Positions 1 to 64,000 of a stretch of DNA of 64,000 nucleotides are shown here, piece by piece. Made by a program: the position numbers and the translations under genes. Source of the DNA: Methanofollis formosanus (lineage in GTDB: Archaea > Halobacteriota > Methanomicrobia > Methanomicrobiales > Methanofollaceae); contig NZ_CP037968.1 in the NCBI RefSeq assembly GCF_019633745.1, forward strand, positions 998,789 to 1,062,788, given 5' to 3'. The notes under the pieces were generated by a model. The model saw only the letters and a program-made list of their open reading frames with translations. It had not been told where the DNA came from and ran no database searches. Numbering within the stretch: the stretch's first letter is position 1; each line of letters starts with the position of its first letter.

Positions 1-1314
1 TGGGACACGAACTGGATCATCGAGCCGCTCTCAGACTCGACGCTGTACATGGCGTTCTACACGATCGCCCACCACATCAAGAAGATCGAACCTGAGAAGC
101 TCACGCCCGAGGTCTTCGACTATATCATCTACGGGACCGGGAACCCGACGACGGTGCCGAAGGAGACGCTGGATCTGATCAGGGCGGAGTTCCTGTACTG
201 GTATCCGTACAACTACCGGTTCTCGGCGAAGGACCTCATCTCCAACCACCTCACCTTCCAACTCTTCCACCACCGTGCGGTGATGGAGGAGGACAAGCAG
301 CCGCAGGGTATGGTCATCTTCGGGATGGGGTTGCTGAACGGGGCGAAGATGTCCTCGTCCAAGGGGAATGTGGTGCTCCTGGACGACGCCCTCAACGAGT
401 TCGGGCCCGATACGGTGCGGATGTTCCTGGTGGGTTCGGCCGAGCCCTGGCAGGACTTCGACTGGCGTAACGAACTGGTGATCGGTGCGAAGAAGCAGAT
501 CGAGCGGTTCTGGAATACGGTCTCCGAGGGGATCGCCGTCGAGGAGAACGACGGGCGCGAGATCGACGGGTGGCTCATCTCCAGGCTCCAGCACCGGATC
601 GAGAATACCACCCTGGCGCTGCAGAACTTCCAGACGCGGCAGGCGCTGCAGGAGGCGTTCTTCGGGATCGAGGCCGACCTGAAGTGGTACCGCCGGCGTC
701 TGCCGACGATCGCCCCGGGTTCGGCGGCGGTGCAGGAACTCTGCTCGGCCTGGGTGCGGTTGCTCGCCCCGGTGGTCCCGTACACCTCCGAGGAACTCTG
801 GCACCAGATGGGACACGACGAACCGGTGGCCTTTGCCCCGTGGCCGGTGGCCGACGCCGCGAAGATCGACGAGAGGACTGAACTGGCCGAGGAGTTCCTG
901 GCGAGGACGGTGGAGGACATCGAGTCGATCATGCGGATCATCCAGATGAAGCCGCGTGCGGTGAACCTGTACGTGGCCCCGGCATGGAAGCGGCAGGTCT
1001 TCTCGATCATCGCGGGCGCCGCGGACCCGAAGCAGGCGGTCAAACTGGTGATGGCCGACGAGGGCCTCCGCGGCAAGGGCAAGGCGGCGGCCGATGCGGC
1101 CAAGCAGGTGACGAAGTTCATCCACCGTCTGCCCCCCGAACTGGTCGAGAGTGTCGCCGCCCACGACCTCGACGAGACGGCAGTGCTCACTGCGGCGCAG
1201 GAGTTCCTGCAGCGGGAGTTCAATGTCCCGGTCAGGGTGCTGGAGGCAGAGGGGAGCGGCGAGATGAAGGCCGACGCCGCTCTGCCGTTCAAGCCGGCGA
1301 TTGTCATCGAATAA
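1..1314 (+). CDS. leuS: leucyl-tRNA synthetase, C-terminal part (cut by window edge)
   Basis: The frame is open from the first base, so the N-terminal part lies outside the window. The visible part has the class I motif KMSSSKGN (around bases 346-369), the form of the KMSKS loop usual in archaeal and eukaryotic LeuRS, followed by the tryptophan-rich anticodon-binding helical domain (YTSEELWHQMG) and a C-terminal extension ending in a stop at 1312-1314. The enzyme charges tRNA-Leu in the cytoplasm. An oligo-T tract directly follows the stop. Identification is firm; only the missing N-terminus is unseen. Confidence 0.95.
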   Translation, partial: WDTNWIIEPLSDSTLYMAFYTIAHHIKKIEPEKLTPEVFDYIIYGTGNPTTVPKETLDLIRAEFLYWYPYNYRFSAKDLISNHLTFQLFHHRAVMEEDKQPQGMVIFGMGLLNGAKMSSSKGNVVLLDDALNEFGPDTVRMFLVGSAEPWQDFDWRNELVIGAKKQIERFWNTVSEGIAVEENDGREIDGWLISRLQHRIENTTLALQNFQTRQALQEAFFGIEADLKWYRRRLPTIAPGSAAVQELCSAWVRLLAPVVPYTSEELWHQMGHDEPVAFAPWPVADAAKIDERTELAEEFLARTVEDIESIMRIIQMKPRAVNLYVAPAWKRQVFSIIAGAADPKQAVKLVMADEGLRGKGKAAADAAKQVTKFIHRLPPELVESVAAHDLDETAVLTAAQEFLQREFNVPVRVLEAEGSGEMKADAALPFKPAIVIE

Positions 1315-1327
1315 TTTTCTTTTTTTT
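1315..1327 (+). terminator. oligo-T terminator after leuS
   Basis: A T-rich run directly after the stop codon, with no hairpin needed; this is the usual archaeal transcription stop signal. Confidence 0.6.
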
Positions 1328-1416
1328 CGTTCTGGAAAGATTCTCAGTTCTGGTGTCAGCGCGAATCTTTCGCGGTTCCACATCGTCTCACCGGGGCAAC
1401 GGTGGAGAGGGAAAAA

Positions 1417-1760
1417 GGCTCTGTAGAATCAGGCATGAACCTGAGGCTCAAGCATACGGGATGAAAATGATCATGGTCATCCTGGTTAGACCCTCCCCAT
1501 TGCCGCCCCCGCCTATCCTCTCTCCGGCGGGGTCCGGGGGTGCACCCTCCGGCGTGAGAGGGCAGGGAAATCTCGACGATTGAGGGCGGCCGATCCGATC
1601 GACGTGCCTTCCTCCATCCTCACGCTGGGAGCGATTGCCGCCCGGACCCTGGGATGGCGATTGGGCAGGGAAGGCGGAATTGAGAAGCATGAAGAGGGGA
1701 TTGCCGTCCGCCGCCTATCAGGTTTCTCGCAGGGGACCGTGGGGTGGCACCTCGAAACGA
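1417..1760 (+). repeat. dispersed GGCTYTGTAGAA repeat, partial/diverged copy
   Basis: Starts with GGCTCTGTAGAATC, then the CTCAAGCATACGGGATGAAAAT motif in shortened form, a G/C-rich hairpin block around 1520-1560 and the AGGGAAATCTCGACGATTG motif near 1562. The same motifs in the same order occur in the full copies at 2068-2383 and 62050-62375. No gene is supported here. Confidence 0.7.
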
Positions 1761-2067
1761 CGTATCCCCTTTATCACTCGCGCCAGGTGCTCTACCCCTC
1801 GACCTCCCCAAATACGGCCATATCCTCCCCGGATCCCGGTACAGATCCCCGGATCCGGGACCGGATCGGGCTTCATTTCAGGTCCAGGCGGAATAGTCGT
1901 ATTTTCTCCAACGCGAGGGAGAAAACGCCCCTCACAAGGCCCACAGACTGCCGATATGACTTCCAGTAATACAAAACCTCATGGACCCACCGTACGCCCC
2001 TGAAAAGGGCGGAAGAGAAGCCCGGATCGTGGGCGGATTCTCAGGACCACCGGATGCGCAGAGATGA
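1761..2067. other. spacer without a recognisable gene
   Basis: About 300 bases between two repeat blocks. It holds a short inverted GGATCCGG region near 1830-1870 and a motif (AATACGGCCATATCC, near 1811) that recurs near 21621. No ORF here has a ribosome site or a recognisable product. Confidence 0.5.
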
Positions 2068-2383
2068 GCTTTGTAGAATTTTTCATGAGGCGAGCGCCCG
2101 CCTCAAGCATACGCAATGAAAATTTCTCGTTGCTTGATCGCTCTTTTTCAAGAGAGGAGAATCGGGGGGGATGGTGTTCCATGGCCGTCCCCACCTATCT
2201 TCGTCGTGGGGGGTCCGGGGGGTTTCCCCCCGGCGCGAGATGGCAGGGAAATCTCGACGATTGGGGGCGGCCGATCCATCAGAGGAATTTTCTATCCTCT
2301 GCATATCGGCTTCAAAGGGATATGGCGAGTTCAAACTCTCATGCAAATCTGAAGAGACGATCGTCTGGATCATTTTCATAGTA
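2068..2383 (+). repeat. dispersed repeat family R1, full-length copy
   Basis: About 315 bp running from AGCTTTGTAGAATT to GATCATTTTCATAG. It contains the CTCAAGCATACG motif, a SD-like AAGAGAGGAGAA stretch, a long G/C hairpin (GGGGGGTCCGGGGGG facing TTTCCCCCCGG) and a conserved tail TTCAAACTCTCATGCAAATC. A nearly identical unit follows directly at 2384, and inverted or direct copies lie at 50426-50745 and 62050-62375. The ATGAAAAT and ATTTTCAT motifs near its two ends are inverted repeats. It looks like a MITE-type non-coding mobile element. Confidence 0.8.
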
Positions 2384-2691
2384 ATTTTTCATGAGGCGAG
2401 CGCCTGCCTCAAGCATACGGGATGAAAATTTCTCGTCGCTTGATCGCTCTTTTTCAAGACAGGAGTACTCGTGGAGACCTCACGCAATCGCCGCCCCCAC
2501 CTATCCTCATCGTGGGGGGTCCGGGGGGTGCAACCCCCCCGGCGCGAGATGGCAGGGAAATCTCGACGATGGGGGCGGCCGATCCATCAGAGGAATTTTC
2601 TATCCTCTGCGTATCGGCTTCAAAGGGATATGGCAGGTTCAAACGCTCATGCAAATCTGAAGAGAGGATCGTCAGGATCATTTTCATAGTA
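2384..2691 (+). repeat. dispersed repeat family R1, second tandem copy
   Basis: A near-identical repetition of the preceding unit, sharing the terminal motifs, the central G/C hairpin and the GGATCATTTTCATAGTAATTT end. Differences are mostly in the hairpin and the oligo-pyrimidine part. Confidence 0.8.
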
Positions 2692-2822
2692 ATTTAGTAT
2701 GGACCCCGGGCTCAAGCATACGCGATTGAACATTTCTCGTCGCTTGATCCCTCTTTTTTCAAGACTGAAGAACCGGTGGAGATCGTGTTCCATCGGCGGG
2801 GGCGGCGATCGAGGTGTGAGAA
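2692..2822 (+). repeat. dispersed repeat family R1, truncated third copy
   Basis: It has the CTCAAGCATACGCGAT motif, the CTTGATCCCTCTTTTTTCAAG stretch and the ATCGTGTTCCATCGGCGG motif, then stops before the long hairpin. It is the truncated end of a three-unit direct array. Confidence 0.7.
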
Positions 2823-2879
2823 AACCAATCCTATCTGCTATTGGCAGATGTTTACGGGCCGGCTGTGTCTGAGGGGCGC

Positions 2880-3593
2880 TCACCAGTCCTTCTTCATCGC
2901 CTCCGCCCTCATCTCTTTCGGCATCAGTTCGATGGCGTACCGCAGCGCCGTCCGCGGCATCGTTTTCTTGTGCTCCATCACATACGCGAAGATCTCGTCC
3001 CGGTGCTGCCTGCTCGCCTCCTTGAGGAGCCAGCCGTACCCCTTCTGCACCAGGTCGTCTTCGTCGGTGAGGAGAAGATCGGCGATCTCGATCGCGTCGT
3101 CCAGGAATTTTCCGTGTTTTGCCGGGACGATCAGCGAGACGGCGGCGGCCCGCCGCATCCACCGGTTCTCTGACTGTGTCCAGCGTTTGAGCTCCTCGAT
3201 GTACCCGGGGTATTCTTCGATGAAGTCGCCCACTGCGTGGTTGCAGAGCCCGTCGCATTCGGCCCAGTTGGAGATGGAGGTCTCGATCCAGTGCCTGAAG
3301 ACGGCGAGGTCTCCGGGTTCGTACCGGTCTTTCAGCAGGTGCGCCCATTTCGAGACGATGAAGGCCTCCTCCATATATCCTGACCGGTAGAGTTCCTCAC
3401 AGAGGGCGAAGATCTCCGCTTTGTCCCGCGTTTTCACCTCCTTCCAGTACTTCTTCGCGATCGCGTGGACGGCCGAGGTCTTGAGGCCATAGCAGACGAT
3501 CTCTTCCTTGAAGAACCGTCGGGAGTTCTTCCGGATCTCGGGATCCGCCTGCTCCTGCAGTTCTTCACGGATCTGCGCAATGACCGGGTCCAT
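2880..3593 (-). CDS. DNA alkylation repeat protein (AlkD-like DNA glycosylase)
   Basis: The 237-aa product is all helical and matches the HEAT-like DNA alkylation repeat family, which removes alkylated bases (N3-/N7-alkyl purines) from DNA. The family signature is visible: FIVSKWAHLLK, then SNWAECDGLC with the Trp and Asp that line the AlkD DNA-binding face, and RWMRRAAAVSLIVPAK, where RR-A-AVSLI is highly conserved. Length fits the family. The gene stands alone, opposite in strand to the flanking genes. The start at 3593 gives the usual N-terminus. Confidence 0.9.
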   Translation of the reverse strand: MDPVIAQIREELQEQADPEIRKNSRRFFKEEIVCYGLKTSAVHAIAKKYWKEVKTRDKAEIFALCEELYRSGYMEEAFIVSKWAHLLKDRYEPGDLAVFRHWIETSISNWAECDGLCNHAVGDFIEEYPGYIEELKRWTQSENRWMRRAAAVSLIVPAKHGKFLDDAIEIADLLLTDEDDLVQKGYGWLLKEASRQHRDEIFAYVMEHKKTMPRTALRYAIELMPKEMRAEAMKKDW

Positions 3594-4074
3594 GGAAAAT
3601 GCTGGGGAGTTGGTAAAAATAAGGGTTCCGAAGGGACCGCCGGGTCAGGCCGCACCGGAACTTCCGGGGTCATCACTCAGGATTATGAATGGACGATCGA
3701 GGGAGGGGCGAGCAGGTGCGGGAGAGGGTGCGGCATCCGCTCTCCGGAGGTGGGCGGATCTCCGAGATAATAGGCCGTCCCCTGAGATATCCAGGCGCAT
3801 CAGGAATACCTCATCACAATACGGGATATGATTGAATCCCCATACAGAAAACAGATAAAACCAGGCTATCACCGACAATGCCGCCATGGCGGAGAGATTC
3901 TTGAAATATAAACCGATTTCAGGGATTAAAACCCGCATATTGCCGAATTCTCCCGTTGCAACGGGTTCAGAGAATTCATAAAATCTGCTTAACATATTTG
4001 ACGGAAGAATCAAAATCAATTTATATTGCCGATCTAGAGATGGTATCAACATATAATTTACAGGACTAAATCGC
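3594..4074. other. upstream region of the surface-protein island
   Basis: AT-rich in its second half. Two TATA-like motifs lie at 4020-4027 (TTTATATTG) and 4049-4056 (CATATAAT), ahead of the first surface gene. An ORF on the minus strand across this stretch has no ribosome site or recognisable product. Otherwise I see nothing. Confidence 0.5.
4019..4056 (+). promoter_or_regulatory. candidate TATA boxes upstream of the first surface gene
   Basis: TTTATATTG at 4020 would start RNA near 4047 and allow translation from ATG 4075. CATATAAT at 4049 would start it near 4080 and allow only ATG 4135. Which one is used decides the N-terminus of the protein. Confidence 0.45.
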
Positions 4075-7000
4075 ATGGAATCAAAAAAAAATCAACCCTA
4101 CAAATTATCTCGACATACTCATCCAGACAGGGCGATGAAAAGAGGAATGCTTCTCTTCTTCATCCTCCTCGCCGGCCTCCTCCTCGTGGCGCCGGCAATG
4201 GCTGGCCCCCAGACCGGCACGACCGAGTTGACGATCACTAAACTCGCCAAAGACGGATCGGTGATCGCACAGAAAACCGTCGATTACGAATGGATGGAAA
4301 AGAACCTGCCGGTACTGGGGGACGGGAAGACCCACTGGTATATGCAGGGACCGACCTTTGACGAGGACAACAAATGGGATCCTTCGGAATCGGTGAACGT
4401 CGACAGCCGCGATTACGGCGCACCGAAAGGGACCGATGTCAGGGATCTCTGTGACCTTGTCGGCGGGATGAGTCCCGGAGACGAGATCAGGATCGAATCC
4501 CCGGACGGTTTTTACAAGACGTTCGGGTACGAGAACGTGTACGACCCCAAGCCGCGCCAGGGGCCGATGGTGATCTGCTGGTACATTGGCGAGGAATCGA
4601 TCACCGGAGACTACCAGGGTGTGGGCTATCCCCCCGACTACTTCGTCGGGATGCGCCTCCTCTTCTATGCCGACACCTCGACCAACCCCTGGGGCAGACA
4701 CGTCTTCGGCCACTCCGATATGCAGGCATGCCTCGACGAAAAATACTGGCACTATTATAACGGCATATGGCCGGCGACAAGCGGACTCTCAGTAAAGAAT
4801 GTCGGTGAGGTCACCATCTACAGCCAGGACGAAGGCCCGGCGTACGGCAGCCTCACCGTCACTTCGGCACCTGAAGGTGCGACCGTCTTCGTGGACTTCT
4901 CAGACACCGGCAACACGACAAACACCACCTTCACCTCAGTCCTGGCCGGGAAGCATACGGTCACCGTACGCAAGAACGGGTACCTTGATGCAGAGCAGAC
5001 CGTGACCGTGCCGGCAGACGGGGACGCCTCTCTTCATTTCGACCTGAAAAAGGCGACAGGAGAATGGTACGTCGATCCCTCCGGCAACGGCACCTTCGAT
5101 ACCATCCAGAAGGCAGTCGACGCCGCCCACGAGGGCGACACGATCATCATCAGAAACGGGACATACCGGGAAAATGTCGATGTAGACAAACGCCTTCTCA
5201 TCACCTCCGAGTACGGGAAGGACACGACTATCGTGAGGGTCGCAGAAACCCACAGCCAGGACGACAATGTCTTTGACGTGACCGCCGACGGGGTGGTCAT
5301 CCGCGGCCTGACCCTGCGAGACGCAGAACTGGGCGGGTCAGGAGCGGTCTTCCACGGCACCTCGGGAGGACTGATCGAGGACGTCCGGTGCACCAACAAC
5401 AGTTACGGCATCTCCCTGCGAGGAGCGACCCATACGGTCGTCAGGAACGTATCGACCACCGACTGCTACCGGGGGGTCTACCTGACCGGCGGTGCGAACG
5501 AAAACCGGATCGAAGGTAGCGAGGTGAGTTGGAACGCCGATTACGGGATCTGGCTGGAAAGTTCGCACAACAACATCATCACCCGCAACAACGCCTCCGG
5601 GGCGGAGGGCGGCGGCGGCCTGAACTTCAGGGCGTCCAACAACAACCTCGTTACCAACAACACCGTCGACAGTTATCTCCAGGAAGGCGGGTACGGGATC
5701 ACCCTCGAGCACGGGTCGCAGAACAACACCATCTACCTCAACACCTTCCAGGGATGGTGTCCGGCAAGCGTCAGGCCGGGACAGGTCAACACCTGGAACA
5801 CCACCCGTCCGGCCACCTATGTCTATCATGGAAAGATCCATACCGGGAGGATGGGCAACTACTTTGAGCCGGGGCCGTTGAATAAGGGTTACACCGGCAC
5901 CGACGAGGACGGGGACGGCATCGGCGACACGCCCTTCCCGATCTCCCGGTGCGACGACTTCGACTATTATCCGCTCATCGAACCGGTGGCAAACTACACT
6001 CTCGGGGTATCGTCCCCGGTTCTCTCCACCATCTCGGTCGGGTCGACATCCGCGGCCGTCACGCCGGGGACGAGACTGACACTCAGCGCCGTTGCCTATG
6101 ACCAGTACGGTACCGAGATACCTGAAACATCCTTCACCTGGACCAGCAGCAACGAGACGGTGGGGACGATCGGGCAGGACGGTGCATTTGTCGCCCATGA
6201 GGTCGGGGCCACGGTGATCACCGCGGCGTCGGGCACGGTGGAAGGGAAGATGACCATGACCGTGGCCAGACCGGGCATCGTTCACGGGCCGTACATCACC
6301 GGGACGACCAGGACGGAGACGACGATCAGCTGGAAGAGCGCCGTCCCGACGGTCGGGCAGGTGGACTATGCCCCGGCGTCCGGGTACGTTCCCGGTTCCT
6401 ACGCCCACACGGTCACCGACACCGAGGAGTCCTGCCTCCACCACGTCGTCCTCACCGGGCTTGAAGCCGGGACGACCTATCATTACCGCGTGAGGGCCGG
6501 GCAGAATACGACCCGCGATTTCACCTTCCAGACATTCCCCGATACCGGAGAACCGTTCACGTTCATCGTGTACAGCGACTCGCAGGAACAGAAGCCATAT
6601 TATACACAACTGGAGAGGCACGGAATGGTCGCAGAGCGGATCGCAGAAGAGGAGGGGGACGCCGTCTTCGTCCTCCTTGTCGGCGATACGGTCAGCGAAG
6701 TGAATAATCCGGACGAATGGGACCGGTTCTTTGCGGCCGGTGGGGCGATGTTCGCGAACACCACTCTTTACACCGCCCTCGGGAACCACGAGAACAACAG
6801 AAGCATCTATTATGAGACCTTCGCTCTGCCGCAGTGGTACTCTTTTGACTGCGGCGACCTCCATGTGACGGTGCTGGACTCCAATAGCATGAAGGGCAGT
6901 CAGATGGCGAAGCAGACGGCCTGGTTCAAGGACGACCTGGCGGCGGCCGACGATGCACGCTGGACAGTCGCCGCTTTCCACCAGCCGCCGTACCACTCGG

Positions 7001-8205
7001 GCGAGGTCCATGGTCAGGGATGGCCTGACGAGGCGTGGCGGGAGACCGTCGAGGAGAGAGGGGTAGACGTCATCTTCAACGGGGACGTCCATTCATACCA
7101 GCGGTACCTGGTCAACGGCACGCAGTACATCATCGCGGCGACCGGCGGCGGGATGCAGTACCCACTCAAAGAGGAGAAGGAGCCTGGATACCAGGCTGGC
7201 ATGGAATATATCCTGGGCTATGAGCGGGTGCAGGTGGACCCGGCGAAAGGGACGGTTACGATGGAGTTCGTGCCGGTGGCCGGGGTCTCGGAGGACAGCA
7301 GCGAGATCACGAAGGTCTATCCGCCGGGCGAGGTCTTCGACCGGGTGGTGCTCGGTCAGAGCGTGGGGCCCGACCTGGCGCCGGTGACGATCGCGACCGA
7401 CGGCCCGGCGGTGGCCGGGGAGGATGCCACGGTGGTGGTGACGGTCGAGAATATCGGCGGGACCGCGGCCGGGGCCTTCGCGGTCAACCTCACAGTGGAC
7501 GGTGCGGCCCTCGGGAAGCAGGAGGCCGCAGGTCTTCTTGCCGGCGAGAGGGCGACCTTCGCCTTCTCCTGGAAACCGGAAAGCCAGGGCCAGTACACCT
7601 TTGTAGCGGTGGTCGAAGGCCCGGCTGAAGAGGCGGCCGTCGAGAACAATCAGATGGTACAGCAGATCGCTGTCCTCTCGCCGGACGAGAACCCGGCCTT
7701 CAAAGAGGGAGCGATCAAACTTGCCCCAGGCTGGAACCTTGTTTCGGTCCCGAAGCAGTTGGCGCCGGGCAGTGACACGGCCCTGGTCTTCGCGGGCGTA
7801 GAGTCTGCCGGGCATTCGCTCTGTACCTTTGACGCCGGGACGCAGCGCTGGCAGGCCCTGGGCCCGGACGATCCCGTCACCCCCCTCACCGGGGTGCTCG
7901 TCTATGCCGGAGACGCGGCCGCCGTGCCCCTGACCTTCGACACCGATCCGGTCCATCTCCCGCCGGCGAAGCGGCTCTCGAAGGGCTGGAACCTGATAGG
8001 CATTTCAGGGACCGACACCGAACCTGCGGCCCTCGCCCTCGTCTCGGCGGAAGGGCGGTGGGAGCGGTGCGTCGGCTACGACGCCCTGCGGCAGATCTAC
8101 GAGACGCCGGTGACGGCCGACGCCGCCGGCCGCGTCCTCTTCCCGGGCAAGGGCTACTGGCTCGGAGCGAGTGAGAACGGCACCCTTGCGGGAACCGCGG
8201 TCTGA
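4075..8205 (+). CDS. giant secreted surface protein with beta-helix and metallophosphoesterase
   Basis: 1376 aa. Rough domain order: signal peptide (MKRGMLLFFILLAGLLLV, residues 21-44); a methanogen surface domain with WMEKNLPVLGDGKTHWYMQG (about 45-255); a PEGA domain (260-325); a NosD/CASH-type parallel beta-helix with many NNT sequons (330-645); a Big_2 Ig-like domain (655-735); an Fn3-like domain plus calcineurin-type metallophosphoesterase of the purple acid phosphatase kind (740-1080; VGDT, GNHEN, FHQPPYHSG, NGDVHSYQ); CARDB (1095-1205); and a C-terminal domain shared with three neighbours (1215-1376). Start 4075 has AGGA eight bases upstream and shares its MESK beginning with the gene at 21840. 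ATG 4135 would give a more ordinary signal peptide. The protein is predicted to be extracellular; the phosphatase substrate is unknown. Confidence 0.85.
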   Translation: MESKKNQPYKLSRHTHPDRAMKRGMLLFFILLAGLLLVAPAMAGPQTGTTELTITKLAKDGSVIAQKTVDYEWMEKNLPVLGDGKTHWYMQGPTFDEDNKWDPSESVNVDSRDYGAPKGTDVRDLCDLVGGMSPGDEIRIESPDGFYKTFGYENVYDPKPRQGPMVICWYIGEESITGDYQGVGYPPDYFVGMRLLFYADTSTNPWGRHVFGHSDMQACLDEKYWHYYNGIWPATSGLSVKNVGEVTIYSQDEGPAYGSLTVTSAPEGATVFVDFSDTGNTTNTTFTSVLAGKHTVTVRKNGYLDAEQTVTVPADGDASLHFDLKKATGEWYVDPSGNGTFDTIQKAVDAAHEGDTIIIRNGTYRENVDVDKRLLITSEYGKDTTIVRVAETHSQDDNVFDVTADGVVIRGLTLRDAELGGSGAVFHGTSGGLIEDVRCTNNSYGISLRGATHTVVRNVSTTDCYRGVYLTGGANENRIEGSEVSWNADYGIWLESSHNNIITRNNASGAEGGGGLNFRASNNNLVTNNTVDSYLQEGGYGITLEHGSQNNTIYLNTFQGWCPASVRPGQVNTWNTTRPATYVYHGKIHTGRMGNYFEPGPLNKGYTGTDEDGDGIGDTPFPISRCDDFDYYPLIEPVANYTLGVSSPVLSTISVGSTSAAVTPGTRLTLSAVAYDQYGTEIPETSFTWTSSNETVGTIGQDGAFVAHEVGATVITAASGTVEGKMTMTVARPGIVHGPYITGTTRTETTISWKSAVPTVGQVDYAPASGYVPGSYAHTVTDTEESCLHHVVLTGLEAGTTYHYRVRAGQNTTRDFTFQTFPDTGEPFTFIVYSDSQEQKPYYTQLERHGMVAERIAEEEGDAVFVLLVGDTVSEVNNPDEWDRFFAAGGAMFANTTLYTALGNHENNRSIYYETFALPQWYSFDCGDLHVTVLDSNSMKGSQMAKQTAWFKDDLAAADDARWTVAAFHQPPYHSGEVHGQGWPDEAWRETVEERGVDVIFNGDVHSYQRYLVNGTQYIIAATGGGMQYPLKEEKEPGYQAGMEYILGYERVQVDPAKGTVTMEFVPVAGVSEDSSEITKVYPPGEVFDRVVLGQSVGPDLAPVTIATDGPAVAGEDATVVVTVENIGGTAAGAFAVNLTVDGAALGKQEAAGLLAGERATFAFSWKPESQGQYTFVAVVEGPAEEAAVENNQMVQQIAVLSPDENPAFKEGAIKLAPGWNLVSVPKQLAPGSDTALVFAGVESAGHSLCTFDAGTQRWQALGPDDPVTPLTGVLVYAGDAAAVPLTFDTDPVHLPPAKRLSKGWNLIGISGTDTEPAALALVSAEGRWERCVGYDALRQIYETPVTADAAGRVLFPGKGYWLGASENGTLAGTAV

Positions 8206-8212
8206 TTACAAA

Positions 8213-8224
8213 AGTCTGATCAGA
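8213..8224. repeat. 12-bp perfect palindrome after the first surface gene
   Basis: GTCTGATCAGAC, just past the stop codon and followed by a T-rich stretch around 8245-8262. It may act with the T tract as a transcription end. Confidence 0.4.
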
Positions 8225-8656
8225 CGCGCAGAATACAAATCAGATTATTTTATTCTTTTTTCGTGCCATAATGCCCAAAACATCGAATGGGATCCATCCA
8301 ATAGAGATAAATGCCACAATTACAATAATACGGACAAGCCGGAGTGGAATCCCGACCTTTTCAGAGCAACAGAGATCTTTCACGCGCCTTTGAGGCCCCG
8401 TTGCGGTCAAACGGGTAAAGGCAATTTAGTTAATATAATTTACACCTCCATGAAAAGAGATTTATAACTCGCCCGATCGACGTTCACGTATCTAAAAACC
8501 AACCGGAAGTGAAACCATGAGTTTACGTCGTGCGATCCTGAGAATGAAAAATCCCAAAGCGCTGCCTCTCCAGTGCCCTCGCAGGGCAGGGGCAGAAGTT
8601 CGGTCCGTGGCGGCCTTCCGCCACGCCGCATCCTCTTTTTCCGTTCGGTGATATCG
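8218..8656 (+). promoter_or_regulatory. duplicated promoter and structured leader, copy 1
   Basis: 439 bp, matched without a gap by 16466-16904. A BRE/TATA box (AAAAGAGATTTATAAC, 8453-8468) predicts an RNA start near 8490, hence a leader of roughly 165 nt. Two helices can form. P1 pairs 8562-8568 with 8589-8595 and 8574-8579 with 8583-8588 (TGCCCT-CGC-AGGGCA). P2 is an 8-bp stem, 8606-8613 with 8618-8625. A pyrimidine tract (8631-8642) and a ribosome site GGTGAT (8647-8652) follow. A 44-codon ORF (8517-8651) ends inside that ribosome site. The two copies keep both hairpins. Confidence 0.7.
8453..8468 (+). promoter_or_regulatory. BRE/TATA promoter of the 2227-aa surface gene
   Basis: AAAAGAGATTTATAAC: a purine-rich BRE directly before TTTATAAC, the canonical archaeal form. 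It is identical in the duplicate at 16701-16716. Confidence 0.75.
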
Positions 8657-11600
8657 ATGAATAAATCAACTGGAATTATCTGTCTTATTCTGCTTACCCT
8701 CCTCATCGCCCCCGCTGCAGCGGCGACGCTGTATGTCGACGACAACGGCGGCGAAGGGATCTACACGACCATCGGCGAGGCCATCACGGCCGCCGCCGAT
8801 GGAGACTGCATCGTCGTCCGAGACGGCGCCTACACCGAGAACGTGCAGGTGGACAAACAACTCTGCATCCGCTCCGAGAACGGCGCGTCGGCCGTCACCG
8901 TCACCGCCGCAGCCGCCACAAAACCGGTCTTCAACCTCGCCGCCAACGGCGTGACCATCGAAGGCTTCACGGTCTGCGGACCGGGTGACTGGGGTGCGAT
9001 CGAGATCGTCGGGTTCAACGATTGCATCGTCAGGAAGAACGACTGTTCGGGTTGCTACAACGGCATTCACCTCGGCGGAGCGGCGACGAACAACACCATT
9101 GAGGAGAACTATTGCCACGAGAACGACAAGCGCGGCCTCAGTGTCCGCGACACCGCCAACGCCAACCTCCTCGTCAACAACACCTGTGAGAAGAACGCTG
9201 AAGACGAGATCTGCATCAAGGACGCAGCGAAGAACAACGTCATCTGGGCAAACGCCTTCAACGGGACTGTTGAACTCCGCACGGCGAACATCTATCACTC
9301 GTCGGCAGAGGTAGCCTACACCTATGGTTCGAAAGCCTTCACCGGCTATGTCGGGAACTATTACAGCCGGTACACCGGCGCGGACGCCGACACGAACGGT
9401 ATCGGCGACACACCCATGTCCTTTGGTACCTATAAGGACGAGTACCCGATGATGGGGCTCTGGCGGAACGGTGAGATCACCGGCGGGCCGACCACCCCGG
9501 TCGGTCCCACGACCCGGTACGTCGATGCCAGCGGGGGCACCGCCTACGCCACGATAAATGATGCAGTCGCGGCCTCGAACCCCGGCGACACCATCATCGT
9601 GAAGGACGGCGCCTACACCGAGAACGTGCAGGTGGACAAAGATCTCGTCATCCGCTCCGAGAACGGGGCGTCGGCCGTCACCGTCACCGCCGCAGCCGCC
9701 ACAAAACCGGTCTTCAACCTCGCCGCCAACGGCGTGAAGGTCGAAGGATTCACGGTCTGCGGCCCGAGCGACTGGGGTGGCGTGGAGATCGTCGGGTTCA
9801 ACGATTGCACGGTCAGGAAGAACGACGTTTCAGGCTGCTACAACGGCATTCACCTCGGCGGAGCTGCGACGAACAACACCGTCGATGAGAACTATTGCCA
9901 CGAGAACGACAAGCGCGGCCTCAGTGTCCGCGACACCGCCAACGTCAACCTCCTCGTCAACAACATCTGTGAGAAGAACGGAGAAGACGAGATCTGCATC
10001 AAGGACGCAGCGAAGAACAACATCATCTGGGCAAACGCCTTCAACGGAACCGTCGAACTCAGAACCGCAAACACCTACCACTCCCCAGAAGAAGTGGCCT
10101 ACATCTATGGTTCGAAAGCCTTCACCGGCTATGTCGGGAACTATTACACCCGGTACACCGGCGCGGACGCCGACACCAACGGCATCGGCGACACACCGAT
10201 GTCATTCGGCACCTACAAGGACGAGTACCCGATGATGGGGCTCTGGCGGAACGGTGAGATCACCGGCGGGCCGATTGGTGCGGCGACGCTGTATGTCGAC
10301 GACGACGGCGGCGAAGGCGTCTACACCACCATCTCTGATGCGGTCGCGGCCTCGAACGCCGGCGACACCGTCGTCGTCCGCGACGGCGCCTACACCGAGA
10401 ACGTGCAGGTGGACAAACAACTCTGCATCCGCTCCGAGAACGGCGCCGGCGCCGTGACGGTCACCGCCGCCTCCCCCACCAAACCGGTCTTCAACCTCGC
10501 CGCCAACGGCGTGACCCTCGAAGGCTTCACGTTCTGCGGCCCCAGTGACTGGGGCGGGATCGAGGTCGTCGGGTTCAATGACTGCACGGTCAGGAAGAAC
10601 GACGTTTCAGGCTGCTACAACGGCATTCACATCGGTGAAACAGCGACGAACAACACCGTCGAAGAAAACTATTGCCACGAGAACGACAAGCGTGGTCTCA
10701 GTGTCCGCGACACCGCAAACGCCAACATCCTCGTCAACAACACCTGCGAGAAGAACGGAGAGGACGAGATCTGCATCAAGGACGCAGCGAAGAACAACGT
10801 CATCTGGGCCAACGCCTTCAACGGAACCGTCGAACTCCGCACGGCGAACACCTACCACTCCCCAGAAGAAGTGGCCTACACCTACGGTACGAAGGCGTGC
10901 ACCGGCTATGTCGGGAACTACTACAGCCGGTACACCGGCGCGGACGCCGACACCAACGGTATCGGCGACACCTCGATGTCCTTTGGTACCTACAAGGACG
11001 ACTACCCCATGATGGGCCTCTGGCGGAACGGCGAGATCACCGGCGGGCCGGTGCAGGAGTCGAAGACATGGTATGTCGATAAAGCCGGCGGCGAGGGAGT
11101 CTACACCTCCATCGGGGCGGCGGTCACGGCCGCCGCCGAGGGTGACATTATCGTCGTCCGCGACGGCACCTACACCGAGAACGTGCAGGTGGACAAACAA
11201 CTCTGCATCAGCTCCGAGAACGGTGCGTCGACAGTCACCGTCACCGCTGCCTCCCCCACAAAACCGGCCTTCAACCTCGCCGCCGACGGCGTGATCCTCG
11301 AAGGCTTCACGGTCTGCGGCCCCAGTGACTGGGGCGGCATTGAGATCGTCGGGTTCAACGATTGCATCGTCAGGAAGAACGACTGTTCGGGGTGCTACAA
11401 CGGCATCCACATCGGCGGCAACGCCACCGGCAACACCGTCGAAGAGAATTATTGTCACGAGAACAACAAACGCGGTCTCAGTGTCCGCGACACCGCCAAC
11501 GCCAACATCCTCGTCAACAACACCTGCGAGAAGAACAACGACGACGAGATCTGCATCAAGGACGTAGCGAAGAACAACGTCATCTGGGCCAACACCTTCA

Positions 11601-14600
11601 ACGGAACCGTCGAACTCAGAACTGCAAACACCTATCACTCACCAGAAGAAGTAGCCTACACCTACGGCGCGAAGACCTTCACCGCCTATGTCGGGAATTA
11701 CTACAGCCGGTACACCGGCACCGACGCCGACACCAACGGCATCGGCGACACACCCATGTCCTTCGGCGTCTACAAGGACGAGTACCCGATGATGGGGCTC
11801 TGGAAGAACGGCACGATCACCGGCGGAAAGACGGGTCCGACGACGCTGTATGTCGACGACGACGGCAGCGCCGACTTCACCACCATCCAGGCGGCGATCA
11901 ACGCCTCCGCTGCAGGCGACATCATCATCGTCAGGGACGGCACCTACACCGAGAACGTGTACGTCGACAAAGAGCTGCTGACAATCAAGTCTGAGAACGG
12001 TTCTGCATCGACAAGGGTCCTAGCAGCGGACCCAGCCAACAATGTCTTTACGATTGTCAGGAAATCTGTGAATATCACGGGATTTACGATCAAGGGAGCA
12101 AACTCCTCAACTGCCTTCAAGGCAGGGGTCCGCATCTCTGCCTCATACTGCTCGGTCACAGAAAATACCTGTACTGATTGCATGCACGGCATCCAGATTA
12201 AGGGCAAAAATAACACCGTAACCGGGAACAACTGCGTTTACTGCCCTGGAAACGGCATCTGGCTAGATCAGTTCACCGGGAACAACACCGTGGTGAACAA
12301 CACCTGTTCCCACAGCCGTAACGGCATTAAACTGGACTATTCAAGTCACAATGAGATCTATCTCAATAATTTCGTGGACAATAAATATAACGAACTCTGT
12401 GGTTACCTTTCTGCCAGTACCTGGAACACCACCGAGCCGATAACCTACACATACCGCGGCAAGACGTTCACCAACTATCTCGGCAACTACTACGGACATT
12501 ACACCGGCAAGGATGCCTTCGGCGATGGGATCGGCGACACCCCCTATTTCGCCCGCAACAACGGCGGCACCGACCACGCACCCCTGATGGGGGCGTGGAA
12601 GGACGGCACCATAGAGTCGTCCGGCCCCCTGACCTTCTATGTCGACGATGACGGTGGCGAGGGAGTCTACACCACCATCAGCGAGGCGGTCAGAGAAGCC
12701 ATCGCAGGCGACATCATCATCATCAGGAACGGCACCTACACCGAGAACGTGCTGGTGGACAAACAACTCTGCATCCGCTCCGAGAACGGCACTTCGGCTG
12801 TCACCGTCACGGCCGCCGCCGCCTCCAAACCGGTCTTCGACGTCGATGCCGACGGTGTGACCGTGGAGGGCTTCACGATCCGCGGCCCGACGAACGAACA
12901 CATCGCGGGCATCGAGATCGTCGGATTCGACAACGGTACCTTCAGGAAGAACGACTGTTCGGGGTGCTACAACGGCATCCATCTCGGCGGCGACGCAACC
13001 GGCAACACCGTCGAGGAGAACTATTGTCACGATAACACCAGGCGCGGCATCAGTCTCCGCGACAGTGTCCACGACAACCTGGTCTTCAACAACATCTGCG
13101 AGCAGAACACCGACGACCAGATCTGCGTCAAGGACACACCGAAAGACAACATCATCTGGGCCAACACCTTCAAAGGCTCCGTCGAACTCCTCACGGCAAA
13201 CACCTACCATTCACCCGCCGAAGTGACCTACATCTACGGGCGTGACACCTTCACCAGTTATGTCGGGAACTATTACAGCCAGTACACCGGCACCGACGCC
13301 GACACGAACGGCATCGGCGACACTCCGATGTCCTTTGGCACCTATAAGGACGAGTACCCGATGATGGGCTCATGGCAGAACGGCACGATCACCGGCGGGC
13401 CGATGGATCCCAGAACCTGGTACGTCGACGACGACGGCAGCGCCGATTTCACCACCATCCAGGAAGCGCTCAACGAGGCATTGCCAGGCGATACGATCTC
13501 CGTCCTGCCGGGCACCTATTCAAGATTCAATGTCAACAAACCTCACATAACCATCATGAGCAGAGATGGGGCCGAATCGGTCATCGTGGACTGCCAGGGC
13601 AGTCAGGGCCTCAAGATCCCTGAAAGTAACAGTTATGACGCCACAGGGACAGTCCTCGACGACCTGACATTTCTCAATGGAAGGCCGAGTTTCTACTTAG
13701 GATATTATGGCCCGGCCAACGATTCGGTTGTCAGAAACTGCGTACTCGAAGAAATCGCACTCCAGGTCTATCTAAAAGGCAACAATCTCACGCTCGATGA
13801 TAACACTTTCATGAATACGACAGGATCTCCCGTATCTGTCGTGTATTTGAGAGATTCAACAGACTGCAACGTCATCGACAACACATTCATGAACATTACA
13901 ACGCGCTACGGGATCATGTACCTCCGCGGCACGGCTACTACCAACAACATCATCAGCGGAAACACCTTCGATACCGGCGGAAATTCCTTCTTCTTCCGTG
14001 AAGCCGGCGACGGGAACCAGATTTTCCTGAACAACAACGTCTCGAGCGTCGGCCTCCGGGAGGGCACCACCGCCCCGAACGTCACCCACTGGAACGCCAC
14101 CGCTCCCGTCACCTACACCTACCATGGCGTTGAACACACCGGCTATCTCGGGAACTTCTGGTCCAACTGCACCGGTGAGGACACCAACGACGACGGCGTC
14201 ATCAACACCGCGTACGAACTCCCCGACGGCCTGGGCACCGACCACGCACCCCTGATGGGCACCTGGCAGGATGGTGTGATCAGTGCATCTGCTCCCGAAC
14301 TCACCGCCATCACCCTCGTACCGGCCACCGCCGGTATGACCGTCGGTGACGGGCAGCAGTTCGCCGCAACCGCCTACGACCAGTACGGCGAGGAGATCGC
14401 AGAGACCGAGTTCACCTGGACGAGCAGCAACACCGCCGTCGCAACCGTGAATGCCACCGGATACGTCGAGGCGCTCACCGCCGGCACCGCGACCATCACC
14501 GCCACGAGCGGCGAGGTCAGTGGCACCGCCGAAGTGACGGTGAGCACCGAACCGTCTGAACTCACCACCATCGTCATCGCCCCGGCCACCGCCGGCATGA

Positions 14601-15340
14601 CCGTCGGTGACGGGCAGCAGTTCACCGCGACCGCCTACGACCAGTACGGCGAGGAGATCGCAGAGACCGCGTTCACCTGGACGAGCAGCAACACCGCCGT
14701 CGCAACCGTGAACGCCACCGGCTATGTCGAGGCAGTCGCTGCCGGCACCGCAACCATCACCGCCGCGAGCGGCGAGGTCAGCGGCACCGCCGAAGTGACG
14801 GTGAGTGCAGAACCGTCGTCCGAGTTCACCAGCATCACCCTCAAGAAGGGATGGAACTTTATCTCGGTCCCGCGGACCCTCGCACCGGGCACCGACACCG
14901 CCGCGATCTTCGCAGACGTCGAATCCGCCGGCCACTCCATCCTCGCCTTCGACGCCGCCGCAGGACTCTGGAAGACCCTCGGCGAGAACGACACGGTCAG
15001 CCCCCTCGACGGCATCTGGGTCTACGCCGCCCAGAGCACCACCGTCGAACTCACCGTCGACCCGGCAAAACCCGTGACACCGCCGACAAAGCACCTCTCC
15101 GAGGGATGGAACGCCATCGGGTTCTCAGACATCGAACCGGCAGCGGCAAAGGACGCACTCATCTCCGTCAAGGAGAACTGGGCCATCCTCATCGGCTATG
15201 ACGCCGAGAGCCAGGCATACGAACACTCGGCCATCAACGGCGCCGTCGGAAGCCACACCGACACCCTCCCCATGATACCGGGCAAGGGATACTGGCTGTT
15301 CCTCAGGGCGGACGGCACCCTGGCGGCCATCAGCACCTAA
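8657..15340 (+). CDS. giant secreted beta-helix repeat protein
   Basis: 2227 aa. A signal peptide (MNKSTGIICLILLTLLIAP, cut near AAAA-TLYVDD) is followed by seven NosD/CASH-type beta-helix modules of about 255-260 aa. Modules 1-4 and 6 are close copies; 5 and 7 are divergent. Each close copy carries the same cysteine series (VCGP, NDC, SGCYNG, NYCHEN, TCEKN, ICIKD) and a closing GYVGNYYSRYTGADADTNG motif. Two Big_2 Ig-like domains (about 1880-2050) and the shared C-terminal domain (KKGWNFISVP ... PGKGYWL) come last. There is no C-terminal membrane segment. Start 8657 follows GGTGAT by four bases; an upstream in-frame GTG (8573) lies inside the leader. The ligand is unknown. Confidence 0.85.
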   Translation: MNKSTGIICLILLTLLIAPAAAATLYVDDNGGEGIYTTIGEAITAAADGDCIVVRDGAYTENVQVDKQLCIRSENGASAVTVTAAAATKPVFNLAANGVTIEGFTVCGPGDWGAIEIVGFNDCIVRKNDCSGCYNGIHLGGAATNNTIEENYCHENDKRGLSVRDTANANLLVNNTCEKNAEDEICIKDAAKNNVIWANAFNGTVELRTANIYHSSAEVAYTYGSKAFTGYVGNYYSRYTGADADTNGIGDTPMSFGTYKDEYPMMGLWRNGEITGGPTTPVGPTTRYVDASGGTAYATINDAVAASNPGDTIIVKDGAYTENVQVDKDLVIRSENGASAVTVTAAAATKPVFNLAANGVKVEGFTVCGPSDWGGVEIVGFNDCTVRKNDVSGCYNGIHLGGAATNNTVDENYCHENDKRGLSVRDTANVNLLVNNICEKNGEDEICIKDAAKNNIIWANAFNGTVELRTANTYHSPEEVAYIYGSKAFTGYVGNYYTRYTGADADTNGIGDTPMSFGTYKDEYPMMGLWRNGEITGGPIGAATLYVDDDGGEGVYTTISDAVAASNAGDTVVVRDGAYTENVQVDKQLCIRSENGAGAVTVTAASPTKPVFNLAANGVTLEGFTFCGPSDWGGIEVVGFNDCTVRKNDVSGCYNGIHIGETATNNTVEENYCHENDKRGLSVRDTANANILVNNTCEKNGEDEICIKDAAKNNVIWANAFNGTVELRTANTYHSPEEVAYTYGTKACTGYVGNYYSRYTGADADTNGIGDTSMSFGTYKDDYPMMGLWRNGEITGGPVQESKTWYVDKAGGEGVYTSIGAAVTAAAEGDIIVVRDGTYTENVQVDKQLCISSENGASTVTVTAASPTKPAFNLAADGVILEGFTVCGPSDWGGIEIVGFNDCIVRKNDCSGCYNGIHIGGNATGNTVEENYCHENNKRGLSVRDTANANILVNNTCEKNNDDEICIKDVAKNNVIWANTFNGTVELRTANTYHSPEEVAYTYGAKTFTAYVGNYYSRYTGTDADTNGIGDTPMSFGVYKDEYPMMGLWKNGTITGGKTGPTTLYVDDDGSADFTTIQAAINASAAGDIIIVRDGTYTENVYVDKELLTIKSENGSASTRVLAADPANNVFTIVRKSVNITGFTIKGANSSTAFKAGVRISASYCSVTENTCTDCMHGIQIKGKNNTVTGNNCVYCPGNGIWLDQFTGNNTVVNNTCSHSRNGIKLDYSSHNEIYLNNFVDNKYNELCGYLSASTWNTTEPITYTYRGKTFTNYLGNYYGHYTGKDAFGDGIGDTPYFARNNGGTDHAPLMGAWKDGTIESSGPLTFYVDDDGGEGVYTTISEAVREAIAGDIIIIRNGTYTENVLVDKQLCIRSENGTSAVTVTAAAASKPVFDVDADGVTVEGFTIRGPTNEHIAGIEIVGFDNGTFRKNDCSGCYNGIHLGGDATGNTVEENYCHDNTRRGISLRDSVHDNLVFNNICEQNTDDQICVKDTPKDNIIWANTFKGSVELLTANTYHSPAEVTYIYGRDTFTSYVGNYYSQYTGTDADTNGIGDTPMSFGTYKDEYPMMGSWQNGTITGGPMDPRTWYVDDDGSADFTTIQEALNEALPGDTISVLPGTYSRFNVNKPHITIMSRDGAESVIVDCQGSQGLKIPESNSYDATGTVLDDLTFLNGRPSFYLGYYGPANDSVVRNCVLEEIALQVYLKGNNLTLDDNTFMNTTGSPVSVVYLRDSTDCNVIDNTFMNITTRYGIMYLRGTATTNNIISGNTFDTGGNSFFFREAGDGNQIFLNNNVSSVGLREGTTAPNVTHWNATAPVTYTYHGVEHTGYLGNFWSNCTGEDTNDDGVINTAYELPDGLGTDHAPLMGTWQDGVISASAPELTAITLVPATAGMTVGDGQQFAATAYDQYGEEIAETEFTWTSSNTAVATVNATGYVEALTAGTATITATSGEVSGTAEVTVSTEPSELTTIVIAPATAGMTVGDGQQFTATAYDQYGEEIAETAFTWTSSNTAVATVNATGYVEAVAAGTATITAASGEVSGTAEVTVSAEPSSEFTSITLKKGWNFISVPRTLAPGTDTAAIFADVESAGHSILAFDAAAGLWKTLGENDTVSPLDGIWVYAAQSTTVELTVDPAKPVTPPTKHLSEGWNAIGFSDIEPAAAKDALISVKENWAILIGYDAESQAYEHSAINGAVGSHTDTLPMIPGKGYWLFLRADGTLAAIST
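8726..13400 (+). repeat. tandem intragenic repeats of about 780 bp (beta-helix modules)
   Basis: Units begin near 8726, 9506, 10281, 11062, 11836 (diverged) and 12633, each opening with a variant of TLYVDDDGGEGVYTTI and closing with EYPMMGLWRNGEITGGP. Units 1-4 are nearly identical at DNA level over long stretches, which implies recent duplication or ongoing gene conversion. The same module occurs in the genes at 16905 and 23033. Confidence 0.85.
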
Positions 15341-15363
15341 TTTTTTTCGTGAGGAAGAAGACC

Positions 15364-16452
15364 ATGAAAAGAATCTCCATCGTTCTCATCATCGCCCTCG
15401 CACTCGTCACAGGTGTCATGGCGGCAGAAGAAGTGCCGCAGATGCCAGACGAGTACAAGGGCACCGTCACCATCGACGGCACACCCGCACCCGCGGGCAC
15501 GACCATCCTCGCCCTCATCGACGGCGAGGTCGCAGGGACCATCACCATCGACGAACCGGGCACCTTCGGCGGCGACAAAAACACCGACCAGAACCTCCCG
15601 GTCACCGGTTACGCCGACGACGTCGGCAAGACCGTCACCTTCACCGTTGGCGGCAAGGAAGCCGGGAAGGCAACCTTCCGCCCCGGCGAGGTGCACACCA
15701 TCGCCCTTGCAGCGAAGAGCGGCACCACGCCGACCCCGACCCCCGGCAGCAGCGGCGGCGGCGGGGGCGGCAGCCCCTCGAACCCCGCTCCGGTGAGAAC
15801 CGTCGCACCCTCCGTCGAGGCACCGGCAGCACCGGTCGTCGGCAGCACACCGCTCGCAACCTCCGCGACCGGCACCGTGGACGAGCCCGCAGCCGTCGTC
15901 TCATCAGACCGGATCGCAACCATCTCAGTACCTGAAGGAACCGCGGCCCACAACTCCGAAGGCACGCCCCTCGACGAGATCACCATCAGGCCCGCGTCAC
16001 CCGGCGAGGTGCCCGACGCCGCCGGCGTGACCGGGTTCGTCGCAGCAGGCTATACCTACCTCTGCGGACCCGCCGGCGCAACCTTCGACCCCGCCATCAC
16101 CCTTACCTTCGAGATCCCGGCGGAGAAATGGAAAGACCTCAAAGAGGGTGACCTCACCGTCAGGTGGTACAACGCCGACGCAGGACGATGGGAAGAGATC
16201 CCGACCACCGTCGACTATGAGACCATGACCGTCACCGCCGAAGTCTCGCACTTCAGCACCTTCGCACTCTTCACCGCCGCACAAACGCCCTCCGCCGGAG
16301 ACGACGACCGCCCGGCAGCACAGGTCACCGACGCGAACGGTGTCGAGGCACCCCGCGGCGAGACGACAGACCGGACTCTCCCGATCGTCACGGGCGTCCT
16401 CCTCATCGTTGGCATCGCCGGTGCCGCGATCTACATGAAGAAGAAAGACTAA
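15364..16452 (+). CDS. membrane-anchored surface protein with ZU5-like domain
   Basis: 362 aa: signal peptide (MKRISIVLIIALALVTGVMA), a small Ig-like beta domain (about 20-115, carrier-like, GTVTIDGTPAPAGTTI), a low-complexity linker (TPTPTPGSSGGGGGG, then Pro/Ala-rich), and a domain of about 150 aa ending in TVTAEVSHFSTFALF that resembles ZU5/PGF-pre-PGF-type domains. One C-terminal membrane helix (LPIVTGVLLIVGIAGAAIY) and KKKD close it. It starts 23 bases after the giant gene with ribosome site GAGGAAGA, so the two are probably co-transcribed. The anchor and position suggest a cell-surface partner of the secreted giant; that is inference. Confidence 0.8.
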   Translation: MKRISIVLIIALALVTGVMAAEEVPQMPDEYKGTVTIDGTPAPAGTTILALIDGEVAGTITIDEPGTFGGDKNTDQNLPVTGYADDVGKTVTFTVGGKEAGKATFRPGEVHTIALAAKSGTTPTPTPGSSGGGGGGSPSNPAPVRTVAPSVEAPAAPVVGSTPLATSATGTVDEPAAVVSSDRIATISVPEGTAAHNSEGTPLDEITIRPASPGEVPDAAGVTGFVAAGYTYLCGPAGATFDPAITLTFEIPAEKWKDLKEGDLTVRWYNADAGRWEEIPTTVDYETMTVTAEVSHFSTFALFTAAQTPSAGDDDRPAAQVTDANGVEAPRGETTDRTLPIVTGVLLIVGIAGAAIYMKKKD

Positions 16453-16465
16453 ACCTCCCAGGATA

Positions 16466-16904
16466 GATCAGACGCGCAGAATACAAATCAGATTATTTTA
16501 TTCTTTTTTCGTGCCATAATGCCCAAAAAGCCGAATGTGATCCATCCAATAGAGATAAATGCCACAATTACAATAATACGGACAAGCCGGAGCGGCATCC
16601 CGACCTTTTCAGAGCAACAGAGATCTTTCACGCGCCTTCGAGGCCCCGTTGCGGTCAAATGGGTAAAGGCAATTTAGTTAATATAATTTACACTTTCATG
16701 AAAAGAGATTTATAACTCGCCCGATCGACGTTCACGTATCTAAAAACCAACCGGAAGTGAAACCATGAGTTTACGTCGTACGATCCTGAGAATGAAAAAC
16801 CCCAAAGCGATGCCTCTCCAGTGCCCCCCCGGGGCAGGGGCAGAAGCTCGGTCCGTGGCGGTCTTCCGCCACGCCGCATCCTCTTTTTCCGTTCGGTGAT
16901 ATCG
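16466..16904 (+). promoter_or_regulatory. duplicated promoter and structured leader, copy 2
   Basis: Matches 8218-8656 at an exact offset of 8248 bases with no insertion or deletion. P1 is 16810-16843 and P2 is 16854-16873. In P1 the base pair T8579-A8583 of copy 1 is C16827-G16831 here, a two-sided change that keeps the helix. The P2 tetraloop differs (TCTT against CCTT) while its stem is unchanged. The leader ORF (16765-16899, 44 codons) is also kept but with several amino-acid changes. Confidence 0.7.
16701..16716 (+). promoter_or_regulatory. BRE/TATA promoter of the 1439-aa surface gene
   Basis: AAAAGAGATTTATAAC, identical to the element at 8453-8468. Confidence 0.75.
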
Positions 16905-19900
16905 ATGAATAAATCAACTGGAATTATCTGTCTTATTCTGCTCACCCTCCTCATCGCCCCCGCTGCAGCGGCGACGCTGTATGTCGACGACGACGGTGGC
17001 GAGGGAGTCTACACGACTATCGGGGCGGCGGTCACGGCTGCCGCCGATGGAGACGGCATCATCGTGAAGGACGGCACCTACACCGAGAACGTGCAGGTGG
17101 ACAAACTGCTCTGCATCTGCTCCGAGAACGGCGCCGGTGCAGTCACCGTCACCGCTGCCTCTCCCGCAAAACCAGTCTTCAACCTCGCCGCCAACGGCGT
17201 GACGGTCGAAGGATTCACGGTCTGCGGACCGGGCGACTGGGGCGGCGTGGAGATCGTCGGGTTCAAAGACTGCACCGTCAGGAAGAATGACGTTTCAGGC
17301 TGCTACAACGGCATTCACATCGGCGGCGACGCCTCAGGCAACACCGTTGAGGAGAACTATTGCCACGAGAACGACAAACGTGGTCTTAGTGTCCGCGACA
17401 CCGCTACCGGCAACCTCCTCTTCAACAACACCTGCGAGAAGAACGCCGAAGACCAGATCTGCATCAAGGACGCAGCGAATAACAATATCATCTGGGCCAA
17501 CGCCTTCAACGGCACTGTTGAACTCCGCACGGCGAACATCTATCACTCGTCGGCAGAGGTGACATACACCTATGGTTCGAAAGCGTGCACCGGCCATGTC
17601 GGCAACTATTACAGCCGGTACACCGGCGCAGACGCCGACACCAACGGCATCGGCGACACACCCATGTCCTTTGGTACCTATAAGGACGAGTACCCGATGA
17701 TGGGACTCTGGCGGAACGGCGAGATCACCGGCGGGCCCATCGACCCGGCCGACCTCGTCATTGCCATTGCGGGTGCGCCGGGCTGCACGGGGGAGGGTGC
17801 GGACGTTGCGTTCGAGGATACGGTGACGGTCACCAACAACGGGACCGCGACCGCAGAGGCGTTCTCGGTCTTTTTGTATGCCACTCTTACATCGGAGGAG
17901 GAGATCGTCGTCGGGAACCTGACCGTCGAGAGCCTTGCCGGCGGCGGGGCGGCGGCGGACCTCACGTTCACCTGGGAACCGCCGCGGCGCGAGATGAAGA
18001 TGCTGCGAGCGGTCGTCGATGCAGGTGAAGTGGTGACGGAGACGAACGAGACGAACAACGAGGCAACCTTCACCATCACGCCGCCCAGTTATGGTGGGAC
18101 GACCGAGGTCACCGTCATCAAACATGCAGAGAACGGCACCGTCGTCAACTCAACGACCGTGCATTTCAGATGGATGGAACGCAACCTCCCGGTCCTCGGC
18201 GACGGCAAGACCAGGTATTATCACCAGGGACCGGTCTTCGAGAACGAGTGGAAAATGGTCCATCCGAACGAGCCCTACGACAAGTGGAATCCGACCGAGG
18301 ACGTCAACCTCGTCGATTACGGCGTCATGAGAGGGACGGATGTCCGGGATCTCTGCGACCTCGTCGGTGGCATGACACCGGGCGACCGGATCACCGTCAG
18401 GGCACGGGACGGGTGGAAGGTGTCGTTCGGGTATGTGAATATCTATGAATACGAGGCAAGGCAGGGGCCTCTGGTCCTCACCTGGGAGGCCGACGGCAAA
18501 AAGGTGCCAGGAGGATACCGAGACGGGATGAGGGTCTTCTTCTTCGCCGACAACTCAACCAACCCGCACGGATGGCATGTCTTCGGCATCGACGACATGG
18601 TCAACTGTCTCAGGCCGTCAGACTGGCACTTCTACGAGGACGAACCATCACCCAAGGGTATTTCGACGAAGTTCGTCAAAGAGATCCATATCTATACCCG
18701 TGATCCACCGGCCGTCGAGCGGATCGTCGTCAAACCGGAACTGGCAGATGTCTTTGCCGGGGAGGTGCAGCAGTTCGTAGCCATATGCTACGACCAGTAC
18801 GACGATGTTATGAAGAATATCCCGGTCACCTGGTCGTTCAGCAACGAAACGGTCGGCGAGATCGAACAGGACGGACTGTACACAGGACACGCCATCGGTA
18901 CCGCTCACGTCGTCGCAACAGTAGAGGGCGTTAACGGGACCGCAACCGTCTTCCCGACCGAGATCGTTGCATGGGCAGACCCATGCGAGTCGGCCGCAGG
19001 ATGGACCGGGACGAACTTCTTGGTGAATGATGCCAAGTTCCATGAAGGAAGGAACAGCATCAGTTCGGGCTGGTCGACGAAGAATTCCCTGGCAGAGCGG
19101 ACGATCATCTTCCCGGAGAGGGCGACCACCCTCAGTTTCGACGCCTATGTGTACCTGGATAGGACCGTCGACGGAGACTGGGCGAAGATCTTCCTGGACG
19201 ACACGGAGATCGTCGAAGGAAAGAATGACGGGAGCATGTGGAAAAACTACGTCATCGACATCTCAGGATATGCACCGGGTGAGCACACCTTCAGGCTGCA
19301 GACCCATTTCAATGAGAGCAGCAGTAAATACCGGTACCTCAGCGTCGGTGTCGATGATATCAGGCTGATGGCGGCACGAGATGTTCCGACAGGGCCCCCG
19401 GTGGCGACGCTGTATGTCGACGACGACGGCGGGGATGGGATCTACACCACTATCTCCGATGCGGTCGCGGCCTCGAACGCCGGCGACACCATCGTCGTGA
19501 AGGACGGCGTCTACACCGAGAACGTGCTGGTGGACAAACTGCTCGTCATCCGCACCGAGAACGGCGCCGGCGCCGTGACCGTCACGGCCGCGACCACCGG
19601 CAAACCGGTCTTCGACGTCAACGCCGACGGCGTGACCGTCGAAGGCTTTGCGGTCCGCGGGCCGACCGACGAGCACGTCGCGGGCATCGAGATCGTCGGG
19701 TTCGACGACTGCATCGTCAGGAAGAACGACTGCGCCGGGTGCTACAACGGCATCCACCTCGGCGGCGACGCCACCGGCAACACCGTCGAAGAGAACTATT
19801 GTCACGAGAACAGCAAGCGCGGCCTCAGCCTCCGCGACACCGTCGCCGGCAATCTCGTCTTCAACAACACCTGCGAGAACAACGCTGAAGCCGAGATCTG

Positions 19901-21224
19901 CATCAAAGACTCGGCAAAGGGCAACACCGTCTGGGCCAACGCCTTCCTCGGCCCCGTCGAGATCAAGACCGCCAACACCTACCACTCGCCCGAAGAGGTG
20001 ACCTACACCTACCGCGGCGGCGAGTACACCGGCTACGTCGGGAACCACTACAGCAGATACACCGGCATCGACGACGACACAAACGGCATCGGCGACACCT
20101 CGATGTCCTTCGGCACCTACAAGGACGATTACCCGATGATGGGCGAGTGGCAGAATGGTGTGATCAGTGCACCTGCTCCCGAACTCACCACCATCACCCT
20201 CGACCCGACCACCGCCGGCATGACCGTCGGTGACGGCCGGCAGTTCACGGCGACCGCCCGCAACCAGTACGGCGAAGAGATCGCAGGGACCAAGTTCACC
20301 TGGACGAGCAGCAACAACGCCGTCGCAACCGTCAACGCTACCGGGTACGTCGAGGCGGTCGCCGCAGGCACCGCAACCATCACCGCCACGAGCGGCGAGG
20401 TCAGCGGAACCGCCGAGGTGACGGTGAGCCTCGCACCCGCAGAACTCACCACCATCGTCATCGAACCGGCCACCGCCAGCCTGACCGTCGGTGACGGCCG
20501 GCAGTTCACCGCCACCGCCCGCAACCAGTACGGCGAGGAGATCGCAGAGACCACGTTCACCTGGACGAGCAGCAACACTGCCGGCGCAACCGTCAACGCA
20601 ACCGGATACGTCGAGGCGGTCGCCGCGGGCACCGCGACCATCACCGCGACGAGTGGAGAGGTCAGCGGAACCGCCGAAGTGACGGTGAGTGCTGCACCTT
20701 CACCCGAATTCACCGCCCTCACTCTCAAGAAGGGATGGAACTTCGTCTCCGTCCCGCGGACCCTCGCACCCGGCAACGACACCGCTCTGATCTTCGCGGA
20801 CGTCGACTCCGCCGGCCACTCCATCCTCGCCTTCGACGCCGCCGCAGGACTCTGGAAGACCCTCGGCGAGAACGACATCGTCCGGCCCCTCGACGGCATC
20901 TGGGTCTACGCAGCAGAGAGCACCACCGTCGAAATCACCGTCGACCCCGCAAAACCCGCGACCCCCCCGACAAAGCACCTCGCAGAAGGATGGAACGCCA
21001 TCGGGTTCTCAGACATCGCGCCAGAACCCGCCAGAGACGCCCTCACATCCGTGAAAGACACCTGGGCCATCCTCATCGGATTCGACGCAGAAAAGCAGGC
21101 ATACGAACACTCGGCCATCAACGGCGCCACCGGCACCCACGCCGACACCTGCCCCATGATACCGGGCAAGGGATACTGGCTGTACATGCGTGCCGACGGA
21201 ACCCTGGCGGCCATCAGCACCTAA
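16905..21224 (+). CDS. giant secreted beta-helix/CARDB/Ig-like surface protein
   Basis: 1439 aa. The signal peptide is identical to that of the 8657 gene. Then follow one beta-helix module with the cysteine series (about 25-285), a CARDB domain (about 290-390), the methanogen surface domain with WMERNLPVLGDGKTRYYHQG (about 395-605), a Big_2 domain (610-690), a jelly-roll-like domain (about 690-825, WADPCESAAGWTG...), a second beta-helix module (830-1090), two Big_2 domains (1090-1265) and the shared C-terminal domain (1270-1439). It is a mosaic of modules found in its neighbours. Start 16905 follows GGTGAT. An oligo-T stop signal follows. No membrane anchor is present. Confidence 0.85.
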   Translation: MNKSTGIICLILLTLLIAPAAAATLYVDDDGGEGVYTTIGAAVTAAADGDGIIVKDGTYTENVQVDKLLCICSENGAGAVTVTAASPAKPVFNLAANGVTVEGFTVCGPGDWGGVEIVGFKDCTVRKNDVSGCYNGIHIGGDASGNTVEENYCHENDKRGLSVRDTATGNLLFNNTCEKNAEDQICIKDAANNNIIWANAFNGTVELRTANIYHSSAEVTYTYGSKACTGHVGNYYSRYTGADADTNGIGDTPMSFGTYKDEYPMMGLWRNGEITGGPIDPADLVIAIAGAPGCTGEGADVAFEDTVTVTNNGTATAEAFSVFLYATLTSEEEIVVGNLTVESLAGGGAAADLTFTWEPPRREMKMLRAVVDAGEVVTETNETNNEATFTITPPSYGGTTEVTVIKHAENGTVVNSTTVHFRWMERNLPVLGDGKTRYYHQGPVFENEWKMVHPNEPYDKWNPTEDVNLVDYGVMRGTDVRDLCDLVGGMTPGDRITVRARDGWKVSFGYVNIYEYEARQGPLVLTWEADGKKVPGGYRDGMRVFFFADNSTNPHGWHVFGIDDMVNCLRPSDWHFYEDEPSPKGISTKFVKEIHIYTRDPPAVERIVVKPELADVFAGEVQQFVAICYDQYDDVMKNIPVTWSFSNETVGEIEQDGLYTGHAIGTAHVVATVEGVNGTATVFPTEIVAWADPCESAAGWTGTNFLVNDAKFHEGRNSISSGWSTKNSLAERTIIFPERATTLSFDAYVYLDRTVDGDWAKIFLDDTEIVEGKNDGSMWKNYVIDISGYAPGEHTFRLQTHFNESSSKYRYLSVGVDDIRLMAARDVPTGPPVATLYVDDDGGDGIYTTISDAVAASNAGDTIVVKDGVYTENVLVDKLLVIRTENGAGAVTVTAATTGKPVFDVNADGVTVEGFAVRGPTDEHVAGIEIVGFDDCIVRKNDCAGCYNGIHLGGDATGNTVEENYCHENSKRGLSLRDTVAGNLVFNNTCENNAEAEICIKDSAKGNTVWANAFLGPVEIKTANTYHSPEEVTYTYRGGEYTGYVGNHYSRYTGIDDDTNGIGDTSMSFGTYKDDYPMMGEWQNGVISAPAPELTTITLDPTTAGMTVGDGRQFTATARNQYGEEIAGTKFTWTSSNNAVATVNATGYVEAVAAGTATITATSGEVSGTAEVTVSLAPAELTTIVIEPATASLTVGDGRQFTATARNQYGEEIAETTFTWTSSNTAGATVNATGYVEAVAAGTATITATSGEVSGTAEVTVSAAPSPEFTALTLKKGWNFVSVPRTLAPGNDTALIFADVDSAGHSILAFDAAAGLWKTLGENDIVRPLDGIWVYAAESTTVEITVDPAKPATPPTKHLAEGWNAIGFSDIAPEPARDALTSVKDTWAILIGFDAEKQAYEHSAINGATGTHADTCPMIPGKGYWLYMRADGTLAAIST

Positions 21225-21226
21225 CC

Positions 21227-21234
21227 TTTTTTTT
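21227..21234 (+). terminator. oligo-T terminator
   Basis: Run of eight T four bases after the preceding stop codon. Confidence 0.55.
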
Positions 21235-21839
21235 CTCGTTGCAGGGGTCACGGCGGCCCCCGCCCCACCCTCACGCCGGGAGGATCCGGGATGGCAACGG
21301 GGAAGGGAGAGCAAAGAGATGATCGTGAAGATGGGGGGGTCGTCCCCGCTGCTCTCTTCTCCAACGGCCGGACATCTGTCGTCCGGGTACATTCTCATGG
21401 CGCCCTTGTGGTTCTGATGTGCCACTCTTACGACCCCATCTCATCTCTATCCGCAACACGACCATCATGAACCTGACGATCCCGGAGAAATGCCCAAGAT
21501 CCATTGTTTATTAGAAGCCGCAATATATTATTGCGCGCATGATATATCCGGGCCGATTGGTCTCCCTAAAATTTCAAAATCCGCCCATCTCTCTTCTCCC
21601 CACGAATACCCCAAAGAATACGGCCATATCCCGCCTCCCTCATCACATCCGGCACAGGGGTTAGAATCACCTGAAATCTGGAGAGTGGGTACGAGAGGTA
21701 TGTGGCACATGAGGACAATGTGATCAACAAAACGTCATTAACACGGTCGGAAATATAATCAAAATATTTTTATTATAGTTCATTCGAGCATTCTTTGATC
21801 TATATTGGATCGACCACATAAAATCGGAGAGGCGAGTAA
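21235..21839. other. spacer before the 387-aa surface gene
   Basis: Contains short diverged pieces of the G/C-rich repeat near 21245-21300 and, at the end, AT-rich sequence with TATA-like motifs (TTTTTATTATAG near 21765, CTATATTGG near 21799). The stretch CTATATTGGATCGACC resembles TTATATTGCCGATC at 4021, so the two genes may share promoter ancestry. No gene is supported. Confidence 0.45.
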
Positions 21840-23003
21840 ATGGAATCAAAATCCGGATTTCTGCTGATTGCAGTCTGCCTGTGCATCGCCCTGATGGCGG
21901 CACCGGCGAGCGCGGCAACAACGAGCGTGACGATCACGAAGTACGCTGACAACAACTACTCCGCAGTCGACCAGACCGAATCTCTGACATGGCAGGAGAT
22001 GCGGACCAATCTTTCCAACAAGTACAGCAACGGCCCAGTATATATGCAGGGTCCGACCTTCAACTCCAACGATCCGTGGGGCGACAGTGGCCAGAATATG
22101 ATCTGGTTCTGTGACCACAACGGTACTGCCGTCTCTGACCTCGTCGACAAAGTCGGGGGGATGAGCTCCGGCGATGAAGTTATGATCCAGTCAGACGACA
22201 ACTTTGCGGTCTACTTTGGATATGACAACGTCTACACCCCCCATTCCCGGCAGGGCGAAATGATTCTGACGTGGTGGGACGGGGACTATAGTTATGTGCC
22301 GAATTTCAGGTGGGGCATGCGCCTGTACTTCTACACCCCCCCAGACTCCTATGGTGTTGCCGATTCGCTCAACCTGACGCTCCGCGACATGGAAGCGGCC
22401 TTTGACCCGTGGTACCGTCACAACTATACCGACAGCAGCGGTAGCTGGCCGTCGGCAAAAGGGCTCTCGGCAAAGTACGTCGACAGGATTAAAGTCTACC
22501 CCCCGCACCGCTATGACTTCGCCACCGGCGGCGACACCGTCGAGTATGCGTACAAGGGCGGCGTCAACGCCACCCCCAGCACCAGGAACATGCCGAACAC
22601 CCCATTCACCAGCGCAAACATCGACGCCGATGACGGCGACGTTTACTGGTTCAACACTTCCACCAACGGCAATTATGCCGCCCAGCGCTTCGTCTTCAAC
22701 GTCACGGAGAGTGCGAGCAACATCGAGAAACTCAATGTCACCTGGGACGGCACCGGCAGCCACGACAACACCTCCGCGGACCAGGGCGCCACCACCTACA
22801 TCTGGAAGAGCGGCACCGGCTACGAGACCCTCTCCGGCGACATCACCTCAAACATCGGTGACTACGTCGTCAACGGTAATGTCACGGTGTTCGTGAAGCA
22901 GAACACGGCTCAGTTCTACGATGAAAACGATTGCGAGGATAAATTATCTCACATCGCAACTGACTACGTAAAGCTCGTGGTGACGCATCACCACACCAAC
23001 TAA
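21840..23003 (+). CDS. secreted surface protein, 387 aa
   Basis: A signal peptide (MESKSGFLLIAVCLCIALMA, cut near SAATTS) precedes a diverged version of the surface domain also seen in the genes at 4075 and 16905: YMQGPTF, DLVDKVGGMSSGDEV, FGYDNVYTPHSRQGEMILTW and KGLSAKYVDRIKVY are shared in order (about 25-225). The remaining 160 aa form a beta-rich domain with YDFATGGDTVEYAYKGG and many N-glycosylation sequons, ending in VKLVVTHHHTN. The ribosome site is GGAGAGGCGAG before ATG 21840. It lies 29 bases ahead of the next surface gene and is probably co-transcribed with it. Function unknown. Confidence 0.8.
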   Translation: MESKSGFLLIAVCLCIALMAAPASAATTSVTITKYADNNYSAVDQTESLTWQEMRTNLSNKYSNGPVYMQGPTFNSNDPWGDSGQNMIWFCDHNGTAVSDLVDKVGGMSSGDEVMIQSDDNFAVYFGYDNVYTPHSRQGEMILTWWDGDYSYVPNFRWGMRLYFYTPPDSYGVADSLNLTLRDMEAAFDPWYRHNYTDSSGSWPSAKGLSAKYVDRIKVYPPHRYDFATGGDTVEYAYKGGVNATPSTRNMPNTPFTSANIDADDGDVYWFNTSTNGNYAAQRFVFNVTESASNIEKLNVTWDGTGSHDNTSADQGATTYIWKSGTGYETLSGDITSNIGDYVVNGNVTVFVKQNTAQFYDENDCEDKLSHIATDYVKLVVTHHHTN

Positions 23004-23032
23004 CCCTTTTTTTCTTTTCTATGGTGATTTTC

Positions 23033-25969
23033 ATGAAAAAATCGATTGGAATTTTCTGCCTTATTCTGCTTCTCATCGCACCGACGACGGCGACGACCCT
23101 GTACGTCGACGGCGGCGGCGGCGAGGGAGTTTACACCACTATCAAGGATGCCATCGACGCCGCCGCAGAAGGCGACACGATCTTCGTCAGAGCGGGAACC
23201 TATCCAGCATTTAGTGACTTAACCATACCCAACCTCACCCTCACGGGAGAGGGGTCTGATATTGTCATAGTCGACGGTAATGGAGCTAACCTTGAGATCA
23301 AGGGATCTGGAACAACACTTGAAGGGCTTACGATCCTCAAAGCTTCTGTGCTGTCGGTATATGGTCATGATTGCATTATCAGGGACTGTGTCTTTGACGG
23401 GATGACGGCATCAACCACCATGATAATTTATGCGCCGAATTGTATGTTTGCAAATAACAGTGTCCTAAATCTATCATCAGGAACCCATACAGCAATCAAT
23501 GTAAAGGGTGCATCCCCCCGGATTGTCAATAACACCTTCGTCAACATACCTGGGGCTAACGGTGCCCTATTTATCAGAAAAGAAGCCGCAAACGCGACCA
23601 TCGAGGACAACATTTTCGAGAACGGCACATGTACTTATACCTTAAATCTTCACTATGCGACAGGTTGCACCATCGCCAACAACACCTTCAAGGACAACAC
23701 GGGTGATGCGATCAGAATCTGGAAAGCAGAAGCAACCAACAACACCATCACCAGAAACACCTTCACACGAAACGGCGGCATCATCTATTGGAGAGAGGCA
23801 GGCGACAACAACCAGATCTTCCTCAACACTTTCACCGACAATAAAGGGGCCTTCACCATTCACACCGGCACCACCGCCCCTACCCTCACCCACTGGAACT
23901 CAACCGCCCCCATCACCTACACCTACAACAGCACCACCCACACCGGGTACCTCGGCAACTTCTGGTCCGCCCACACCGGCGACGACGAGAACAACGACGG
24001 CGTCATCGACACCCCGTACGTCCTCCCCGACGGCCTGGGCACCGACCACGCACCGCTGAACGCGACGCACGACGCCTATGTCCCGGTTGCACTGCCCGAA
24101 CCGAAGACGCGGTACGTCGACGACGACGGTGGTGAGGGCGTCTACACCACCATCAGCGATGCAGTCTCTGCATCAAACGCCGGTGACACCATCGTCGTCA
24201 AAGACGGCGCTTACACCGAGAACGTGCTGGTGGATAAACACCTTGTCATTGTCACTGAAAATGGCGCCGGCACCGTGACGGTCACCGCCGCCTCCGCCGA
24301 CAAACCGGTCTTCGGAGTCTTCACCGACGACGTAACCCTTGAGGGCTTCACGGTCCGAGGGTTGGGCGACGAACTCGACAAATGCACCGCCCAGGAGTAC
24401 GACTGTCCCCCGGGATCCCGGGAGCCGGCGGGTATTTGTCTCAAAGATACCAGCAACTGCATTATCAGGAGGAATAACTGTTCTGGTTGCCATAAAGGCA
24501 TCCACCTCGGGGGTTCGGCGACAAACAACACCATCGAGGAGAATTATTGCCACGAGAACACCCGCCGTGGCCTCAGTATCCGCGACACTGCCCACAAAAA
24601 TCTGATCGTCAAAAATACCTGTGAGAACAACGGAGAAGCCGAGATCTGTATCAAGGACGCGGCAAAGGGCAACACCATCTGGGCCAACGCCTTCCTCGGC
24701 CCCGTCGAGATCAAGACCGCCAACACCTACCACTCGCCCGAAGAGGTGACCTACACCTACCGCGGCGGCGAGTGCACCGGCTACGTCGGCAACTACTACA
24801 CCGGATACACCGGCACCGACGCCGACACAAACGGCATCGGCGACACACCGATGTCATTCGGAGCATACAAGGACGAGTACCCGATGATGGGCGAGTGGCA
24901 GAACGGTGTGATCAGTGCACCTGCTCCCGAACTCACCACCATCACCCTCGACCCGGCCACCACCAGTCTGACCGTCGGTGACGGCCGGCAGTTCACCGCA
25001 ACCGCCTATGACCAGTACGGCGAGGAGATCGCAGGGACCGAGTTCACCTGGACGAGCAGCGACACCGCCGTCGCAACCGTCAACGCAACCGGATACGTCG
25101 AGGCACTCACCGCAGGCACCGCGACCATCACCGCCGCGAGCGGCGAGGTCGGCGGCACCGCTGAAGTGACGGTGAGCCTCGCACCCGCAGAACTCACCAC
25201 CATCACCCTCATCCCGGCCACCGCCGGCATGACCGCCGGTGACGGGCAGCAGTTCACCGCGACCGCCTATGACCAGTACGGCGAGGAGATCGCAGAGACC
25301 GCGTTCACCTGGACGAGCAGCGACACCGCCGTCGCAACCGTCAACGCAACCGGATACGTCGAGGCAGTCGCCGCCGGCACCGCGACCATCACCGCCACAA
25401 GCGGCGAGGTCAGCGGCACCGCCGAGGTGACGGTGAGCGCTGCACCGTCGCCCGAGTTCACCGTCCTCACCCTCAAGAAGGGATGGAACTTCGTCTCGGT
25501 CCCGCGGACCCTCGCACCAGGCAACGACACCGTCGCCCTCTTTGAGAACGTCGACTGTGCCGGCCACTCGATCTTCGGCTACGACGGCACGGAAGGCTGG
25601 GAAGTCCTCAAGAGCGATGCTCCGGTCAAACCGCTCGACGGCGTCTGGATCTACTCCAACACCACCGCAACCGTCGCACTCACCTTCGACTCGCTCAAAC
25701 CCACCACCGCACCCACAAAGGCCCTCGTGCCCGGATGGAACGCCATCGGGTTCTCCGACGTCAGTCCGGCACCGGCAAAGGACGCACTCGCATCGGTCAA
25801 AGATGCATGGGCCATCCTCATCGGCCTCGACGCCGAAGAACAGGCCTACGCACCCTCGATCATCAACAGCGGGAGCGGGTCGCACTCTGACGAGAGAGAC
25901 CTCAACCCCGGCGAGGGCTACTGGGTCTTCATGCGGACCGGCGGCACCCTTGCCGCCATCAGCATCTAA
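23033..25969 (+). CDS. large secreted beta-helix/Ig-like surface protein
   Basis: 978 aa. Signal peptide MKKSIGIFCLILLLIAP, then a diverged beta-helix module with NNTF repeats (about 20-345), a second module of the cysteine-bearing type with an insert carrying DKCTAQEYDCPPGS (350-615), two Big_2 domains (630-800) and the shared C-terminal domain (810-978; KKGWNFVSVP, PGEGYWVFMRTGGTLAAIS). An ATG at 23021 is possible, but GGTGAT at 23024-23029 points to ATG 23033. It lacks a membrane anchor; a truncated anchor gene follows. Confidence 0.82.
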   Translation: MKKSIGIFCLILLLIAPTTATTLYVDGGGGEGVYTTIKDAIDAAAEGDTIFVRAGTYPAFSDLTIPNLTLTGEGSDIVIVDGNGANLEIKGSGTTLEGLTILKASVLSVYGHDCIIRDCVFDGMTASTTMIIYAPNCMFANNSVLNLSSGTHTAINVKGASPRIVNNTFVNIPGANGALFIRKEAANATIEDNIFENGTCTYTLNLHYATGCTIANNTFKDNTGDAIRIWKAEATNNTITRNTFTRNGGIIYWREAGDNNQIFLNTFTDNKGAFTIHTGTTAPTLTHWNSTAPITYTYNSTTHTGYLGNFWSAHTGDDENNDGVIDTPYVLPDGLGTDHAPLNATHDAYVPVALPEPKTRYVDDDGGEGVYTTISDAVSASNAGDTIVVKDGAYTENVLVDKHLVIVTENGAGTVTVTAASADKPVFGVFTDDVTLEGFTVRGLGDELDKCTAQEYDCPPGSREPAGICLKDTSNCIIRRNNCSGCHKGIHLGGSATNNTIEENYCHENTRRGLSIRDTAHKNLIVKNTCENNGEAEICIKDAAKGNTIWANAFLGPVEIKTANTYHSPEEVTYTYRGGECTGYVGNYYTGYTGTDADTNGIGDTPMSFGAYKDEYPMMGEWQNGVISAPAPELTTITLDPATTSLTVGDGRQFTATAYDQYGEEIAGTEFTWTSSDTAVATVNATGYVEALTAGTATITAASGEVGGTAEVTVSLAPAELTTITLIPATAGMTAGDGQQFTATAYDQYGEEIAETAFTWTSSDTAVATVNATGYVEAVAAGTATITATSGEVSGTAEVTVSAAPSPEFTVLTLKKGWNFVSVPRTLAPGNDTVALFENVDCAGHSIFGYDGTEGWEVLKSDAPVKPLDGVWIYSNTTATVALTFDSLKPTTAPTKALVPGWNAIGFSDVSPAPAKDALASVKDAWAILIGLDAEEQAYAPSIINSGSGSHSDERDLNPGEGYWVFMRTGGTLAAISI

Positions 25970-25986
25970 ATTTTTTGAGGAGTAGA

Positions 25987-26665
25987 ATGAAAGGCAGAAC
26001 AGCAATCATCGTGCTCATCGTCGTGATGGCGGCCCTGGTCGGCAGCACCGGTCGTCGGCAGCACAACGCTCGCAACCTCCGCTACCGGAACGGTGGACGA
26101 GCCCGCAGCCGTCGTCTCATCAGACCGGATCGCAACCCTCTCAGTACCTGAAGGCACCGCGGCCCACAACTCCGAAGGCACGCCCCTCGACGAGATCACC
26201 ATCAGGCCCGCGTCACCCGGCGAGGTGCCCGACGCCGCCGGCGTGACCGGGTTCGTCGCAGCAGGATACACCTATCTCTGCGGACCGGCCGGCGCAACCT
26301 TCGACCCCGCCATCACCCTTACCTTCGAGATCCCGGCGGAGAAATGGAAAGACCTCAAAGAGGGTGACCTCACCGTCAGGTGGTACAACGCCGAAGCAGG
26401 ACGATGGGAAGAGATCCCGACGACCATCGACTATGAGACCATGACCGTCACCGCCGAAGTCTCGCACTTCAGCACCTTCGCACTCTTCACCGCCGCACAA
26501 ACGCCCTCCGCCGGAGACGACGACCGCCCGGCAGCACAGGTCACCGACGCGAACGGTGTCGAGGCACCCCGCGGCGAGACGACAGACCGGACTCTCCCGA
26601 TCGTCACGGGCGTCCTCCTCATCGTCGTCGTCGCGGGCGCAGCGATCTACCTGAAGAAAAAATAA
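25987..26665 (+). pseudogene. truncated, frameshifted copy of the ZU5-like anchor gene
   Basis: A good start (GAGGAG before ATG 25987) opens a signal-peptide-like sequence, MKGRTAIIVLIVVMAALVGS. At the GTCGGCAGCAC direct repeat (about 26039-26064) the sequence jumps into the linker of the paralogue at 15364. From there the wanted frame is shifted, so the start frame ends at a TGA near 26150. The downstream frame (26093-26665, 190 aa) is almost identical to the paralogue's C-terminal domain and membrane anchor, with a few changes (TISV to TLSV, NADAG to NAEAG). Recombination between the short repeats probably deleted the middle. Expression would need a frameshift. Confidence 0.75.
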
Positions 26666-26678
26666 GACGAACTCACCC

Positions 26679-26685
26679 TTTTTTT
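26679..26685 (+). terminator. oligo-T terminator at the end of the surface island
   Basis: T run shortly after the last frame of the island closes, before a convergent gene. Confidence 0.5.
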
Positions 26686-26719
26686 CCGTCGCCCCCAGAG
26701 AGAGAAAAGAGAGGGGGAC

Positions 26720-27028
26720 TCAGTCCTTCTGCAACTTCTTTGCCCGCTCCTTCGAATTGTACCCCGTGACGGCATCGAGGTACTTCCTGAAGCGGCGGTT
26801 GGTGTCCAGGATCGTCTCGTCGTCGGCTTCCATGTCTGACTCGGTATCCACCAGCACGGTCTTCCCCTTCTCGCCGAGGCAGACGTCAAGCCGCTTGAGC
26901 GCCCCGTACGAGATGACATAGTGCCCGTCCTTCTCCTCGGGCTCCATCTCGAAGCACTCGGAGAAGGAAGCGACCATCCGCTCCTCCAGCCCTTTCGTGA
27001 ACCCCCGCTTGATCTTGTACTCCTGCAT
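26720..27028 (-). CDS. DUF5611-type small conserved protein
   Basis: 102 aa, charged and soluble, with no signal or membrane segment (MQEYKIKRGFTKGLEERM...). It resembles a short protein conserved in Methanomicrobia that I associate with DUF5611; the function is unknown. Complete start and stop, no truncation. It converges on the surface island and is divergent from the PAC2 gene, with about 160 bases between. Confidence 0.65.
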   Translation of the reverse strand: MQEYKIKRGFTKGLEERMVASFSECFEMEPEEKDGHYVISYGALKRLDVCLGEKGKTVLVDTESDMEADDETILDTNRRFRKYLDAVTGYNSKERAKKLQKD

Positions 27029-27159
27029 ACGATCAGGTGTGCAGGCCGACCGGATAAACCCTTAGACAGGGCAGGGCATCCACCTAAAAACATGCTCTGA
27101 CCCCCATAAAAACCATCCGCGGAGGGCCGGGCCGACCGCGCAACAGACCGCCTGAGAAT

Positions 27160-27168
27160 ACTATTTAT
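27160..27168 (+). promoter_or_regulatory. TATA box of the PAC2 gene
   Basis: ACTATTTATG lies about 25-30 bases before ATG 27192, so the transcript would be leaderless or nearly so. Confidence 0.55.
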
Positions 27169-27191
27169 GCTCCCCTGCCCATGGTAGGTTG

Positions 27192-27914
27192 ATGTCGTCC
27201 GAACCGGATGTCAAAATCACATCTGAACCCCTGCACGGGGAACACCCGGTCGTACTCATGGGCTTTCCCGGCAACGGACTTGTCGGGAGCATCGCCCTCC
27301 AGTACCTCGTCGAACAACTGGACTTCGACCTGATCGGGAATATCACCAGCAAATACTTCCCGCCGGTCGCGATGATGGCAAACGGAGTCATCAACGTACC
27401 GGTCAGGATCTATGAAAAAGGCGATATTGTGGCTATCGTCGCGGACATTCCCATCCACCCGATGATCTGCTACGAGGTGGCGAACGGGATCATGGACTGG
27501 ATCGCCCCGTACCAGCCCAGAGAGGTCATCGCGATCGCCGGGATCGTCACCAACGAGCCTGAGAAACGGGTCTTCGGGGTCGCCACCCATGGGGAGATGC
27601 TTGAGCGGATCCAGGAGCATACGGTCGTCCTCCCGATGGGGAGCATCTCCGGGATCGCCGGGAGTGTCCTGACCGAGTGCAAGATCAGGGACATCCCGGG
27701 CTTCGGGTTCCTGGGCGAGACCGTCAACACGCCCGACCCCCGTTCATCGGCCGCCACCCTCGCCGTCCTCAACACCCTCTACGGTTTCGACGTCGATATC
27801 GATCCGCTCCTCGAACAGGCGGCCGATATCGAGGCGACGATGCATAAACTCGCCGAAGAAGTCCAGCGGACCGAGCCGGTACAGAAGAAAGAGTACCTTC
27901 CGATGTACGGGTGA
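27192..27914 (+). CDS. PAC2-family proteasome assembly chaperone homologue
   Basis: 240 aa. The opening (PVVLMGFPGNGLVGSIALQYLVEQL) is the PAC2/ATP-grasp-superfamily signature, followed by IAVADIPIHP-like and GIVTNEPEKRVFGVATH segments and a Glu-rich C-terminal helix. Archaeal PbaA/PbaB relatives of this family help assemble the 20S proteasome or other complexes in the cytosol. A TTG codon directly before the ATG is a less likely start. The next gene begins six bases after the stop. Confidence 0.85.
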   Translation: MSSEPDVKITSEPLHGEHPVVLMGFPGNGLVGSIALQYLVEQLDFDLIGNITSKYFPPVAMMANGVINVPVRIYEKGDIVAIVADIPIHPMICYEVANGIMDWIAPYQPREVIAIAGIVTNEPEKRVFGVATHGEMLERIQEHTVVLPMGSISGIAGSVLTECKIRDIPGFGFLGETVNTPDPRSSAATLAVLNTLYGFDVDIDPLLEQAADIEATMHKLAEEVQRTEPVQKKEYLPMYG

Positions 27915-27919
27915 TCGAG

Positions 27920-28318
27920 ATGAAGATGACCGCATTGACAGGGATTTCAGGGGCCGTTCTCAACGAACTGAAGATGGGCAAGCCGCGGACCCTCGAGTTG
28001 CAGAGCGCCCACAACGTGATCTCGATCGCCGCCCTCGAGCCCGGGCCCGACACCTACCTCTTCCTCACCAACGTCGACCTCGAGGACCTCTCGCCGGGCG
28101 ACGTCGGGATCATCGTCAGGGTGCTCTCGGTGAGTGTCAGCATGAAGCGGGTGGTCGACTACATCCACCCGGTCTATTACGAGGAGCGGGAACGGCTCAC
28201 GGCGCGGAGCCAGCTCCGCTACTGCGCGAACTCGATGGTGAAGACGGTGCGGACCGGGACGATCTGCGAACCGGTGACGGTCGAGGTGGTCAAGGCGGCC
28301 CACTACCGGGCGATCTGA
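27920..28318 (+). CDS. DUF473 family protein
   Basis: 132 aa matching the methanogen-specific DUF473 family (MTALTGISGAVLNELK ... RTLELQSAHNVI ... DVGIIVRVL ... CEPVTVEVV). The function is not known. The ribosome site GGTGATC lies directly before ATG 27920 and overlaps the stop of the PAC2 gene, so the two are very likely one operon. Confidence 0.8.
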   Translation: MKMTALTGISGAVLNELKMGKPRTLELQSAHNVISIAALEPGPDTYLFLTNVDLEDLSPGDVGIIVRVLSVSVSMKRVVDYIHPVYYEERERLTARSQLRYCANSMVKTVRTGTICEPVTVEVVKAAHYRAI

Positions 28319-28374
28319 CCTCCCCCCTTCACAAATTTAATAATCTGCGAGAGCAATAGTTATTGGCTCAGCCG

Positions 28375-28449
28375 GGGCCTGTGGCTTAGCCAGGATAGAG
28401 CGCCGGGCTTCTAACCCGGACGCCGGGGGTTCGAATCCCTCCAGGCCCG
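28375..28449 (+). tRNA. tRNA-Arg (anticodon TCT)
   Basis: The acceptor stem GGGCCTG pairs with CAGGCCC, the anticodon arm is CCGGG-CTTCTAA-CCCGG and the T arm contains GGTTCGAATCC; the 3' discriminator is G and CCA is not encoded. An AT-rich box (AATTTAATAAT, 28333-28343) sits at promoter distance. There is no intron. Confidence 0.95.
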
Positions 28450-28520
28450 TCCGATTTTGCAACGTTTCGATATTCTTCAGGATGATCGTTCCATCTATCC
28501 CCGCCCGGTTCTTCTTCGTG

Positions 28521-29625
28521 GTCATGAAAGCGAGACGGCAACATGATCAAACCATGCCGTCCCGCCTTCATCGATCTGTTCTGCCATCTCGCGAAAGGAT
28601 AGGACGGGGGACGGCACGGGACGCGTGTTCTCGCTGAAAATAGATCCGCGCTTCCCCGTCCAGGTTTAATCTCCGGGGTCATGAAAGCGAGACGGCAACA
28701 TGATCAAACCATGCCGTCCCGCCTTCATCGATCTGTCCTGCCATCTCGCGAGAGGATAGGACGGGGGACGGCATCACGCGTGTTTCTGTTGAAGAATAAT
28801 CAGCCCTTTCCCGTCCCGGTTCTATCTTCGGGGTCATGAAAGCGGGACGGCAACATGATCAAACCATGTCGTCCCGTCTTCATCGGATCTGTTCGACTAT
28901 CTCGCGAGAAGATAAGACAGGGGACAGCACGGAGCGCGTGTTCTCGCTGAAAATAGATCCGCGCTTCCCCGTCCAGGTTTTATCTCCGGGGTCATGAAAA
29001 CGGGATGGCGTAATGATCAGAACGTGCCGCCCCTCATCGCACGGACGGGCCTGCCATCTCACGAAAGGATAGCCAGGGGACGGCGCGGGGGGTGTTCATG
29101 GCTGCTGTACTTTTTTGTGACGGGAGTGATCGGGCGCTCCAATCTTCGGGGTTGCGGCGGAGGAAGAGGTTTCGCGATCAGAATGTGCCGTTCCGTCTTC
29201 ATCGATCTGTCCTGCCATCTCGCGAGAGGATAGGATATGGGACGGCGCGGGGCGCGTGATCCCCCCGGAAAGCGATCCCCCTTTCCCGTCCGGTTTCTAT
29301 CGTCGGGTTCGCGACAGAGGAAGAGGTGTCGTAATCAGAATGTGCCGTCCCGCCTCCATCGGATCTTTCCTGCCATCTCGCGAGAGGATAGGACGGGGGA
29401 CGGCACGGGGTGCGTGATCCCGCTGAAAAGAGATCCGCGCTTCCCCGTCCAGGTTTTATCTTCGGGGTCATGCTGACAGGAAAGCGTACCGATCAGAACG
29501 TGCCGCCCCTCCATCGCACGATCTTTTTCTGCCGTTTCGCGAGAGGATAGGGTGGGGGCGGCAATTGAGCAATCTCCTCCGAGTGCGCTGTCGCGATTGA
29601 GAGAGGTTCTCTGAACGATTTTCAA
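28521..29625 (+). repeat. tandem array of seven ~157-bp imperfect repeats
   Basis: Units begin near 28521, 28678, 28833, 28991, 29151, 29307 and 29467, with spacings of 155-160 bp. Each unit has GTCATGAAAGCGRGACGG or a variant, ATGATCARAMCRTGCCG, CTGCCATCTCGCGARAGGATAG, a GGACGGGGGACGGC block, and ends with CCCGTCCAGGTTTTATCT. Units 1-3 are most alike; 4, 5 and 7 are diverged. The GATCAGAACGTGCCGCC motif also occurs in the dispersed repeats (40120, 52199, 61821). ORFs crossing it shift with each unit and are not genes. Confidence 0.85.
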
Positions 29626-29669
29626 TCGCGTACGCTCGAGCCAAAAGTTCATGCCCAATTCCCCGAAGC

Positions 29670-29678
29670 AAAAAAAAA
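29670..29678 (-). terminator. oligo-U terminator of metG
   Basis: A run of A on the plus strand (T on the coding strand), 15 bases past the metG stop. Confidence 0.55.
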
Positions 29679-29693
29679 GAAAATATCAAAAGT

Positions 29694-31694
29694 TCAGCAG
29701 ATCTTCGTCCCCGGCTTGACGTCCCTCAGGGGCGTCAGGAGGGAGGCCTCCTCGCCGGCGGCAAGGATCATGCCGTTGCTCTCGATCCCGAAGATCTTCG
29801 CGGGCTTGAGGTTGGCGATCATCACCACGCTCTTCCCGACAAGGTCTTCGGGATTGTAGAAGGGCGCGATGCCCGAGACCACCTGGCGCTGCTCGTCGCC
29901 CAGGTCGACCTGGATCTTGAGAAGTTTCTTCGAACCCTTCACCGGTTCGGTGGCGAGGACGCGGGCGACCCGCAGGTCCATCGTCGCAAAGTCATCGATA
30001 GAGATCTGGTTTGCTTCGGTCATAGTTTTCAGTTCCTTCTTCTTCGCTTCTGCGACGCGGCCCTCAAGGATCTTCTCGAGGGCGGCGACCTGGTCGTCCT
30101 CGAGTCTGGCAAAGAGCGGCGAGGGTGCCGGAAGAGCGCCCTCCTGCACCGGTGCAAGCCCCTCGCTGACCGGATGGGCCGAGACGGCGTCTTCGTGGCC
30201 GAGCATCTCCCAAGCCCGCTGGGCGGCCTCGGGCAGAACCGGTTCGACCAGGAGCGTGAGGGCCTTCGCCACCTGGAGACAATCGACGATGACCTGCGCG
30301 GCGGCCTCGCGGTCCTCCTTGATCAACTTCCACGGGGCGTGGTTCTGGATATGCGTGTTCCCGTAGGCGGCGAGGGCCATCATGGCGTCGACCGCACCCT
30401 TGAACTCGTACTCCCGCACCGCGTGGTCGACGGCCGCAAGCGATCGCTCGATCTCGGCCGTCACCTCGGGCGCCGCCGTCCCGGCCGGCACGCCGCCGAA
30501 GAACTTCTGGGCAAAGTGGAGGGTGCGGTACAGGAAGTTGCCGAGAGTGTTGACGATCTCGGAGTTCACCCGTTCCTGGAAGACCTTCCAGGAGAAGTTC
30601 AGCTCCTTGGTGTGGCTGGTGTACGAGAGGAGATAGTACCGGAGATAGTCGGCCGGGAGGCCCTGGTCCAGGTAGTCCTCGTTCGTCCAGACCACATAAC
30701 CCCGCGACTTCGAGAACTTCTGGTCGTCGATCTTGACCATCCCGGAGGCCACGACCGCCGAGGGCGTGCCGTACCCGGCACCGCTGAGCAGGGCCGGCCA
30801 GAAGATGCAGTGGTGGTAGATGATGTCGCTGCCGATGAAGTGGACGATATCGCCGTCGCCGCGCCAGTACCGCTTCCAGTCGTTCCCGGTCTCCTCGGCC
30901 CACTCCCTGGTGAAGGAGATGTAGCCGATGGGGGCGTCCACCCAGACATAGACGACCAGGTCGTCGCGGCCCGGGAACTTCACGCCCCAGTCGAGGGTGC
31001 GGGTGATGCACCAGTCGTGCAGTTCCTCGCGCACCCAGCCGGTGGCATAGTTGCGGGCGTTGGCCGTGCCCCCGAGGTGGCTGAGATGCTCGAGGAGGAA
31101 CTCCTTGAACTCACCGAGTTTGAAGAAGTAGTGCTCCTGCTCGCGCATCTCGGCAGGCGACCCGCAGACCTTGCAGATCGGGTTCTTGATCTCGCCGGGC
31201 TCCAGGTGACGCCCGCAGCCGCGGTCGCACTCGTCGCCCCGCGCCGCGGCGCCGCAGTACGGGCAGATGCCCTCCACGTACCGGTCGGGGAGGAACCGCT
31301 TGCAGGTGGTGCAGTAACTTTGCTGGATCGTCTCAGAATAGACATACCCGTTGTCCACAAGGGCCTGGACCATCGCCTGCGTCTGGCGGTGGTTCATCTC
31401 GTCGTCGGTCATCCCGAAGTGGTCGAAGGTGATCTCCATGCGCTTGAAGGTCTCGTCGAAGTGCGCGTGGTACCGCATGGCGAGGTCGCGGGGGGTCGTG
31501 CCCTCCTGCTCGGCGCTGATCACGATCGGCGTGCCATGGTTGTCAGACCCGCAGATGAAGACCACGTCCTCTCCGCAGCGGCGGAGATATCTGACATAAA
31601 AGTCAGCCGGGACATAGGTCCGGAGATGCCCGAGGTGACAGGGGCCGTTCGTGTAGGGAAGGCCGCATGTCACCAGCAACGGTTTGCCACTCAT
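29694..31694 (-). CDS. metG: methionyl-tRNA synthetase with C-terminal tRNA-binding domain
   Basis: 666 aa; charges tRNA-Met, including initiator tRNA. Class I motifs are clear: the HIGH region as HLGH ([12 protein letters not shown]), KFSKSRG as the KMSKS loop, and two zinc knuckles (CTTCKRF...CPYC and CDRGC...CKVC). The final 110 aa form an EMAP-II/Trbp-like OB-fold ([12 protein letters not shown] ... [13 protein letters not shown]-type). Ribosome site GAGGT precedes ATG 31694; a start 30 bases upstream is possible but lacks one. A TATA-like CTTTAAATAA lies just upstream. Both synthetase and OB domain are complete. Confidence 0.95.
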
Positions 31695-31746
31695 CTCATA
31701 CCTCTTGGTGGTGAAGATATACAAACATTATTTAAAGCGCATCAGG

Positions 31747-32592
31747 TCATCCGAGTTCAAAGGTCGTGACGCCGAAGACCCGGTCCAGGGGAACGGCCGG
31801 CGCCTGACCGAGATAGATCCGTGCGGTCTCGAAGACCTGCTCCATCCCCCGCTCATGGACGAGGGCGAGGGCGGCGGGGTTCGGTTCGGGGACGTCGAAG
31901 AAGTACGCCGCGTCGGGGACCGAGGCCGCCAGGCCGTCGAGAAGAGTTTCCGCGATCGCCGGCGTATCGGCGAAGAGCGGACCGATCTTGTATCCTTCGA
32001 AGCACGGCCTGACGACGCCGTACCCCTGCAGTCTCCGGTCGGGCCCGAGGGCGGCGAGGGCGGTCGCTCCTTCCTGCGCGAGCCAGGGGGCGAGGAACTG
32101 CGGCCGAGGGGCCCGGAAGACGTCGGCGTCGTAGGCGACGACCTCCTCGAACGGCACGCCGGAGAGTGGGACCAGGCCCCCGGGCATCTCGCCCCGGCCC
32201 ATACCCCGGAACCTGATGTTGCGGTAGTGGAGGACAAACCCGAACCGGTCGCGGTACTTCGGCTGCATGGCCACGACGCCGTCGGCACCGATCGTCCGGC
32301 CGCCGGCATGGGCGAAGGCGGCCTCCGTGACCGCGAGCCCGTAGCCCAGGCCGCGGTATTCGGGCCTGACGATCAAAAGCCCCCAGAAGGCAAACTCATT
32401 GTCGTAGCGCACCATCGAGGAGCAGGCGACCGGTTCGCCGCCCACCTCGGCGACAAAAAAGCCCTCCGGGTCCTGGGCATAGAAGGCCTCCGCGTCGTGG
32501 ACACCCGGGTTCCACCCCTCCTCTCGTGCGAGGCCGACGGCAAAGTCGACGTCGGCGCGTTCCATCCGCCTGACGACACACTCTCTCTCCAT
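31747..32592 (-). CDS. GNAT-family acetyltransferase
   Basis: 281 aa. The N-terminal half is a GNAT domain, with the acetyl-CoA loop in IVRPEYRGLGYGLAVTEAAFAHA (R/Q-x-x-G-x-G/A form). The C-terminal half (from about residue 150) matches the YitH/HolE-like second acetyltransferase domain found in such two-domain proteins. The substrate cannot be read from sequence. It lies upstream of metG on the same strand. Start at 32592 (MERECVVRRM) gives the conserved beginning; an upstream ATG at 32619 is possible. Confidence 0.8.
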   Translation of the reverse strand: MERECVVRRMERADVDFAVGLAREEGWNPGVHDAEAFYAQDPEGFFVAEVGGEPVACSSMVRYDNEFAFWGLLIVRPEYRGLGYGLAVTEAAFAHAGGRTIGADGVVAMQPKYRDRFGFVLHYRNIRFRGMGRGEMPGGLVPLSGVPFEEVVAYDADVFRAPRPQFLAPWLAQEGATALAALGPDRRLQGYGVVRPCFEGYKIGPLFADTPAIAETLLDGLAASVPDAAYFFDVPEPNPAALALVHERGMEQVFETARIYLGQAPAVPLDRVFGVTTFELG

Positions 32593-32669
32593 GAAGAGGA
32601 TGGGAAAGCAGGGGTACATCAGCGTTTCTCTTCATCACTCCTATATGGGGGAAAGGAGCATCTCTGGTG

Positions 32670-33443
32670 ATGAAGCGGATACCGGTCAGGACACGGGGCT
32701 TCGGGGCCGAGGTCGGGACGCCCGCGGTGGCGGACCTGGCCCGCTGGGTGGAGCGGCGGAAGGGACAGGGCGGCGACCTGCTCGCGTACCGGATCGAACG
32801 CTCTGCCGCCCTTCAGGACGGTGTGGACTTCCCGGCCGTCGGCGGGATCTTCTACGGCGAGCGGGTGCTCGAGTGTCTTGCCGGGGTCGGTGACGGGGCG
32901 GTGACCGGCGAGGTCGGGACCGTGCCCGACGCCGCGCTCGACGACCTCAGGGGATGGAAGAAGAACGCCTGGCTCTCCCTGCCGGCGCCCTCGATGCTCG
33001 GGCTCGAAGACCGGTACTTCGGTGACCCGGAGGAGGCGGAGGAGGAGGTCTGCCGGGCCTTCCGCCGCCTGCTGCGCGAGATGCGGGACGCCGGGGTGGG
33101 CGGGCACGTCATCCTCATCGACGACGCCGACGAGACCGAACTCGACCTCCTGGCCGGGACCAGATCGCTCTTCTTCCCGCTCACGCGGCAGCCCGCCGCC
33201 CTCGAGGCGGTGCTCGAACACCAGTCCCTCCTCCCCCTTGCTCCGTCCGAACTGGGACAGGCCGCGGACCTCATCGACCGCTACGATATCCGCGAACTCT
33301 CGCTCCTCCACCCCGACCACCAGGCCCTCGGCGAGGCGCTCGACGTCTTCGACCCCGACGAGATCTCGGCCGGGGGCTACACCGATAGCGGCGATGAGGA
33401 GGCCTGGACGGCGCTCCTCGAAGAGGCGTACGTCCTCAAATAG
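32670..33443 (+). CDS. conserved hypothetical protein, 257 aa
   Basis: I do not recognise this soluble, acidic protein. It has no signal or membrane segments; visible features are VADLARWVERRKGQGGDLL near the start, a helix with DPEEAEEEVCRAFRRLLREM, and a run of DIRELSLLHPDHQALGEAL near the end. Start ATG 32670 follows GGTG and an upstream GAAAGGAG. It is divergent from the acetyltransferase, and its 3' end overlaps the convergent DHH gene by eight bases. Codon use and composition match the neighbours, so it is likely a real gene. Confidence 0.7.
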   Translation: MKRIPVRTRGFGAEVGTPAVADLARWVERRKGQGGDLLAYRIERSAALQDGVDFPAVGGIFYGERVLECLAGVGDGAVTGEVGTVPDAALDDLRGWKKNAWLSLPAPSMLGLEDRYFGDPEEAEEEVCRAFRRLLREMRDAGVGGHVILIDDADETELDLLAGTRSLFFPLTRQPAALEAVLEHQSLLPLAPSELGQAADLIDRYDIRELSLLHPDHQALGEALDVFDPDEISAGGYTDSGDEEAWTALLEEAYVLK

Positions 33444-34401
33444 AATCGGCGACTTTGACGAGTTCCTTGAAGTGGCGGTTGCGCTTCAGGAGCCAGAAGA
33501 AGAAACGGTCCATGAGCGAGAAGGTGAAACTCCCACCGGCGGCGTTGGGGTGGCCGCCGCCCCCGAACTCGCGGGCGATGAGGTGGCAGACCGGCGGGAC
33601 CGAACGGATGGAGAACCGCCCGTTCCTGGAGACGATCACCTCGATGTCGGTACCCAGCGCGTCCCTCATGGCGTGGGCGGTCTCCGAGGGGTAGCCATGG
33701 AGGGGGGCGAAGGCGATGGTGTATTTTTCCCGGTAGATCTTCGCCTCGCTGATGCTGGCCCCGATGGCGGCGTCCATCTCGGCCCTGATCTCGGCATAGA
33801 TCTCCTCGATCTTCCGGTCGGTGAACCGCCCCTGCGAGAGGAGGTTTCTGATATGCGGGAGAAGGTGGCGACGCTGGGTGACGAGCCCGAGGACGTCGGC
33901 GCGGGGGTCCTCTTTCTTCCAGAGGTCGTAGTCGCAGACGACCCGCGCCACCTCCACGGCGGTCCGGTCGTCGGGACGGAGGGCCTTTGCGACGATCCCG
34001 GTGGCGCAGACCGAGGTGTCGATGGTGAGGAGAGAGCAGTGTGGCCTGACCAGGTCGGCCTCGGCCTCGGTCCACCGGTGGTGGTCCCGCCACTCGATCT
34101 TCCATCCGTTCGCGGCCGCGGCCTTCGCCGAGGCCTCGACCCCCTTCTTGTACCCGAGGTCGCTGATCGAGAGGACGTCACCGCGGCCCGGGAGTCCGGC
34201 GATGAGTGCAAGGATCGAGTCGTACCGCCCGACCGAGGCGAAGATCGTGGTGATCTTCCCGTACACCATCCGGTGGATGGCGTCGGCGCCGGCGGCGTCG
34301 AGGTCGTTGTGCGTGAGGTGAAGGACCCCGTTCTTCCGCCCCTCCACAGCGGCGACAATATCCTCGTCGGTGGTCTTCCTGCCTTCGATGACGCTTACCA
34401 T
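33436..34401 (-). CDS. DHH-family phosphoesterase
   Basis: 321 aa. Motifs run in the expected order: LTHNDLDAAGAD (motif I variant), an ISDLGYKKG segment, the DHH motif in WRDHHRW, and the C-terminal DHHA1 nucleic-acid-binding motif GGGGHPNAAGG. The family includes RecJ-like nucleases, NrnA-type nano-RNases and cyclic-dinucleotide phosphodiesterases; the length is closest to the oligonucleotide/c-di-nucleotide hydrolases. The exact substrate is unclear. Cytosolic, metal-dependent. Confidence 0.85.
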   Translation of the reverse strand: MVSVIEGRKTTDEDIVAAVEGRKNGVLHLTHNDLDAAGADAIHRMVYGKITTIFASVGRYDSILALIAGLPGRGDVLSISDLGYKKGVEASAKAAAANGWKIEWRDHHRWTEAEADLVRPHCSLLTIDTSVCATGIVAKALRPDDRTAVEVARVVCDYDLWKKEDPRADVLGLVTQRRHLLPHIRNLLSQGRFTDRKIEEIYAEIRAEMDAAIGASISEAKIYREKYTIAFAPLHGYPSETAHAMRDALGTDIEVIVSRNGRFSIRSVPPVCHLIAREFGGGGHPNAAGGSFTFSLMDRFFFWLLKRNRHFKELVKVADSI

Positions 34402-34456
34402 TACCTATTCTTGGAACCACGGAGGGATAAAAAAGGCGGCGTGGGCGACCGTACCG

Positions 34457-34464
34457 TTTATTAA
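34457..34464 (+). promoter_or_regulatory. TATA box of tRNA-Phe
   Basis: TTTATTAA about 26-33 bases before the mature tRNA 5' end, the normal archaeal spacing. Confidence 0.55.
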
Positions 34465-34489
34465 TCAGGAACGCCAATATGGTATGGCT

Positions 34490-34563
34490 GCCCTAGTAGC
34501 TCAGACTGGGAGAGCGCCAGACTGAAGATCTGGTTGTCCCCGGTTCAAATCCGGGCTGGGGCA
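34490..34563 (+). tRNA. tRNA-Phe (anticodon GAA)
   Basis: The acceptor GCCCTAG pairs with CTGGGGC (one G-T), the anticodon arm is CCAGA-CTGAAGA-TCTGG, the T arm CCCGG-TTCAAAT-CCGGG, and the discriminator is A. CCA is not encoded. Confidence 0.95.
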
Positions 34564-34683
34564 CTCCTTTTTACATTCAATTCAAAAGCACCAGTGGAAG
34601 CGCTTTTTACCGCACCACTCGTCTCGATACCCCGCCCACGCGGGACGACACCCTTATCCCTCTCCGAGAGGAGAGACGAGAGC

Positions 34684-35349
34684 ATGCTGCCTGATGTGAT
34701 CGTCCATACGAGCATGAGCATCGACGGCGCGGTCACCGGATTCGAACCCGACATCGGCCTCCACTATCAGGTCGCCGCCGAGTTCACGCCCGACGCCATG
34801 CTGGTCGGGTCGATGACCGCCGTGAGCGGCATCGAGCGTTACCTGGCGGAGGTTCCCCCCGAAGAGAGCGGAGACATGGAGCGCCCCGCGGTGCACACAG
34901 GAGACCCCCGCCCCCTTTGGGTCTTCGTCGACAGCAGAGGAAGGCTGCACGGCCTCCTCCACGTCTACCGGCGTTCGGACTACTGTCGGGACATCGTCGT
35001 CCTCGTCGCCGAAGAGACGCCGGCGTCGTACCTCGAGTACCTCAGCGCACGCCACTACCCCGTCATCAGGGCAGGGAAAGAGCGGGTCGACCTGCGGAGC
35101 GCGCTGGAGGCGCTGCACCAGCGGTTCGGCGTGCAGGTCGTCGTCTCGGACAGCGGCGAGCGGCTGAACTCCGCCCTCCTGGAGGCAGGTCTGGTGAAGA
35201 GTCTCAGTCTCGTCCTCACCCCCGCGCTCGCCGGCCGTGGCGCGAAGCACCTCTTCGAGAGCCTGGATGAGAAGAGAGCACAATTTGTCCTGGAGCGGGT
35301 CGGCGAAGTGGGCGACGGGTGCGTCCACCTCGTCTACCGCGTCGGGTGA
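34684..35349 (+). CDS. RibD C-terminal-like (dihydrofolate reductase-fold) reductase
   Basis: 221 aa. HTSMSIDGAVTG at the start and VVVSDSGERLNSALLEAGLVKSLSLVLTPALAGRG near the end are the NADPH-binding and closing motifs of the RibD-C/DHFR-like family. It is diverged from the riboflavin reductase at 45023, and the VEGGG motif there reads VSDSGERL here, so a different substrate is likely. Ribosome site GAGAGGAGA lies ahead of ATG 34684. The gene stands alone between tRNA-Phe and crcB. Confidence 0.75.
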   Translation: MLPDVIVHTSMSIDGAVTGFEPDIGLHYQVAAEFTPDAMLVGSMTAVSGIERYLAEVPPEESGDMERPAVHTGDPRPLWVFVDSRGRLHGLLHVYRRSDYCRDIVVLVAEETPASYLEYLSARHYPVIRAGKERVDLRSALEALHQRFGVQVVVSDSGERLNSALLEAGLVKSLSLVLTPALAGRGAKHLFESLDEKRAQFVLERVGEVGDGCVHLVYRVG

Positions 35350-35364
35350 ATGGAAAAAGGAAAT

Positions 35365-35751
35365 TCAGAGTGCCGCCGCCACCGCGCCGGCACATCCCCG
35401 CCCGGCATAGATGGCGAGGACGGTCAGGAGGAGGGTCGCCCCTACATAGGCCCCGAAACCCAGGAGGTTGTCGTCCTCAAGGAGCCTGAACGACTCCAGG
35501 CCGAAGGTGGACATCGTCGTGAAGGCCCCGAGGAGCCCGACAGTCAGGAAGATCCGCATCTCCTCGCTCACCACGCCGGTATACTCGGCCATATAACTCA
35601 CCCAACTGAGCGCGAAACAGCCGAGCACATTCACCCCCAGCGTCCCGACCGGGAAGGAGGCGTACCCCTCCTGGAGCCATCCGCTGATCTCGTAGCGCAA
35701 CAGTGCACCGGCAAACCCGCCGGTCCCGATAAGCAGCAATCCATAGTGCAT
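35365..35751 (-). CDS. crcB: fluoride channel CrcB/Fluc
   Basis: 128 aa with four membrane helices. Conserved features: GGFAGALLRYEIS, FPVGTLGVNVLGCF (the pore Asn), and GLLGAFTTMSTFGLE (Thr/Ser/Phe motif at the helix break). The family forms dual-topology dimers that export fluoride. Only one copy is present. Ribosome site GGAGGA precedes ATG 35751. I could not fit a fluoride riboswitch consensus upstream. Confidence 0.92.
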   Translation of the reverse strand: MHYGLLLIGTGGFAGALLRYEISGWLQEGYASFPVGTLGVNVLGCFALSWVSYMAEYTGVVSEEMRIFLTVGLLGAFTTMSTFGLESFRLLEDDNLLGFGAYVGATLLLTVLAIYAGRGCAGAVAAAL

Positions 35752-35992
35752 CGCAGTCCTCCGTATATCATGACCGCCGGCTCTCGAACGGACGCGGGCA
35801 CAGAGATCCCTGCGCGCCCGATAACCGGTGGAGAAGAGAAGTCATCAGCCAGGACGGCGGTTCAAGGCGGACTTCATCGCCCGACCCCTCGAAGAGAGGC
35901 CCGAACCCATGGAGTATAGAAATGGAACTCGGAAAGATATCAAGCTGGCGGCCGTCACTCCCCTGAAAAAGAGAGAAAAGGGAAGAGCCCTC

Positions 35993-37171
35993 TCACTCGG
36001 CCGCCAGCGCCGTGATCGGGGAGAGCCGCGAGGCCTTCCAGGCCGGGTACACACCGGAGAGCACGCAGATCCCGATGCCCACGCCGATCCCGACGACCAC
36101 GTTCATCAGCACCGACGGGGCGAAGAGATACGAGACGTCTTCGAGCATCACCGCGACCAGGATCCCGCCGACGATCAGACTGAGGATCCCGCCGATCACC
36201 GCCCCGATCGCGCCCAGGATCCCGGCCTCGTACAGGAACATCCTGATGATCTCCCTGCTCCTGACCCCGATACTCCGGAGGATCCCGATCTCGCGCGTCC
36301 GCTCGGTCACCGACATCATCATCACGTTGAAGATGCTCACTGCCGCGACCAGCAGCGAGATCCCCGCGATCCCGGTGACCGCCATCGAGACCGCCCCAAG
36401 AACCCCCGAGATCATCTCGACCAGGGCCTTGGGGTCAGAGATCTCGACCGTCTCCTTTCTCCCGTTGAGACTCCTGTCCAGGCTCTCCCGCACCTTCTCG
36501 ACCTCGTCGAGGTTCTCGACGATGACCAGGGCCCTGTCGTACCCGCTCTCCTTGCCGTTGAGTTCCTGGTACAGCCGGTCGGTGATGATGATCGAACTGT
36601 AGGTCGAGATGCCGGTGCCGAACCCTGAGTTCTTCAGGATGCCGGCGACCCGCACCTTCTTGGCATGCTCACCGTCGCCGATGGTGATCCTGCTCCCGAT
36701 CGTGAGGTCGTGCTCCTCGGCGATGTCCGAGGAGACGAGGGCACGGTCGCCGCCATGGATCATCACGCCTTTCTCGACCTCGACGACGAGCGGCATATCG
36801 TCGGGTTCGAGTCCGTACACCGAGGCATACCCGTCCTCACCGGCGGCCCGGATCTTCGAGAAGGTCGAACGGAACGGGACGACCGGGTTGCCCATGCTCG
36901 CCCGCTCGATCTTTCTCACCTCAGGGATGCTGAGCGTCTCCTCGCTCCCGCCGAAGAACCCGCCCCCGCCGCTCGCGGGGGAGACGGCGATCTTCCCGCC
37001 CTCGTCGCCGAAGCCGCTCGTCACCGAGACCTGGAGGGCCGAGCCCAGGATCCCCATCGTCGTGATGGCAAAGACCCCGATGACGATCCCGATCGCCGCC
37101 AGGACCGACCTGAGAAAGTGGAGGCGGACATTGCGCTTTGCCAGGTCGAAGTAGATGTCGGTGCCGATCAT
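35993..37171 (-). CDS. ABC transporter permease (MacB/FtsX type)
   Basis: 392 aa: an N-terminal membrane helix (SVLAAIGIVIGVFAITTMGIL), a large extracytoplasmic MacB-PCD domain (about 45-245), then three helices with the FtsX signature (SVTERTREIGILRSIGVRSREI) and a final SGVYPAWKASRLSPITALAAE. Such permeases pair with a LolD/MacB ATPase to drive mechanical work or export at the membrane. Its first codon overlaps the stop of the ATPase gene (ATGA), so the two are translated together. Confidence 0.92.
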   Translation of the reverse strand: MIGTDIYFDLAKRNVRLHFLRSVLAAIGIVIGVFAITTMGILGSALQVSVTSGFGDEGGKIAVSPASGGGGFFGGSEETLSIPEVRKIERASMGNPVVPFRSTFSKIRAAGEDGYASVYGLEPDDMPLVVEVEKGVMIHGGDRALVSSDIAEEHDLTIGSRITIGDGEHAKKVRVAGILKNSGFGTGISTYSSIIITDRLYQELNGKESGYDRALVIVENLDEVEKVRESLDRSLNGRKETVEISDPKALVEMISGVLGAVSMAVTGIAGISLLVAAVSIFNVMMMSVTERTREIGILRSIGVRSREIIRMFLYEAGILGAIGAVIGGILSLIVGGILVAVMLEDVSYLFAPSVLMNVVVGIGVGIGICVLSGVYPAWKASRLSPITALAAE

Positions 37172-37845
37172 GCCACCACCCTCCCGTCCATGAGCCTGAC
37201 CACGCGGTCGGCGTACTCCGCCGTGCCCGGGTCATGGGTCACCATCACCACCGTCTTGCCGGCCTGATTCAGATCGGTCAGGAGTTCCATGATCTGGACG
37301 CCCATCTTCGAGTCCAGGTTGCCGGTCGGTTCGTCGCAGAGGAGGATCGCCGGGTCATTGACCAGGGCCCTCGCGATGGCCACCCGCTGCTGCTGCCCGC
37401 CGGAGAGTTCGTTGGGGGTGTGGGTGGCCAGTTCGGCGTCGAGCCCGACCTTCTCCAGGAGTTCCAGGGCCCGCCCCTCCCCCCCTGCGTGTTTGTGCTT
37501 GATGATGTAGGGGTACTCCACGTTCTCCCTGGCCGTCAGGACCGGGATGAGGTTGAACTTCTGGAAGATGAACCCGATGGCGTCCCGGCGCAGGTCGGTG
37601 AGGGCGTCGTCGGAGAGATTTCTGGTGTTCACCCCGTTGATGACGACGTCCCCCTCGGTCGGCGTGTCCAGGCAGCCGACCTGGTTGAGGAGAGTCGACT
37701 TGCCCGAGCCGGACGGGCCCATGATCGCCACGAACTCGCCGGGGTCGATGGAGAGCGAGACGCCGTCGAGCGACCTGACGTCTCCGGCGACCCGCGGATA
37801 GATCTTGACGACGTCAACGAGGCGGATGACCGGCTCGTCTCCCAT
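37168..37845 (-). CDS. ABC transporter ATP-binding protein (LolD/MacB type)
   Basis: 225 aa with Walker [11 protein letters not shown]-loop, signature [15 protein letters not shown], Walker [13 protein letters not shown] and the H-loop in VMVTHD. The Q-loop region ([19 protein letters not shown]) is typical of the LolD/MacB branch. Start ATG 37845 has GGAGGA upstream and overlaps the preceding stop (TAATG), which shows tight coupling in the three-gene operon. Confidence 0.93.
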
Positions 37846-39035
37846 TATTTCCTCCACCTGTTCAGGAGCCCGCTGCTCTTCAGGATCGCCCCGATGACCC
37901 CCAGGCCGACCACGCCGAAGAGGATCATCACCGGCAGGGGGATGGCCTCGTCCTTCGTTTCGGTGGCGTCAGCCCCGTGCACGCCGGTCGTGAAGGCCTG
38001 GTGCTGGTCGATGCTGACCGGCATCGTCCTGGTGTACGGCGTGCCGTCGGCGTCGCGGTAGGTGATCACGAGCGGGACCGACGAGGCGTTCTCGGCGCTG
38101 AAGTCGAGTTCGAAACTTGCGAGGTCGTCGGGGTCGAGGCTGCCGATAGCGTATTCGGGATAGGGGTTCTCGGGCACGGCCGGGTCGCCCGAGGTGACGA
38201 CGACCGACTTCGCGGCCTCAAGCCCGGCATTGGTGATGTCGCCGCTGACCGAGTACGATCCGAAACTGCCGTGGACCTCGATGTTGTTCACCACCAGTTC
38301 GGCCCTGGTGTTGGACTGGCCGAAGGCGACCGGGAGGGTGACGGTGGTGGTGTGGGTGTTGGGCCCGGTGTGGTAGGTGATGTCGAAGGCGAGGTCGGTC
38401 TCCTGGTGAGCGATGACGTCCAGGGTCACGTTCGCCTGGGCCGATGGGGCAAGGGTACCGACAAACCACCCGGTCTGGGCGGCCTCGATCCCTTCCCCGC
38501 GCGGGGCGACGGTAATCCCGGTCACCGGGGAGGTGCGGGGGTTGCCGACGACGAGGGCGATATGCTCCTTCTTCCCCTCGGTGAAGGTATCCGGGCGGTC
38601 GGTGACGACGACGGTGAGCGGGGTCTCCTCGATCCTGACCGGGACATGGGTGCTCAGGCTGCCGTCCTGGCCGTAGTCAAGGGAGAACCAGGGGTAGTAG
38701 ACACCGTCACGGGTGTTCGGGTCTGCCCTGACCGTGAAGGTGTACGAGACGGTGGTGCCGGGCCCGACGGTCCCGGCCGCCTCATAGGTCCGGTCGTTGA
38801 GAGTTTTGATCTCGGTGCCTTTCAGGACGGCCCTGCTGATCTGGACCGGTTCGGTACCGCTGTTCGCGACATCGACGGTGACCGTCCCGGTGTCGCCGGG
38901 CATGAGGGTGGCCGGTTCGACAGTCATGTTCGTGACCGATACATGCGAGGCCGCTCCGGTCGCGGAGGCCGCGGCGGCGGAACAGACGAGGATCATCAGC
39001 CCGAGAATGAGGGCGAGAGGTGTGCGGTATGTCAT
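37845..39035 (-). CDS. secreted CARDB/COG1361-like surface protein with C-terminal anchor
   Basis: 396 aa: signal peptide (MTYRTPLALILGLMILVCSAA), several Ig-like domains of the kind in S-layer/COG1361 proteins (VDVANSGTEPVQI, NITNAGLEAAKSV), and a C-terminal helix (LPVMILFGVVGLGVIGAIL) with KSSGLLNRWRK. It is the first gene of the ABC operon and probably an extracytoplasmic partner or cargo of the MacB-like pair. Start 39035 has GGAGATC upstream; the longer frame to 39134 would spoil the signal peptide. Confidence 0.82.
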   Translation of the reverse strand: MTYRTPLALILGLMILVCSAAAASATGAASHVSVTNMTVEPATLMPGDTGTVTVDVANSGTEPVQISRAVLKGTEIKTLNDRTYEAAGTVGPGTTVSYTFTVRADPNTRDGVYYPWFSLDYGQDGSLSTHVPVRIEETPLTVVVTDRPDTFTEGKKEHIALVVGNPRTSPVTGITVAPRGEGIEAAQTGWFVGTLAPSAQANVTLDVIAHQETDLAFDITYHTGPNTHTTTVTLPVAFGQSNTRAELVVNNIEVHGSFGSYSVSGDITNAGLEAAKSVVVTSGDPAVPENPYPEYAIGSLDPDDLASFELDFSAENASSVPLVITYRDADGTPYTRTMPVSIDQHQAFTTGVHGADATETKDEAIPLPVMILFGVVGLGVIGAILKSSGLLNRWRK

Positions 39036-39210
39036 GGATATGCTGATCTCCGTGGTGGGCGCCTGCGCCCACGACTGTGTAAAGTATGTTGTACATTTTG
39101 TCTTTAATACCTTACCATATGTCAAGAGGAGCATTCATATAGACAAACACGCCTTACATTTCTCTGCACCAGGCCGTCGCCGTGGCGGCCGCGGGTACAC
39201 GGAGCATATC

Positions 39211-39795
39211 ATGAACACCGACACATCCCTCATCGACATCCTTACCGCCCCGGAACGGTTCTTCGAATCGCTGGGCGAACGTATCGAGAGCATCAAGATA
39301 CCGGGCCTCATCATCCTCTTCACCGCACTGCTGGCGGCGCTCACCGCCTACCTCGCCGCCGGGGCCGTGCCCCTGCCAGGTCTGGAAGGCCCCGACGCAG
39401 AAGTCCTGAGACCATTTGTCGGCATCCTGGCCGCAGCCGCCATCTTCATTGGCATCTTCATCATCTGGGGCATCCAGTCGCTGATCCTCCATGTGATCGC
39501 AAAAGTTCTCGGCGGCACCGGGTCATTCAAGTCGACGCTCGCCGTCGTGGGGTACGGCAACCTCCCGCAGGTCCTGATGGGAGTCCTGGGCCTCGCTCTC
39601 CTCCTCGTCTACCACATGGACATCGAGAAGATGGGCGCCGCCCTCGGTTTTGTCGTCCTGGGACTCATCTTCACCCTCTGGTCGACGGTGATCTGGTTCT
39701 TCGGCTTCAAGCACGCCCACGAACTCACCACCGCAAAGGCCGCTGTGATCGCCGTGCTGATCCTCATCGTCTCCATGCTGTCCATCGCGATCTGA
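39211..39795 (+). CDS. Yip1-domain membrane protein
   Basis: 194 aa with about five membrane helices and a short acidic N-terminus (MNTDTSLIDILTAPERFFESL), the form of archaeal and bacterial Yip1-family proteins. Conserved: GTGSFKSTLAVVGYGNLPQVL. The role in prokaryotes is not established. The start has GGAG six bases upstream. It is divergent from the ABC operon. Confidence 0.8.
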   Translation: MNTDTSLIDILTAPERFFESLGERIESIKIPGLIILFTALLAALTAYLAAGAVPLPGLEGPDAEVLRPFVGILAAAAIFIGIFIIWGIQSLILHVIAKVLGGTGSFKSTLAVVGYGNLPQVLMGVLGLALLLVYHMDIEKMGAALGFVVLGLIFTLWSTVIWFFGFKHAHELTTAKAAVIAVLILIVSMLSIAI

Positions 39796-40330
39796 GAAGA
39801 TCAGACACCTCTGGACCACCCAACCAGCACACACACCTGAATGGGCGGGACCCCTATACCATCGTCTCCCCCCGCCCTCTCTTTTTTGGAACGTCCTTCC
39901 CGGGCTTTGTAGGACGGGACACGAGGCGAAAGTATGCCTAAAGCCCGATTACTATGAAAATGATCCAGATGTTCAATGCTGGAGTTATGGGTGAGAATTT
40001 GAACACACAGATTTCTCTCATACCCGGTATGCGGAGAACAAAACTGCCTTCCCAGCCCTATCTTCATCCCGGGGGTCCGGGGGCAGAGCCCCCGGCACCG
40101 ATGTGTGGGAAGGCGTGATGATCAGAACGTGCCGCCCCCAATCGCAGGATCTTTCCTGTCATCTCGCGCCGGGGGGAAACCCCCCGGACCCCCCACGATG
40201 AGGATAGGTGGGGCGGCAATGGAAAAAGGTCTCCACCGGTTCTTCAGTCTTGAAAAGAGAGATCAAGCGATGAGACATTTTCATCGCGTATGCTTGAGGC
40301 GTGCTTTCGCTTCATGAGTGATTTTACAGA
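39796..40330 (-). repeat. dispersed repeat block, mostly minus-strand orientation
   Basis: From about 40040 it has CCGGGGGCAGAGCCCCCGG (hairpin), GATGATCAGAACGTGCCGCC, the long G/C hairpin (CCGGGGGGAAACCCCCCGG region, 40168-40195), GTCTTGAAAAGAGAGATCAAG, and TTTTCATCGCGTATGCTTGAG, the reverse complement of the R1 motif. The 240 bases before it show no gene. Confidence 0.7.
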
Positions 40331-40463
40331 ACCCTCAACTGCCGCCCCTCCCTATCCTCGACACCGGGGGTACGAGTTGGTGTTCTTCATCTGCTGATCT
40401 GTCATGAGGTGAGGATTCAGGATCTCCGGCATGCCCTTCCGGCACCCTGCAGATGCCGCGCGG

Positions 40464-40664
40464 TCACTGACTATCTTCGGGCGAGAAGATTTCCTCGATG
40501 GCAACGTCAAAATAGCGGGCGATCTTGAAGGCAAGGTCAAGGGAAGGATCGTATTTTTTCTTCTCGATGGCGATGATCGTCTGCCGGGTCACCCCCAGGG
40601 CAACCGCCAGCTGTTCCTGGGTGAGGTCGTGCAGTGCCCGGTAGACCTTGAGTTTGTTATTCAT
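40464..40664 (-). CDS. HTH transcriptional regulator, YozG/Xre type
   Basis: 66 aa that are almost all helix-turn-helix: LKVYRALHDLTQEQLAVALGVTRQTIIAIEKKKYDPSLDLAFKIARYF, the classic short Cro/C1-like regulator. Start chosen at 40664 (MNNKLKVYRA), where the family begins; an ATG 12 bases upstream is possible. Its start overlaps the end of the membrane protein gene at 40657, so the pair is an operon and the regulator probably acts on it. Confidence 0.88.
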   Translation of the reverse strand: MNNKLKVYRALHDLTQEQLAVALGVTRQTIIAIEKKKYDPSLDLAFKIARYFDVAIEEIFSPEDSQ

Positions 40665-41061
40665 CGTCCCCTTCATCCCAGAACGGCTTTATCGCGATGA
40701 TCCAGAGGACCAGGTACAGCAAGATGATCCCACCCGCGAGTTCGAGGAGGAACAGCCCGTCATTCATCGGCCTCTCAAGCTGGAGAAGTGCCCCGGAGAC
40801 GAAAAAGCCCAGCCCGAAGAAGATCATCAGGAAGAGCGCGATCTTCAACGTCTTCTCGGCCACCTGCTCCTCGACCCTGCTCAGCCGTTCGTCCCAGATC
40901 ACCCCTTTCACCCGCTGCCTGCAGACGAAGACCAGGAGCAGAGCGATATAGAAAGAGAGCTCTGCAAAGGCGTCGTAGCCCATGCTCAGGGCGAGCGCAA
41001 AGACGACAACCTCCACAAGGGCGATGAGAGTGATACAGAGGAAAAACTGGCTTCGATTCAT
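40657..41061 (-). CDS. small membrane protein, DUF2178-like
   Basis: 134 aa with four predicted membrane helices and a cytoplasmic loop with VIWDERLSRVEEQVAEKTLKIA, which fits the DUF2178 proteins commonly encoded next to a short HTH regulator. The role is unknown. Stop overlaps the regulator start. Confidence 0.7.
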   Translation of the reverse strand: MNRSQFFLCITLIALVEVVVFALALSMGYDAFAELSFYIALLLVFVCRQRVKGVIWDERLSRVEEQVAEKTLKIALFLMIFFGLGFFVSGALLQLERPMNDGLFLLELAGGIILLYLVLWIIAIKPFWDEGDDE

Positions 41062-41127
41062 GTACAGCGTTATAAAACGTGTTCGCGGCCACTGTTAATA
41101 TACCTTGACATCAGGGGATGGAGGGCC

Positions 41128-41778
41128 TCACTCCATCGCCAGGTCATAGATCCTCGAATAATACCTGGCCTGGAAGATCCCCAGCGGGATCGTGACCAGC
41201 AGGGTAAGCACAAGCGCAACCTCATCCACGGGTATGAGCATGCAGAGAGCAAGAACCGCATTCACGAAAGCGGAGATCAGGACCACCGCGGCGACATACT
41301 GCCAGAAACCGATGCGGTCGATGCACCTCCAGATCTCCCCGAACGAGAACGCCGCAAAAAATCTCCGCTCGCGGGCAAACCGGATCGTTGCAAAGTTTAC
41401 AAACAGGGACACCAGGATATAGAACACCAGGACACCGAGGACTCCACCGATGATCTCGGGCAGAAGAGGCTCGATCGCACCGACGCCTTCCATCTCGTAG
41501 AGGACCAGCACGTAGGTGATGAGCATCACGCTTGCCACCAGCACCGGGACGATATAGAAGATCCAGATCAGACAGATCTTGATCCCGTCGACAAACATCC
41601 GCCAGGACCACCGCACCGACGGTGCCGGATTTTCCCCACGCAGGATCTGAACGACATACCCGAAGAAGAGAGGGAAGATGACAAAACTGACCAGCAGCTT
41701 GAGCGTGTCCTTCCACCGCCCCCAGAAGGTGCCCTTCGTATACCGGGCCGCATCCATAAAGAGTGCACCAAGATCCAT
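41128..41778 (-). CDS. DUF4013 multi-pass membrane protein
   Basis: 216 aa with about five or six hydrophobic segments and the recurring pattern GYVVQILRGENPAPSV, which is typical of archaeal DUF4013 proteins, with a closing FQARYYSRIYDLAME. Function unknown. Same strand as the HTH/DUF2178 pair, 66 bases upstream of it. Confidence 0.82.
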   Translation of the reverse strand: MDLGALFMDAARYTKGTFWGRWKDTLKLLVSFVIFPLFFGYVVQILRGENPAPSVRWSWRMFVDGIKICLIWIFYIVPVLVASVMLITYVLVLYEMEGVGAIEPLLPEIIGGVLGVLVFYILVSLFVNFATIRFARERRFFAAFSFGEIWRCIDRIGFWQYVAAVVLISAFVNAVLALCMLIPVDEVALVLTLLVTIPLGIFQARYYSRIYDLAME

Positions 41779-41948
41779 TCAATACTCACGTCTCCCTCAT
41801 AGGTGTGCCCGGGGGGTAGAGAAGACTTGCGGCGTCGGCGGCCCAAAGAGGCAGAGTCATGAACCAGAAGTAAACAGATAGATACAGTACTCTCGCTCAC
41901 CCCCCTTCCACGGCGTGGTCAGGATGGGAGCCCCTCAAAGGAATAGCG

Positions 41949-42929
41949 ATGAAGTCCATAGCACATGAAGGAAACACATTCTACAACGGAGACTGCGTCA
42001 CCGGCGCCAGAGAGGAGATCGAGGACAGATCGGTCGACCTGATCATCACCGACCCGCCGTACGGCATCGGCGGCGACACTCTCCACCGGCACTACAACCG
42101 GGACGAAAGATATGTGGTCGACGGGTATGTCGAAGTTCCCGAATCGGAATACGCGGAGTTCAGCCTCAGGTGGATCCGCGAGGCAGAGCGCGTCCTCAAA
42201 CCGGGCGGTTCGATCTATATCGTCTCAGGCTACACCAACCTCTACCATATCCTCCATGCCCTGCGCCAGACCTCGCTGCGCGAGGTGAACCATATCATCT
42301 GGAAGTACAACTTCGGGGTGTATACCAGCAGGAAATATGTCTCGTCCCACTACCACATCCTCTTTTATGAAAAACCGGGTGGAAGACGGACCTTCAACCT
42401 CGAGGCCAGGTACGGTACCGGCGAGCAGGCGCCGGACGGGGGTTCCCTCAACTACCAGGACCGGGAGGACGTCTGGGTCATCAACCGCGAGTACAAACCC
42501 GGTCAGGTGAAGAACAAGAATGAACTGCCCACCGCCCTGCTGACCAGGATGATCCAGTACAGCAGCAACGAGGGCGACCTGGTCTGTGACTTTTTTATGG
42601 GCGGGTTCTCGACCGCACGGGTTGCGATCGGACTCGGCCGGGCGTTCGTCGGGTTCGAGGTCTCGGAGCCGATCTTCGATGCCGGCGTCCGCGATCTGGA
42701 GAAGGTCGAACCCGGTTTCCTCCTCAGTTCACTCCGCTCTCCGGCGACAGGCTCCCCAAAAAATCAGCGGAAACGCTGGACGAGTGAAGAACGCCGCCGT
42801 CTTGACCGCCGGTACCAGGAGTTGCGGGGCCGGGGGAAGACACGAAAACGTTCCATCGAAATTCTCCAGGAAGAACTCGGGAGAGGGCGGTGGTCGATCG
42901 TACGGGCGCTGAAAGAACTCAGCGGGTGA
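41949..42929 (+). CDS. DNA (amino) methyltransferase, beta class, orphan
   Basis: 326 aa. The catalytic motif IV DPPYGIGG (residues 36-43) precedes the AdoMet-binding motif I (DFFMGGFSTARVAIGLG, about 216-232), the order of beta-class N4-cytosine/N6-adenine enzymes. The last 60 residues are basic and look like a SANT/Myb or HTH-type DNA-binding tail (RWTSEERRRLDRRYQELRG). No restriction enzyme is next to it, so it may be a solitary methylase for regulation or protection. Ribosome site AAAGGAAT is upstream. Target sequence cannot be read. Confidence 0.88.
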   Translation: MKSIAHEGNTFYNGDCVTGAREEIEDRSVDLIITDPPYGIGGDTLHRHYNRDERYVVDGYVEVPESEYAEFSLRWIREAERVLKPGGSIYIVSGYTNLYHILHALRQTSLREVNHIIWKYNFGVYTSRKYVSSHYHILFYEKPGGRRTFNLEARYGTGEQAPDGGSLNYQDREDVWVINREYKPGQVKNKNELPTALLTRMIQYSSNEGDLVCDFFMGGFSTARVAIGLGRAFVGFEVSEPIFDAGVRDLEKVEPGFLLSSLRSPATGSPKNQRKRWTSEERRRLDRRYQELRGRGKTRKRSIEILQEELGRGRWSIVRALKELSG

Positions 42930-42972
42930 TCACCGGGCTTTCATGCCCGTTCATCCCTCAGATTTCAGCGTC

Positions 42973-43013
42973 GTAGAATTGGGCATGAACTCTGGGTTCA
43001 TGCCCGATTCTAC
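42973..43013. repeat. perfect-like inverted repeat made of two repeat-family ends
   Basis: GTAGAATTGGGCATGAAC and its reverse complement GTTCATGCCCGATTCTAC flank a 5-base loop (TCTGG): 18 pairs with one G-T. This is the terminal motif of the dispersed family present twice, head to head, with nothing between. It also lies where a terminator for the methyltransferase gene would be. Confidence 0.8.
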
Positions 43014-43157
43014 AAAGCCGAAAATGCGGAGCATTTTCTTGACAGGAAGATCTTCGATCTTCCGTGTATCATTCGATTTTCGAGGGTCAGGAGGGTGGAA
43101 CCCGCCGGCGCGAAACGGGGGTGAAAAGAGGATTTCTCCAGAGCCCAAAAAAGCCGA

Positions 43158-43526
43158 TCACCCCGCAAAAAATCGGTCCAGAACCCGTTTCAACTCCATC
43201 GGCGCGATCGGTTTCTCAAGCACCGCGACGACAGCCTCCCGATAGTGTTCATACTCGGCCGTGTCGAGGGGGCGTGCGGTGAAGAGCATCACCGGAACCT
43301 TCGGGAGGGCCGGGTCCGCGGCCAGGGCGTCGAGCACCTGCCACCCGTCGACCGGGGCCATCGTCACATCAAGGAGGAGGAGGTCGGGACGAGTCGACCT
43401 GAGGAGGGCGAGACCATCGGACGCCGACGCGGCGAGAAGAGGCCGGTACCCGATCCGGTCCAGCACCACCCTCATCATCTCCAGGATCGGGCAGTCGTCG
43501 TCGATCACCAGGACTTCAGGTCTCAC
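43158..43526 (-). CDS. single-domain response regulator
   Basis: 122 aa with only a receiver domain: VIDDDCPILEMM (acidic pair), LLLLDVTMAPVDGW (phospho-acceptor Asp), LFTARPL (Thr/Ser) and VLEKPI (Lys). There is no output domain, so it acts by protein contact. GTG start at 43526 follows GGAGG and lies inside the kinase gene's end (11-base overlap). A U-tract follows the stop. Confidence 0.9.
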   Translation of the reverse strand: MRPEVLVIDDDCPILEMMRVVLDRIGYRPLLAASASDGLALLRSTRPDLLLLDVTMAPVDGWQVLDALAADPALPKVPVMLFTARPLDTAEYEHYREAVVAVLEKPIAPMELKRVLDRFFAG

Positions 43527-44928
43527 CGCCGTTCCTCCGTTCCAGCACGATGGTGAAGGTGCTCCCCTCGCCGGGTGTGCTCTCCATCTCGATCCGCCCC
43601 CCGTTCTGGCGGGCATACCGTTCGGCTATCGGGAGGCCGAGTCCCATCCGCCCGTATCGACGGCTCAACATCTCGCCGTCCCCGATAGAGAAGGGTTCGA
43701 AGATCATCCGCTGTTTGGCCGGGTCGATCCCCGGGCCGTTGTCCCTCACCCTCACCCACTGCCGCCGCCCCTCCTGCCCGCAGGAGATCTCGACAATCTT
43801 CTGCTCTCCGCCGTACTCGACGGCATTGGAGACGAGGCCCTCCAGCACTTGGAAGAACTGGTCCCTGTCGACCAGGGCCGTCATACCCTCGGGGACCGCC
43901 ACCCTGTATTCGGCCCTGGCGACGAAGTCGGGGCTATCGAGCACCTCCCGGATCAGCGCTGCAAGGTCCACCTCGACCGGCCTGTTCTTCATATCTCCGC
44001 TTTCAAGGAGACTCAGTTCAAGCATCCGGTTCACGATACGCCGTTCCCGGTCGACATTCTCAAGGCAGACCCCCAGCATCCCGGCCGCCTCATCTCTGAT
44101 CCCATAGTAGTCGCGGTCATCGAGGAGGAGGCTGAGATAGCCGAGGACCGGTTGGAGCGGGGTCCTGAGTTCATGGGCCGCAGTGGTGGTAAAGTCCTGC
44201 CACCTCGCCGCCTCGGCCCCGGCCCGTTCATCCATCTCCCTGTACAACTGGAGCGAAGAGAGGTCGAGGACAGTGCACCGGCACCCCTCCTCTCCCGGAA
44301 CGCAGGAGAGAAGCACCGGCACCTCCTCCCCCGACCGACCGCGGAGGGCGGTCTCAAATCTGGCGACCGCCATCCCGGTGCCGACCAACCCGGAGAACAC
44401 CTCCGCCTCGTCCGGGTCGGCACAGAGCGACGACAGCAGAAGATTTCCGGAAGAAGAGCCCGAAAGTCCCAGACGGCTTGCAAGGTCCTGACTTATTCTG
44501 CTGATTTCAAGCGACCCGGGATCCAGAGAGAAGAAGAGAGGCGATTCGTCGAGCATGGTCGCAGGGACCGAGCGTTGGGAGGAGAAAAGGGTGACCGCGG
44601 TCATCCCCCAGAGATAGAGCATCGTGAAGAGGAAGAGAAGGACCGGGTCGAGAGAATAGCCACCGAAGGCGAGGAAAAGCGTGACGGCGGCATATCCCAG
44701 GGAGAGGGCCGCCGCTGTCCAGATCGACCGGTTCGAGTACCAGACCGTCACCATGACGAGGGGGATGTAATAGAGGTACGACTGCGCGACCCCCACCGTA
44801 GAGAAGAGCGAATAGAGGCCCGTAAGAAAAAGAAGAGCCAATAAAAACCCATTCACTCCTAGAGTCTGAATAGAAGACATCCACGGAGTGAAAGAGACAT
44901 CTGATGTGTTCGAACCTCTCGAAAACAT
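43516..44928 (-). CDS. membrane sensor histidine kinase
   Basis: 470 aa: about four N-terminal membrane helices (residues 27-118), a PAS-like region (about 125-230), the H-box AAHELRTPLQP, and the ATPase part with N box (LVSNAVEYGG), G1 (DNGPGID) and G2 (GRMGLGLPIAE). The signal sensed is unknown. Coupled to the response regulator by overlapping genes. An internal start at Met17 is possible. Confidence 0.9.
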   Translation of the reverse strand: MFSRGSNTSDVSFTPWMSSIQTLGVNGFLLALLFLTGLYSLFSTVGVAQSYLYYIPLVMVTVWYSNRSIWTAAALSLGYAAVTLFLAFGGYSLDPVLLFLFTMLYLWGMTAVTLFSSQRSVPATMLDESPLFFSLDPGSLEISRISQDLASRLGLSGSSSGNLLLSSLCADPDEAEVFSGLVGTGMAVARFETALRGRSGEEVPVLLSCVPGEEGCRCTVLDLSSLQLYREMDERAGAEAARWQDFTTTAAHELRTPLQPVLGYLSLLLDDRDYYGIRDEAAGMLGVCLENVDRERRIVNRMLELSLLESGDMKNRPVEVDLAALIREVLDSPDFVARAEYRVAVPEGMTALVDRDQFFQVLEGLVSNAVEYGGEQKIVEISCGQEGRRQWVRVRDNGPGIDPAKQRMIFEPFSIGDGEMLSRRYGRMGLGLPIAERYARQNGGRIEMESTPGEGSTFTIVLERRNGGET

Positions 44929-45022
44929 TGTACAAATGAGAGGTAAACGGGATCGTTATTTATGTTCTTTCATTTTTTCAAGCAGGCGCATGAATAAGTA
45001 ATCGTCCATCGAACCTCAGGGC

Positions 45023-45718
45023 ATGCGTCCATATATCTTTGTCAACCTCGCGATGAGCGCAGACGGCAAGATCTCGACACGAGAACGGCGGCAGGTGAAG
45101 ATCTCAGGCGCAGATGATTTCAAACGAGTCGACGAGATCAAGGCCGGCGCTGACGCGATCATGGTCGGGATCGGGACGGTCCTGGGCGACGATCCGTCTC
45201 TCACCGTCAAATCGCCCGACCTGAAGGCCGCGCGCAGGGCGCGGGGAGAGGACGAGCACCCCCTGAGAGTCGTCGTCGACTCGATGGCCCGGACACCCCT
45301 GGACGCCGACATCCTCTGCAAAGGCGAAGGGCGGCGGATCGTCGCGGTCTCGGCTGCGGCGCAGGCCGGACGGGTCGAGGCCCTTCGGGAGAAGGCCGAG
45401 GTCGTCGTCGTCGGAGAGCAGAACACCGACCTCACCCTCCTGATGCACGAACTGGCCGCCCGCGGCGTTGGCCGCCTCATGGTCGAGGGCGGAGGAACGC
45501 TGATCTGGGGACTGTTCAGGGCGGGCCTGGTGGACGAGTTGATCACCTATGTCGGCTCGATCGTCATCGGGGGAGCGGGCGCCCCGACACCCGCCGACGG
45601 CGAAGGGTTCGCGCGAGAGGACGAGTTCCCGCGTCTCGAACTCGCCGGCGTCGAGCGGGTCGACGACGGCGTGTTGCTGCGCTGGGTCGTCAAAAAAGAG
45701 GTTCATTCGGCCCTGTAG
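45023..45718 (+). CDS. 2,5-diamino-6-(ribosylamino)-pyrimidinone 5'-phosphate reductase
   Basis: 231 aa, a RibD-C/Rib7-type reductase in the archaeal riboflavin pathway, also feeding the F420/FO precursor supply. Motifs: NLAMSADGKIST, GADAIMVGIGTVLGDDPSL, LRVVVDSMARTPLDADI, and VGRLMVEGGGTLIWGLFRAGLVDEL. These match archaeal ArfC/RIB7, and the VEGGG substrate/cofactor loop is intact. The protein is NADPH-dependent and cytosolic. The start at 45023 gives the normal N-terminus. Confidence 0.92.
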   Translation: MRPYIFVNLAMSADGKISTRERRQVKISGADDFKRVDEIKAGADAIMVGIGTVLGDDPSLTVKSPDLKAARRARGEDEHPLRVVVDSMARTPLDADILCKGEGRRIVAVSAAAQAGRVEALREKAEVVVVGEQNTDLTLLMHELAARGVGRLMVEGGGTLIWGLFRAGLVDELITYVGSIVIGGAGAPTPADGEGFAREDEFPRLELAGVERVDDGVLLRWVVKKEVHSAL

Positions 45719-45734
45719 AAATCATCCTCTTTTC

Positions 45735-46141
45735 ATCACTTCAAACCCCTGTGAACCGAATCCATCGCTTCCCTCATGCTCACGCGGGGGCAGAGCGGCC
45801 CCCGGCCGATGGTGGGAGAAGGTACGTCGATCAGAAAGGCCGCCCCAGATCGTCGAATCTTCACCGTCGTCTCGCGCCGGGGGGAGACCCCCCGAACCCC
45901 CAGGATGAAGATTGTGGCGGAAGGCGGAGCAATGACCATGAAAGGGGGGGTTGCCGTCCGCCGCCTATCTTCGCGTGGGGGGTTCTGGGGGTCTCCCCAC
46001 GACGAAGATAGGGGGGGCGGCGATGGAACGAAGTCTCCACCAGTTCTCCTGTCTTGAAAAGAGAGAGAGAGAGAGCAAGTGACAAGAAATTCTCATCCCG
46101 TATGCTTGAGCCCGGGGCTCATGCCAAATACTACAGAGCCC
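45735..46141 (-). repeat. dispersed repeat block, minus orientation
   Basis: Contains the G/C hairpins at about 45788-45805 and 45876-45902, the AAGGCGGAGCAATGACC segment seen also near 53985 and 62465 in related blocks, GTCTTGAAAAGAGAGAG, TTCTCATCCCGTATGCTTGAGCCCGGGG and CTACAGAGCCC at the end. The order is the reverse complement of the R1 family. Confidence 0.7.
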
Positions 46142-46156
46142 AAAAAAGAGAAAAAA
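46142..46156 (-). terminator. oligo-U terminator of the lipoprotein gene
   Basis: A-rich run on the plus strand immediately past the stop on the coding strand. Confidence 0.5.
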
Positions 46157-46657
46157 TCAGGGCCGCTCAAGCGGGAGGGCCGAGTCGTAGATCTTGAAGA
46201 CGGTCTTCCCGTCCGCACCGAGCGGGCGGTCCATGGTGGCCCAGACCTCAATCCGGTCCTGCTGTGCCGTCCCTGCAAACTCGACGCTCTCACCGGTCGA
46301 AAGTGACTTGCCCGACGGTTTGGCCATCGTCTGCGTCTCGGTCGTGCCGTCCGAGCGGGTGACCGTCACCTTGATCTCCTTCACATTCTCCTGTCCCATG
46401 CCGCCGTCAAAGGTGACGGTGATCATGTGATCGATGGGATCCTTCTGTGCGGATGCCTTGACCCGATAATTGGTCGGCATCTCGTCGGTCGGTTCCGGCT
46501 GAACGGACGGCGCAGCTGTCGTCTCAGTGGGGACTGCAGTGGTGGTCTGGACCGGGGTCGGGGTGGGGGTCGCCTCAGGCGATGTGCCCGTGCATCCCGC
46601 AAAAACCGCCGCCATGGCGACGATTCCTAGAGCAAGGAAGAACGATACTTTTTTCAT
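46157..46657 (-). CDS. secreted lipoprotein
   Basis: 166 aa with a lipoprotein signal (MKKVSFFLALGIVAMAAVFAGC), where the Cys is the expected lipid attachment site, followed by a Thr/Pro-rich linker (TPTPTPVQTT...) and a small beta domain with DHMITVTFDGGMGQENVKEIKVTVTRSDG. Membrane-attached, extracytoplasmic. The binding partner is unknown. It stands next to the divergent oxidoreductase operon. Confidence 0.8.
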   Translation of the reverse strand: MKKVSFFLALGIVAMAAVFAGCTGTSPEATPTPTPVQTTTAVPTETTAAPSVQPEPTDEMPTNYRVKASAQKDPIDHMITVTFDGGMGQENVKEIKVTVTRSDGTTETQTMAKPSGKSLSTGESVEFAGTAQQDRIEVWATMDRPLGADGKTVFKIYDSALPLERP

Positions 46658-46755
46658 ACCTCCGTGTCTGCGAAGTACCTCTATTTCTCTTTTGCGATGG
46701 GGCGCGGGGCAAAGGTATATTACGGGCCCGGTGCACCTCCCGCCGAGGGGGAATT

Positions 46756-48411
46756 ATGGACGAGATCGCAGTGCTCATCGGAGGGAGAGCGGGCGAAGGG
46801 ATCAACATTGCGGGGTCGGTGGTCATGCGCCTCATCGCGGGCTGCGGGCTGCGGGCCGCGATGTACTACGACTATCCCTCCCTGATCAAGGGAGGACACA
46901 ACTTCGCCGTGGTCAGGGGGGCGGCGGCGCAACCGTACTGCCACCGTGAAGGGATCGACCTTGTCCTTGCCCTGGACCAGGAGACGGTCCGCCGCCACCA
47001 GGGACGGATCCGTGCCGGCGGCCGGATCATCTACGACACCGGCCGGGTGCGGGAGATTGAGGGAACCGGCCTCCCCCTCGACGAGATCGTGAAAGAAGAG
47101 GTGGCTCCGGCGGTGACGCGGAACATGGTACTGATCGGGGCCTTCTGCAAAGCCTGCGCCATCCCATGGGAGACGGTGGAAGCGGTGCTCCGCCGGGCGG
47201 TGCCGAAGGCGGTGGAAGCGAACCTGCGGGTGGCCGGGCGCGGCTACGAGGCGGCCGAGAGGGTCATGACCCTTCCGGCCCAGGCCACGGCCGGGCAGGT
47301 GCTTCCCACCCTGAGCGGAAACGAGGCCGTCGCCCTCGGTCTGGTGGACGCCGGGCTTGAAGGCTATATCGCCTACCCGATGACGCCCTCCTCCGGCATC
47401 CTCCACTTCCTGGCCGCCGGGCAGGAGGCGTTCGGGACGAGCGTCGTTCACCCGGAGAACGAGATCGGAGTGATGCTGATGGCACTTGGGGCGGCGTACG
47501 CCGGGCGGCGGGTGGCGGTCGGCACCTCGGGCGGAGGATTCTGCCTGATGACCGAGGGGTTCTCCCTGGCCGGGATGGCCGAACTCCCGGTGCTGGTCGT
47601 CCTCGCCCAGCGGCCCGGGCCGAGCACCGGTGTTCCGACCTACTCGGGGCAGGGCGACCTGCTCTTCGCCCTCTCGGCCGGCCAGGGCGAGTTCCCGCGC
47701 CCGGTCGCCGCCCCGGCCACGCTCGAGGAGGCATGGTACTGGGCCGGGGCACTCCTCGACCTCTCCTGGCGGTTCCAGACGCCGGCGGTCCTGCTCACCG
47801 ACAAAAATCTCGGCGAGGGGATGTACACCTTCCACGGCGCACCACGGAGGCCCCCGCTCCCGCCCGTCCGCTGGGACGGCGACGGCGGGTACCGCCGGTA
47901 CGCCCCCGGCCCGGACGGCGTCTCGCCGCTCGCCGATCCCGGGACGGCCGGGGCGGTCGTGAAGGTGAACTCGTACGCCCACGACGAGGCCGGGATCACC
48001 GTCGAGGATCCGGAGACCGTCGCCCATATGGCTGAAAAACGGAAGGAGAAGGAGCAGGCCATGGCCAAGGTGCTCAGGGGTTACCCCGCGGTCATGACCG
48101 CCGGCGATCCCGCGGCCGGGACCGTCCTCCTCTGCTGGGGCTCGACCGCGGGGGTCTGCACCGAAGCGGCCGGCGACCTGGGACTCAGCGTGGTCAGGCC
48201 GGTCGTCCTCTCCCCGTTCCCGACCGAACAGTTCGGTGCGGCGCTTGCAGGGGCCGGCCGAATTATCGCCGTCGAGGAGAACCTGGACGGGCAACTCGCC
48301 CGACTGGTCAGGGCGGAGGGGCACCGGGTCGACGCCATGGTCGGGAAGTACGACGGACGGCCATTCTTCCTGGAAGACCTGGAGCGGCGGCTGAAGGAGG
48401 TGGGGATATGA
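46756..48411 (+). CDS. 2-oxoacid:ferredoxin oxidoreductase, fused gamma-alpha subunit
   Basis: 551 aa. Residues 1-190 form the gamma domain (MDEIAVLIGGRAGEGI, GGHNFAVV). The rest is the alpha/pyrimidine-binding part (YPMTPSSGILHFLAAG, HPENEIGVMLMALGAAYAG, GTSGGGFCLMTEGFSLAGM) and domain II (VLLCWGSTAGVC). It oxidises or makes 2-oxoacids such as 2-oxoglutarate with ferredoxin and CoA. The start has GAGGGGGA upstream. It overlaps the beta-subunit gene by four bases (ATGA). No delta ferredoxin subunit is beside it. The exact oxoacid is not readable. Confidence 0.88.
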   Translation: MDEIAVLIGGRAGEGINIAGSVVMRLIAGCGLRAAMYYDYPSLIKGGHNFAVVRGAAAQPYCHREGIDLVLALDQETVRRHQGRIRAGGRIIYDTGRVREIEGTGLPLDEIVKEEVAPAVTRNMVLIGAFCKACAIPWETVEAVLRRAVPKAVEANLRVAGRGYEAAERVMTLPAQATAGQVLPTLSGNEAVALGLVDAGLEGYIAYPMTPSSGILHFLAAGQEAFGTSVVHPENEIGVMLMALGAAYAGRRVAVGTSGGGFCLMTEGFSLAGMAELPVLVVLAQRPGPSTGVPTYSGQGDLLFALSAGQGEFPRPVAAPATLEEAWYWAGALLDLSWRFQTPAVLLTDKNLGEGMYTFHGAPRRPPLPPVRWDGDGGYRRYAPGPDGVSPLADPGTAGAVVKVNSYAHDEAGITVEDPETVAHMAEKRKEKEQAMAKVLRGYPAVMTAGDPAAGTVLLCWGSTAGVCTEAAGDLGLSVVRPVVLSPFPTEQFGAALAGAGRIIAVEENLDGQLARLVRAEGHRVDAMVGKYDGRPFFLEDLERRLKEVGI

Positions 48412-49250
48412 CCTGGATCACCGGTGCGCAGAACACCTGGTGCCCGGGATGCGGCAACTTCGCCGTGCAGCACGCCCTCAAGGACGTCTTCGCCGGTCTC
48501 GTCGCCGATGAGGATCAGCGGCCCGAGGAGTTCGTGCTCGTCTCCGGGATCGGGTGCCATGCCAAGATCGCCGACTACCTCGCGGTCAACAGTTTCTATG
48601 CCATCCACGGCCGGACCCTTCCAGTGGCGGCCGGGATCAAACTGGCCGACCCCTCCCTGACGGTGGTGGCCTGCGCCGGCGACGGCGACGCCTATGCCGA
48701 GGGACTCGGCCACCTCGTCTTTGCGGCCAAGCGGAACACCGACATCACCGCCGTCGTCCACGACAACCGGGTCTACGGTCTCACCACCGGGCAGTACACC
48801 CCGACCTCGTACACCGGGTTCAAAGGGCGTTCGACCCCCGCAGGCGTGAAAGAACGTCCTTTCAACCCGGTCGAACTTGCCCTCGCCTCAGGAGCGACCT
48901 TTGTGGCCAGGGTCTACACCCGCCGCCTCGATCACCTCAGGGAGGTGCTGCGCCGGGCGGTCCTCCACCGGGGTTTCTCCTTTGTGGAGGTGCTCCAGGT
49001 CTGCGCCACGTACAACAACCTCACCGCCGCCTACAACAACCAGGTCTACGAACTCGAGGGCCACGACACCACCGACCTGACCGCCGCGCTGGAGCGGGCG
49101 CGTGAGTGGGACTACTCGGACGGCGCCCCCATCGCCCTCGGCGTCTTCTACGAGATCGAGCGGGAGCGCGAGGCCTGGCCGCCGATGGGACGGTTGCCCG
49201 ACCACCGGCGCCGGGAGGTGATCAGGGAGGTGCTTGAGGGGAGGAGATAA
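48408..49250 (+). CDS. 2-oxoacid:ferredoxin oxidoreductase, beta subunit
   Basis: 280 aa with the thiamine-pyrophosphate motif GDGDAYAEGLGHLVFAAKRN and the early CPGCG cluster motif (NTWCPGCGNFAV). It forms the TPP and 4Fe-4S core that works with the fused gamma-alpha subunit directly upstream (four-base overlap). The C-terminal Cys in LQVCATYNN is also family-typical. Confidence 0.9.
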   Translation: MTWITGAQNTWCPGCGNFAVQHALKDVFAGLVADEDQRPEEFVLVSGIGCHAKIADYLAVNSFYAIHGRTLPVAAGIKLADPSLTVVACAGDGDAYAEGLGHLVFAAKRNTDITAVVHDNRVYGLTTGQYTPTSYTGFKGRSTPAGVKERPFNPVELALASGATFVARVYTRRLDHLREVLRRAVLHRGFSFVEVLQVCATYNNLTAAYNNQVYELEGHDTTDLTAALERAREWDYSDGAPIALGVFYEIEREREAWPPMGRLPDHRRREVIREVLEGRR

Positions 49251-49251
49251 T

Positions 49252-49319
49252 ATGGCCTTGTAGAATCAGGCATGAGTCGAGAGCACGCCTCAGGCATACC
49301 CCATGAAATGTTTTTCATG
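49252..49319 (+). repeat. R1-type repeat, left part, interrupted by the IS element
   Basis: GGCCTTGTAGAATCAGGCATGAG, CTCAGGCATACCCCATGAAAT and TTTTTCATG up to the IS left end. Joined to 50193 onward (GTAAACC) it gives TTTTCATGGTAAA, as in the intact copy at 62363. Confidence 0.75.
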
Positions 49320-49323
49320 GAGG

Positions 49324-49793
49324 TCATCCCAAAACTCTCCAGATCATGATCCCACATGCGAACATGATCAATCCAAGGAATGATTCTTCTTTTCTTTCGT
49401 GCCTTGGAGCAATCTTCTTAAATGCTTCAATCCAACTAAAAAATCGTTCGATGGCTCCTCTTTTCTTGTAAAGTTCTGGATCAAAGGGTACTGTTCTTTT
49501 ATTCTCTGGATCTTTTGTGTTTCTTGTATTTATTGGAATATTGCTCTTTATTCTGTTTTGGTCATTGTATGCCCTTATTTTTATTGAATCGTACGCTGGA
49601 TCTGCGGATATGAATATTGGTTTGAATTTATTTCCGAAAAACGTGAATCCTTCAAGGGTTTGTGTATAAAGTGTTGAATCATGATTATTTGCAGGGGATA
49701 CAACACAAGAAAGGGGTCTACCGTTTCGATCGACCAATACGCTCAGTTTGTTCCCTTTTATTTTCTTATGGCCATCAAATCCGATGATACCCC
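49324..49793 (-). CDS. IS5-family transposase, second frame (OrfB)
   Basis: Read by -1 shift from OrfA; the first ATG-like start of the frame is 49737 (137 aa). It carries the second Asp (ISADPAYDSIKIR) and the Glu (GAIERFFSWIEAFKKIAPRHER), so the DDE triad is complete when the frames are joined, for about 264 aa in all. The stop at 49324-49326 lies four bases inside the element. Confidence 0.85.
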
Positions 49794-50117
49794 TTTTTTT
49801 GCGGGAATAGACTTTGTATCAATCGAACAATGGGACAGATCAACGATTTTGAGATCGTATCCTCGCTGAAGGAGATCAAAAAATATCGCCTGATAGGCAC
49901 TTTTCTCACATAGATATTGATGAAATCGATGTACCGTCGATTTGGTTCCATATTTTTCAGGAACATCGCTCCATGTACATCCTGTAGTAAGAACAAAGAG
50001 AATTCCATTCATTAAAAGACGAAGATCAGAACGCGGTCGTCCAGTGGGAGGCTTCTGAGGGGGAAGGTAATCGCTGATGATTGACCAGAGGCTATCATCG
50101 ATCTCGCTGAATGCCAC
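49758..50117 (-). CDS. IS5-family transposase, first frame (OrfA)
   Basis: 119 aa with the IS5 N-terminal part (WSIISDYLPP ... TGRPRSDLRLLMNGILFVLTTGCTWSDVP) and the first catalytic Asp in IDTKSIPA. An A7 run (plus-strand 49794-49800) before the stop (A-AAA-AAG form) would move ribosomes -1 into the second frame, giving KKRGIIGFDGHKKIKG, which matches the family's DGHKKIKG motif. Confidence 0.85.
   Translation of the reverse strand: MAFSEIDDSLWSIISDYLPPQKPPTGRPRSDLRLLMNGILFVLTTGCTWSDVPEKYGTKSTVHRFHQYLCEKSAYQAIFFDLLQRGYDLKIVDLSHCSIDTKSIPAKKGVSSDLMAIRK
49794..49800 (-). other. slippery A7 site for -1 frameshifting
   Basis: Seven A on the coding strand within GCAAAAAAAGGGG, with a -1 shift joining OrfA to OrfB. 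Confidence 0.7.
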
Positions 50118-50192
50118 GATATAAAGGTTTAATCCAATATGATTTATAATTCGGCAATGTGACTAGAGGATCACTTTTGGGATATGCTCATG

Positions 50193-50425
50193 GTAAACCA
50201 TCCTCTTTTCATCATCTCAACCCCCCTCTGATCTGCATCCATCGCCTTCTTTCATGCTTGCGCCGGGGGCGCTGCCCCCGGACCCCCCACGACGAAGATA
50301 GCCGGGGGGCGGCATGATGCTCGACTTCTACTCGCTCCTCGTTCGTAAGGATGAGGGGCAAGAATTGATCCAGTTCTGATATGATATTTTCATCCCATAT
50401 GCTTGAGGCGTGCTTTCCCCTCATA
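50193..50425 (-). repeat. dispersed repeat block next to the IS
   Basis: Begins with the severed right part of the repeat (GTAAACC ... CTTTTCATCATC) and then a G/C hairpin (GCGCCGGGGGCGCTGCCCCCGG, 50259-50282), and ends with TTTCATCCCATATGCTTGAGG (reverse R1 motif). Confidence 0.65.
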
Positions 50426-50745
50426 AAAAATTACCATGAAAATGATCCTGACGATCCGCTCTTCAGGTTTGCATGAGAGTCTGAACTTGCCATATCCCGT
50501 TGAAGCTGATACGCAGAGGATAGAAAATTCCTCTGGTGGATCAGCCGCCTCGAATCGTCAAATCTCTCCTACAATCTCGCGCCGGGGGAAACCCCCGGAC
50601 CCCCACGACGAAGATAGGTGGGGGCGGCGATGGAACACGATCCCCCCAGATTCTCCTGTCTTGAATAGAGAGAGAGCAAACGACGAGAAATTTTCATCCC
50701 GTATGCTTGAGCCAGAGGTTCATGCCTGATTCTACAGAGCCGATA
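50426..50745 (-). repeat. dispersed repeat family R1, full-length inverted copy
   Basis: Starts with TAAAAAATTACCATGAAAATGATC and ends with GATTCTACAGAGCC. It is the reverse complement of the 2068-2383 unit over its whole length, including the tail, the central G/C hairpin (near 50580-50610) and the CTGTCTTGAATAGAG part. Confidence 0.8.
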
Positions 50746-50947
50746 ATATTGCATCTTCTGCCGTGCCGTCCCCCTGCCAATTGTCCCGGCGTGGGGGTCC
50801 GGGGGAACCCCTGACCCCCTTATCAGGGAGAAAAGAGCCAGACGAGATCTAGCCGAAAAAATGTGACCTCACCTCCCACTCCCTCGCCGACACGAACCAA
50901 ACGATCCCTTTATTGCCGGGCATGTCCTGGAGACACCTGGTGAGAGC
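50746..50947. other. spacer before ferritin
   Basis: A further G/C-rich repeat fragment (GGGGGTCCGGGGGAACCCC, 50793-50811) and a TATA-like CTTTATTG near 50909. No gene. Confidence 0.4.
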
Positions 50948-51463
50948 ATGATCTCGCACACGATGCTTGAGGCGCTGAACCGCCAGATCAACCGTGAACT
51001 CTACTCGGCCTACCTGTACCTCTCGATGTCGGCCTGGTTCTCGGACCGCGGCCTCCCCGGTTTTGCGAACTGGATGCAGGTCCAGGTAAAGGAAGAACAG
51101 TTCCACGCGATGAAGTTCTACGACTACTGTATCGCACGGGGCGGACGGGTGACGATGCTCCCGATCGAGGCACCCCCCAACGAGTGGGAGTCGCCGCTTG
51201 CGGTCTTCGAGGCCACCTATGCCCACGAACAGCGGGTGACGAAGATGATCAACGACCTCGTCGACCTTGCCATGGCCGAGAGGGACCACGCCACCACCAA
51301 CTTCCTCCAGTGGTACGTGGACGAGCAGGTCGAGGAAGAGGCCAACGACACCGAGATCATCGGGAAACTCCAGTTGATCGGGGACGAGACCAACGGGCTC
51401 TTCATGCTCGACAAAGAACTCGGGACCAGGGTCTTCACGCCGCCGACACAGGGGGCGCCCTGA
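50948..51463 (+). CDS. ferritin (bacterial-type non-haem)
   Basis: 171 aa, four-helix iron store. Ferroxidase residues are in the expected places: [11 protein letters not shown] (Glu), [14 protein letters not shown] (Glu, His), VTKMIND and [15 protein letters not shown] (Gln, Glu). It oxidises and stores iron in the cytosol, limiting peroxide damage. TATA-like sequence lies ahead, and a T run follows. Confidence 0.92.
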
Positions 51464-51468
51464 AATCC

Positions 51469-51475
51469 TTTTTTT
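51469..51475 (+). terminator. oligo-T terminator of ferritin
   Basis: Seven T shortly after the stop. Confidence 0.55.
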
Positions 51476-51515
51476 ATCTCTCGAGAATTTGAAGTCCAAA
51501 CTCTACAAAAATATT

Positions 51516-51757
51516 GGCTTTGTAGAAATGCTCTTGATGGTTATCTCTGCGGGGGGCTGGCCGCCCCCCGGACCCCCCGCATCACGATAGGGAGGTGGAC
51601 TGCACCCCCCTCTCTGTGGTCATCTCTCCGCCTTCCCAACCCTATCGCAATCCCGGGGGTCCGGGGGCAGCGCCCCCGGCGTGAGCATGAGGGAAGGCGA
51701 TGGAATGAAGGTCACAGGGGGTTGAGGTGATGAAAAGAGGATGGTTTCTACAGAGCC
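51516..51757 (+). repeat. MITE-like element with 13-bp terminal inverted repeats (family R2)
   Basis: GGCTTTGTAGAAA at 51516-51528 faces TTTCTACAGAGCC at 51745-51757 (one difference), and AATATT lies just outside on both sides. Inside are two G/C hairpins (GGGGGGCTGGCCGCCCCCC and CCGGGGGCAGCGCCCCCGG) and AGGTCACAGGGGGTTGAGGTG. The same element without its left end is at 62376-62605. It has no coding capacity. Confidence 0.8.
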
Positions 51758-51792
51758 AAAATATTGGATTATTCCAGCCATTTTAAGAGGAA

Positions 51793-52440
51793 TTATGGCC
51801 CTGTAGAATTGAGCATGAACTCGCGGCTCAAGCATACGGGATGAAAATTCTCGTTGGTCTCGAGGGTGTGTGGATCCGTGCTCCTTCGTCGGAGCAGGAC
51901 ACTCCCTCGGGCCAACACCTCCTTGCCGCCCCCGCCCATCCTCGTCGTGGGGGGACCGGGGGGGGGCAAGCCCCCCGCAGAGATAGTCATCAAGAGGTTT
52001 TACCATGAAAATGATCCTGACGATCATCTCTCCAGGTTTCCATAATGGTTTGAATCCACCACCCGCCTTCAGGACTGATACAGATATTGCAGATGCATCT
52101 CCTGAATGATCGGGCCTCTGCCTTCCCGGCCCTATCTTCGTCCCGGGGGTCCGGGGGCAGCGCCCCCGGCACCGATGTTTGGGAAGGCGTGATAGATCCG
52201 ATGTGCCGCCCTCATCGTAGAATCGTTCCTGGAATCTCGCACCGGGGGGTTGCACACCCCGGACCCCTCACGACGAAGATGGGTGGGGGCGGCAACGAAG
52301 TGGTCGCCCTATGTGGTGTCCTGCTCCGAAGAGGGAGCAAGGATCCACTCACTAGAGACCACCAAGAATTTTCATCGCGTATGCTTGAGCCCAGGGTTCA
52401 TGTCCGATTCTACAAAGCCGAAATTATAATCTTAAAGGCT
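51793..52440. repeat. composite of dispersed repeats
   Basis: A forward R1 end (GGCCCTGTAGAATTGAGCATGAAC) near 51794, an inner hairpin region, a reversed tail (ACCATGAAAATGATCCTGACG, 52002), the CCGGGGGCAGCGCCCCCGG hairpin near 52150, a GATGTGCCGCCCTCATCG module near 52200, and at the end ATGCTTGAGCCCAGGGTTCATG and TCTACAAAGCC (reverse R1 end). Several partial copies are nested. No gene is supported. Confidence 0.7.
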
Positions 52441-52578
52441 ATTTTCAGCCCATGAGCCGGCGACGGGCTCATCGGGGGCACCAACCTCCGGGGTTTCTTT
52501 CCCCATCTGCATCCCCGGACCAGTCCGCAGGGTGGTCGCCGCCGAGGACTGAAAACCCCTCTTTTTTTCGTCCGGCCT
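52441..52578. other. spacer with T-rich tract
   Basis: Short region with CTCTTTTTTTCG at 52559-52570; nothing else recognised. Confidence 0.3.
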
Positions 52579-52905
52579 TCAATGAACGCCCCCGCCCAGG
52601 TTCAGCCCGACGACGCCGAGGACGATCAGCAGGACCGATGCGGCCTTGAAGAGGCTGAACGATTCCTTGAAGACAAGAAGCCCGATCACCGCGACGAGCG
52701 CGGTGCCAAGGCCCGCCCAGACGGCATAGGCGACACCGACGTCCAGTTCCTTCAGGACAAGGGAGAGGAGCCAGAAAGAGGTCGCATACCCCGCCACCAC
52801 TCCCAGAGAGGGCAGAGGGTGGGTGAATCCGTCGGAGAGTTTGAGGCAGGTCGTGGCGCAGACCTCGATACCGACCGCACCGAGAAGGATGAATAAGGCG
52901 TTCAT
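52579..52905 (-). CDS. small multidrug resistance (SMR/EmrE-type) transporter
   Basis: 108 aa with four membrane helices. The conserved Glu of TM1 is in AVGIEVCATTCLKLSDGFTH, and TM3 has VAYAVWAGLGTALVAVIGLLVFKESFS. Such proteins export cationic drugs or guanidinium-type compounds by proton exchange as dimers. Start 52905 gives the proper length; the longer frame is not needed. The divergent TrmB-type regulator starts 85 bases away. Confidence 0.9.
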   Translation of the reverse strand: MNALFILLGAVGIEVCATTCLKLSDGFTHPLPSLGVVAGYATSFWLLSLVLKELDVGVAYAVWAGLGTALVAVIGLLVFKESFSLFKAASVLLIVLGVVGLNLGGGVH

Positions 52906-52930
52906 GCAGATCCCTGGTGTGCAACACCGC

Positions 52931-52937
52931 GATATAA
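52931..52937 (+). promoter_or_regulatory. TATA box of the TrmB-type gene
   Basis: GATATAAG at the correct distance for an RNA start near 52960. Confidence 0.5.
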
Positions 52938-52990
52938 GGGGGATGCAACTGGCAGGGTTGCAAAACATCATCTCCTCCGGGTTCCAGGAA

Positions 52991-53758
52991 ATGACGATGA
53001 CCGACGATCCGGTAGCATGCCTGAAGGCAATCGGGTGGAACGAGTACGAGGCGCGGACCTATGTCGCCCTCGTCGGCATGGGTGAGGGTACGGCCAGGAC
53101 GATCTCAGAACTGAGCGGCGTCCCGCGTGGGAAAATCTATCAGATCCTGAACGCACTGGTCAGAAAAAGCTACCTCGATGTCCAGCACGGCACCCCGACG
53201 CGGTACGCGGCCGTCGCACCGGAAGAAGTCCTCGGCGCCATCAGGGACGATTTTAACCGGGATCTCAACCGGGCCACCGACGCCCTGAAGAGGATCGGCT
53301 CCGAGTACCCGCACCGGTCCCTGATCTGGTCCCTTCACTCCGAGTGGGCGATCAAAAACCGGGTCAGGCAGATGATCGACCGTGCTGAGCACGAGATCAT
53401 CGTCCTCTCCGCATACCCCGAATATCTCCGCCAGTTCGCGAGCGTCCTCAAAGAGGCCGGGAAACGCTGCGACCTCTCCGTCATCGTGGACGACCGGTGG
53501 AAATTCTCCGGCATGAGGTTCCCCATCCATGAGGTTCCGGAAGCACACCAGAAGATCATCGAGAATTATGTCACGGACTACACCGCAGACGAATTCACCG
53601 TCAAGGGTGACCTCACCCTCGTCATCGACCGGCAGGAGTGGATCTCGGTGATGCGGATCGGGGAGCGACGCGAGGCGGTCACGAGCACGACCCCGGCCAT
53701 GGTCAGGATGCTCATGGGCGAGGTCATCGAGATGCTGAACGCAGAAGAAGAGAGATGA
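52991..53758 (+). CDS. TrmB-type transcriptional regulator
   Basis: 255 aa. A winged helix-turn-helix of the TrmB kind (CLKAIGWNEYEARTYVALVGMGEGTARTISELSGVPRGKIYQILNAL) is followed by a PLD-like sensor domain (SEWAIKNRVRQMIDRAEHEIIVLSAYPEYL...). Such proteins respond to small molecules and repress or activate neighbours. Divergence from the SMR pump suggests that it may control the pump; that is inference. Start 52991 is taken, though ATG 52997 with AGGAA upstream is equally possible. Confidence 0.87.
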   Translation: MTMTDDPVACLKAIGWNEYEARTYVALVGMGEGTARTISELSGVPRGKIYQILNALVRKSYLDVQHGTPTRYAAVAPEEVLGAIRDDFNRDLNRATDALKRIGSEYPHRSLIWSLHSEWAIKNRVRQMIDRAEHEIIVLSAYPEYLRQFASVLKEAGKRCDLSVIVDDRWKFSGMRFPIHEVPEAHQKIIENYVTDYTADEFTVKGDLTLVIDRQEWISVMRIGERREAVTSTTPAMVRMLMGEVIEMLNAEEER

Positions 53759-53787
53759 GAAAACGTGGACACCGGATCTGTCCGGGG

Positions 53788-54245
53788 GCTCTGTAGAATT
53801 CGGCATGAACCCGCGGCTCAAGCATACGCGATGGAAATTTCTCGTCACGTGCTCTCTCTCTTTTCAAGACAGGAGAATCGGTGGGGATCGTGTTCCATCG
53901 CCGCCCCAACCTATCTTCGTCGTGGTGGGTCCGGGAGTTTCCCCCAGCACGAAGATAGGTGGCGGATTGCAGCCCCCTCTTCATGGTCATCTCTCCGCCT
54001 TCCCGTCCCAATCGCAATCCCAGGGATCCGGGGGCGGCGGCCCCTGTGCGAGTGACAGAGGAAGGCAGATCGATCAGCCGTGCCGCACACAGAAAGCATA
54101 AAGATTGTTTCCTTGCTCTCTCCTGCCGGGGGGAGACCCCCCGGACCCCCCACGACGAAGATAGGGGCGGCAACAATATCTTGAACGACACCGTGTTTCA
54201 AAAACGTCTTCCACTCACCGATCAAGGCCAGAGAAGTTTTGGGAT
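53788..54245 (+). repeat. dispersed repeats, forward R1 copy plus a second block
   Basis: GGCTCTGTAGAATTCGGCATGAACCC, CTCAAGCATACGCGATGGAAAT and CTCTCTTTTCAAGACAGGAG, a G/C hairpin near 53928-53950, then a second block with a CCCGTCCCAATCGCAATCCC part and the hairpin CCGGGGGGAGACCCCCCGG (54127-54145). No gene. Confidence 0.7.
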
Positions 54246-54259
54246 GACCTCATAGTAAT

Positions 54260-54500
54260 TCAGCATGAGACGAGAGGACGCCTCAAGCATACCCGATAAA
54301 AATCTCAATCCATCGCCGTCCCCGCCCAATCTTCTCGCGAGACGGCGGGAAAGATGCTGCGATGAGGGGGGCACATCGGATCATCACGCCTTCCAGCACC
54401 ATACGCGCCGGGGGCTCTGCCCCCCGGACCCCCGGAGAGTCTCCATGTGGTATGATTGAGGTGCGTTTTCGGCTCATGCCCATTTCTCCACGCCCCCCTG
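54260..54500 (+). repeat. diverged dispersed repeat
   Basis: ATTCAGCATGAGACGAGAGG, CTCAAGCATACCCGAT, the GCGCCGGGGGCTCTGCCCCCCGG hairpin (54407-54430), and ATGATTGAGG as the reverse end. Partial. Confidence 0.6.
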
Positions 54501-54541
54501 CACTATCATTTATCCCTTGACGTGACGATTAACCGGATACT

Positions 54542-55651
54542 ATGACAGGCAGGGTCTACTTTGCGGAGGCCGGGATCGGCCCGAGGCGGGAGAACACCCT
54601 CAATAAGATCAGACGACTCTTCGACGCCGCAGGGATCGCCTCGTGCATCGGCGACGGCGACCTGACGGCGATCAAACTCCACTTCGGAGAGTGGGGCAAC
54701 GACACCCATATCAGACCGTTCTGGGTGCGGGAGGTGGTCGACAGGGTGCGGACAGCCGGGGGCAACCCCTTCCTCACCGATACCAACACCCTGTACTCCG
54801 GGATGCGGGAGAACACCGTCGACCACCTTACCACCGCACTCCGTCACGGCTTCGGGTACGAGGTGACCGGGGCGCCGCTGGTGATCGCCGACGGCATCAG
54901 GTCAGGGAACTGGCAGGAGGTCGAGATCAGGAAGAAGTATTTCGAGCAGGTGAAGATCGCCGGCGACATCCTGGACGCGGAGAGTATGGTCGTCCTCTCT
55001 CATGTGAAGGGACACGGGATGGCCGGGTTCGGTGGGGCGATCAAGAACCTGGCGATGGGGTGCGCCCCGGCCGCCGGGAAGATGGAGCAGCACCAGGGAC
55101 TCTGCCCGGTCGTGGACGCCGACGCCTGCGAGGGGTGCTGGGCCTGCATCAATGCCTGTCCGAAAGGTGCCCTCGAAGGGGAGGACGAGACAGTGCGGGT
55201 GATAAAAGAACAGTGCATCGGCTGCGGTGAGTGCATGACCGTCTGCCCGACCGGCGCGCTCGACTTCGACTGGGAAAACGGTCTGGTGCCCTTCATGGAG
55301 ATGATGACCGAATATGCCCTCGGCGCCGTGCAGGGGAAGGAAGGGAAGGTCGGGTACCTCAACTTCCTGGTGGACATCACTCCCGACTGCGACTGCTGCC
55401 CGTGGAGCGACTCGAGGATCGTTCCCGACATCGGGATCCTCGCCTCCACCGACCCGGTCGCCATCGATGCGGCAAGCTTCGATCTGGTCAATTCCAGGCC
55501 GGGGATCAGGGAGAGCCGTCTTCTCGGCAATTATGCGCCCGGCGAGGATAAGTTCAGGGGCGTTGCCCCGTACACCGACGGGATGCGGCAGGTGCGGTAC
55601 GGCGAGGAGATCGGTCTGGGCACCGCCGACTATGAAATCATCACCATCTGA
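54542..55651 (+). CDS. DUF362-type 4Fe-4S protein
   Basis: 369 aa. The N-terminal two-thirds is the DUF362 domain (KLHFGEWGNDTHIRPFWVREVVD, GNPFLTDTNTLYSG, LSHVKGHGMAGFGGAIKNLAMG). Two 4Fe-4S ferredoxin motifs follow (CEGCWACINACPKGAL and CIGCGECMTVCPTGAL, about residues 195-245). A second DUF362 part ends the protein (DITPDCDCCPWSD). Redox partner unknown. The next gene starts inside its last 20 bases. Confidence 0.87.
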   Translation: MTGRVYFAEAGIGPRRENTLNKIRRLFDAAGIASCIGDGDLTAIKLHFGEWGNDTHIRPFWVREVVDRVRTAGGNPFLTDTNTLYSGMRENTVDHLTTALRHGFGYEVTGAPLVIADGIRSGNWQEVEIRKKYFEQVKIAGDILDAESMVVLSHVKGHGMAGFGGAIKNLAMGCAPAAGKMEQHQGLCPVVDADACEGCWACINACPKGALEGEDETVRVIKEQCIGCGECMTVCPTGALDFDWENGLVPFMEMMTEYALGAVQGKEGKVGYLNFLVDITPDCDCCPWSDSRIVPDIGILASTDPVAIDAASFDLVNSRPGIRESRLLGNYAPGEDKFRGVAPYTDGMRQVRYGEEIGLGTADYEIITI

Positions 55652-56606
55652 AGGCCCCGACCTCGCCGCCCTCAGGGAGGAGGAGGCCGGGCTTTTTGCG
55701 GCGGCGGCCAGCGGGATTTCCGGAGCACCGGGGGTGACCGCCCTCGACCGCCTCGTCCTCAGGGCCGGGCCCGGAGAAGGGGCGGCGGTGGCCGGCGAGG
55801 TTGCCGGGCTCACCGGCTACCGCCCGGCACGGGCGACCGAGGTCGACGGCCTCCTCACGATCGTCCTGGAGCGGCCGGGGTGTCCCCCCGTCCTGGTCAG
55901 GGAGGAGAGAACGGTCCGGAAAGGATCCGGATGTGCGGCGGCGGTGTTCAGGGTGCGCGATCTCCCCGCCTTCACCGCGGCATGTGCGGCCGCAGGTATC
56001 CCGTGCCGCCCGGCCGGTGCCGGAACGGTCGAGGCCGGTCGGCCGGAGCGCACCGGCGTGCGTTACCTCTTCACCACCGGCGGGATCCCTGCACCCGAAG
56101 GGCGAGAGGTTTCCCTCTCACTCAGCGTCCCTGACCGACCCTACCTCGCGGCCGCCGGATGCCCCGACCACCTGGCGATACGCCTCGACCCTCGCGACCG
56201 TGCGGCGGCGGTGCTTGAATGTCTCCACCTCACCGGCGGCGTCTTCGAGGGCTCGGAGTATGTCGTCCCCTTCCGCTCGGTCAACAGCGTGGTGCGGGTG
56301 AAAAATGCGAGCTTCGCTCTCAACTTCGTCTCAGGGACGATACCCGGCGCGGCCGATCCCTTCCTCGCCCGCTTCGGTCCCGGCGTCCACCACCTCGCCT
56401 TTGCGACCCGCGGCATCACGGCCGTCGCGGCTGGACTGGAAGAGGACGGCGTGGGGTTCGCCCTCCCACTTACGGGATCGCCGGCCGCCGGCGTCAGGCA
56501 GATGATGGCCGCCAGGTCGGAACTGACCGGGCTGATCGTCGAGTACATCGAACGCTTCGACGGGTTTGCAGGTTACTTCGATCCCGGCGCCACCGTACGG
56601 CTCTGA
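55632..56606 (+). CDS. VOC-superfamily protein, HPPD-like
   Basis: 324 aa. The C-terminal half has the vicinal-oxygen-chelate pattern of hydroxyphenylpyruvate dioxygenase-like proteins (VPFRSVNSVVRVKNASFALNFVSG, then GPGVHHLAFATRGI, and a final Glu in LIVEYIERFDGFAGYFDPG). It overlaps the DUF362 gene by 20 bases, so the two are translated together. The full metal triad cannot be confirmed, so enzyme activity is uncertain. It begins at ATG 55632. Confidence 0.72.
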   Translation: MKSSPSEGPDLAALREEEAGLFAAAASGISGAPGVTALDRLVLRAGPGEGAAVAGEVAGLTGYRPARATEVDGLLTIVLERPGCPPVLVREERTVRKGSGCAAAVFRVRDLPAFTAACAAAGIPCRPAGAGTVEAGRPERTGVRYLFTTGGIPAPEGREVSLSLSVPDRPYLAAAGCPDHLAIRLDPRDRAAAVLECLHLTGGVFEGSEYVVPFRSVNSVVRVKNASFALNFVSGTIPGAADPFLARFGPGVHHLAFATRGITAVAAGLEEDGVGFALPLTGSPAAGVRQMMAARSELTGLIVEYIERFDGFAGYFDPGATVRL

Positions 56607-56613
56607 ACCTCCT

Positions 56614-57312
56614 TCATTCGACAGGAGGTTCGCCTGCCATCGCCCGCACCACCAGGCCCCTGAGGTACACCACCTGGCCGTGCTCGGGACAGACCTCCAG
56701 GACGGCGTCGCAGGTCTCAAGCGCCCTCTCATACCGCCCGAGGAGATAAAGAGACCAGGCCGCGTTCTTGCGGGCATCCAGGTCGGTAGGGTCGAGTTCG
56801 ATAGCCCGTTCAAAATTTTCGACCGCTTCCTCGTGCCGTTCCATCAGGGCGAGGACGATCCCGCGCATGAACCAGACCGCCTGGTTCTCGGGTTCGATCT
56901 CCGCCGCCCGGTTATAGGCGTTGAGGGCGCTGTGCAGGTGGCCCACCGCCTTCAGGGAACGGCCGAGGACATACCAGGCGTAGGCATACTCTGGGTCGAT
57001 CGCGACCGCCCGGCGGGTGCTCTCGGCCGCATCCCAGAACCGGTCCACATAGTACAGGGCCATTCCCCGCCGCAACCAGACCTCGGGGAGGTCGGGATCG
57101 ACGGCAAGCGCCCGGTCGAAGCAGGCGATCCCCTCGTCGGTCCGGCCGATCGCGGTCAGGACCATGCCTTTCCGGTACAGGGCTGCGGTATGGGCCGGCT
57201 CTTCTTTCAGGGCGGCGTCATACCTCTCCAGCGCTCCGGCATAGTCGCCCTGTTCCATCCGGGCGTCTCCTTCAGCGACCAGCCGCGCCGCACTCTCAAC
57301 CAGCTGCTGCAT
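56614..57312 (-). CDS. tetratricopeptide repeat protein
   Basis: 232 aa with about six TPRs (for example YAGALERYDAALKEEPAHTAALYRKG, then EAVENFERAIELDPTDLDARKN). It has no enzyme motif and is a protein-interaction scaffold. The 3' end lies eight bases from the convergent VOC gene; no signal peptide. Confidence 0.9.
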   Translation of the reverse strand: MQQLVESAARLVAEGDARMEQGDYAGALERYDAALKEEPAHTAALYRKGMVLTAIGRTDEGIACFDRALAVDPDLPEVWLRRGMALYYVDRFWDAAESTRRAVAIDPEYAYAWYVLGRSLKAVGHLHSALNAYNRAAEIEPENQAVWFMRGIVLALMERHEEAVENFERAIELDPTDLDARKNAAWSLYLLGRYERALETCDAVLEVCPEHGQVVYLRGLVVRAMAGEPPVE

Positions 57313-57395
57313 GGGGCCGGGATCGCCTCGTCCCCTGATAAAAGATGTGGTGAAACGGGGGTTTCATCATCTCCTGACCCCAACCCTGATGATCA

Positions 57396-57953
57396 ATGGA
57401 CCTCCCCACAGTCATCCTCATCGCGGTCGGTCTGGCCATGGACGCCACCGCAGTCTCGGTCGCGGGCGGCGTCTCGGTCAGGGAAGGACGGGCCAGAACC
57501 GCCCTCACCCTCGCCCTCGTCTTCGGCGGGTTCCAGACCGGGATGACTGTCCTCGGCTGGTATGCCGGATCGGCCCTCGCCGGGTTCATCGGCTGGATCG
57601 ACCACTGGGTCGCCTTCTTCCTCCTCCTCTTCATCGGCGGGAAGATGATCTACGAGGGTCTGAGGGGGGAGGACGGCGAACCGGTCGCTTTCGAGAAGCC
57701 GCTCGTCCTCCTGACCCTGGGCGTCGCCACCTCCATCGACGCCCTTGCCGTCGGCCTCTCCTTCGCCGTCCTCGGGTCGGCCGTGCTGGTGCCGGCGGCG
57801 ATCATCGGGATCGTCAGCGCTCTCCTCTCGCTCGTCGGGTTCTGGTTCGGTGGAGTCTTTGGCGGCAGACACCGGGAGTGGGCCGAGGTCGTCGGCGGGG
57901 CGGTGCTGCTCTTCATCGGGGTGCGGATCCTCTTCGAGCACCTCTTCATCTGA
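57396..57953 (+). CDS. mntP: manganese efflux pump MntP
   Basis: 185 aa with six membrane helices and the family Asp motifs [12 protein letters not shown] and [11 protein letters not shown]. Exports Mn2+. The 3' end overlaps the convergent msrA by eight bases. Confidence 0.92.
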
Positions 57954-58425
57954 CCGGCCTGACACGCCGGCGCATCTTCTCGAAATAGCGCTGGTGATAC
58001 TCCTCGGCCCGCCAGAACCGACCGGCGGGCGCGATCTCGGTGACGACCGGCCGCCGAAATCTCCCCGACTTCTCAAGTTTTTCTTTCTCGGCAAGGGCCA
58101 GGGCCCGCTCCTCCTCGTCGGTGAAAAAGACCGCCGAACGGTACTGGGTCCCGACGTCGGGCCCCTGCCGGTCAGGCGTCGTGGGGTCGTGGAGCGTCCA
58201 GAAGCGACGGAGGAGGTCGGCATAGGTGACCTGCCCGGGATCGTAGACAACCTCCACCGTCTCGGCATGCCCGGTCTTCCCGGTGCAGACCTGCCCATAG
58301 GTGGGGTGATCGGCTGTCCCGCCCATATACCCGACCGCGGTATCGACGACGCCAGGCACCTCCCTGAACGCCTCCTCCACTCCCCAGAAACACCCGGCCG
58401 CAAAGTATGCCCGCTTCAGGCTCAT
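57946..58425 (-). CDS. msrA: peptide methionine sulfoxide reductase A
   Basis: 159 aa with the catalytic [16 protein letters not shown] motif, the [14 protein letters not shown] and [10 protein letters not shown] blocks and the final [10 protein letters not shown]. Repairs S-methionine sulfoxide after oxidation. Start 58425 has AGGAGGGGGC upstream; the longer frame adds 20 codons without support. Confidence 0.95.
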
Positions 58426-58483
58426 GCCCCCTCCTCTGCGGGAAGAGTGATAGTCCTTATGGGAGGAGACGCCATCTCCCTCC

Positions 58484-59152
58484 ATGCACGCGGTCTGGCC
58501 CGACGATCCCGGCGAGGCTCTGGCTCTCCAGGCACGCCTCCGCCGCCGGGTCGTCGCCAGAGGTGCGCCTACACCCGCGCTGGTGGCAGGACTCGACGCC
58601 GCGTATTCCCGCGACGGCGCGACCGTCTACGGCGCCGCCGTCCTCTTTTCCTTTCCCGGACTGGAAGACGTCGACGAGGCCTGGACCGCGTGCGAGGCGA
58701 GGTTCCCGTACGTCCCTGGTCTCTTCGCCTTCAGGGAGGGGCCGGCCCTCTGCGCCGCCCTCGAACGGTTGGACCGGACCCCCGACCTCATCCTCGTCCA
58801 CGGCCACGGCACCGCCCACCCGCGCCGGTGCGGGATCGCCTCGCACCTCGGCGTTCTCCTCGGCATCCCCTCCATCGGAGTCGCCGACCGTCTCCTCGTC
58901 GGGAAGGCCGGAGAACCAGGGGCGGAGAGGGGTGCCGCCGCCCCGGTGTGTTTCGAGGGCGAGGCAGTGGGGTGGGCGGTGCGGACCAGGACCGGCGCCC
59001 GCCCGGTCTATGTCTCCCCCGGCCACCTCGTCGGCCACGCCGCCGCGGTCGACCTGGTCCTTGCCATGTCTGTGGGGTACCGGCGACCCGAACCCCTCAG
59101 GGCCGCCCACCGCTGCGCCTCCGTGGCCAGGGCGGGCATGACCAAGCGTTGA
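58484..59152 (+). CDS. nfi: endonuclease V-like protein with altered active-site residues
   Basis: 222 aa with the EndoV scaffold: GLDAAY (Asp38), [14 protein letters not shown] (Glu85), then [22 protein letters not shown]. Known EndoV enzymes have VDGHG at this last site; here the metal-binding Asp is His106. The conserved Lys of the GVAKS motif is Asp135. EndoV normally cuts next to deoxyinosine (or RNA inosine). With those changes, activity may be lost or altered. It is divergent from msrA and ahead of copA. Confidence 0.85.
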
Positions 59153-59178
59153 TATCGGGGCAGATCGTAGTGAGAACT

Positions 59179-61620
59179 ATGGAGGCCGGGGAGAAGAAGG
59201 AGGAGAAACGCACCGAGACCCTGAAGGTGACCGGGATGCACTGCGCCACCTGCGCCGTCACCGTCGAGAAGGCCCTTCAAGAGACGAAGGGAGTGAGCAG
59301 CGCATCGGTGAACCTCGGGGCCGAACAGGCCTCGGTGGAGTACGACCCCTCCCTGGTCTCGCCGGCCGAGATCGAGCAGGCAGTGGCCGGGGCCGGGTAC
59401 GGCGTCGTCACCGGCAGGGCGACCCTCAAGGTCGGCGGGATGATGTGCGCCACCTGCGTGAAGACGGTCGAGGCGGCGCTGCAGGCCCTTCCCGGCGTCC
59501 ACACCGCGATGGTGAACCTGGGGGCCGAACGGGCCTATGTCACCTACAACCCCTCGGTCGTCGGCGTCCCTGAGATGAGGGCGGCGATCGAGGGCGCGGG
59601 ATACCAGTATCTCGGGACGGAGGGTGAGGAGACCGGCGAGATCGAACGCAAAGCGCGGGAGGCCGACCTCAAAGACCGACTCAGGCGGACCGTCGTCGGT
59701 GCCGTCGCCTCGGCGGCCCTGATGGCGCTGATGTTTATTGCACCGGCGCTCCCGGTGGCGATGCCCTACGTCCTCCTCATCGTCGCCACCCCGCCGTTTC
59801 TCTACCTCTCCTGGCCGATCTTCCTGGCGGCCTGGCGGGCCCTGAAGAACCGGACCCTGAACATGGACGTGATGTACTCGATGGGCATCGGCGTCGCCTT
59901 CGGCGCCTCGGTGCTGGGCACCTTCGGGATCGTGCTCACCACCGACTTCCTCTTCTACGAGACGGCGGTGATGCTCGCCACCTTCCTCACCCTGGGCCGG
60001 TACCTGGAGGCCAGGGCGAAGGGACGTACCGGCGAGGCGATCGCCGCCCTCGTCCGTCTCAGGCCGAAGACCGCCACGGTGCTCGTCGACGGTGAACGGG
60101 TGGAGCGGCCCATCGACGAGGTGAAGCCCGGAGATGTCGTGCTGGTCCTGCCGGGTGCACAGGTGCCGGTCGACGGCGAGGTGAGGCGGGGGGAGAGTTA
60201 TGTGGACGAGTCGATGGTCACCGGCGAACCGGTCCCGGTCGGGAAAGGGCCGGGCGGCAGCGTCGTCGGTGGGACGGTCAACGGCGACGGCGTGCTGGAG
60301 GTGACGGCGACACGGGTCGGGAGAGACACCGTCCTGGCCCAGATCATCAGGCTCGTCGAGGAGGCGCAGGGGACGCGGCCGCCGGTCCAGCGGATCGCCG
60401 ACACCGCGGTCACCTACTTTATCCCGACAGTCCTCGCCATCGCCGCGGCATCCTTCCTGATCTGGTACTTCGTCCTCGACGCCCCGCTCATCTTCGCCCT
60501 CTCCACGCTCATTGCCGTCCTGGTCGTCGCCTGCCCCTGCGCCCTCGGGCTTGCCACGCCGACGGCGATCACCGTCGGAGTCGGGCGCGGGGCCGAACTC
60601 GGGATCCTGATCAAGAGCGGCGAGGCACTGGAGGTGGCCGAGGGTCTGGACGTCGTCGCCTTCGACAAGACCGGCACCCTCACCAGGGGGACGCCGGCCG
60701 TGACCGACGTGGTGGGAGTCGGCGAGGACGAGGCCGGGGTGCTCGGCCTCGCCGCCGGCATCGAACAGAACTCCCAGCACCCGGTGGCCGCCGCGATCGT
60801 GCGCCGGGCAAAAGAAGAGGGGCTCGCTCTCCCGGAGAGCACGGGGTTTGAGACAGTCCGCGGCAAGGGGATCGTCGCCGCGGTCGGCGGACGGCGGGTG
60901 GCCCTTGGCAACCGCGCCCTCCTCGAAGACGAGGGAGTCGTGCTGGCGGGCCGGGCCGCGGAGGAGGGTGAACGCTATGAGGCGGAGGGCAAGACCGTCT
61001 CATACCTCGCGGCCGACGGTGAGGTCGTCGGGGTCGTCGCCGTCGCCGACACCCTCAAACCGACGGCGGCGAGGGCGGTCGAGGCGCTCAGGGAGATGGG
61101 GCTCTCGGCGGTGATGGTCACCGGCGACAACCCGCGCACGGCCAGGGCCATCGCCGACCAGGTCGGGATCGATCGGGTTCTGGCCGAGGTGCTCCCCGAC
61201 GAGAAGGCGGCCGAGGTGCGGGCGCTCCAGGAGCGGGGCGGGCATGTCGCCTTTGTCGGCGACGGGATCAACGACGCCCCGGCCCTGGCCCAGGCCGACC
61301 TCGGGATCGCCATCGGCGGCGGGACCGACGTGGCCATCGAGAGCGGCGACGTGGTCCTGGTCAGGGACGACCTCACCGACGTCCCGGCCGCAGTGCAACT
61401 CGCACGAAAAACCATCGGCCGGGTGAAACTCAACCTCTTCTGGGCCTTCGCCTACAACGCCGCCCTCATCCCGGTGGCCGCCGGGGTGCTGTACCCCTCC
61501 TTCGGGATCGTCTTCAGGCCCGAGTTCGCGGGCCTCGCCATGGCCGCCAGTTCGGTCACGGTCGTCACCCTCTCGCTCCTCCTGAAAGGATATATACCCG
61601 AAGCAAAGAGGGAAGCCTGA
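59179..61620 (+). CDS. copA: copper-translocating P1B-type ATPase
   Basis: 813 aa. Two N-terminal heavy-metal-associated domains carry CxxC motifs ([11 protein letters not shown] and [11 protein letters not shown]). Then come the actuator TGE (TGEPVPV), the channel motif CPC ([12 protein letters not shown]), the phosphorylation site DKTGTLT, HP (QHPVAAAI), TGDN and [10 protein letters not shown], and a membrane part with [15 protein letters not shown]. Exports Cu+ from the cytosol. The start has no strong ribosome site. It overlaps the next gene by one base. Confidence 0.96.
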
Positions 61621-61766
61621 TGGAGATCGATCCGGTCTGCAAGATGAAAGTCGACCCGGCGACGGCGAGGCATATCACCGAGTACAGGGGAAAGACCTAC
61701 TATTTCTGCGCCCCGGGGTGCAAGAAGGCGTTCGAAGCGGAGCCTGAGAAGTATCTGAAGGAGTGA
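61620..61766 (+). CDS. YHS-domain metal-binding protein
   Basis: 48 aa, too short for most gene callers. DPVCKMKV, then KTYYFCAPGCKKAF and a final KYLKE are the whole YHS domain, a cysteine-rich metal site that often accompanies or is fused to copper ATPases. Its ATG shares its A with the copA stop (TGATG), so it is translated with copA, probably as a small copper carrier or regulator. Confidence 0.87.
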   Translation: MEIDPVCKMKVDPATARHITEYRGKTYYFCAPGCKKAFEAEPEKYLKE

Positions 61767-61789
61767 AGGGAGGGGAGTCGCGGGAGCAA

Positions 61790-62045
61790 CGCCTCCGGTG
61801 CGTATGGGAGGGAAGGCGCGATGATCAGACGTGCCGCCTACAATCGCAGAACCTTTCCCGTCGTCTCGTGCCGGGGGGTGTTGCCCCCCCCCAGAACCCT
61901 CCACGAAGAAGATAGGAACAGGGCGACGATTGAGTGATCCCCCTGTCGCGAGGATAGGTATCCGCCCACACGGTGAAGCGCTGCTCAGAACAATATTCAA
62001 CCGCGTATGCTTGAGCCCGGGGTTCATGCCTGACTCTGTCCAATT
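61790..62045 (-). repeat. dispersed repeat, minus orientation
   Basis: GATGATCAGACGTGCCGCC, the CCGGGGGGTGTTGCCCCCCC hairpin near 61871, and the reverse R1 end CGTATGCTTGAGCCCGGGG at 62003-62021. Placed head to head with the next element. Confidence 0.7.
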
Positions 62046-62049
62046 TTCG

Positions 62050-62375
62050 GCTTTGTAGAATCGGGCATGAACCCTGGGCTCAAGCATACGGGATGAAAAT
62101 TTTCTGAGCTGCGCTACGGCGTGTGGGCGGGATCCCAATCCTCGCGACAGGATCTTTGGAAGATCTAGTTTCATCGCCGCCCCGGTTATCCTCGTCGTGG
62201 GGGGCCGGGGGCAGAGCCCCCGGCGCGAGATTGCGGGAAAGATTTGACGATTACGGGCGGCCGATCCATCAGAGAGATTTTCTATCCTCTGCGTATCGGC
62301 TTCAACGGGATATGGCAAGTTCAAACTCTCATGCAAACCTGAAGAGAGGATCGTCTGGATCATTTTCATGGTAAA
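62050..62375 (+). repeat. dispersed repeat family R1, full-length forward copy
   Basis: GGCTTTGTAGAATCGGGCATG at 62050 through TGGATCATTTTCATGGTAAA near 62375, with the CCGGGGGCAGAGCCCCCGG hairpin (62205-62223), the TCCATCAGAGAGATTTTC region and the tail TTCAAACTCTCATGC. Confidence 0.8.
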
Positions 62376-62605
62376 TCGTCTTGATGGTTCTCTTCGACGG
62401 GGGGCGTGCCGCCCCCCGAACCCCCCGCGCGAGCGATAGGCGGTGGACTGTAACCCCCCTTTCAGGGTCATTGCTCCGCCTTCCGCCCCAATCTTCATCC
62501 AGGGGGTCCGGGGGTCTTCCCCGGCGTGAACAGGAGGGAAGGCGATGGATGAAGGTCACAGGGGGGTTGAGGTGATGAAAAGAGGATAGTTTCTACAGAG
62601 CCCAA
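62376..62605 (+). repeat. family R2 element, without left end
   Basis: From CGTCTTGATGGTTCTCTTCGACG to GTTTCTACAGAGCC. It is the same as 51516-51757 apart from missing the GGCTTTGTAGAAA end, and lies directly against the R1 copy. Confidence 0.75.
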
Positions 62606-63371
62606 TTTTCCTCTATTCGCATCCGAATACAGACGAACCGATCTCTCCACCGGGGCCGAGCCCGTCCCGACGGAAAAACGCCCATACCGGCCCCCATCCC
62701 GGGATCAGAAGGCTTGATCCGGGCTCACATTGCAGAGATCGAGCATCCCGATAAATCAACGCCAGTTCAGAAAACGCGGCCATTATCATAGATCTGTCCC
62801 GCCCCCTGAGGGTCAATATGAGCACGGAGGATATTCTCCCCCATGAACTCCGGGTACGGCTGCATATTGCCGTTGAGAGTGCACGGAAATCGCCGCGATT
62901 GGGGATGGGCCGGGGTGTCAGGATAAAGCCGGAAATGAGAGTTCAGCATACACGATGAAGTACCATTTATGCACGGCTTCGCCCCTGGACCGGCATCAAA
63001 AACCAAACGCCCTTCGAGTCCGCTCCGGCGTATCGGATAGACCCGACTCCGGTCACTCTCTTTCCGCATCGGCAGGCCGGAAATACGAGGCTCCAATCGG
63101 AACCGACACATTATATAAATTGAAAGAATGAATCATCCCCCATTCACGACTCCAAGAGGCAAAAACGATAGATTCACTCGCCTGGTGGCAGAGCATGATG
63201 ATTAAGCCACCCGATCAGCAGGATGAAAACAAATCTTGACCGAAAAACAGAGAAAATACATCTCGCCAGATAATATCACGAAATCTCTGATATATTCTGC
63301 AAAGAAATATACTTTTAAGTAGGGGGGGGTCTCAAATAGAGACACAATTGATTTTACGGGTGAGCGACGGA
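62606..63371. other. spacer before the arginine decarboxylase gene
   Basis: Unique sequence without a supported gene. It has an orphan TATA box (TTATATAAAT at 63111-63120) with no convincing ORF after it, and a second TATA-like ATACTTTTA near 63308-63318 for the decarboxylase gene. An ORF on the minus strand (62767-63111) is not supported. Confidence 0.4.
63308..63318 (+). promoter_or_regulatory. TATA-like box of the arginine decarboxylase gene
   Basis: ATATACTTTTA about 55 bases ahead of the likely start codon. Confidence 0.4.
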
Positions 63372-63875
63372 TTGACCAGAACATTTGTGCCAAAGAGGGT
63401 GTTTTTCACCTGCGGCGTGGGACGGGACTCCGAGTATCTCGGATCCTTTGAGATGGCGTTGCGAGCAGCAAAGATCGAGTGTTACAATCTGGTGACCGTG
63501 AGTTCGATCCTGCCGCCCAAGTGCCGGATCATCCCGCGCCGCGACGGCCTCGCCGACCTCGAGCCGGGAAGCATCGTCTTCACCGTCATGTCGCGGATCG
63601 CCTCCAACGAACCGCACCGGCGGATCTCGGCCTCTATCGGCGTTGCCATCCCTGAAGACATGGAAAATCAGTGGGGATACTTCGCCGAGCACCACGCCTT
63701 CGGCGACGGGAAAGAGAAGACCGGAGAGTATGCCGAACGCCTTGCATACAATATGTATAACAGCATCACCGACAAGATCCCGGAAAAAACCCTTAATATC
63801 ACCGAGAGTGCAGTCGTAGATGAAGAAGGCACCTGGACCACCGTACTCGCGGCCACCGTCTTCCTCATGGAGTAG
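63372..63875 (+). CDS. pdaD: pyruvoyl-dependent arginine decarboxylase
   Basis: About 167 aa. The self-cleaving site VTVSSILPP (Ser becomes the pyruvoyl group) is preceded by FFTCGVGRDSEYLGSFEMALRAAKIECYNL, and the C-terminal half carries ASIGVAIPED and VLAATVFLM. The enzyme makes agmatine for polyamines and the agmatidine tRNA modification. Start is uncertain: GGGTGA at 63358-63363 fits a TTG at 63372; GTG 63360 and GTG 63387 are alternatives. Confidence 0.9.
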   Translation: MTRTFVPKRVFFTCGVGRDSEYLGSFEMALRAAKIECYNLVTVSSILPPKCRIIPRRDGLADLEPGSIVFTVMSRIASNEPHRRISASIGVAIPEDMENQWGYFAEHHAFGDGKEKTGEYAERLAYNMYNSITDKIPEKTLNITESAVVDEEGTWTTVLAATVFLME

Positions 63876-63877
63876 AG

Positions 63878-64000
63878 ATGACATCACGCACACGCGCACA
63901 CCACACCATCTGTCCGTACTGCAACGAGGAGGTCTACCTTGAGGAATTGATCGGCGGAAAGTGCCCGCTCTGCGGTTCTCCCCTCGAGGACCTCGAGGAC
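63878..64000 (+). CDS. zinc-ribbon protein, start only (cut by window edge)
   Basis: 41 codons visible: MTSRTRAHHTICPYCNEEVYL ... KCPLCGSP, two CxxC pairs forming a zinc ribbon. It starts two bases after the decarboxylase stop, so it is likely co-transcribed. The rest lies outside the window, and the role cannot be given. Confidence 0.8.
   Translation, partial: MTSRTRAHHTICPYCNEEVYLEELIGGKCPLCGSPLEDLED

Follow-up and report, generated by a model that had tools for sequence, protein, structure and literature searches.

Two near-identical promoter-leader segments precede two beta-helix surface-protein genes in the 64,000-nt stretch of Methanofollis formosanus DNA analysed here (the window). 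They raise the question of what such a leader is, and whether selection acts on the structure of its RNA. The original prediction had described two hairpins in it, P1 and P2, and had taken a two-sided base-pair change in P1 as a sign of selection on the RNA. We asked where the leader comes from, which of its hairpins is found elsewhere, and what that hairpin might do.

Origin of the duplicated leader

Realignment of copy 1 (8218-8656) with copy 2 (16466-16904) confirmed two 439-bp segments matching without a gap, with 18 substitutions (95.9% identity) in a published assembly that derives from short reads (PMC9119062). Of the borders assigned to them, the gapless match stood and the end at 8656 did not, as the similarity reaches 9503 and 17751 (8218-9503 versus 16466-17751, 91% identity). 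Since the identity continues into the gene as far as 9503, the copied unit is a duplicated promoter-gene unit comprising the promoter, the leader, and the first part of the beta-helix gene. The promoter region of copy 1 (8218-8516, plus strand) has a TATA-like box, ATTTATAA, at 8460, assigned by inspection, and a ribosome-site-like GGAAGTGA before an ATG at 8517. The genes that follow on the same strand, both recognized by Pfam, encode beta-helix surface proteins of 2227 aa (B1, 8657-15340; NosD/Beta_helix/Big_2) and 1439 aa (B2, 16905-21224).

At other loci of this genome, as well as in relatives, this promoter was found before a complete gene of about 390 codons for a secreted protein (gene A), followed by a beta-helix gene (gene B). 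A DNA search of the organism's own genome placed the two halves of the leader, one with the promoter and one with the start of gene B, about 1.2 kb apart (G000:C1:2783242-2784849), and the same split match occurred at G006:C1:1583174-1584567, with a complete gene between the halves at both loci. Intact gene A was present both in the own genome (G000:C1:2783333-2784526) and in syntenic relatives. The window itself holds an intact operon, its third: gene A (21840-23003, plus strand) encodes 387 aa ending in KLVVTHHHTN, and gene B3 (23033-25969, plus strand) encodes a beta-helix surface protein identified by Pfam. Gene A, including this copy, matched no Pfam family up to an E value of 1 and had no convincing NCBIfam or PDB match; a search of the genome contigs with it found no relative.

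We consider it highly probable (roughly 85%) that the duplicated leader is a relic of an upstream gene A whose middle was deleted, a figure that applies to the origin of the leader only; the weights given below to explanations of function overlap with this origin, and they do not sum to one. Each window leader contains the first ~20 codons of gene A, a scar of ~26 nt, and the last codons of gene A, and its two halves correspond, in unchanged order, to the start and the end of a single intact gene. Before these codons, 8218-8516 aligns with the region that precedes an intact gene A in G000b (62% over 359 nt, E = 2.6e-34), G006a (66%), and G001 (66%). The start remnant of copy 1 (8517-8576, plus strand; first 20 codons, MSLRRAILRMKNPKALPLQC) agrees with the beginning of the own genome's intact gene A (MSLRSIVLEKRTPMALLCLC) at 37 of 60 bases, a value reached in none of 100,000 shuffles. 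The scar covers 26 nt (8577-8602, plus strand): by local alignment, the left BLAST match ends at 8576 (8218-8576 against G000b 2652-3010) and the right one begins at 8603 (G001) or later. The end remnant (8603-8651, plus strand) contains P2 (8607-8624, GTGGCGG-CCTT-CCGCCAC), a T-run (8636-8640), and a TGA stop (8649-8651). The missing part amounts to about 1.16 kb (G000b 3010 to 4173, from local alignments).

Across the scar, a vestigial reading frame of 44 codons stays open on the plus strand from the ATG at 8517 to the TGA at 8651; it was absent from the original prediction and is what remains of gene A. Copy 2 (16466-16904, plus strand), with its P2 at 16855-16872, has the same frame at 16765-16899, and the two frames differ by six nonsynonymous and two synonymous changes. 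A minus-strand frame of ~47 aa with a membrane-like stretch is also open in both copies (8243-8383 and 16491-16631); we rejected it as a conserved membrane protein, since related DNA before other gene A loci does not, by eye, seem to keep the frame.

In G001, G005, and G006a, a homologue of the window gene at 4075-8205 (68-73% identity) lies upstream of the intact A-B pair, so that window copy 1 occupies the ancestral place of an A-B operon. The ancestral state would have been one promoter serving a two-gene operon, gene A and then gene B, with a 7-bp hairpin in the last codons of gene A, a U-rich tract, and then the ribosome site of gene B. The M. formosanus lineage would have lost ~1.16 kb of gene A, leaving the promoter, ~20 codons, a short scar, and the hairpin, U-tract, and ribosome site; this deletion-derived unit would afterwards have been duplicated together with gene B.

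The base-pair change in P1

The differences on which the original prediction rested are all visible in the alignment: T8579-A8583 of copy 1 corresponds to C16827-G16831 of copy 2, with a third change in the P1 loop (8581/16829); a C-to-A substitution (8562/16810) falls at the end of the outer helix; and the P2 stem is identical in both copies, with its loop differing at 8614/16862. The core of P1 (T8579-A8583) lies within the 26-nt deletion scar, and P1 has no counterpart in the intact operons. When the seven differences of the 100-nt hairpin region were placed randomly on the predicted fold, at least one both-sided, still-paired change arose in 7.3% of trials, or in 2.4% if at most one pair was allowed to break. 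Clustering such as that of 8579, 8581, and 8583, with 3 of 18 substitutions within 5 nt, occurred in 13% of random placements, and the three adjacent changes may represent one mutational event. The change in P1 is weak evidence, taken from a feature picked post hoc in two copies, and because P1 lies in a scar, lacks an intact counterpart, and shows a pattern that is not improbable, it offers no sound argument for selection. Its position in the scar and the 7% chance led us to rule out P1 as a selected helix. No further copy of the P1 leader was found in 232 genomes of the order.

Better covariation than that of P1 is present in the intact operons at a different place, the 5' untranslated region (UTR) of gene A. 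There, six loci of the genus (L048 [G006a], L054 [G001], L051 [G010], L053 [G002], L055 [G005], and L049 [G006b]) have a hairpin, TGTCGC-TGAT-GCGACA or a variant of it, near the expected transcript start. Its six pairs are formed in all 36 cells of the alignment, and two of them have changed on both sides. By eye, this hairpin is absent from the window leaders and from G000b, and it is possibly present, in another sequence, in the third window operon.

The hairpin at the A-B junction

For P2 the outcome was different. Its arms, GTGGCGG-NNNN-CCGCCAC, are the counterpart of GTGGTGA-NNNN-TCACCAC at the end of intact gene A. Gene A of the intact operons mostly ends in KLVVTHHH(TN); then come CCCTTTTTTTCTTTTC, GGTGAT, and the beta-helix gene, whose start lies some 20-40 nt after the gene A stop. 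The junction of the third window operon (22971-23036, plus strand) has this arrangement, with a hairpin at 22977-22994 (GTGGTGA-CGCA-TCACCAC), a T-run at 23007-23013, a ribosome site, and the ATG of B3. The hairpin was found at 16 of the 16 A-B junctions examined, although imperfectly in three, with one mismatch each (the closing pair in G006a and G147, an inner pair in G099b); the loci share descent, and neither this count nor the codon counts below are probabilities. In the window copies two of the seven pairs have changed on both sides (GTGGTGA/TCACCAC to GTGGCGG/CCGCCAC), and as both changes sit on one lineage they count as two events at most.

A covariance model, R2, made from nine A-B junctions with the window leaders left out, matched copy 1 at 8601-8660 (E = 7.5e-5) and copy 2 at 16849-16908 (E = 4.7e-4). 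Its remaining matches in the 64 kb were the third junction, which is part of the model (95.9 bits), and a reverse-strand match to that junction at chance level (12.9 bits). In the organism's own genome, the degenerate stem pattern GTGGYGRNNNNYCRCCAC occurred at exactly four sites, all of them junctions of gene B with gene A or its remnant. Folding energies of the A-B junctions gave modest z-scores (-0.8 to -2.4); those of the window copies, over P1 and P2 together, were -2.3 and -3.2.

Codon usage in the tail of gene A was then compared. The Val-Val pair is encoded by GTG GTG at 16 of 16 loci with gene B, although Val is mostly encoded by GTC (57-66%). The three His residues use CAT CAC CAC at 13 of these 16, while neighbouring and loop codons vary. 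Four gene A loci without a beta-helix gene B use other codons: there is no stem in G009 and G150, a possible stem in another register in G015, and only a weak one in G102. Codons of gene A are generally conserved, a single codon being used in 28 of 100 conserved columns versus four of the five stem codons, and because of this the synonymous evidence for the stem is moderate.

The order-wide search with R2 led to a site in another family, G030:C18:2622-2680 (minus strand, within L107, G030:C18:1-9000). Here gene A breaks off after residue 52, and the sequence continues in another frame with HVKLVVTHHHTN; a beta-helix gene comes next. The deletion took residues 53-382 and spared the hairpin before gene B. 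By its sequence, this is a second, independent deletion of gene A. The minimum-energy fold of the site differs from the P2 hairpin, and a real T-tract is lacking. A further model, R3, found no convincing sites in the 232 genomes beyond A-B junctions and relics. Weak model matches (G006:1901293, G184, G203, and G218) were taken as chance, and no A-B junction was seen at those that were read.

The prediction of a hairpin ahead of a T-rich tract and a ribosome site is borne out, and the hairpin appears to be constrained. It is P2, and the support comes from its occurrence at A-B junctions elsewhere; for P1, which lies in the scar, the claim of selection on RNA structure is not supported. We tentatively propose, as a possibility somewhat short of an even chance, that the coding-end hairpin is a conserved cis-acting RNA element of Methanomicrobiales surface-protein operons, needed by gene B and retained with compensatory drift after two independent deletions of gene A.

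The leader had no Rfam match at the gathering score, and in the window only two tRNAs and a fluoride riboswitch (35829-35890, minus strand; RF01734, 47 bits) were found. Other elements of the window include a dispersed repeat family outside the A-B operons, in both orientations (60-230 nt, 76-91% alike; 2072-2702, 40131-40328, 45838-45949, 50257-50747, 53787-54170, and 62043-62522), and tandem-like repeats with ~157-bp spacing that adjoin a tRNA gene (28513-29555).

Possible roles of the hairpin

What P2 and its U-tract do may be to form an intra-operonic 3'-end or partial-termination element, a reading that we find plausible without calling it probable. RNA polymerase would partly terminate at the U-tract and the hairpin would cap the gene A message; the fraction of polymerases passing on to gene B would be smaller, less B would be made, and the ratio of A to B output would be set in this way. 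In the window copies the element now stands in the leader of gene B, where it could be a weak attenuator or a mere relic. We favor this reading because U-tracts inside operons of Methanococcus maripaludis cause partial termination and lower downstream expression (PMC10450193). The T-run has seven Ts in most intact loci of the genus, five in the window copies, and four in G099a, all within the ~4-7 U-tract length of archaeal internal operon transcription termination sites (ioTTS); the shorter run of the window copies would terminate less. The mere T4 of G099a and the lack of a real T-tract in G030 speak against this reading. As in the ioTTS of M. maripaludis (PMC10450193), a U-rich tract lies between operon genes and is expected to lower the downstream gene; those are aCPSF1-dependent U-tract signals, whereas the tract of the A-B junction comes after a conserved hairpin at the coding end of the upstream gene, and we infer the termination. 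A hairpin of 7-8 bp followed by a T-rich run also recalls the bacterial intrinsic terminator or attenuator, but here ~12 nt separate stem and T-run, and the host is an archaeon, in which terminators usually need no hairpin (PMC8716108).

The main rival to termination is translational: gene A, or its vestigial 44-codon frame, together with the hairpin would couple ribosomes from A to B. The vestigial frame runs through the scar without a stop, closes 5 nt ahead of the gene B ATG, and overlaps the GGTGAT ribosome site, all of which speaks for such coupling, but the mostly nonsynonymous differences between the copies (6 to 2), the 20-40 nt between the two genes in intact operons, and the broken frames of G030 make it rather unlikely. 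About equally doubtful is that the hairpin has no function and is a by-product of the VVTHHH peptide and of codon choice that the window copies simply inherited. GTG-GTG and CAC-CAC are inherently complementary, and gene A codons are conserved in general; yet Val is preferentially encoded by GTC, no stem accompanies the TVTHHH of G009 and G150, and the window copies have lost the peptide and kept the pairing through two both-sided changes.

That the inverted repeat acts as a DNA binding site of a dimeric regulator, and not as an RNA hairpin, we regard as improbable. The symmetric 7-bp arms with a 4-nt spacer would suit a dimer, and the paired changes preserve a DNA palindrome too, but the repeat is part of the gene A coding end, a TATA-like box of a separate gene B promoter was not seen, the arms stay complementary as their sequence changes, and a T-tract follows in most loci. 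Least probable is a structured leader dedicated to regulation, in which P1 and P2 alike are selected for RNA structure: the good folding of both copies over P1 and P2 and the one both-sided change in P1 are countered by the place of P1 in a scar, its absence from intact operons and from the rest of the 232 genomes, and the chance of about 7% for such a change.

The window leaders resemble an internally deleted pseudogene that has become a 5' leader, the ends of gene A flanking the scar and the promoter driving gene B directly; unlike the typical case, the frame has stayed open and a duplication of the unit followed. A "structured regulatory leader" can therefore come into being when an upstream cistron collapses, and covariation between two copies should not be taken for selection unless the ancestral locus is at hand for comparison. 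If the hairpin is functional, intact operons and their A-less relics would constitute a natural experiment on hairpins at archaeal intra-operonic U-tracts.

Follow-up and report, generated by a model that had tools for sequence, protein, structure and literature searches.

The window that we analysed, a 64,000-nucleotide stretch of the Methanofollis formosanus genome, carries a series of genes for putative surface proteins in which a beta-helix module of about 780 bp recurs (Table 1). The central gene, encoding P2, has a longest frame of 8573-15340; translation probably begins at the ATG of position 8657, ahead of a signal-peptide-like stretch. It holds five close copies of the module and two divergent ones, A5d and A7d. 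As the original prediction held, the close copies repeat within one gene and recur in both neighbours, the next large gene (16821-21224) and a third gene (23021-25969), which together hold three more. The repeats of the central gene lie in register in one open frame. A5d and A7d are 30-45% identical to the close copies, and both lack the residue signature described below. Judged by eye, the N-termini of P2, P3 and P4 all resemble signal peptides. Sister species keep the gene cassette of this locus in the same position. Pfam searches at a relaxed cut-off with P5, P6 and the shared C-terminal domain gave no informative match.

Table 1. Coordinates in the window of the genes, modules and codons discussed
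Feature	Position	Strand	Basis
P1, beta-helix plus purple-acid-phosphatase-like metallophosphatase; first gene of conserved cassette	4075..8205	+	Pfam, cassette comparison
Upstream region and signal-peptide codons, duplicated	8218..8750	+	88-100% identity to downstream copy in most 50-nt stretches
P2, multi-module protein, putatively secreted	8657..15340	+	ORF, translation; Pfam NosD x7, Big_2 x2
Signature module A1	8726..9511	+	Repeat mapping, alignment, AF2 model
Cys107 codon, A1; first rung of putative buried stack	9044..9046	+	
Cys130 codon, A1; second rung	9113..9115	+	
Cys154 codon, A1; third rung	9185..9187	+	
Cys163 codon, A1; predicted outward on PB1, invariant (30/30)	9212..9214	+	
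Signature module A2	9512..10285	+	Repeat mapping, AF2 tandem model
Signature module A3	10286..11065	+	Repeat mapping, alignment
Signature module A4	11066..11842	+	Repeat mapping, alignment
A5d, divergent NosD-like module without signature residues	11843..12631	+	Alignment, Pfam
Signature module A6	12632..13414	+	Repeat mapping, alignment
A7d, divergent NosD-like module	13415..14296	+	Alignment, Pfam
Two Big_2 Ig-like domains in tandem	14297..14817	+	261-bp repeat, 91% matches; Pfam
C-terminal domain common to surface proteins of the locus	14819..15337	+	No Pfam family at its cut-off
P5, cassette protein, putatively secreted; C-terminal hydrophobic anchor (by eye)	15349..16452	+	
P3, with signature modules B1 (16974-17747) and B2 (19407-20180), CARDB and Big_2 domains	16905..21224	+	
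P6, cassette protein, putatively secreted, no Pfam match	21840..23003	+	
P4, divergent beta-helix (23096-24106), then signature module C2 (24107-24928)	23021..25969	+	

Module fold and a predicted outward strip on PB1

The predicted beta-helix fold was supported by Pfam matches to NosD and Beta_helix and by an AF2 model of a single module (pLDDT 93.2, pTM 0.90), a closed right-handed beta-helix with a VIA Z score of 23.5 to the alginate lyase 6kfn. The nearest solved folds are alginate lyases and epimerases, pectate lyase, pectin methylesterase and tailspikes; a viral fold library returned low-TM matches to helices of giant viruses and phages and nothing specific, and a PDB sequence search with protein P0006 gave nothing useful. 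When two modules were modelled in tandem (pLDDT 92.5, pTM 0.54), each had its own capping helix, and the linker at residues 255-260 fell below 50. The modules are thus predicted to be independently folded beads on a loose linker.

Inward and outward positions were assigned from the DSSP strand map and the alternation of side chains. On this basis, sheet PB1 displays an outward strip, Glu93-His115-Ser139-Cys163-Glu183, accompanied by Arg141, Lys165, Asp142 and Asp166. We counted 30 signature modules, omitting A5d and L068, which lack the signature, and L067, a fragment. His115, His131, Arg136, Ser139, Arg141, Cys163, Lys165 and Asp166 occur in all 30, with Glu or Asp at position 93 in 29 and at 183 in 28; the outward set is kept in all eight copies in the window, save Glu93 in C2. 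It is also retained in L066 and L072, from which Cys100, Cys107, Cys110 and Cys154 are gone. Unlike the signature modules, six generic relatives that we compared lack almost all of the eight residues found in all 30. From sequence comparison, the outward PB1 strip appears to be what sets the signature module apart from ordinary NosD-like helices.

In beta-helix enzymes acting on polysaccharides, the groove lies on the face of the PB1 strip, and the strip of the signature module is best read as a putative glycan-binding or catalytic site. The best solved relatives by profile are structures of the mannuronan C5-epimerase AlgG (4nk6 and 4ozy; E = 2e-7 with A3 and 2e-4 with A2), which has the same fold; its Asp317 (numbering taken from the D317A entry) corresponds in the alignment to Glu93. 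However, His319 and Arg345 of AlgG, which we take to be its catalytic residues, align with Val95 and Gly118 of the module, and we rejected an AlgG-type epimerase.

Two other readings of the outward face were weighed. Cys163, with His115, Glu93 and Glu183, might bind Zn, Fe or Cu, or Cys163 might be a catalytic or redox thiol; the invariance of Cys163 and His115 on one strip, the near-invariant acidic residues at 93 and 183, and the annotation in Pfam of NosD, a distant relative, as copper-binding would all fit. We nevertheless think such a site rather unlikely, since on the strip Ser139 separates His115 from Cys163 and the flanking Arg141 and Lys165 are more like an anion-binding arrangement. 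Still less probable is that the modules are pure structural filler, extending the protein from the surface with no site of their own. Beta-helices and Ig-like repeats are common parts of stalks, and module number varies between species, but an invariant set of polar outward residues that is missing from generic helices of the same fold would be unexpected in a spacer, and the divergent A5d in the same protein lacks it.

A short, probably buried stack of cysteines

Each close copy has 6-10 cysteines. Six or more had been thought to hold fixed places; four columns (110, 130, 154 and 163) are indeed cysteine in all eight window copies and a fifth (100) in seven, while 84 and 107 vary. When residues were shuffled within copies, never more than one column had cysteine in four of eight (2000 shuffles), a control that ignores shared descent. 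Cys100 and Cys110 are lost jointly in L066 and L072.

In the AF2 model, Cys107, Cys130 and Cys154 occupy the middles of the PB3 strands 106-108, 129-131 and 153-155 on successive coils, 23-24 residues apart, and would point into the core. Cysteines do therefore stack one per coil, as predicted, but the six do not share a face, because Cys100 and Cys110 lie in turns and Cys163 faces outward on another sheet. The stack has three rungs and ends at Phe178. A disulfide between Cys100 and Cys110 was rejected, since A6 has lost Cys100 alone and the strand map puts the two at opposite ends of PB1.

The original suggestion that the cysteines could form a ladder of disulfides or metal sites following the helix now seems very unlikely. 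In its favour are the regular stacking of the three positions and their occupancy in the window copies (Cys107 in five of eight, Cys130 and Cys154 in all eight). Across the signature modules, however, Cys107 is replaced by Val in 6/30 and Cys154 by Val, Phe or Met in 8/30 while the neighbouring Cys130 stays, which argues against an obligate pair or metal site. The stack is also buried and only three rungs long, and the genome has no match to the VKOR family, the one family searched for in this connection. A ladder spanning the whole protein was also rejected, as the tandem model shows separate capped modules, beads on a loose linker.

Moreover, a ladder of buried cysteines in this position has already been published: the N-terminal domain of the fucoidan lyase FdlA (7xz8) is described as having one at the T2-PB3 juncture of coils 4-8, beneath the groove, and the account treats it as structural (PMC9410043). 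Fold alignment of the module model with 7xz8 gave Z 18.2 and an rmsd of 2.5 over 194 aligned residues at 12% identity. Both proteins would place cysteines at one inward PB3 position of successive coils, inward in the module being deduced from alternation, with five rungs described in FdlA (PMC9410043) and three here. The strand map and the replacements together suggest that the stacked cysteines of each module carry free thiols and are buried, filling the core alongside the usual Asn ladders. Regular cysteine spacing in helices of this kind need not imply redox or metal chemistry. The invariance of Cys130 (30/30) exceeds what plain packing needs.

Old copies in a species-specific array

The copies are not near-identical, as had been supposed: close copies share 65-86% of protein and 72-88% of DNA positions, and identity at fourfold sites is only 49-78%. 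Between window copies dS is 0.34-0.92, so the copies are old, and dN lies well under dS in every pair, indicating purifying selection. We also rejected recent slippage in copy number, since dS among A1-A4 (0.34-0.44) exceeds the 0.17 that separates the host's single-copy paralog from its counterpart in genome G003, and the longest exact repeat within 4000-26500 is 110 nt. Although the genome was built from 300-bp paired reads only (PMC9119062), an array produced by misassembly or repeat collapse in this Illumina-only assembly is scarcely credible, given that this repeat is shorter than a read and close copies differ by ~12% or more.

We found no module array in the other species searched, which have one or two modules; the cross-genome scan scored six candidates per genome and was used for presence only. 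Among the species searched, the amplification of the signature module is specific to M. formosanus. The expectation that module number can change thus holds between species and fails as recent slippage. The module itself has been found so far mainly in Methanomicrobiales. The region upstream of P2 (8218..8750) has its second copy 8248 bp downstream, ahead of P3, and is probably a trace of tandem gene duplication or conversion.

Relation to known surface proteins

Adhesin-like proteins of Methanobrevibacter smithii and Methanosphaera stadtmanae are described with several right-handed beta-helix (RBH) domains, up to seven, followed by Ig-like Big domains (PMC11532034). P2 shares the helices (Pfam, AF2) and the two Big_2 domains after them (Pfam), and is probably another member of these known archaeal adhesin-like proteins, with a so far uncharacterised signature module. 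Unlike the proteins of those two species, it has amplified a single type of RBH whose outward residue set is invariant, and it ends in a shared C-terminal domain without an assigned family.

The module also matches the NosD family PF05048 above its cut-off, and NosD-like genes of methanogens without a nos operon have been reported (PMC12904285). We rejected a true NosD: whole P2 reaches 364.7 over 300 against TIGR04247 as the sum of 12 stretches, the best being 1-172 of 377, which leaves no full-length single-domain match, and the single NosZ model searched (TIGR04246) had 0 matches in the genome. A literature search on NosD beta-helix surface proteins of methanogens found no papers.

With modest confidence, we favour the reading of P2 as an adhesin-like surface protein in which the stacked cysteines are buried packing and the PB1 strip is a putative glycan site. 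A bolder proposal, which we hold only tentatively and think more doubtful than probable, is that the signature module represents a family, so far undescribed, of extracellular beta-helices that act on or bind glycans, present in eight copies over three neighbouring surface proteins of one species, and that its Glu-His-Ser-Cys-Glu strip with Arg, Lys and Asp is a new kind of active site. For the 'NosD-like' surface proteins of methanogens, which are very common yet uncharacterised, the strip offers a concrete set of residues to test; if it is an active site, it would indicate which molecules these archaea bind or trim at their surface. As the strip's most likely role we propose the binding of an acidic or sulfated glycan, belonging to the cell surface or to neighbours, on which it might also act; several modules per chain would then give avidity. 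P2, putatively secreted, would consist of capped beta-helix beads on short loose linkers, an Ig-like stalk and the shared C-terminal domain. By eye, no membrane anchor is seen at the C-terminus of P2; the neighbouring P5 ends in a hydrophobic stretch followed by KKKD.

Content and age of the module array

Methanofollis formosanus DSM 15483T, a hydrogenotrophic methanogen, has a published complete genome (PMC9119062); it is analysed here as a single contig of 2,965,921 bases, of which the window covers 998789-1062788, and Methanogenium was among the relatives found. P2, the protein encoded by the frame 8573-15340, likely starts at the ATG at 8657. A Pfam search identified seven NosD-type beta-helix modules and two Big_2 Ig-like domains, followed by a C-terminal domain of ~170 residues for which Pfam has no family. 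Five of the modules (A1-A4 and A6) are mutually close and two (A5d and A7d) are divergent. Three more close modules lie in neighbouring genes (B1 and B2 in the next large gene, for P3; C2 in the third, for P4), which bears out the original prediction of a repeated module. P2 is best filed as an adhesin-like surface protein with RBH repeats, of a kind described in PMC11532034, and the signature module, i.e. the ~780-bp unit with an invariant outward residue set, is the part worth testing. The C-terminal domain (GWNF-SVPRTLAPGND to GYWLF) closes all four large surface proteins, P1-P4, and matches no Pfam family at its cut-off. A secreted domain of ~200 residues, with motifs such as NLPVLGDG and KGTDVRDLCDLVGGM, occurs in P1, P3, P6 and the single-module proteins of relatives; P6 had no match in Pfam.

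The modules had been described as near-identical. However, pairwise identity among the eight close copies is 65-86% for protein and 72-88% for DNA, with agreement of only 49-78% at fourfold sites. Among A1-A4, dS lies at 0.34-0.44; its highest value is 0.92, for B1-C2, and dN between window copies is far lower (0.07-0.25). By these sequence measures the copies are old. Along A1-A4 pairs identity is uneven, 58-98% in stretches of 20 codons, a pattern consistent with some gene conversion in the past. One stretch is recent: between 8250 and about 8750, the regions preceding P2 and P3, signal peptide included, share 88-100% identity in every 50 nt. The gene pair therefore arose, or was homogenised, after the modules.

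Positions of features (window positions unless stated; strands in residues of module A1)
Feature	Position	Remark
P2 frame	8573-15340	2255 residues
C-terminal domain of P2	14819-15337
Secreted ~200-residue domain	4075-5061, 17748-19406, 21840-23003
PB1 strands	90-95, 112-117, 136-140, 160-164, 182-184
PB2 strands	77-79, 101-103, 124-126, 148-150, 172-174
PB3 strands	82-84, 106-108, 129-131, 153-155, 177-179
Flanking genes	31-1383, 29694-31724
Hotspot	1384-29693
Direct repeat	2077-2782	306-bp unit, 2.3 copies
Short P5-like gene	26093-26665
Tandem array	28498-29563	157-bp unit, 6.8 copies, 72% matches
Single-module paralog	2781585-2782361	genome coordinates, minus strand

Predicted fold and cysteine stack

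An AF2 model of A1, for which 32 window and locus sequences were aligned, has a pLDDT of 93.2 and a pTM of 0.90, and contains three sheets of recurring strands, which we name PB1, PB2 and PB3. A two-module model retains a pLDDT of 92.5 but its pTM falls to 0.54; the linker (255-260) scores under 50, and each module has a capping helix. The 30 signature modules used for counting residue conservation comprise 8 window copies, 1 paralog from the same genome and 21 others; A5d, L068 and the fragment L067 were set aside. Asn105, Asn128, Asn152 and Asn176, each present in 30/30, form an Asn ladder at the PB2-PB3 turn, and the rows Cys100-Asn123-Asn147-Asn171 and Cys110-Asn133-Asn157, each headed by cysteine, occupy other turns. 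We regard this structural reading, taken alone, as highly probable.

The original prediction held that the cysteines could form a disulfide or metal ladder. Stacking is only partly seen: Cys107, Cys130 and Cys154 are mid-strand residues of successive PB3 strands, preceded by Val83 and followed by Phe178, but Cys163 lies on PB1, and Cys100 and Cys110 lie in turns. The neighbours of the stack cysteines are polar (Tyr129/His131, Asp106/Ser108), from which we infer that the cysteines point to the core. Cysteine is present at position 107 in 24/30 modules (6 Val), at 154 in 22/30 (5 Val, 2 Phe, 1 Met), at 100 in 27/30 (3 Gly), at 110 in 28/30 (2 Gly), and at 130 and 163 in all 30. Single replacement by aliphatic or aromatic residues suggests that the stack positions behave as packing positions; against this, Cys130 is invariant, and the cysteine columns overall have mid-level conservation (mean 0.63 over the nine cysteines of A1). 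The fucoidan lyase FdlA (7xz8), among the fold matches of the module (Z 18.2), has a buried five-cysteine ladder at the T2-PB3 juncture, which its authors describe as stabilising the groove from beneath and as possibly playing no catalytic part; Lys, His, Arg and Tyr are the residues proposed to be used (PMC9410043). Cysteines in successive coils also occur in L080, a NosD-like module of the generic kind. Other helix proteins listed from the same genome contain 0.95-2.4% Cys, and a search of that genome gave no match for VKOR. The stack is short, apparently buried and of a kind already published; a disulfide or metal ladder is not supported.

An outward strip as candidate glycan site

We compared 12 signature modules (11 from the order; L078 from outside it) with six generic relatives (L079-L083 and L086). 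All 12 share His115, His131, Arg136, Ser139, Arg141, Cys163, Lys165, Asp166 and Trp174, which are almost wholly absent from the generic relatives, whereas most Asn-ladder residues and glycines 113 and 137 occur in both. Among the 30 modules, position 93 is Glu in 27 (Asp in 2, Cys in C2), position 183 is Glu in 26 (2 Gln, 2 Asp) and position 142 is Asp in 28 (2 Asn). Two modules, L066 and L072, keep the outward set and lack Cys100, Cys107, Cys110 and Cys154. Cys163 sits between Ile162 and Ile164; if these face inward, Cys163 would face outward. Glu93-His115-Ser139-Cys163-Glu183 would then form a strip on the outer face of PB1 over five coils, flanked by Arg141 and Lys165. Polysaccharide lyases and epimerases with this fold have their substrate groove on PB1. 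What we take to be the catalytic residues of AlgG are replaced in the alignment. By analogy with the PB1 groove and with the residues proposed for FdlA, the strip is a putative glycan site, for binding or cleavage. The whole explanation, with this site included, seems to us slightly better than an even bet.

Distribution and genomic setting

We searched 232 genomes of the order with the module profile (E 1e-40 or better) and found matches in 21; the G123 match (L068) does not have the signature residues, leaving 20 genomes. Ten matches (one of them A5d) are in M. formosanus, two each in G003, G097 and G222, and one in each remaining genome; in the genus, 8/12 genomes match, M. formosanus included. 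Outside the window, M. formosanus encodes a single-module paralog of 1207 residues. A tree unites A1, A2, A3 and A4 with B1 in a single clade (100/100) that A6 adjoins; B2 and C2 cluster with the paralog and single-module proteins of sister species, several inner branches being weak. Match counts and tree together indicate that the module expansion is known only from M. formosanus. By dS, the array copies predate the split from G003; loss in sisters, faster evolution or transfer may account for this.

The genes flanking the locus are neighbours within the genus. Between them is a hotspot, with 3.7 to 28.8 kb enclosed according to species and a cassette present or absent. Computed from the positions of flank matches, the interval is 28.8 kb in M. 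formosanus, 18.0 kb in G003, 13.9 kb in G009, 14.7 kb in G008 and just 3.7-5.0 kb in G002, G004, G005 and G006; no cassette gene type was found between the flanks of these last four. In G003, G008 and G009 the interval contains one cassette, encoding a P1-type metallophosphatase-plus-helix protein, a P6-type protein, a single-module protein of ~1200 residues and a P5-type protein. The single-module gene adjoins the right flank in G010 and G011, where the left flank is on a separate contig, and the G001 sequence stops within a P1-type gene. In M. formosanus, P1 and P6 are separated by P2, P5 and P3, an additional insertion resembling a tandem duplication.

A short P5-like gene has 93% identity to the P5-type gene (L036) of a second cassette in the same genome, at 2.78 Mb. 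It also shares two perfectly matching stretches with window P5, one of 110 nt from window position 15940 and one of 107 nt from 16072. The hotspot also contains a direct repeat and, directly after a tRNA-Arg gene, a tandem array.
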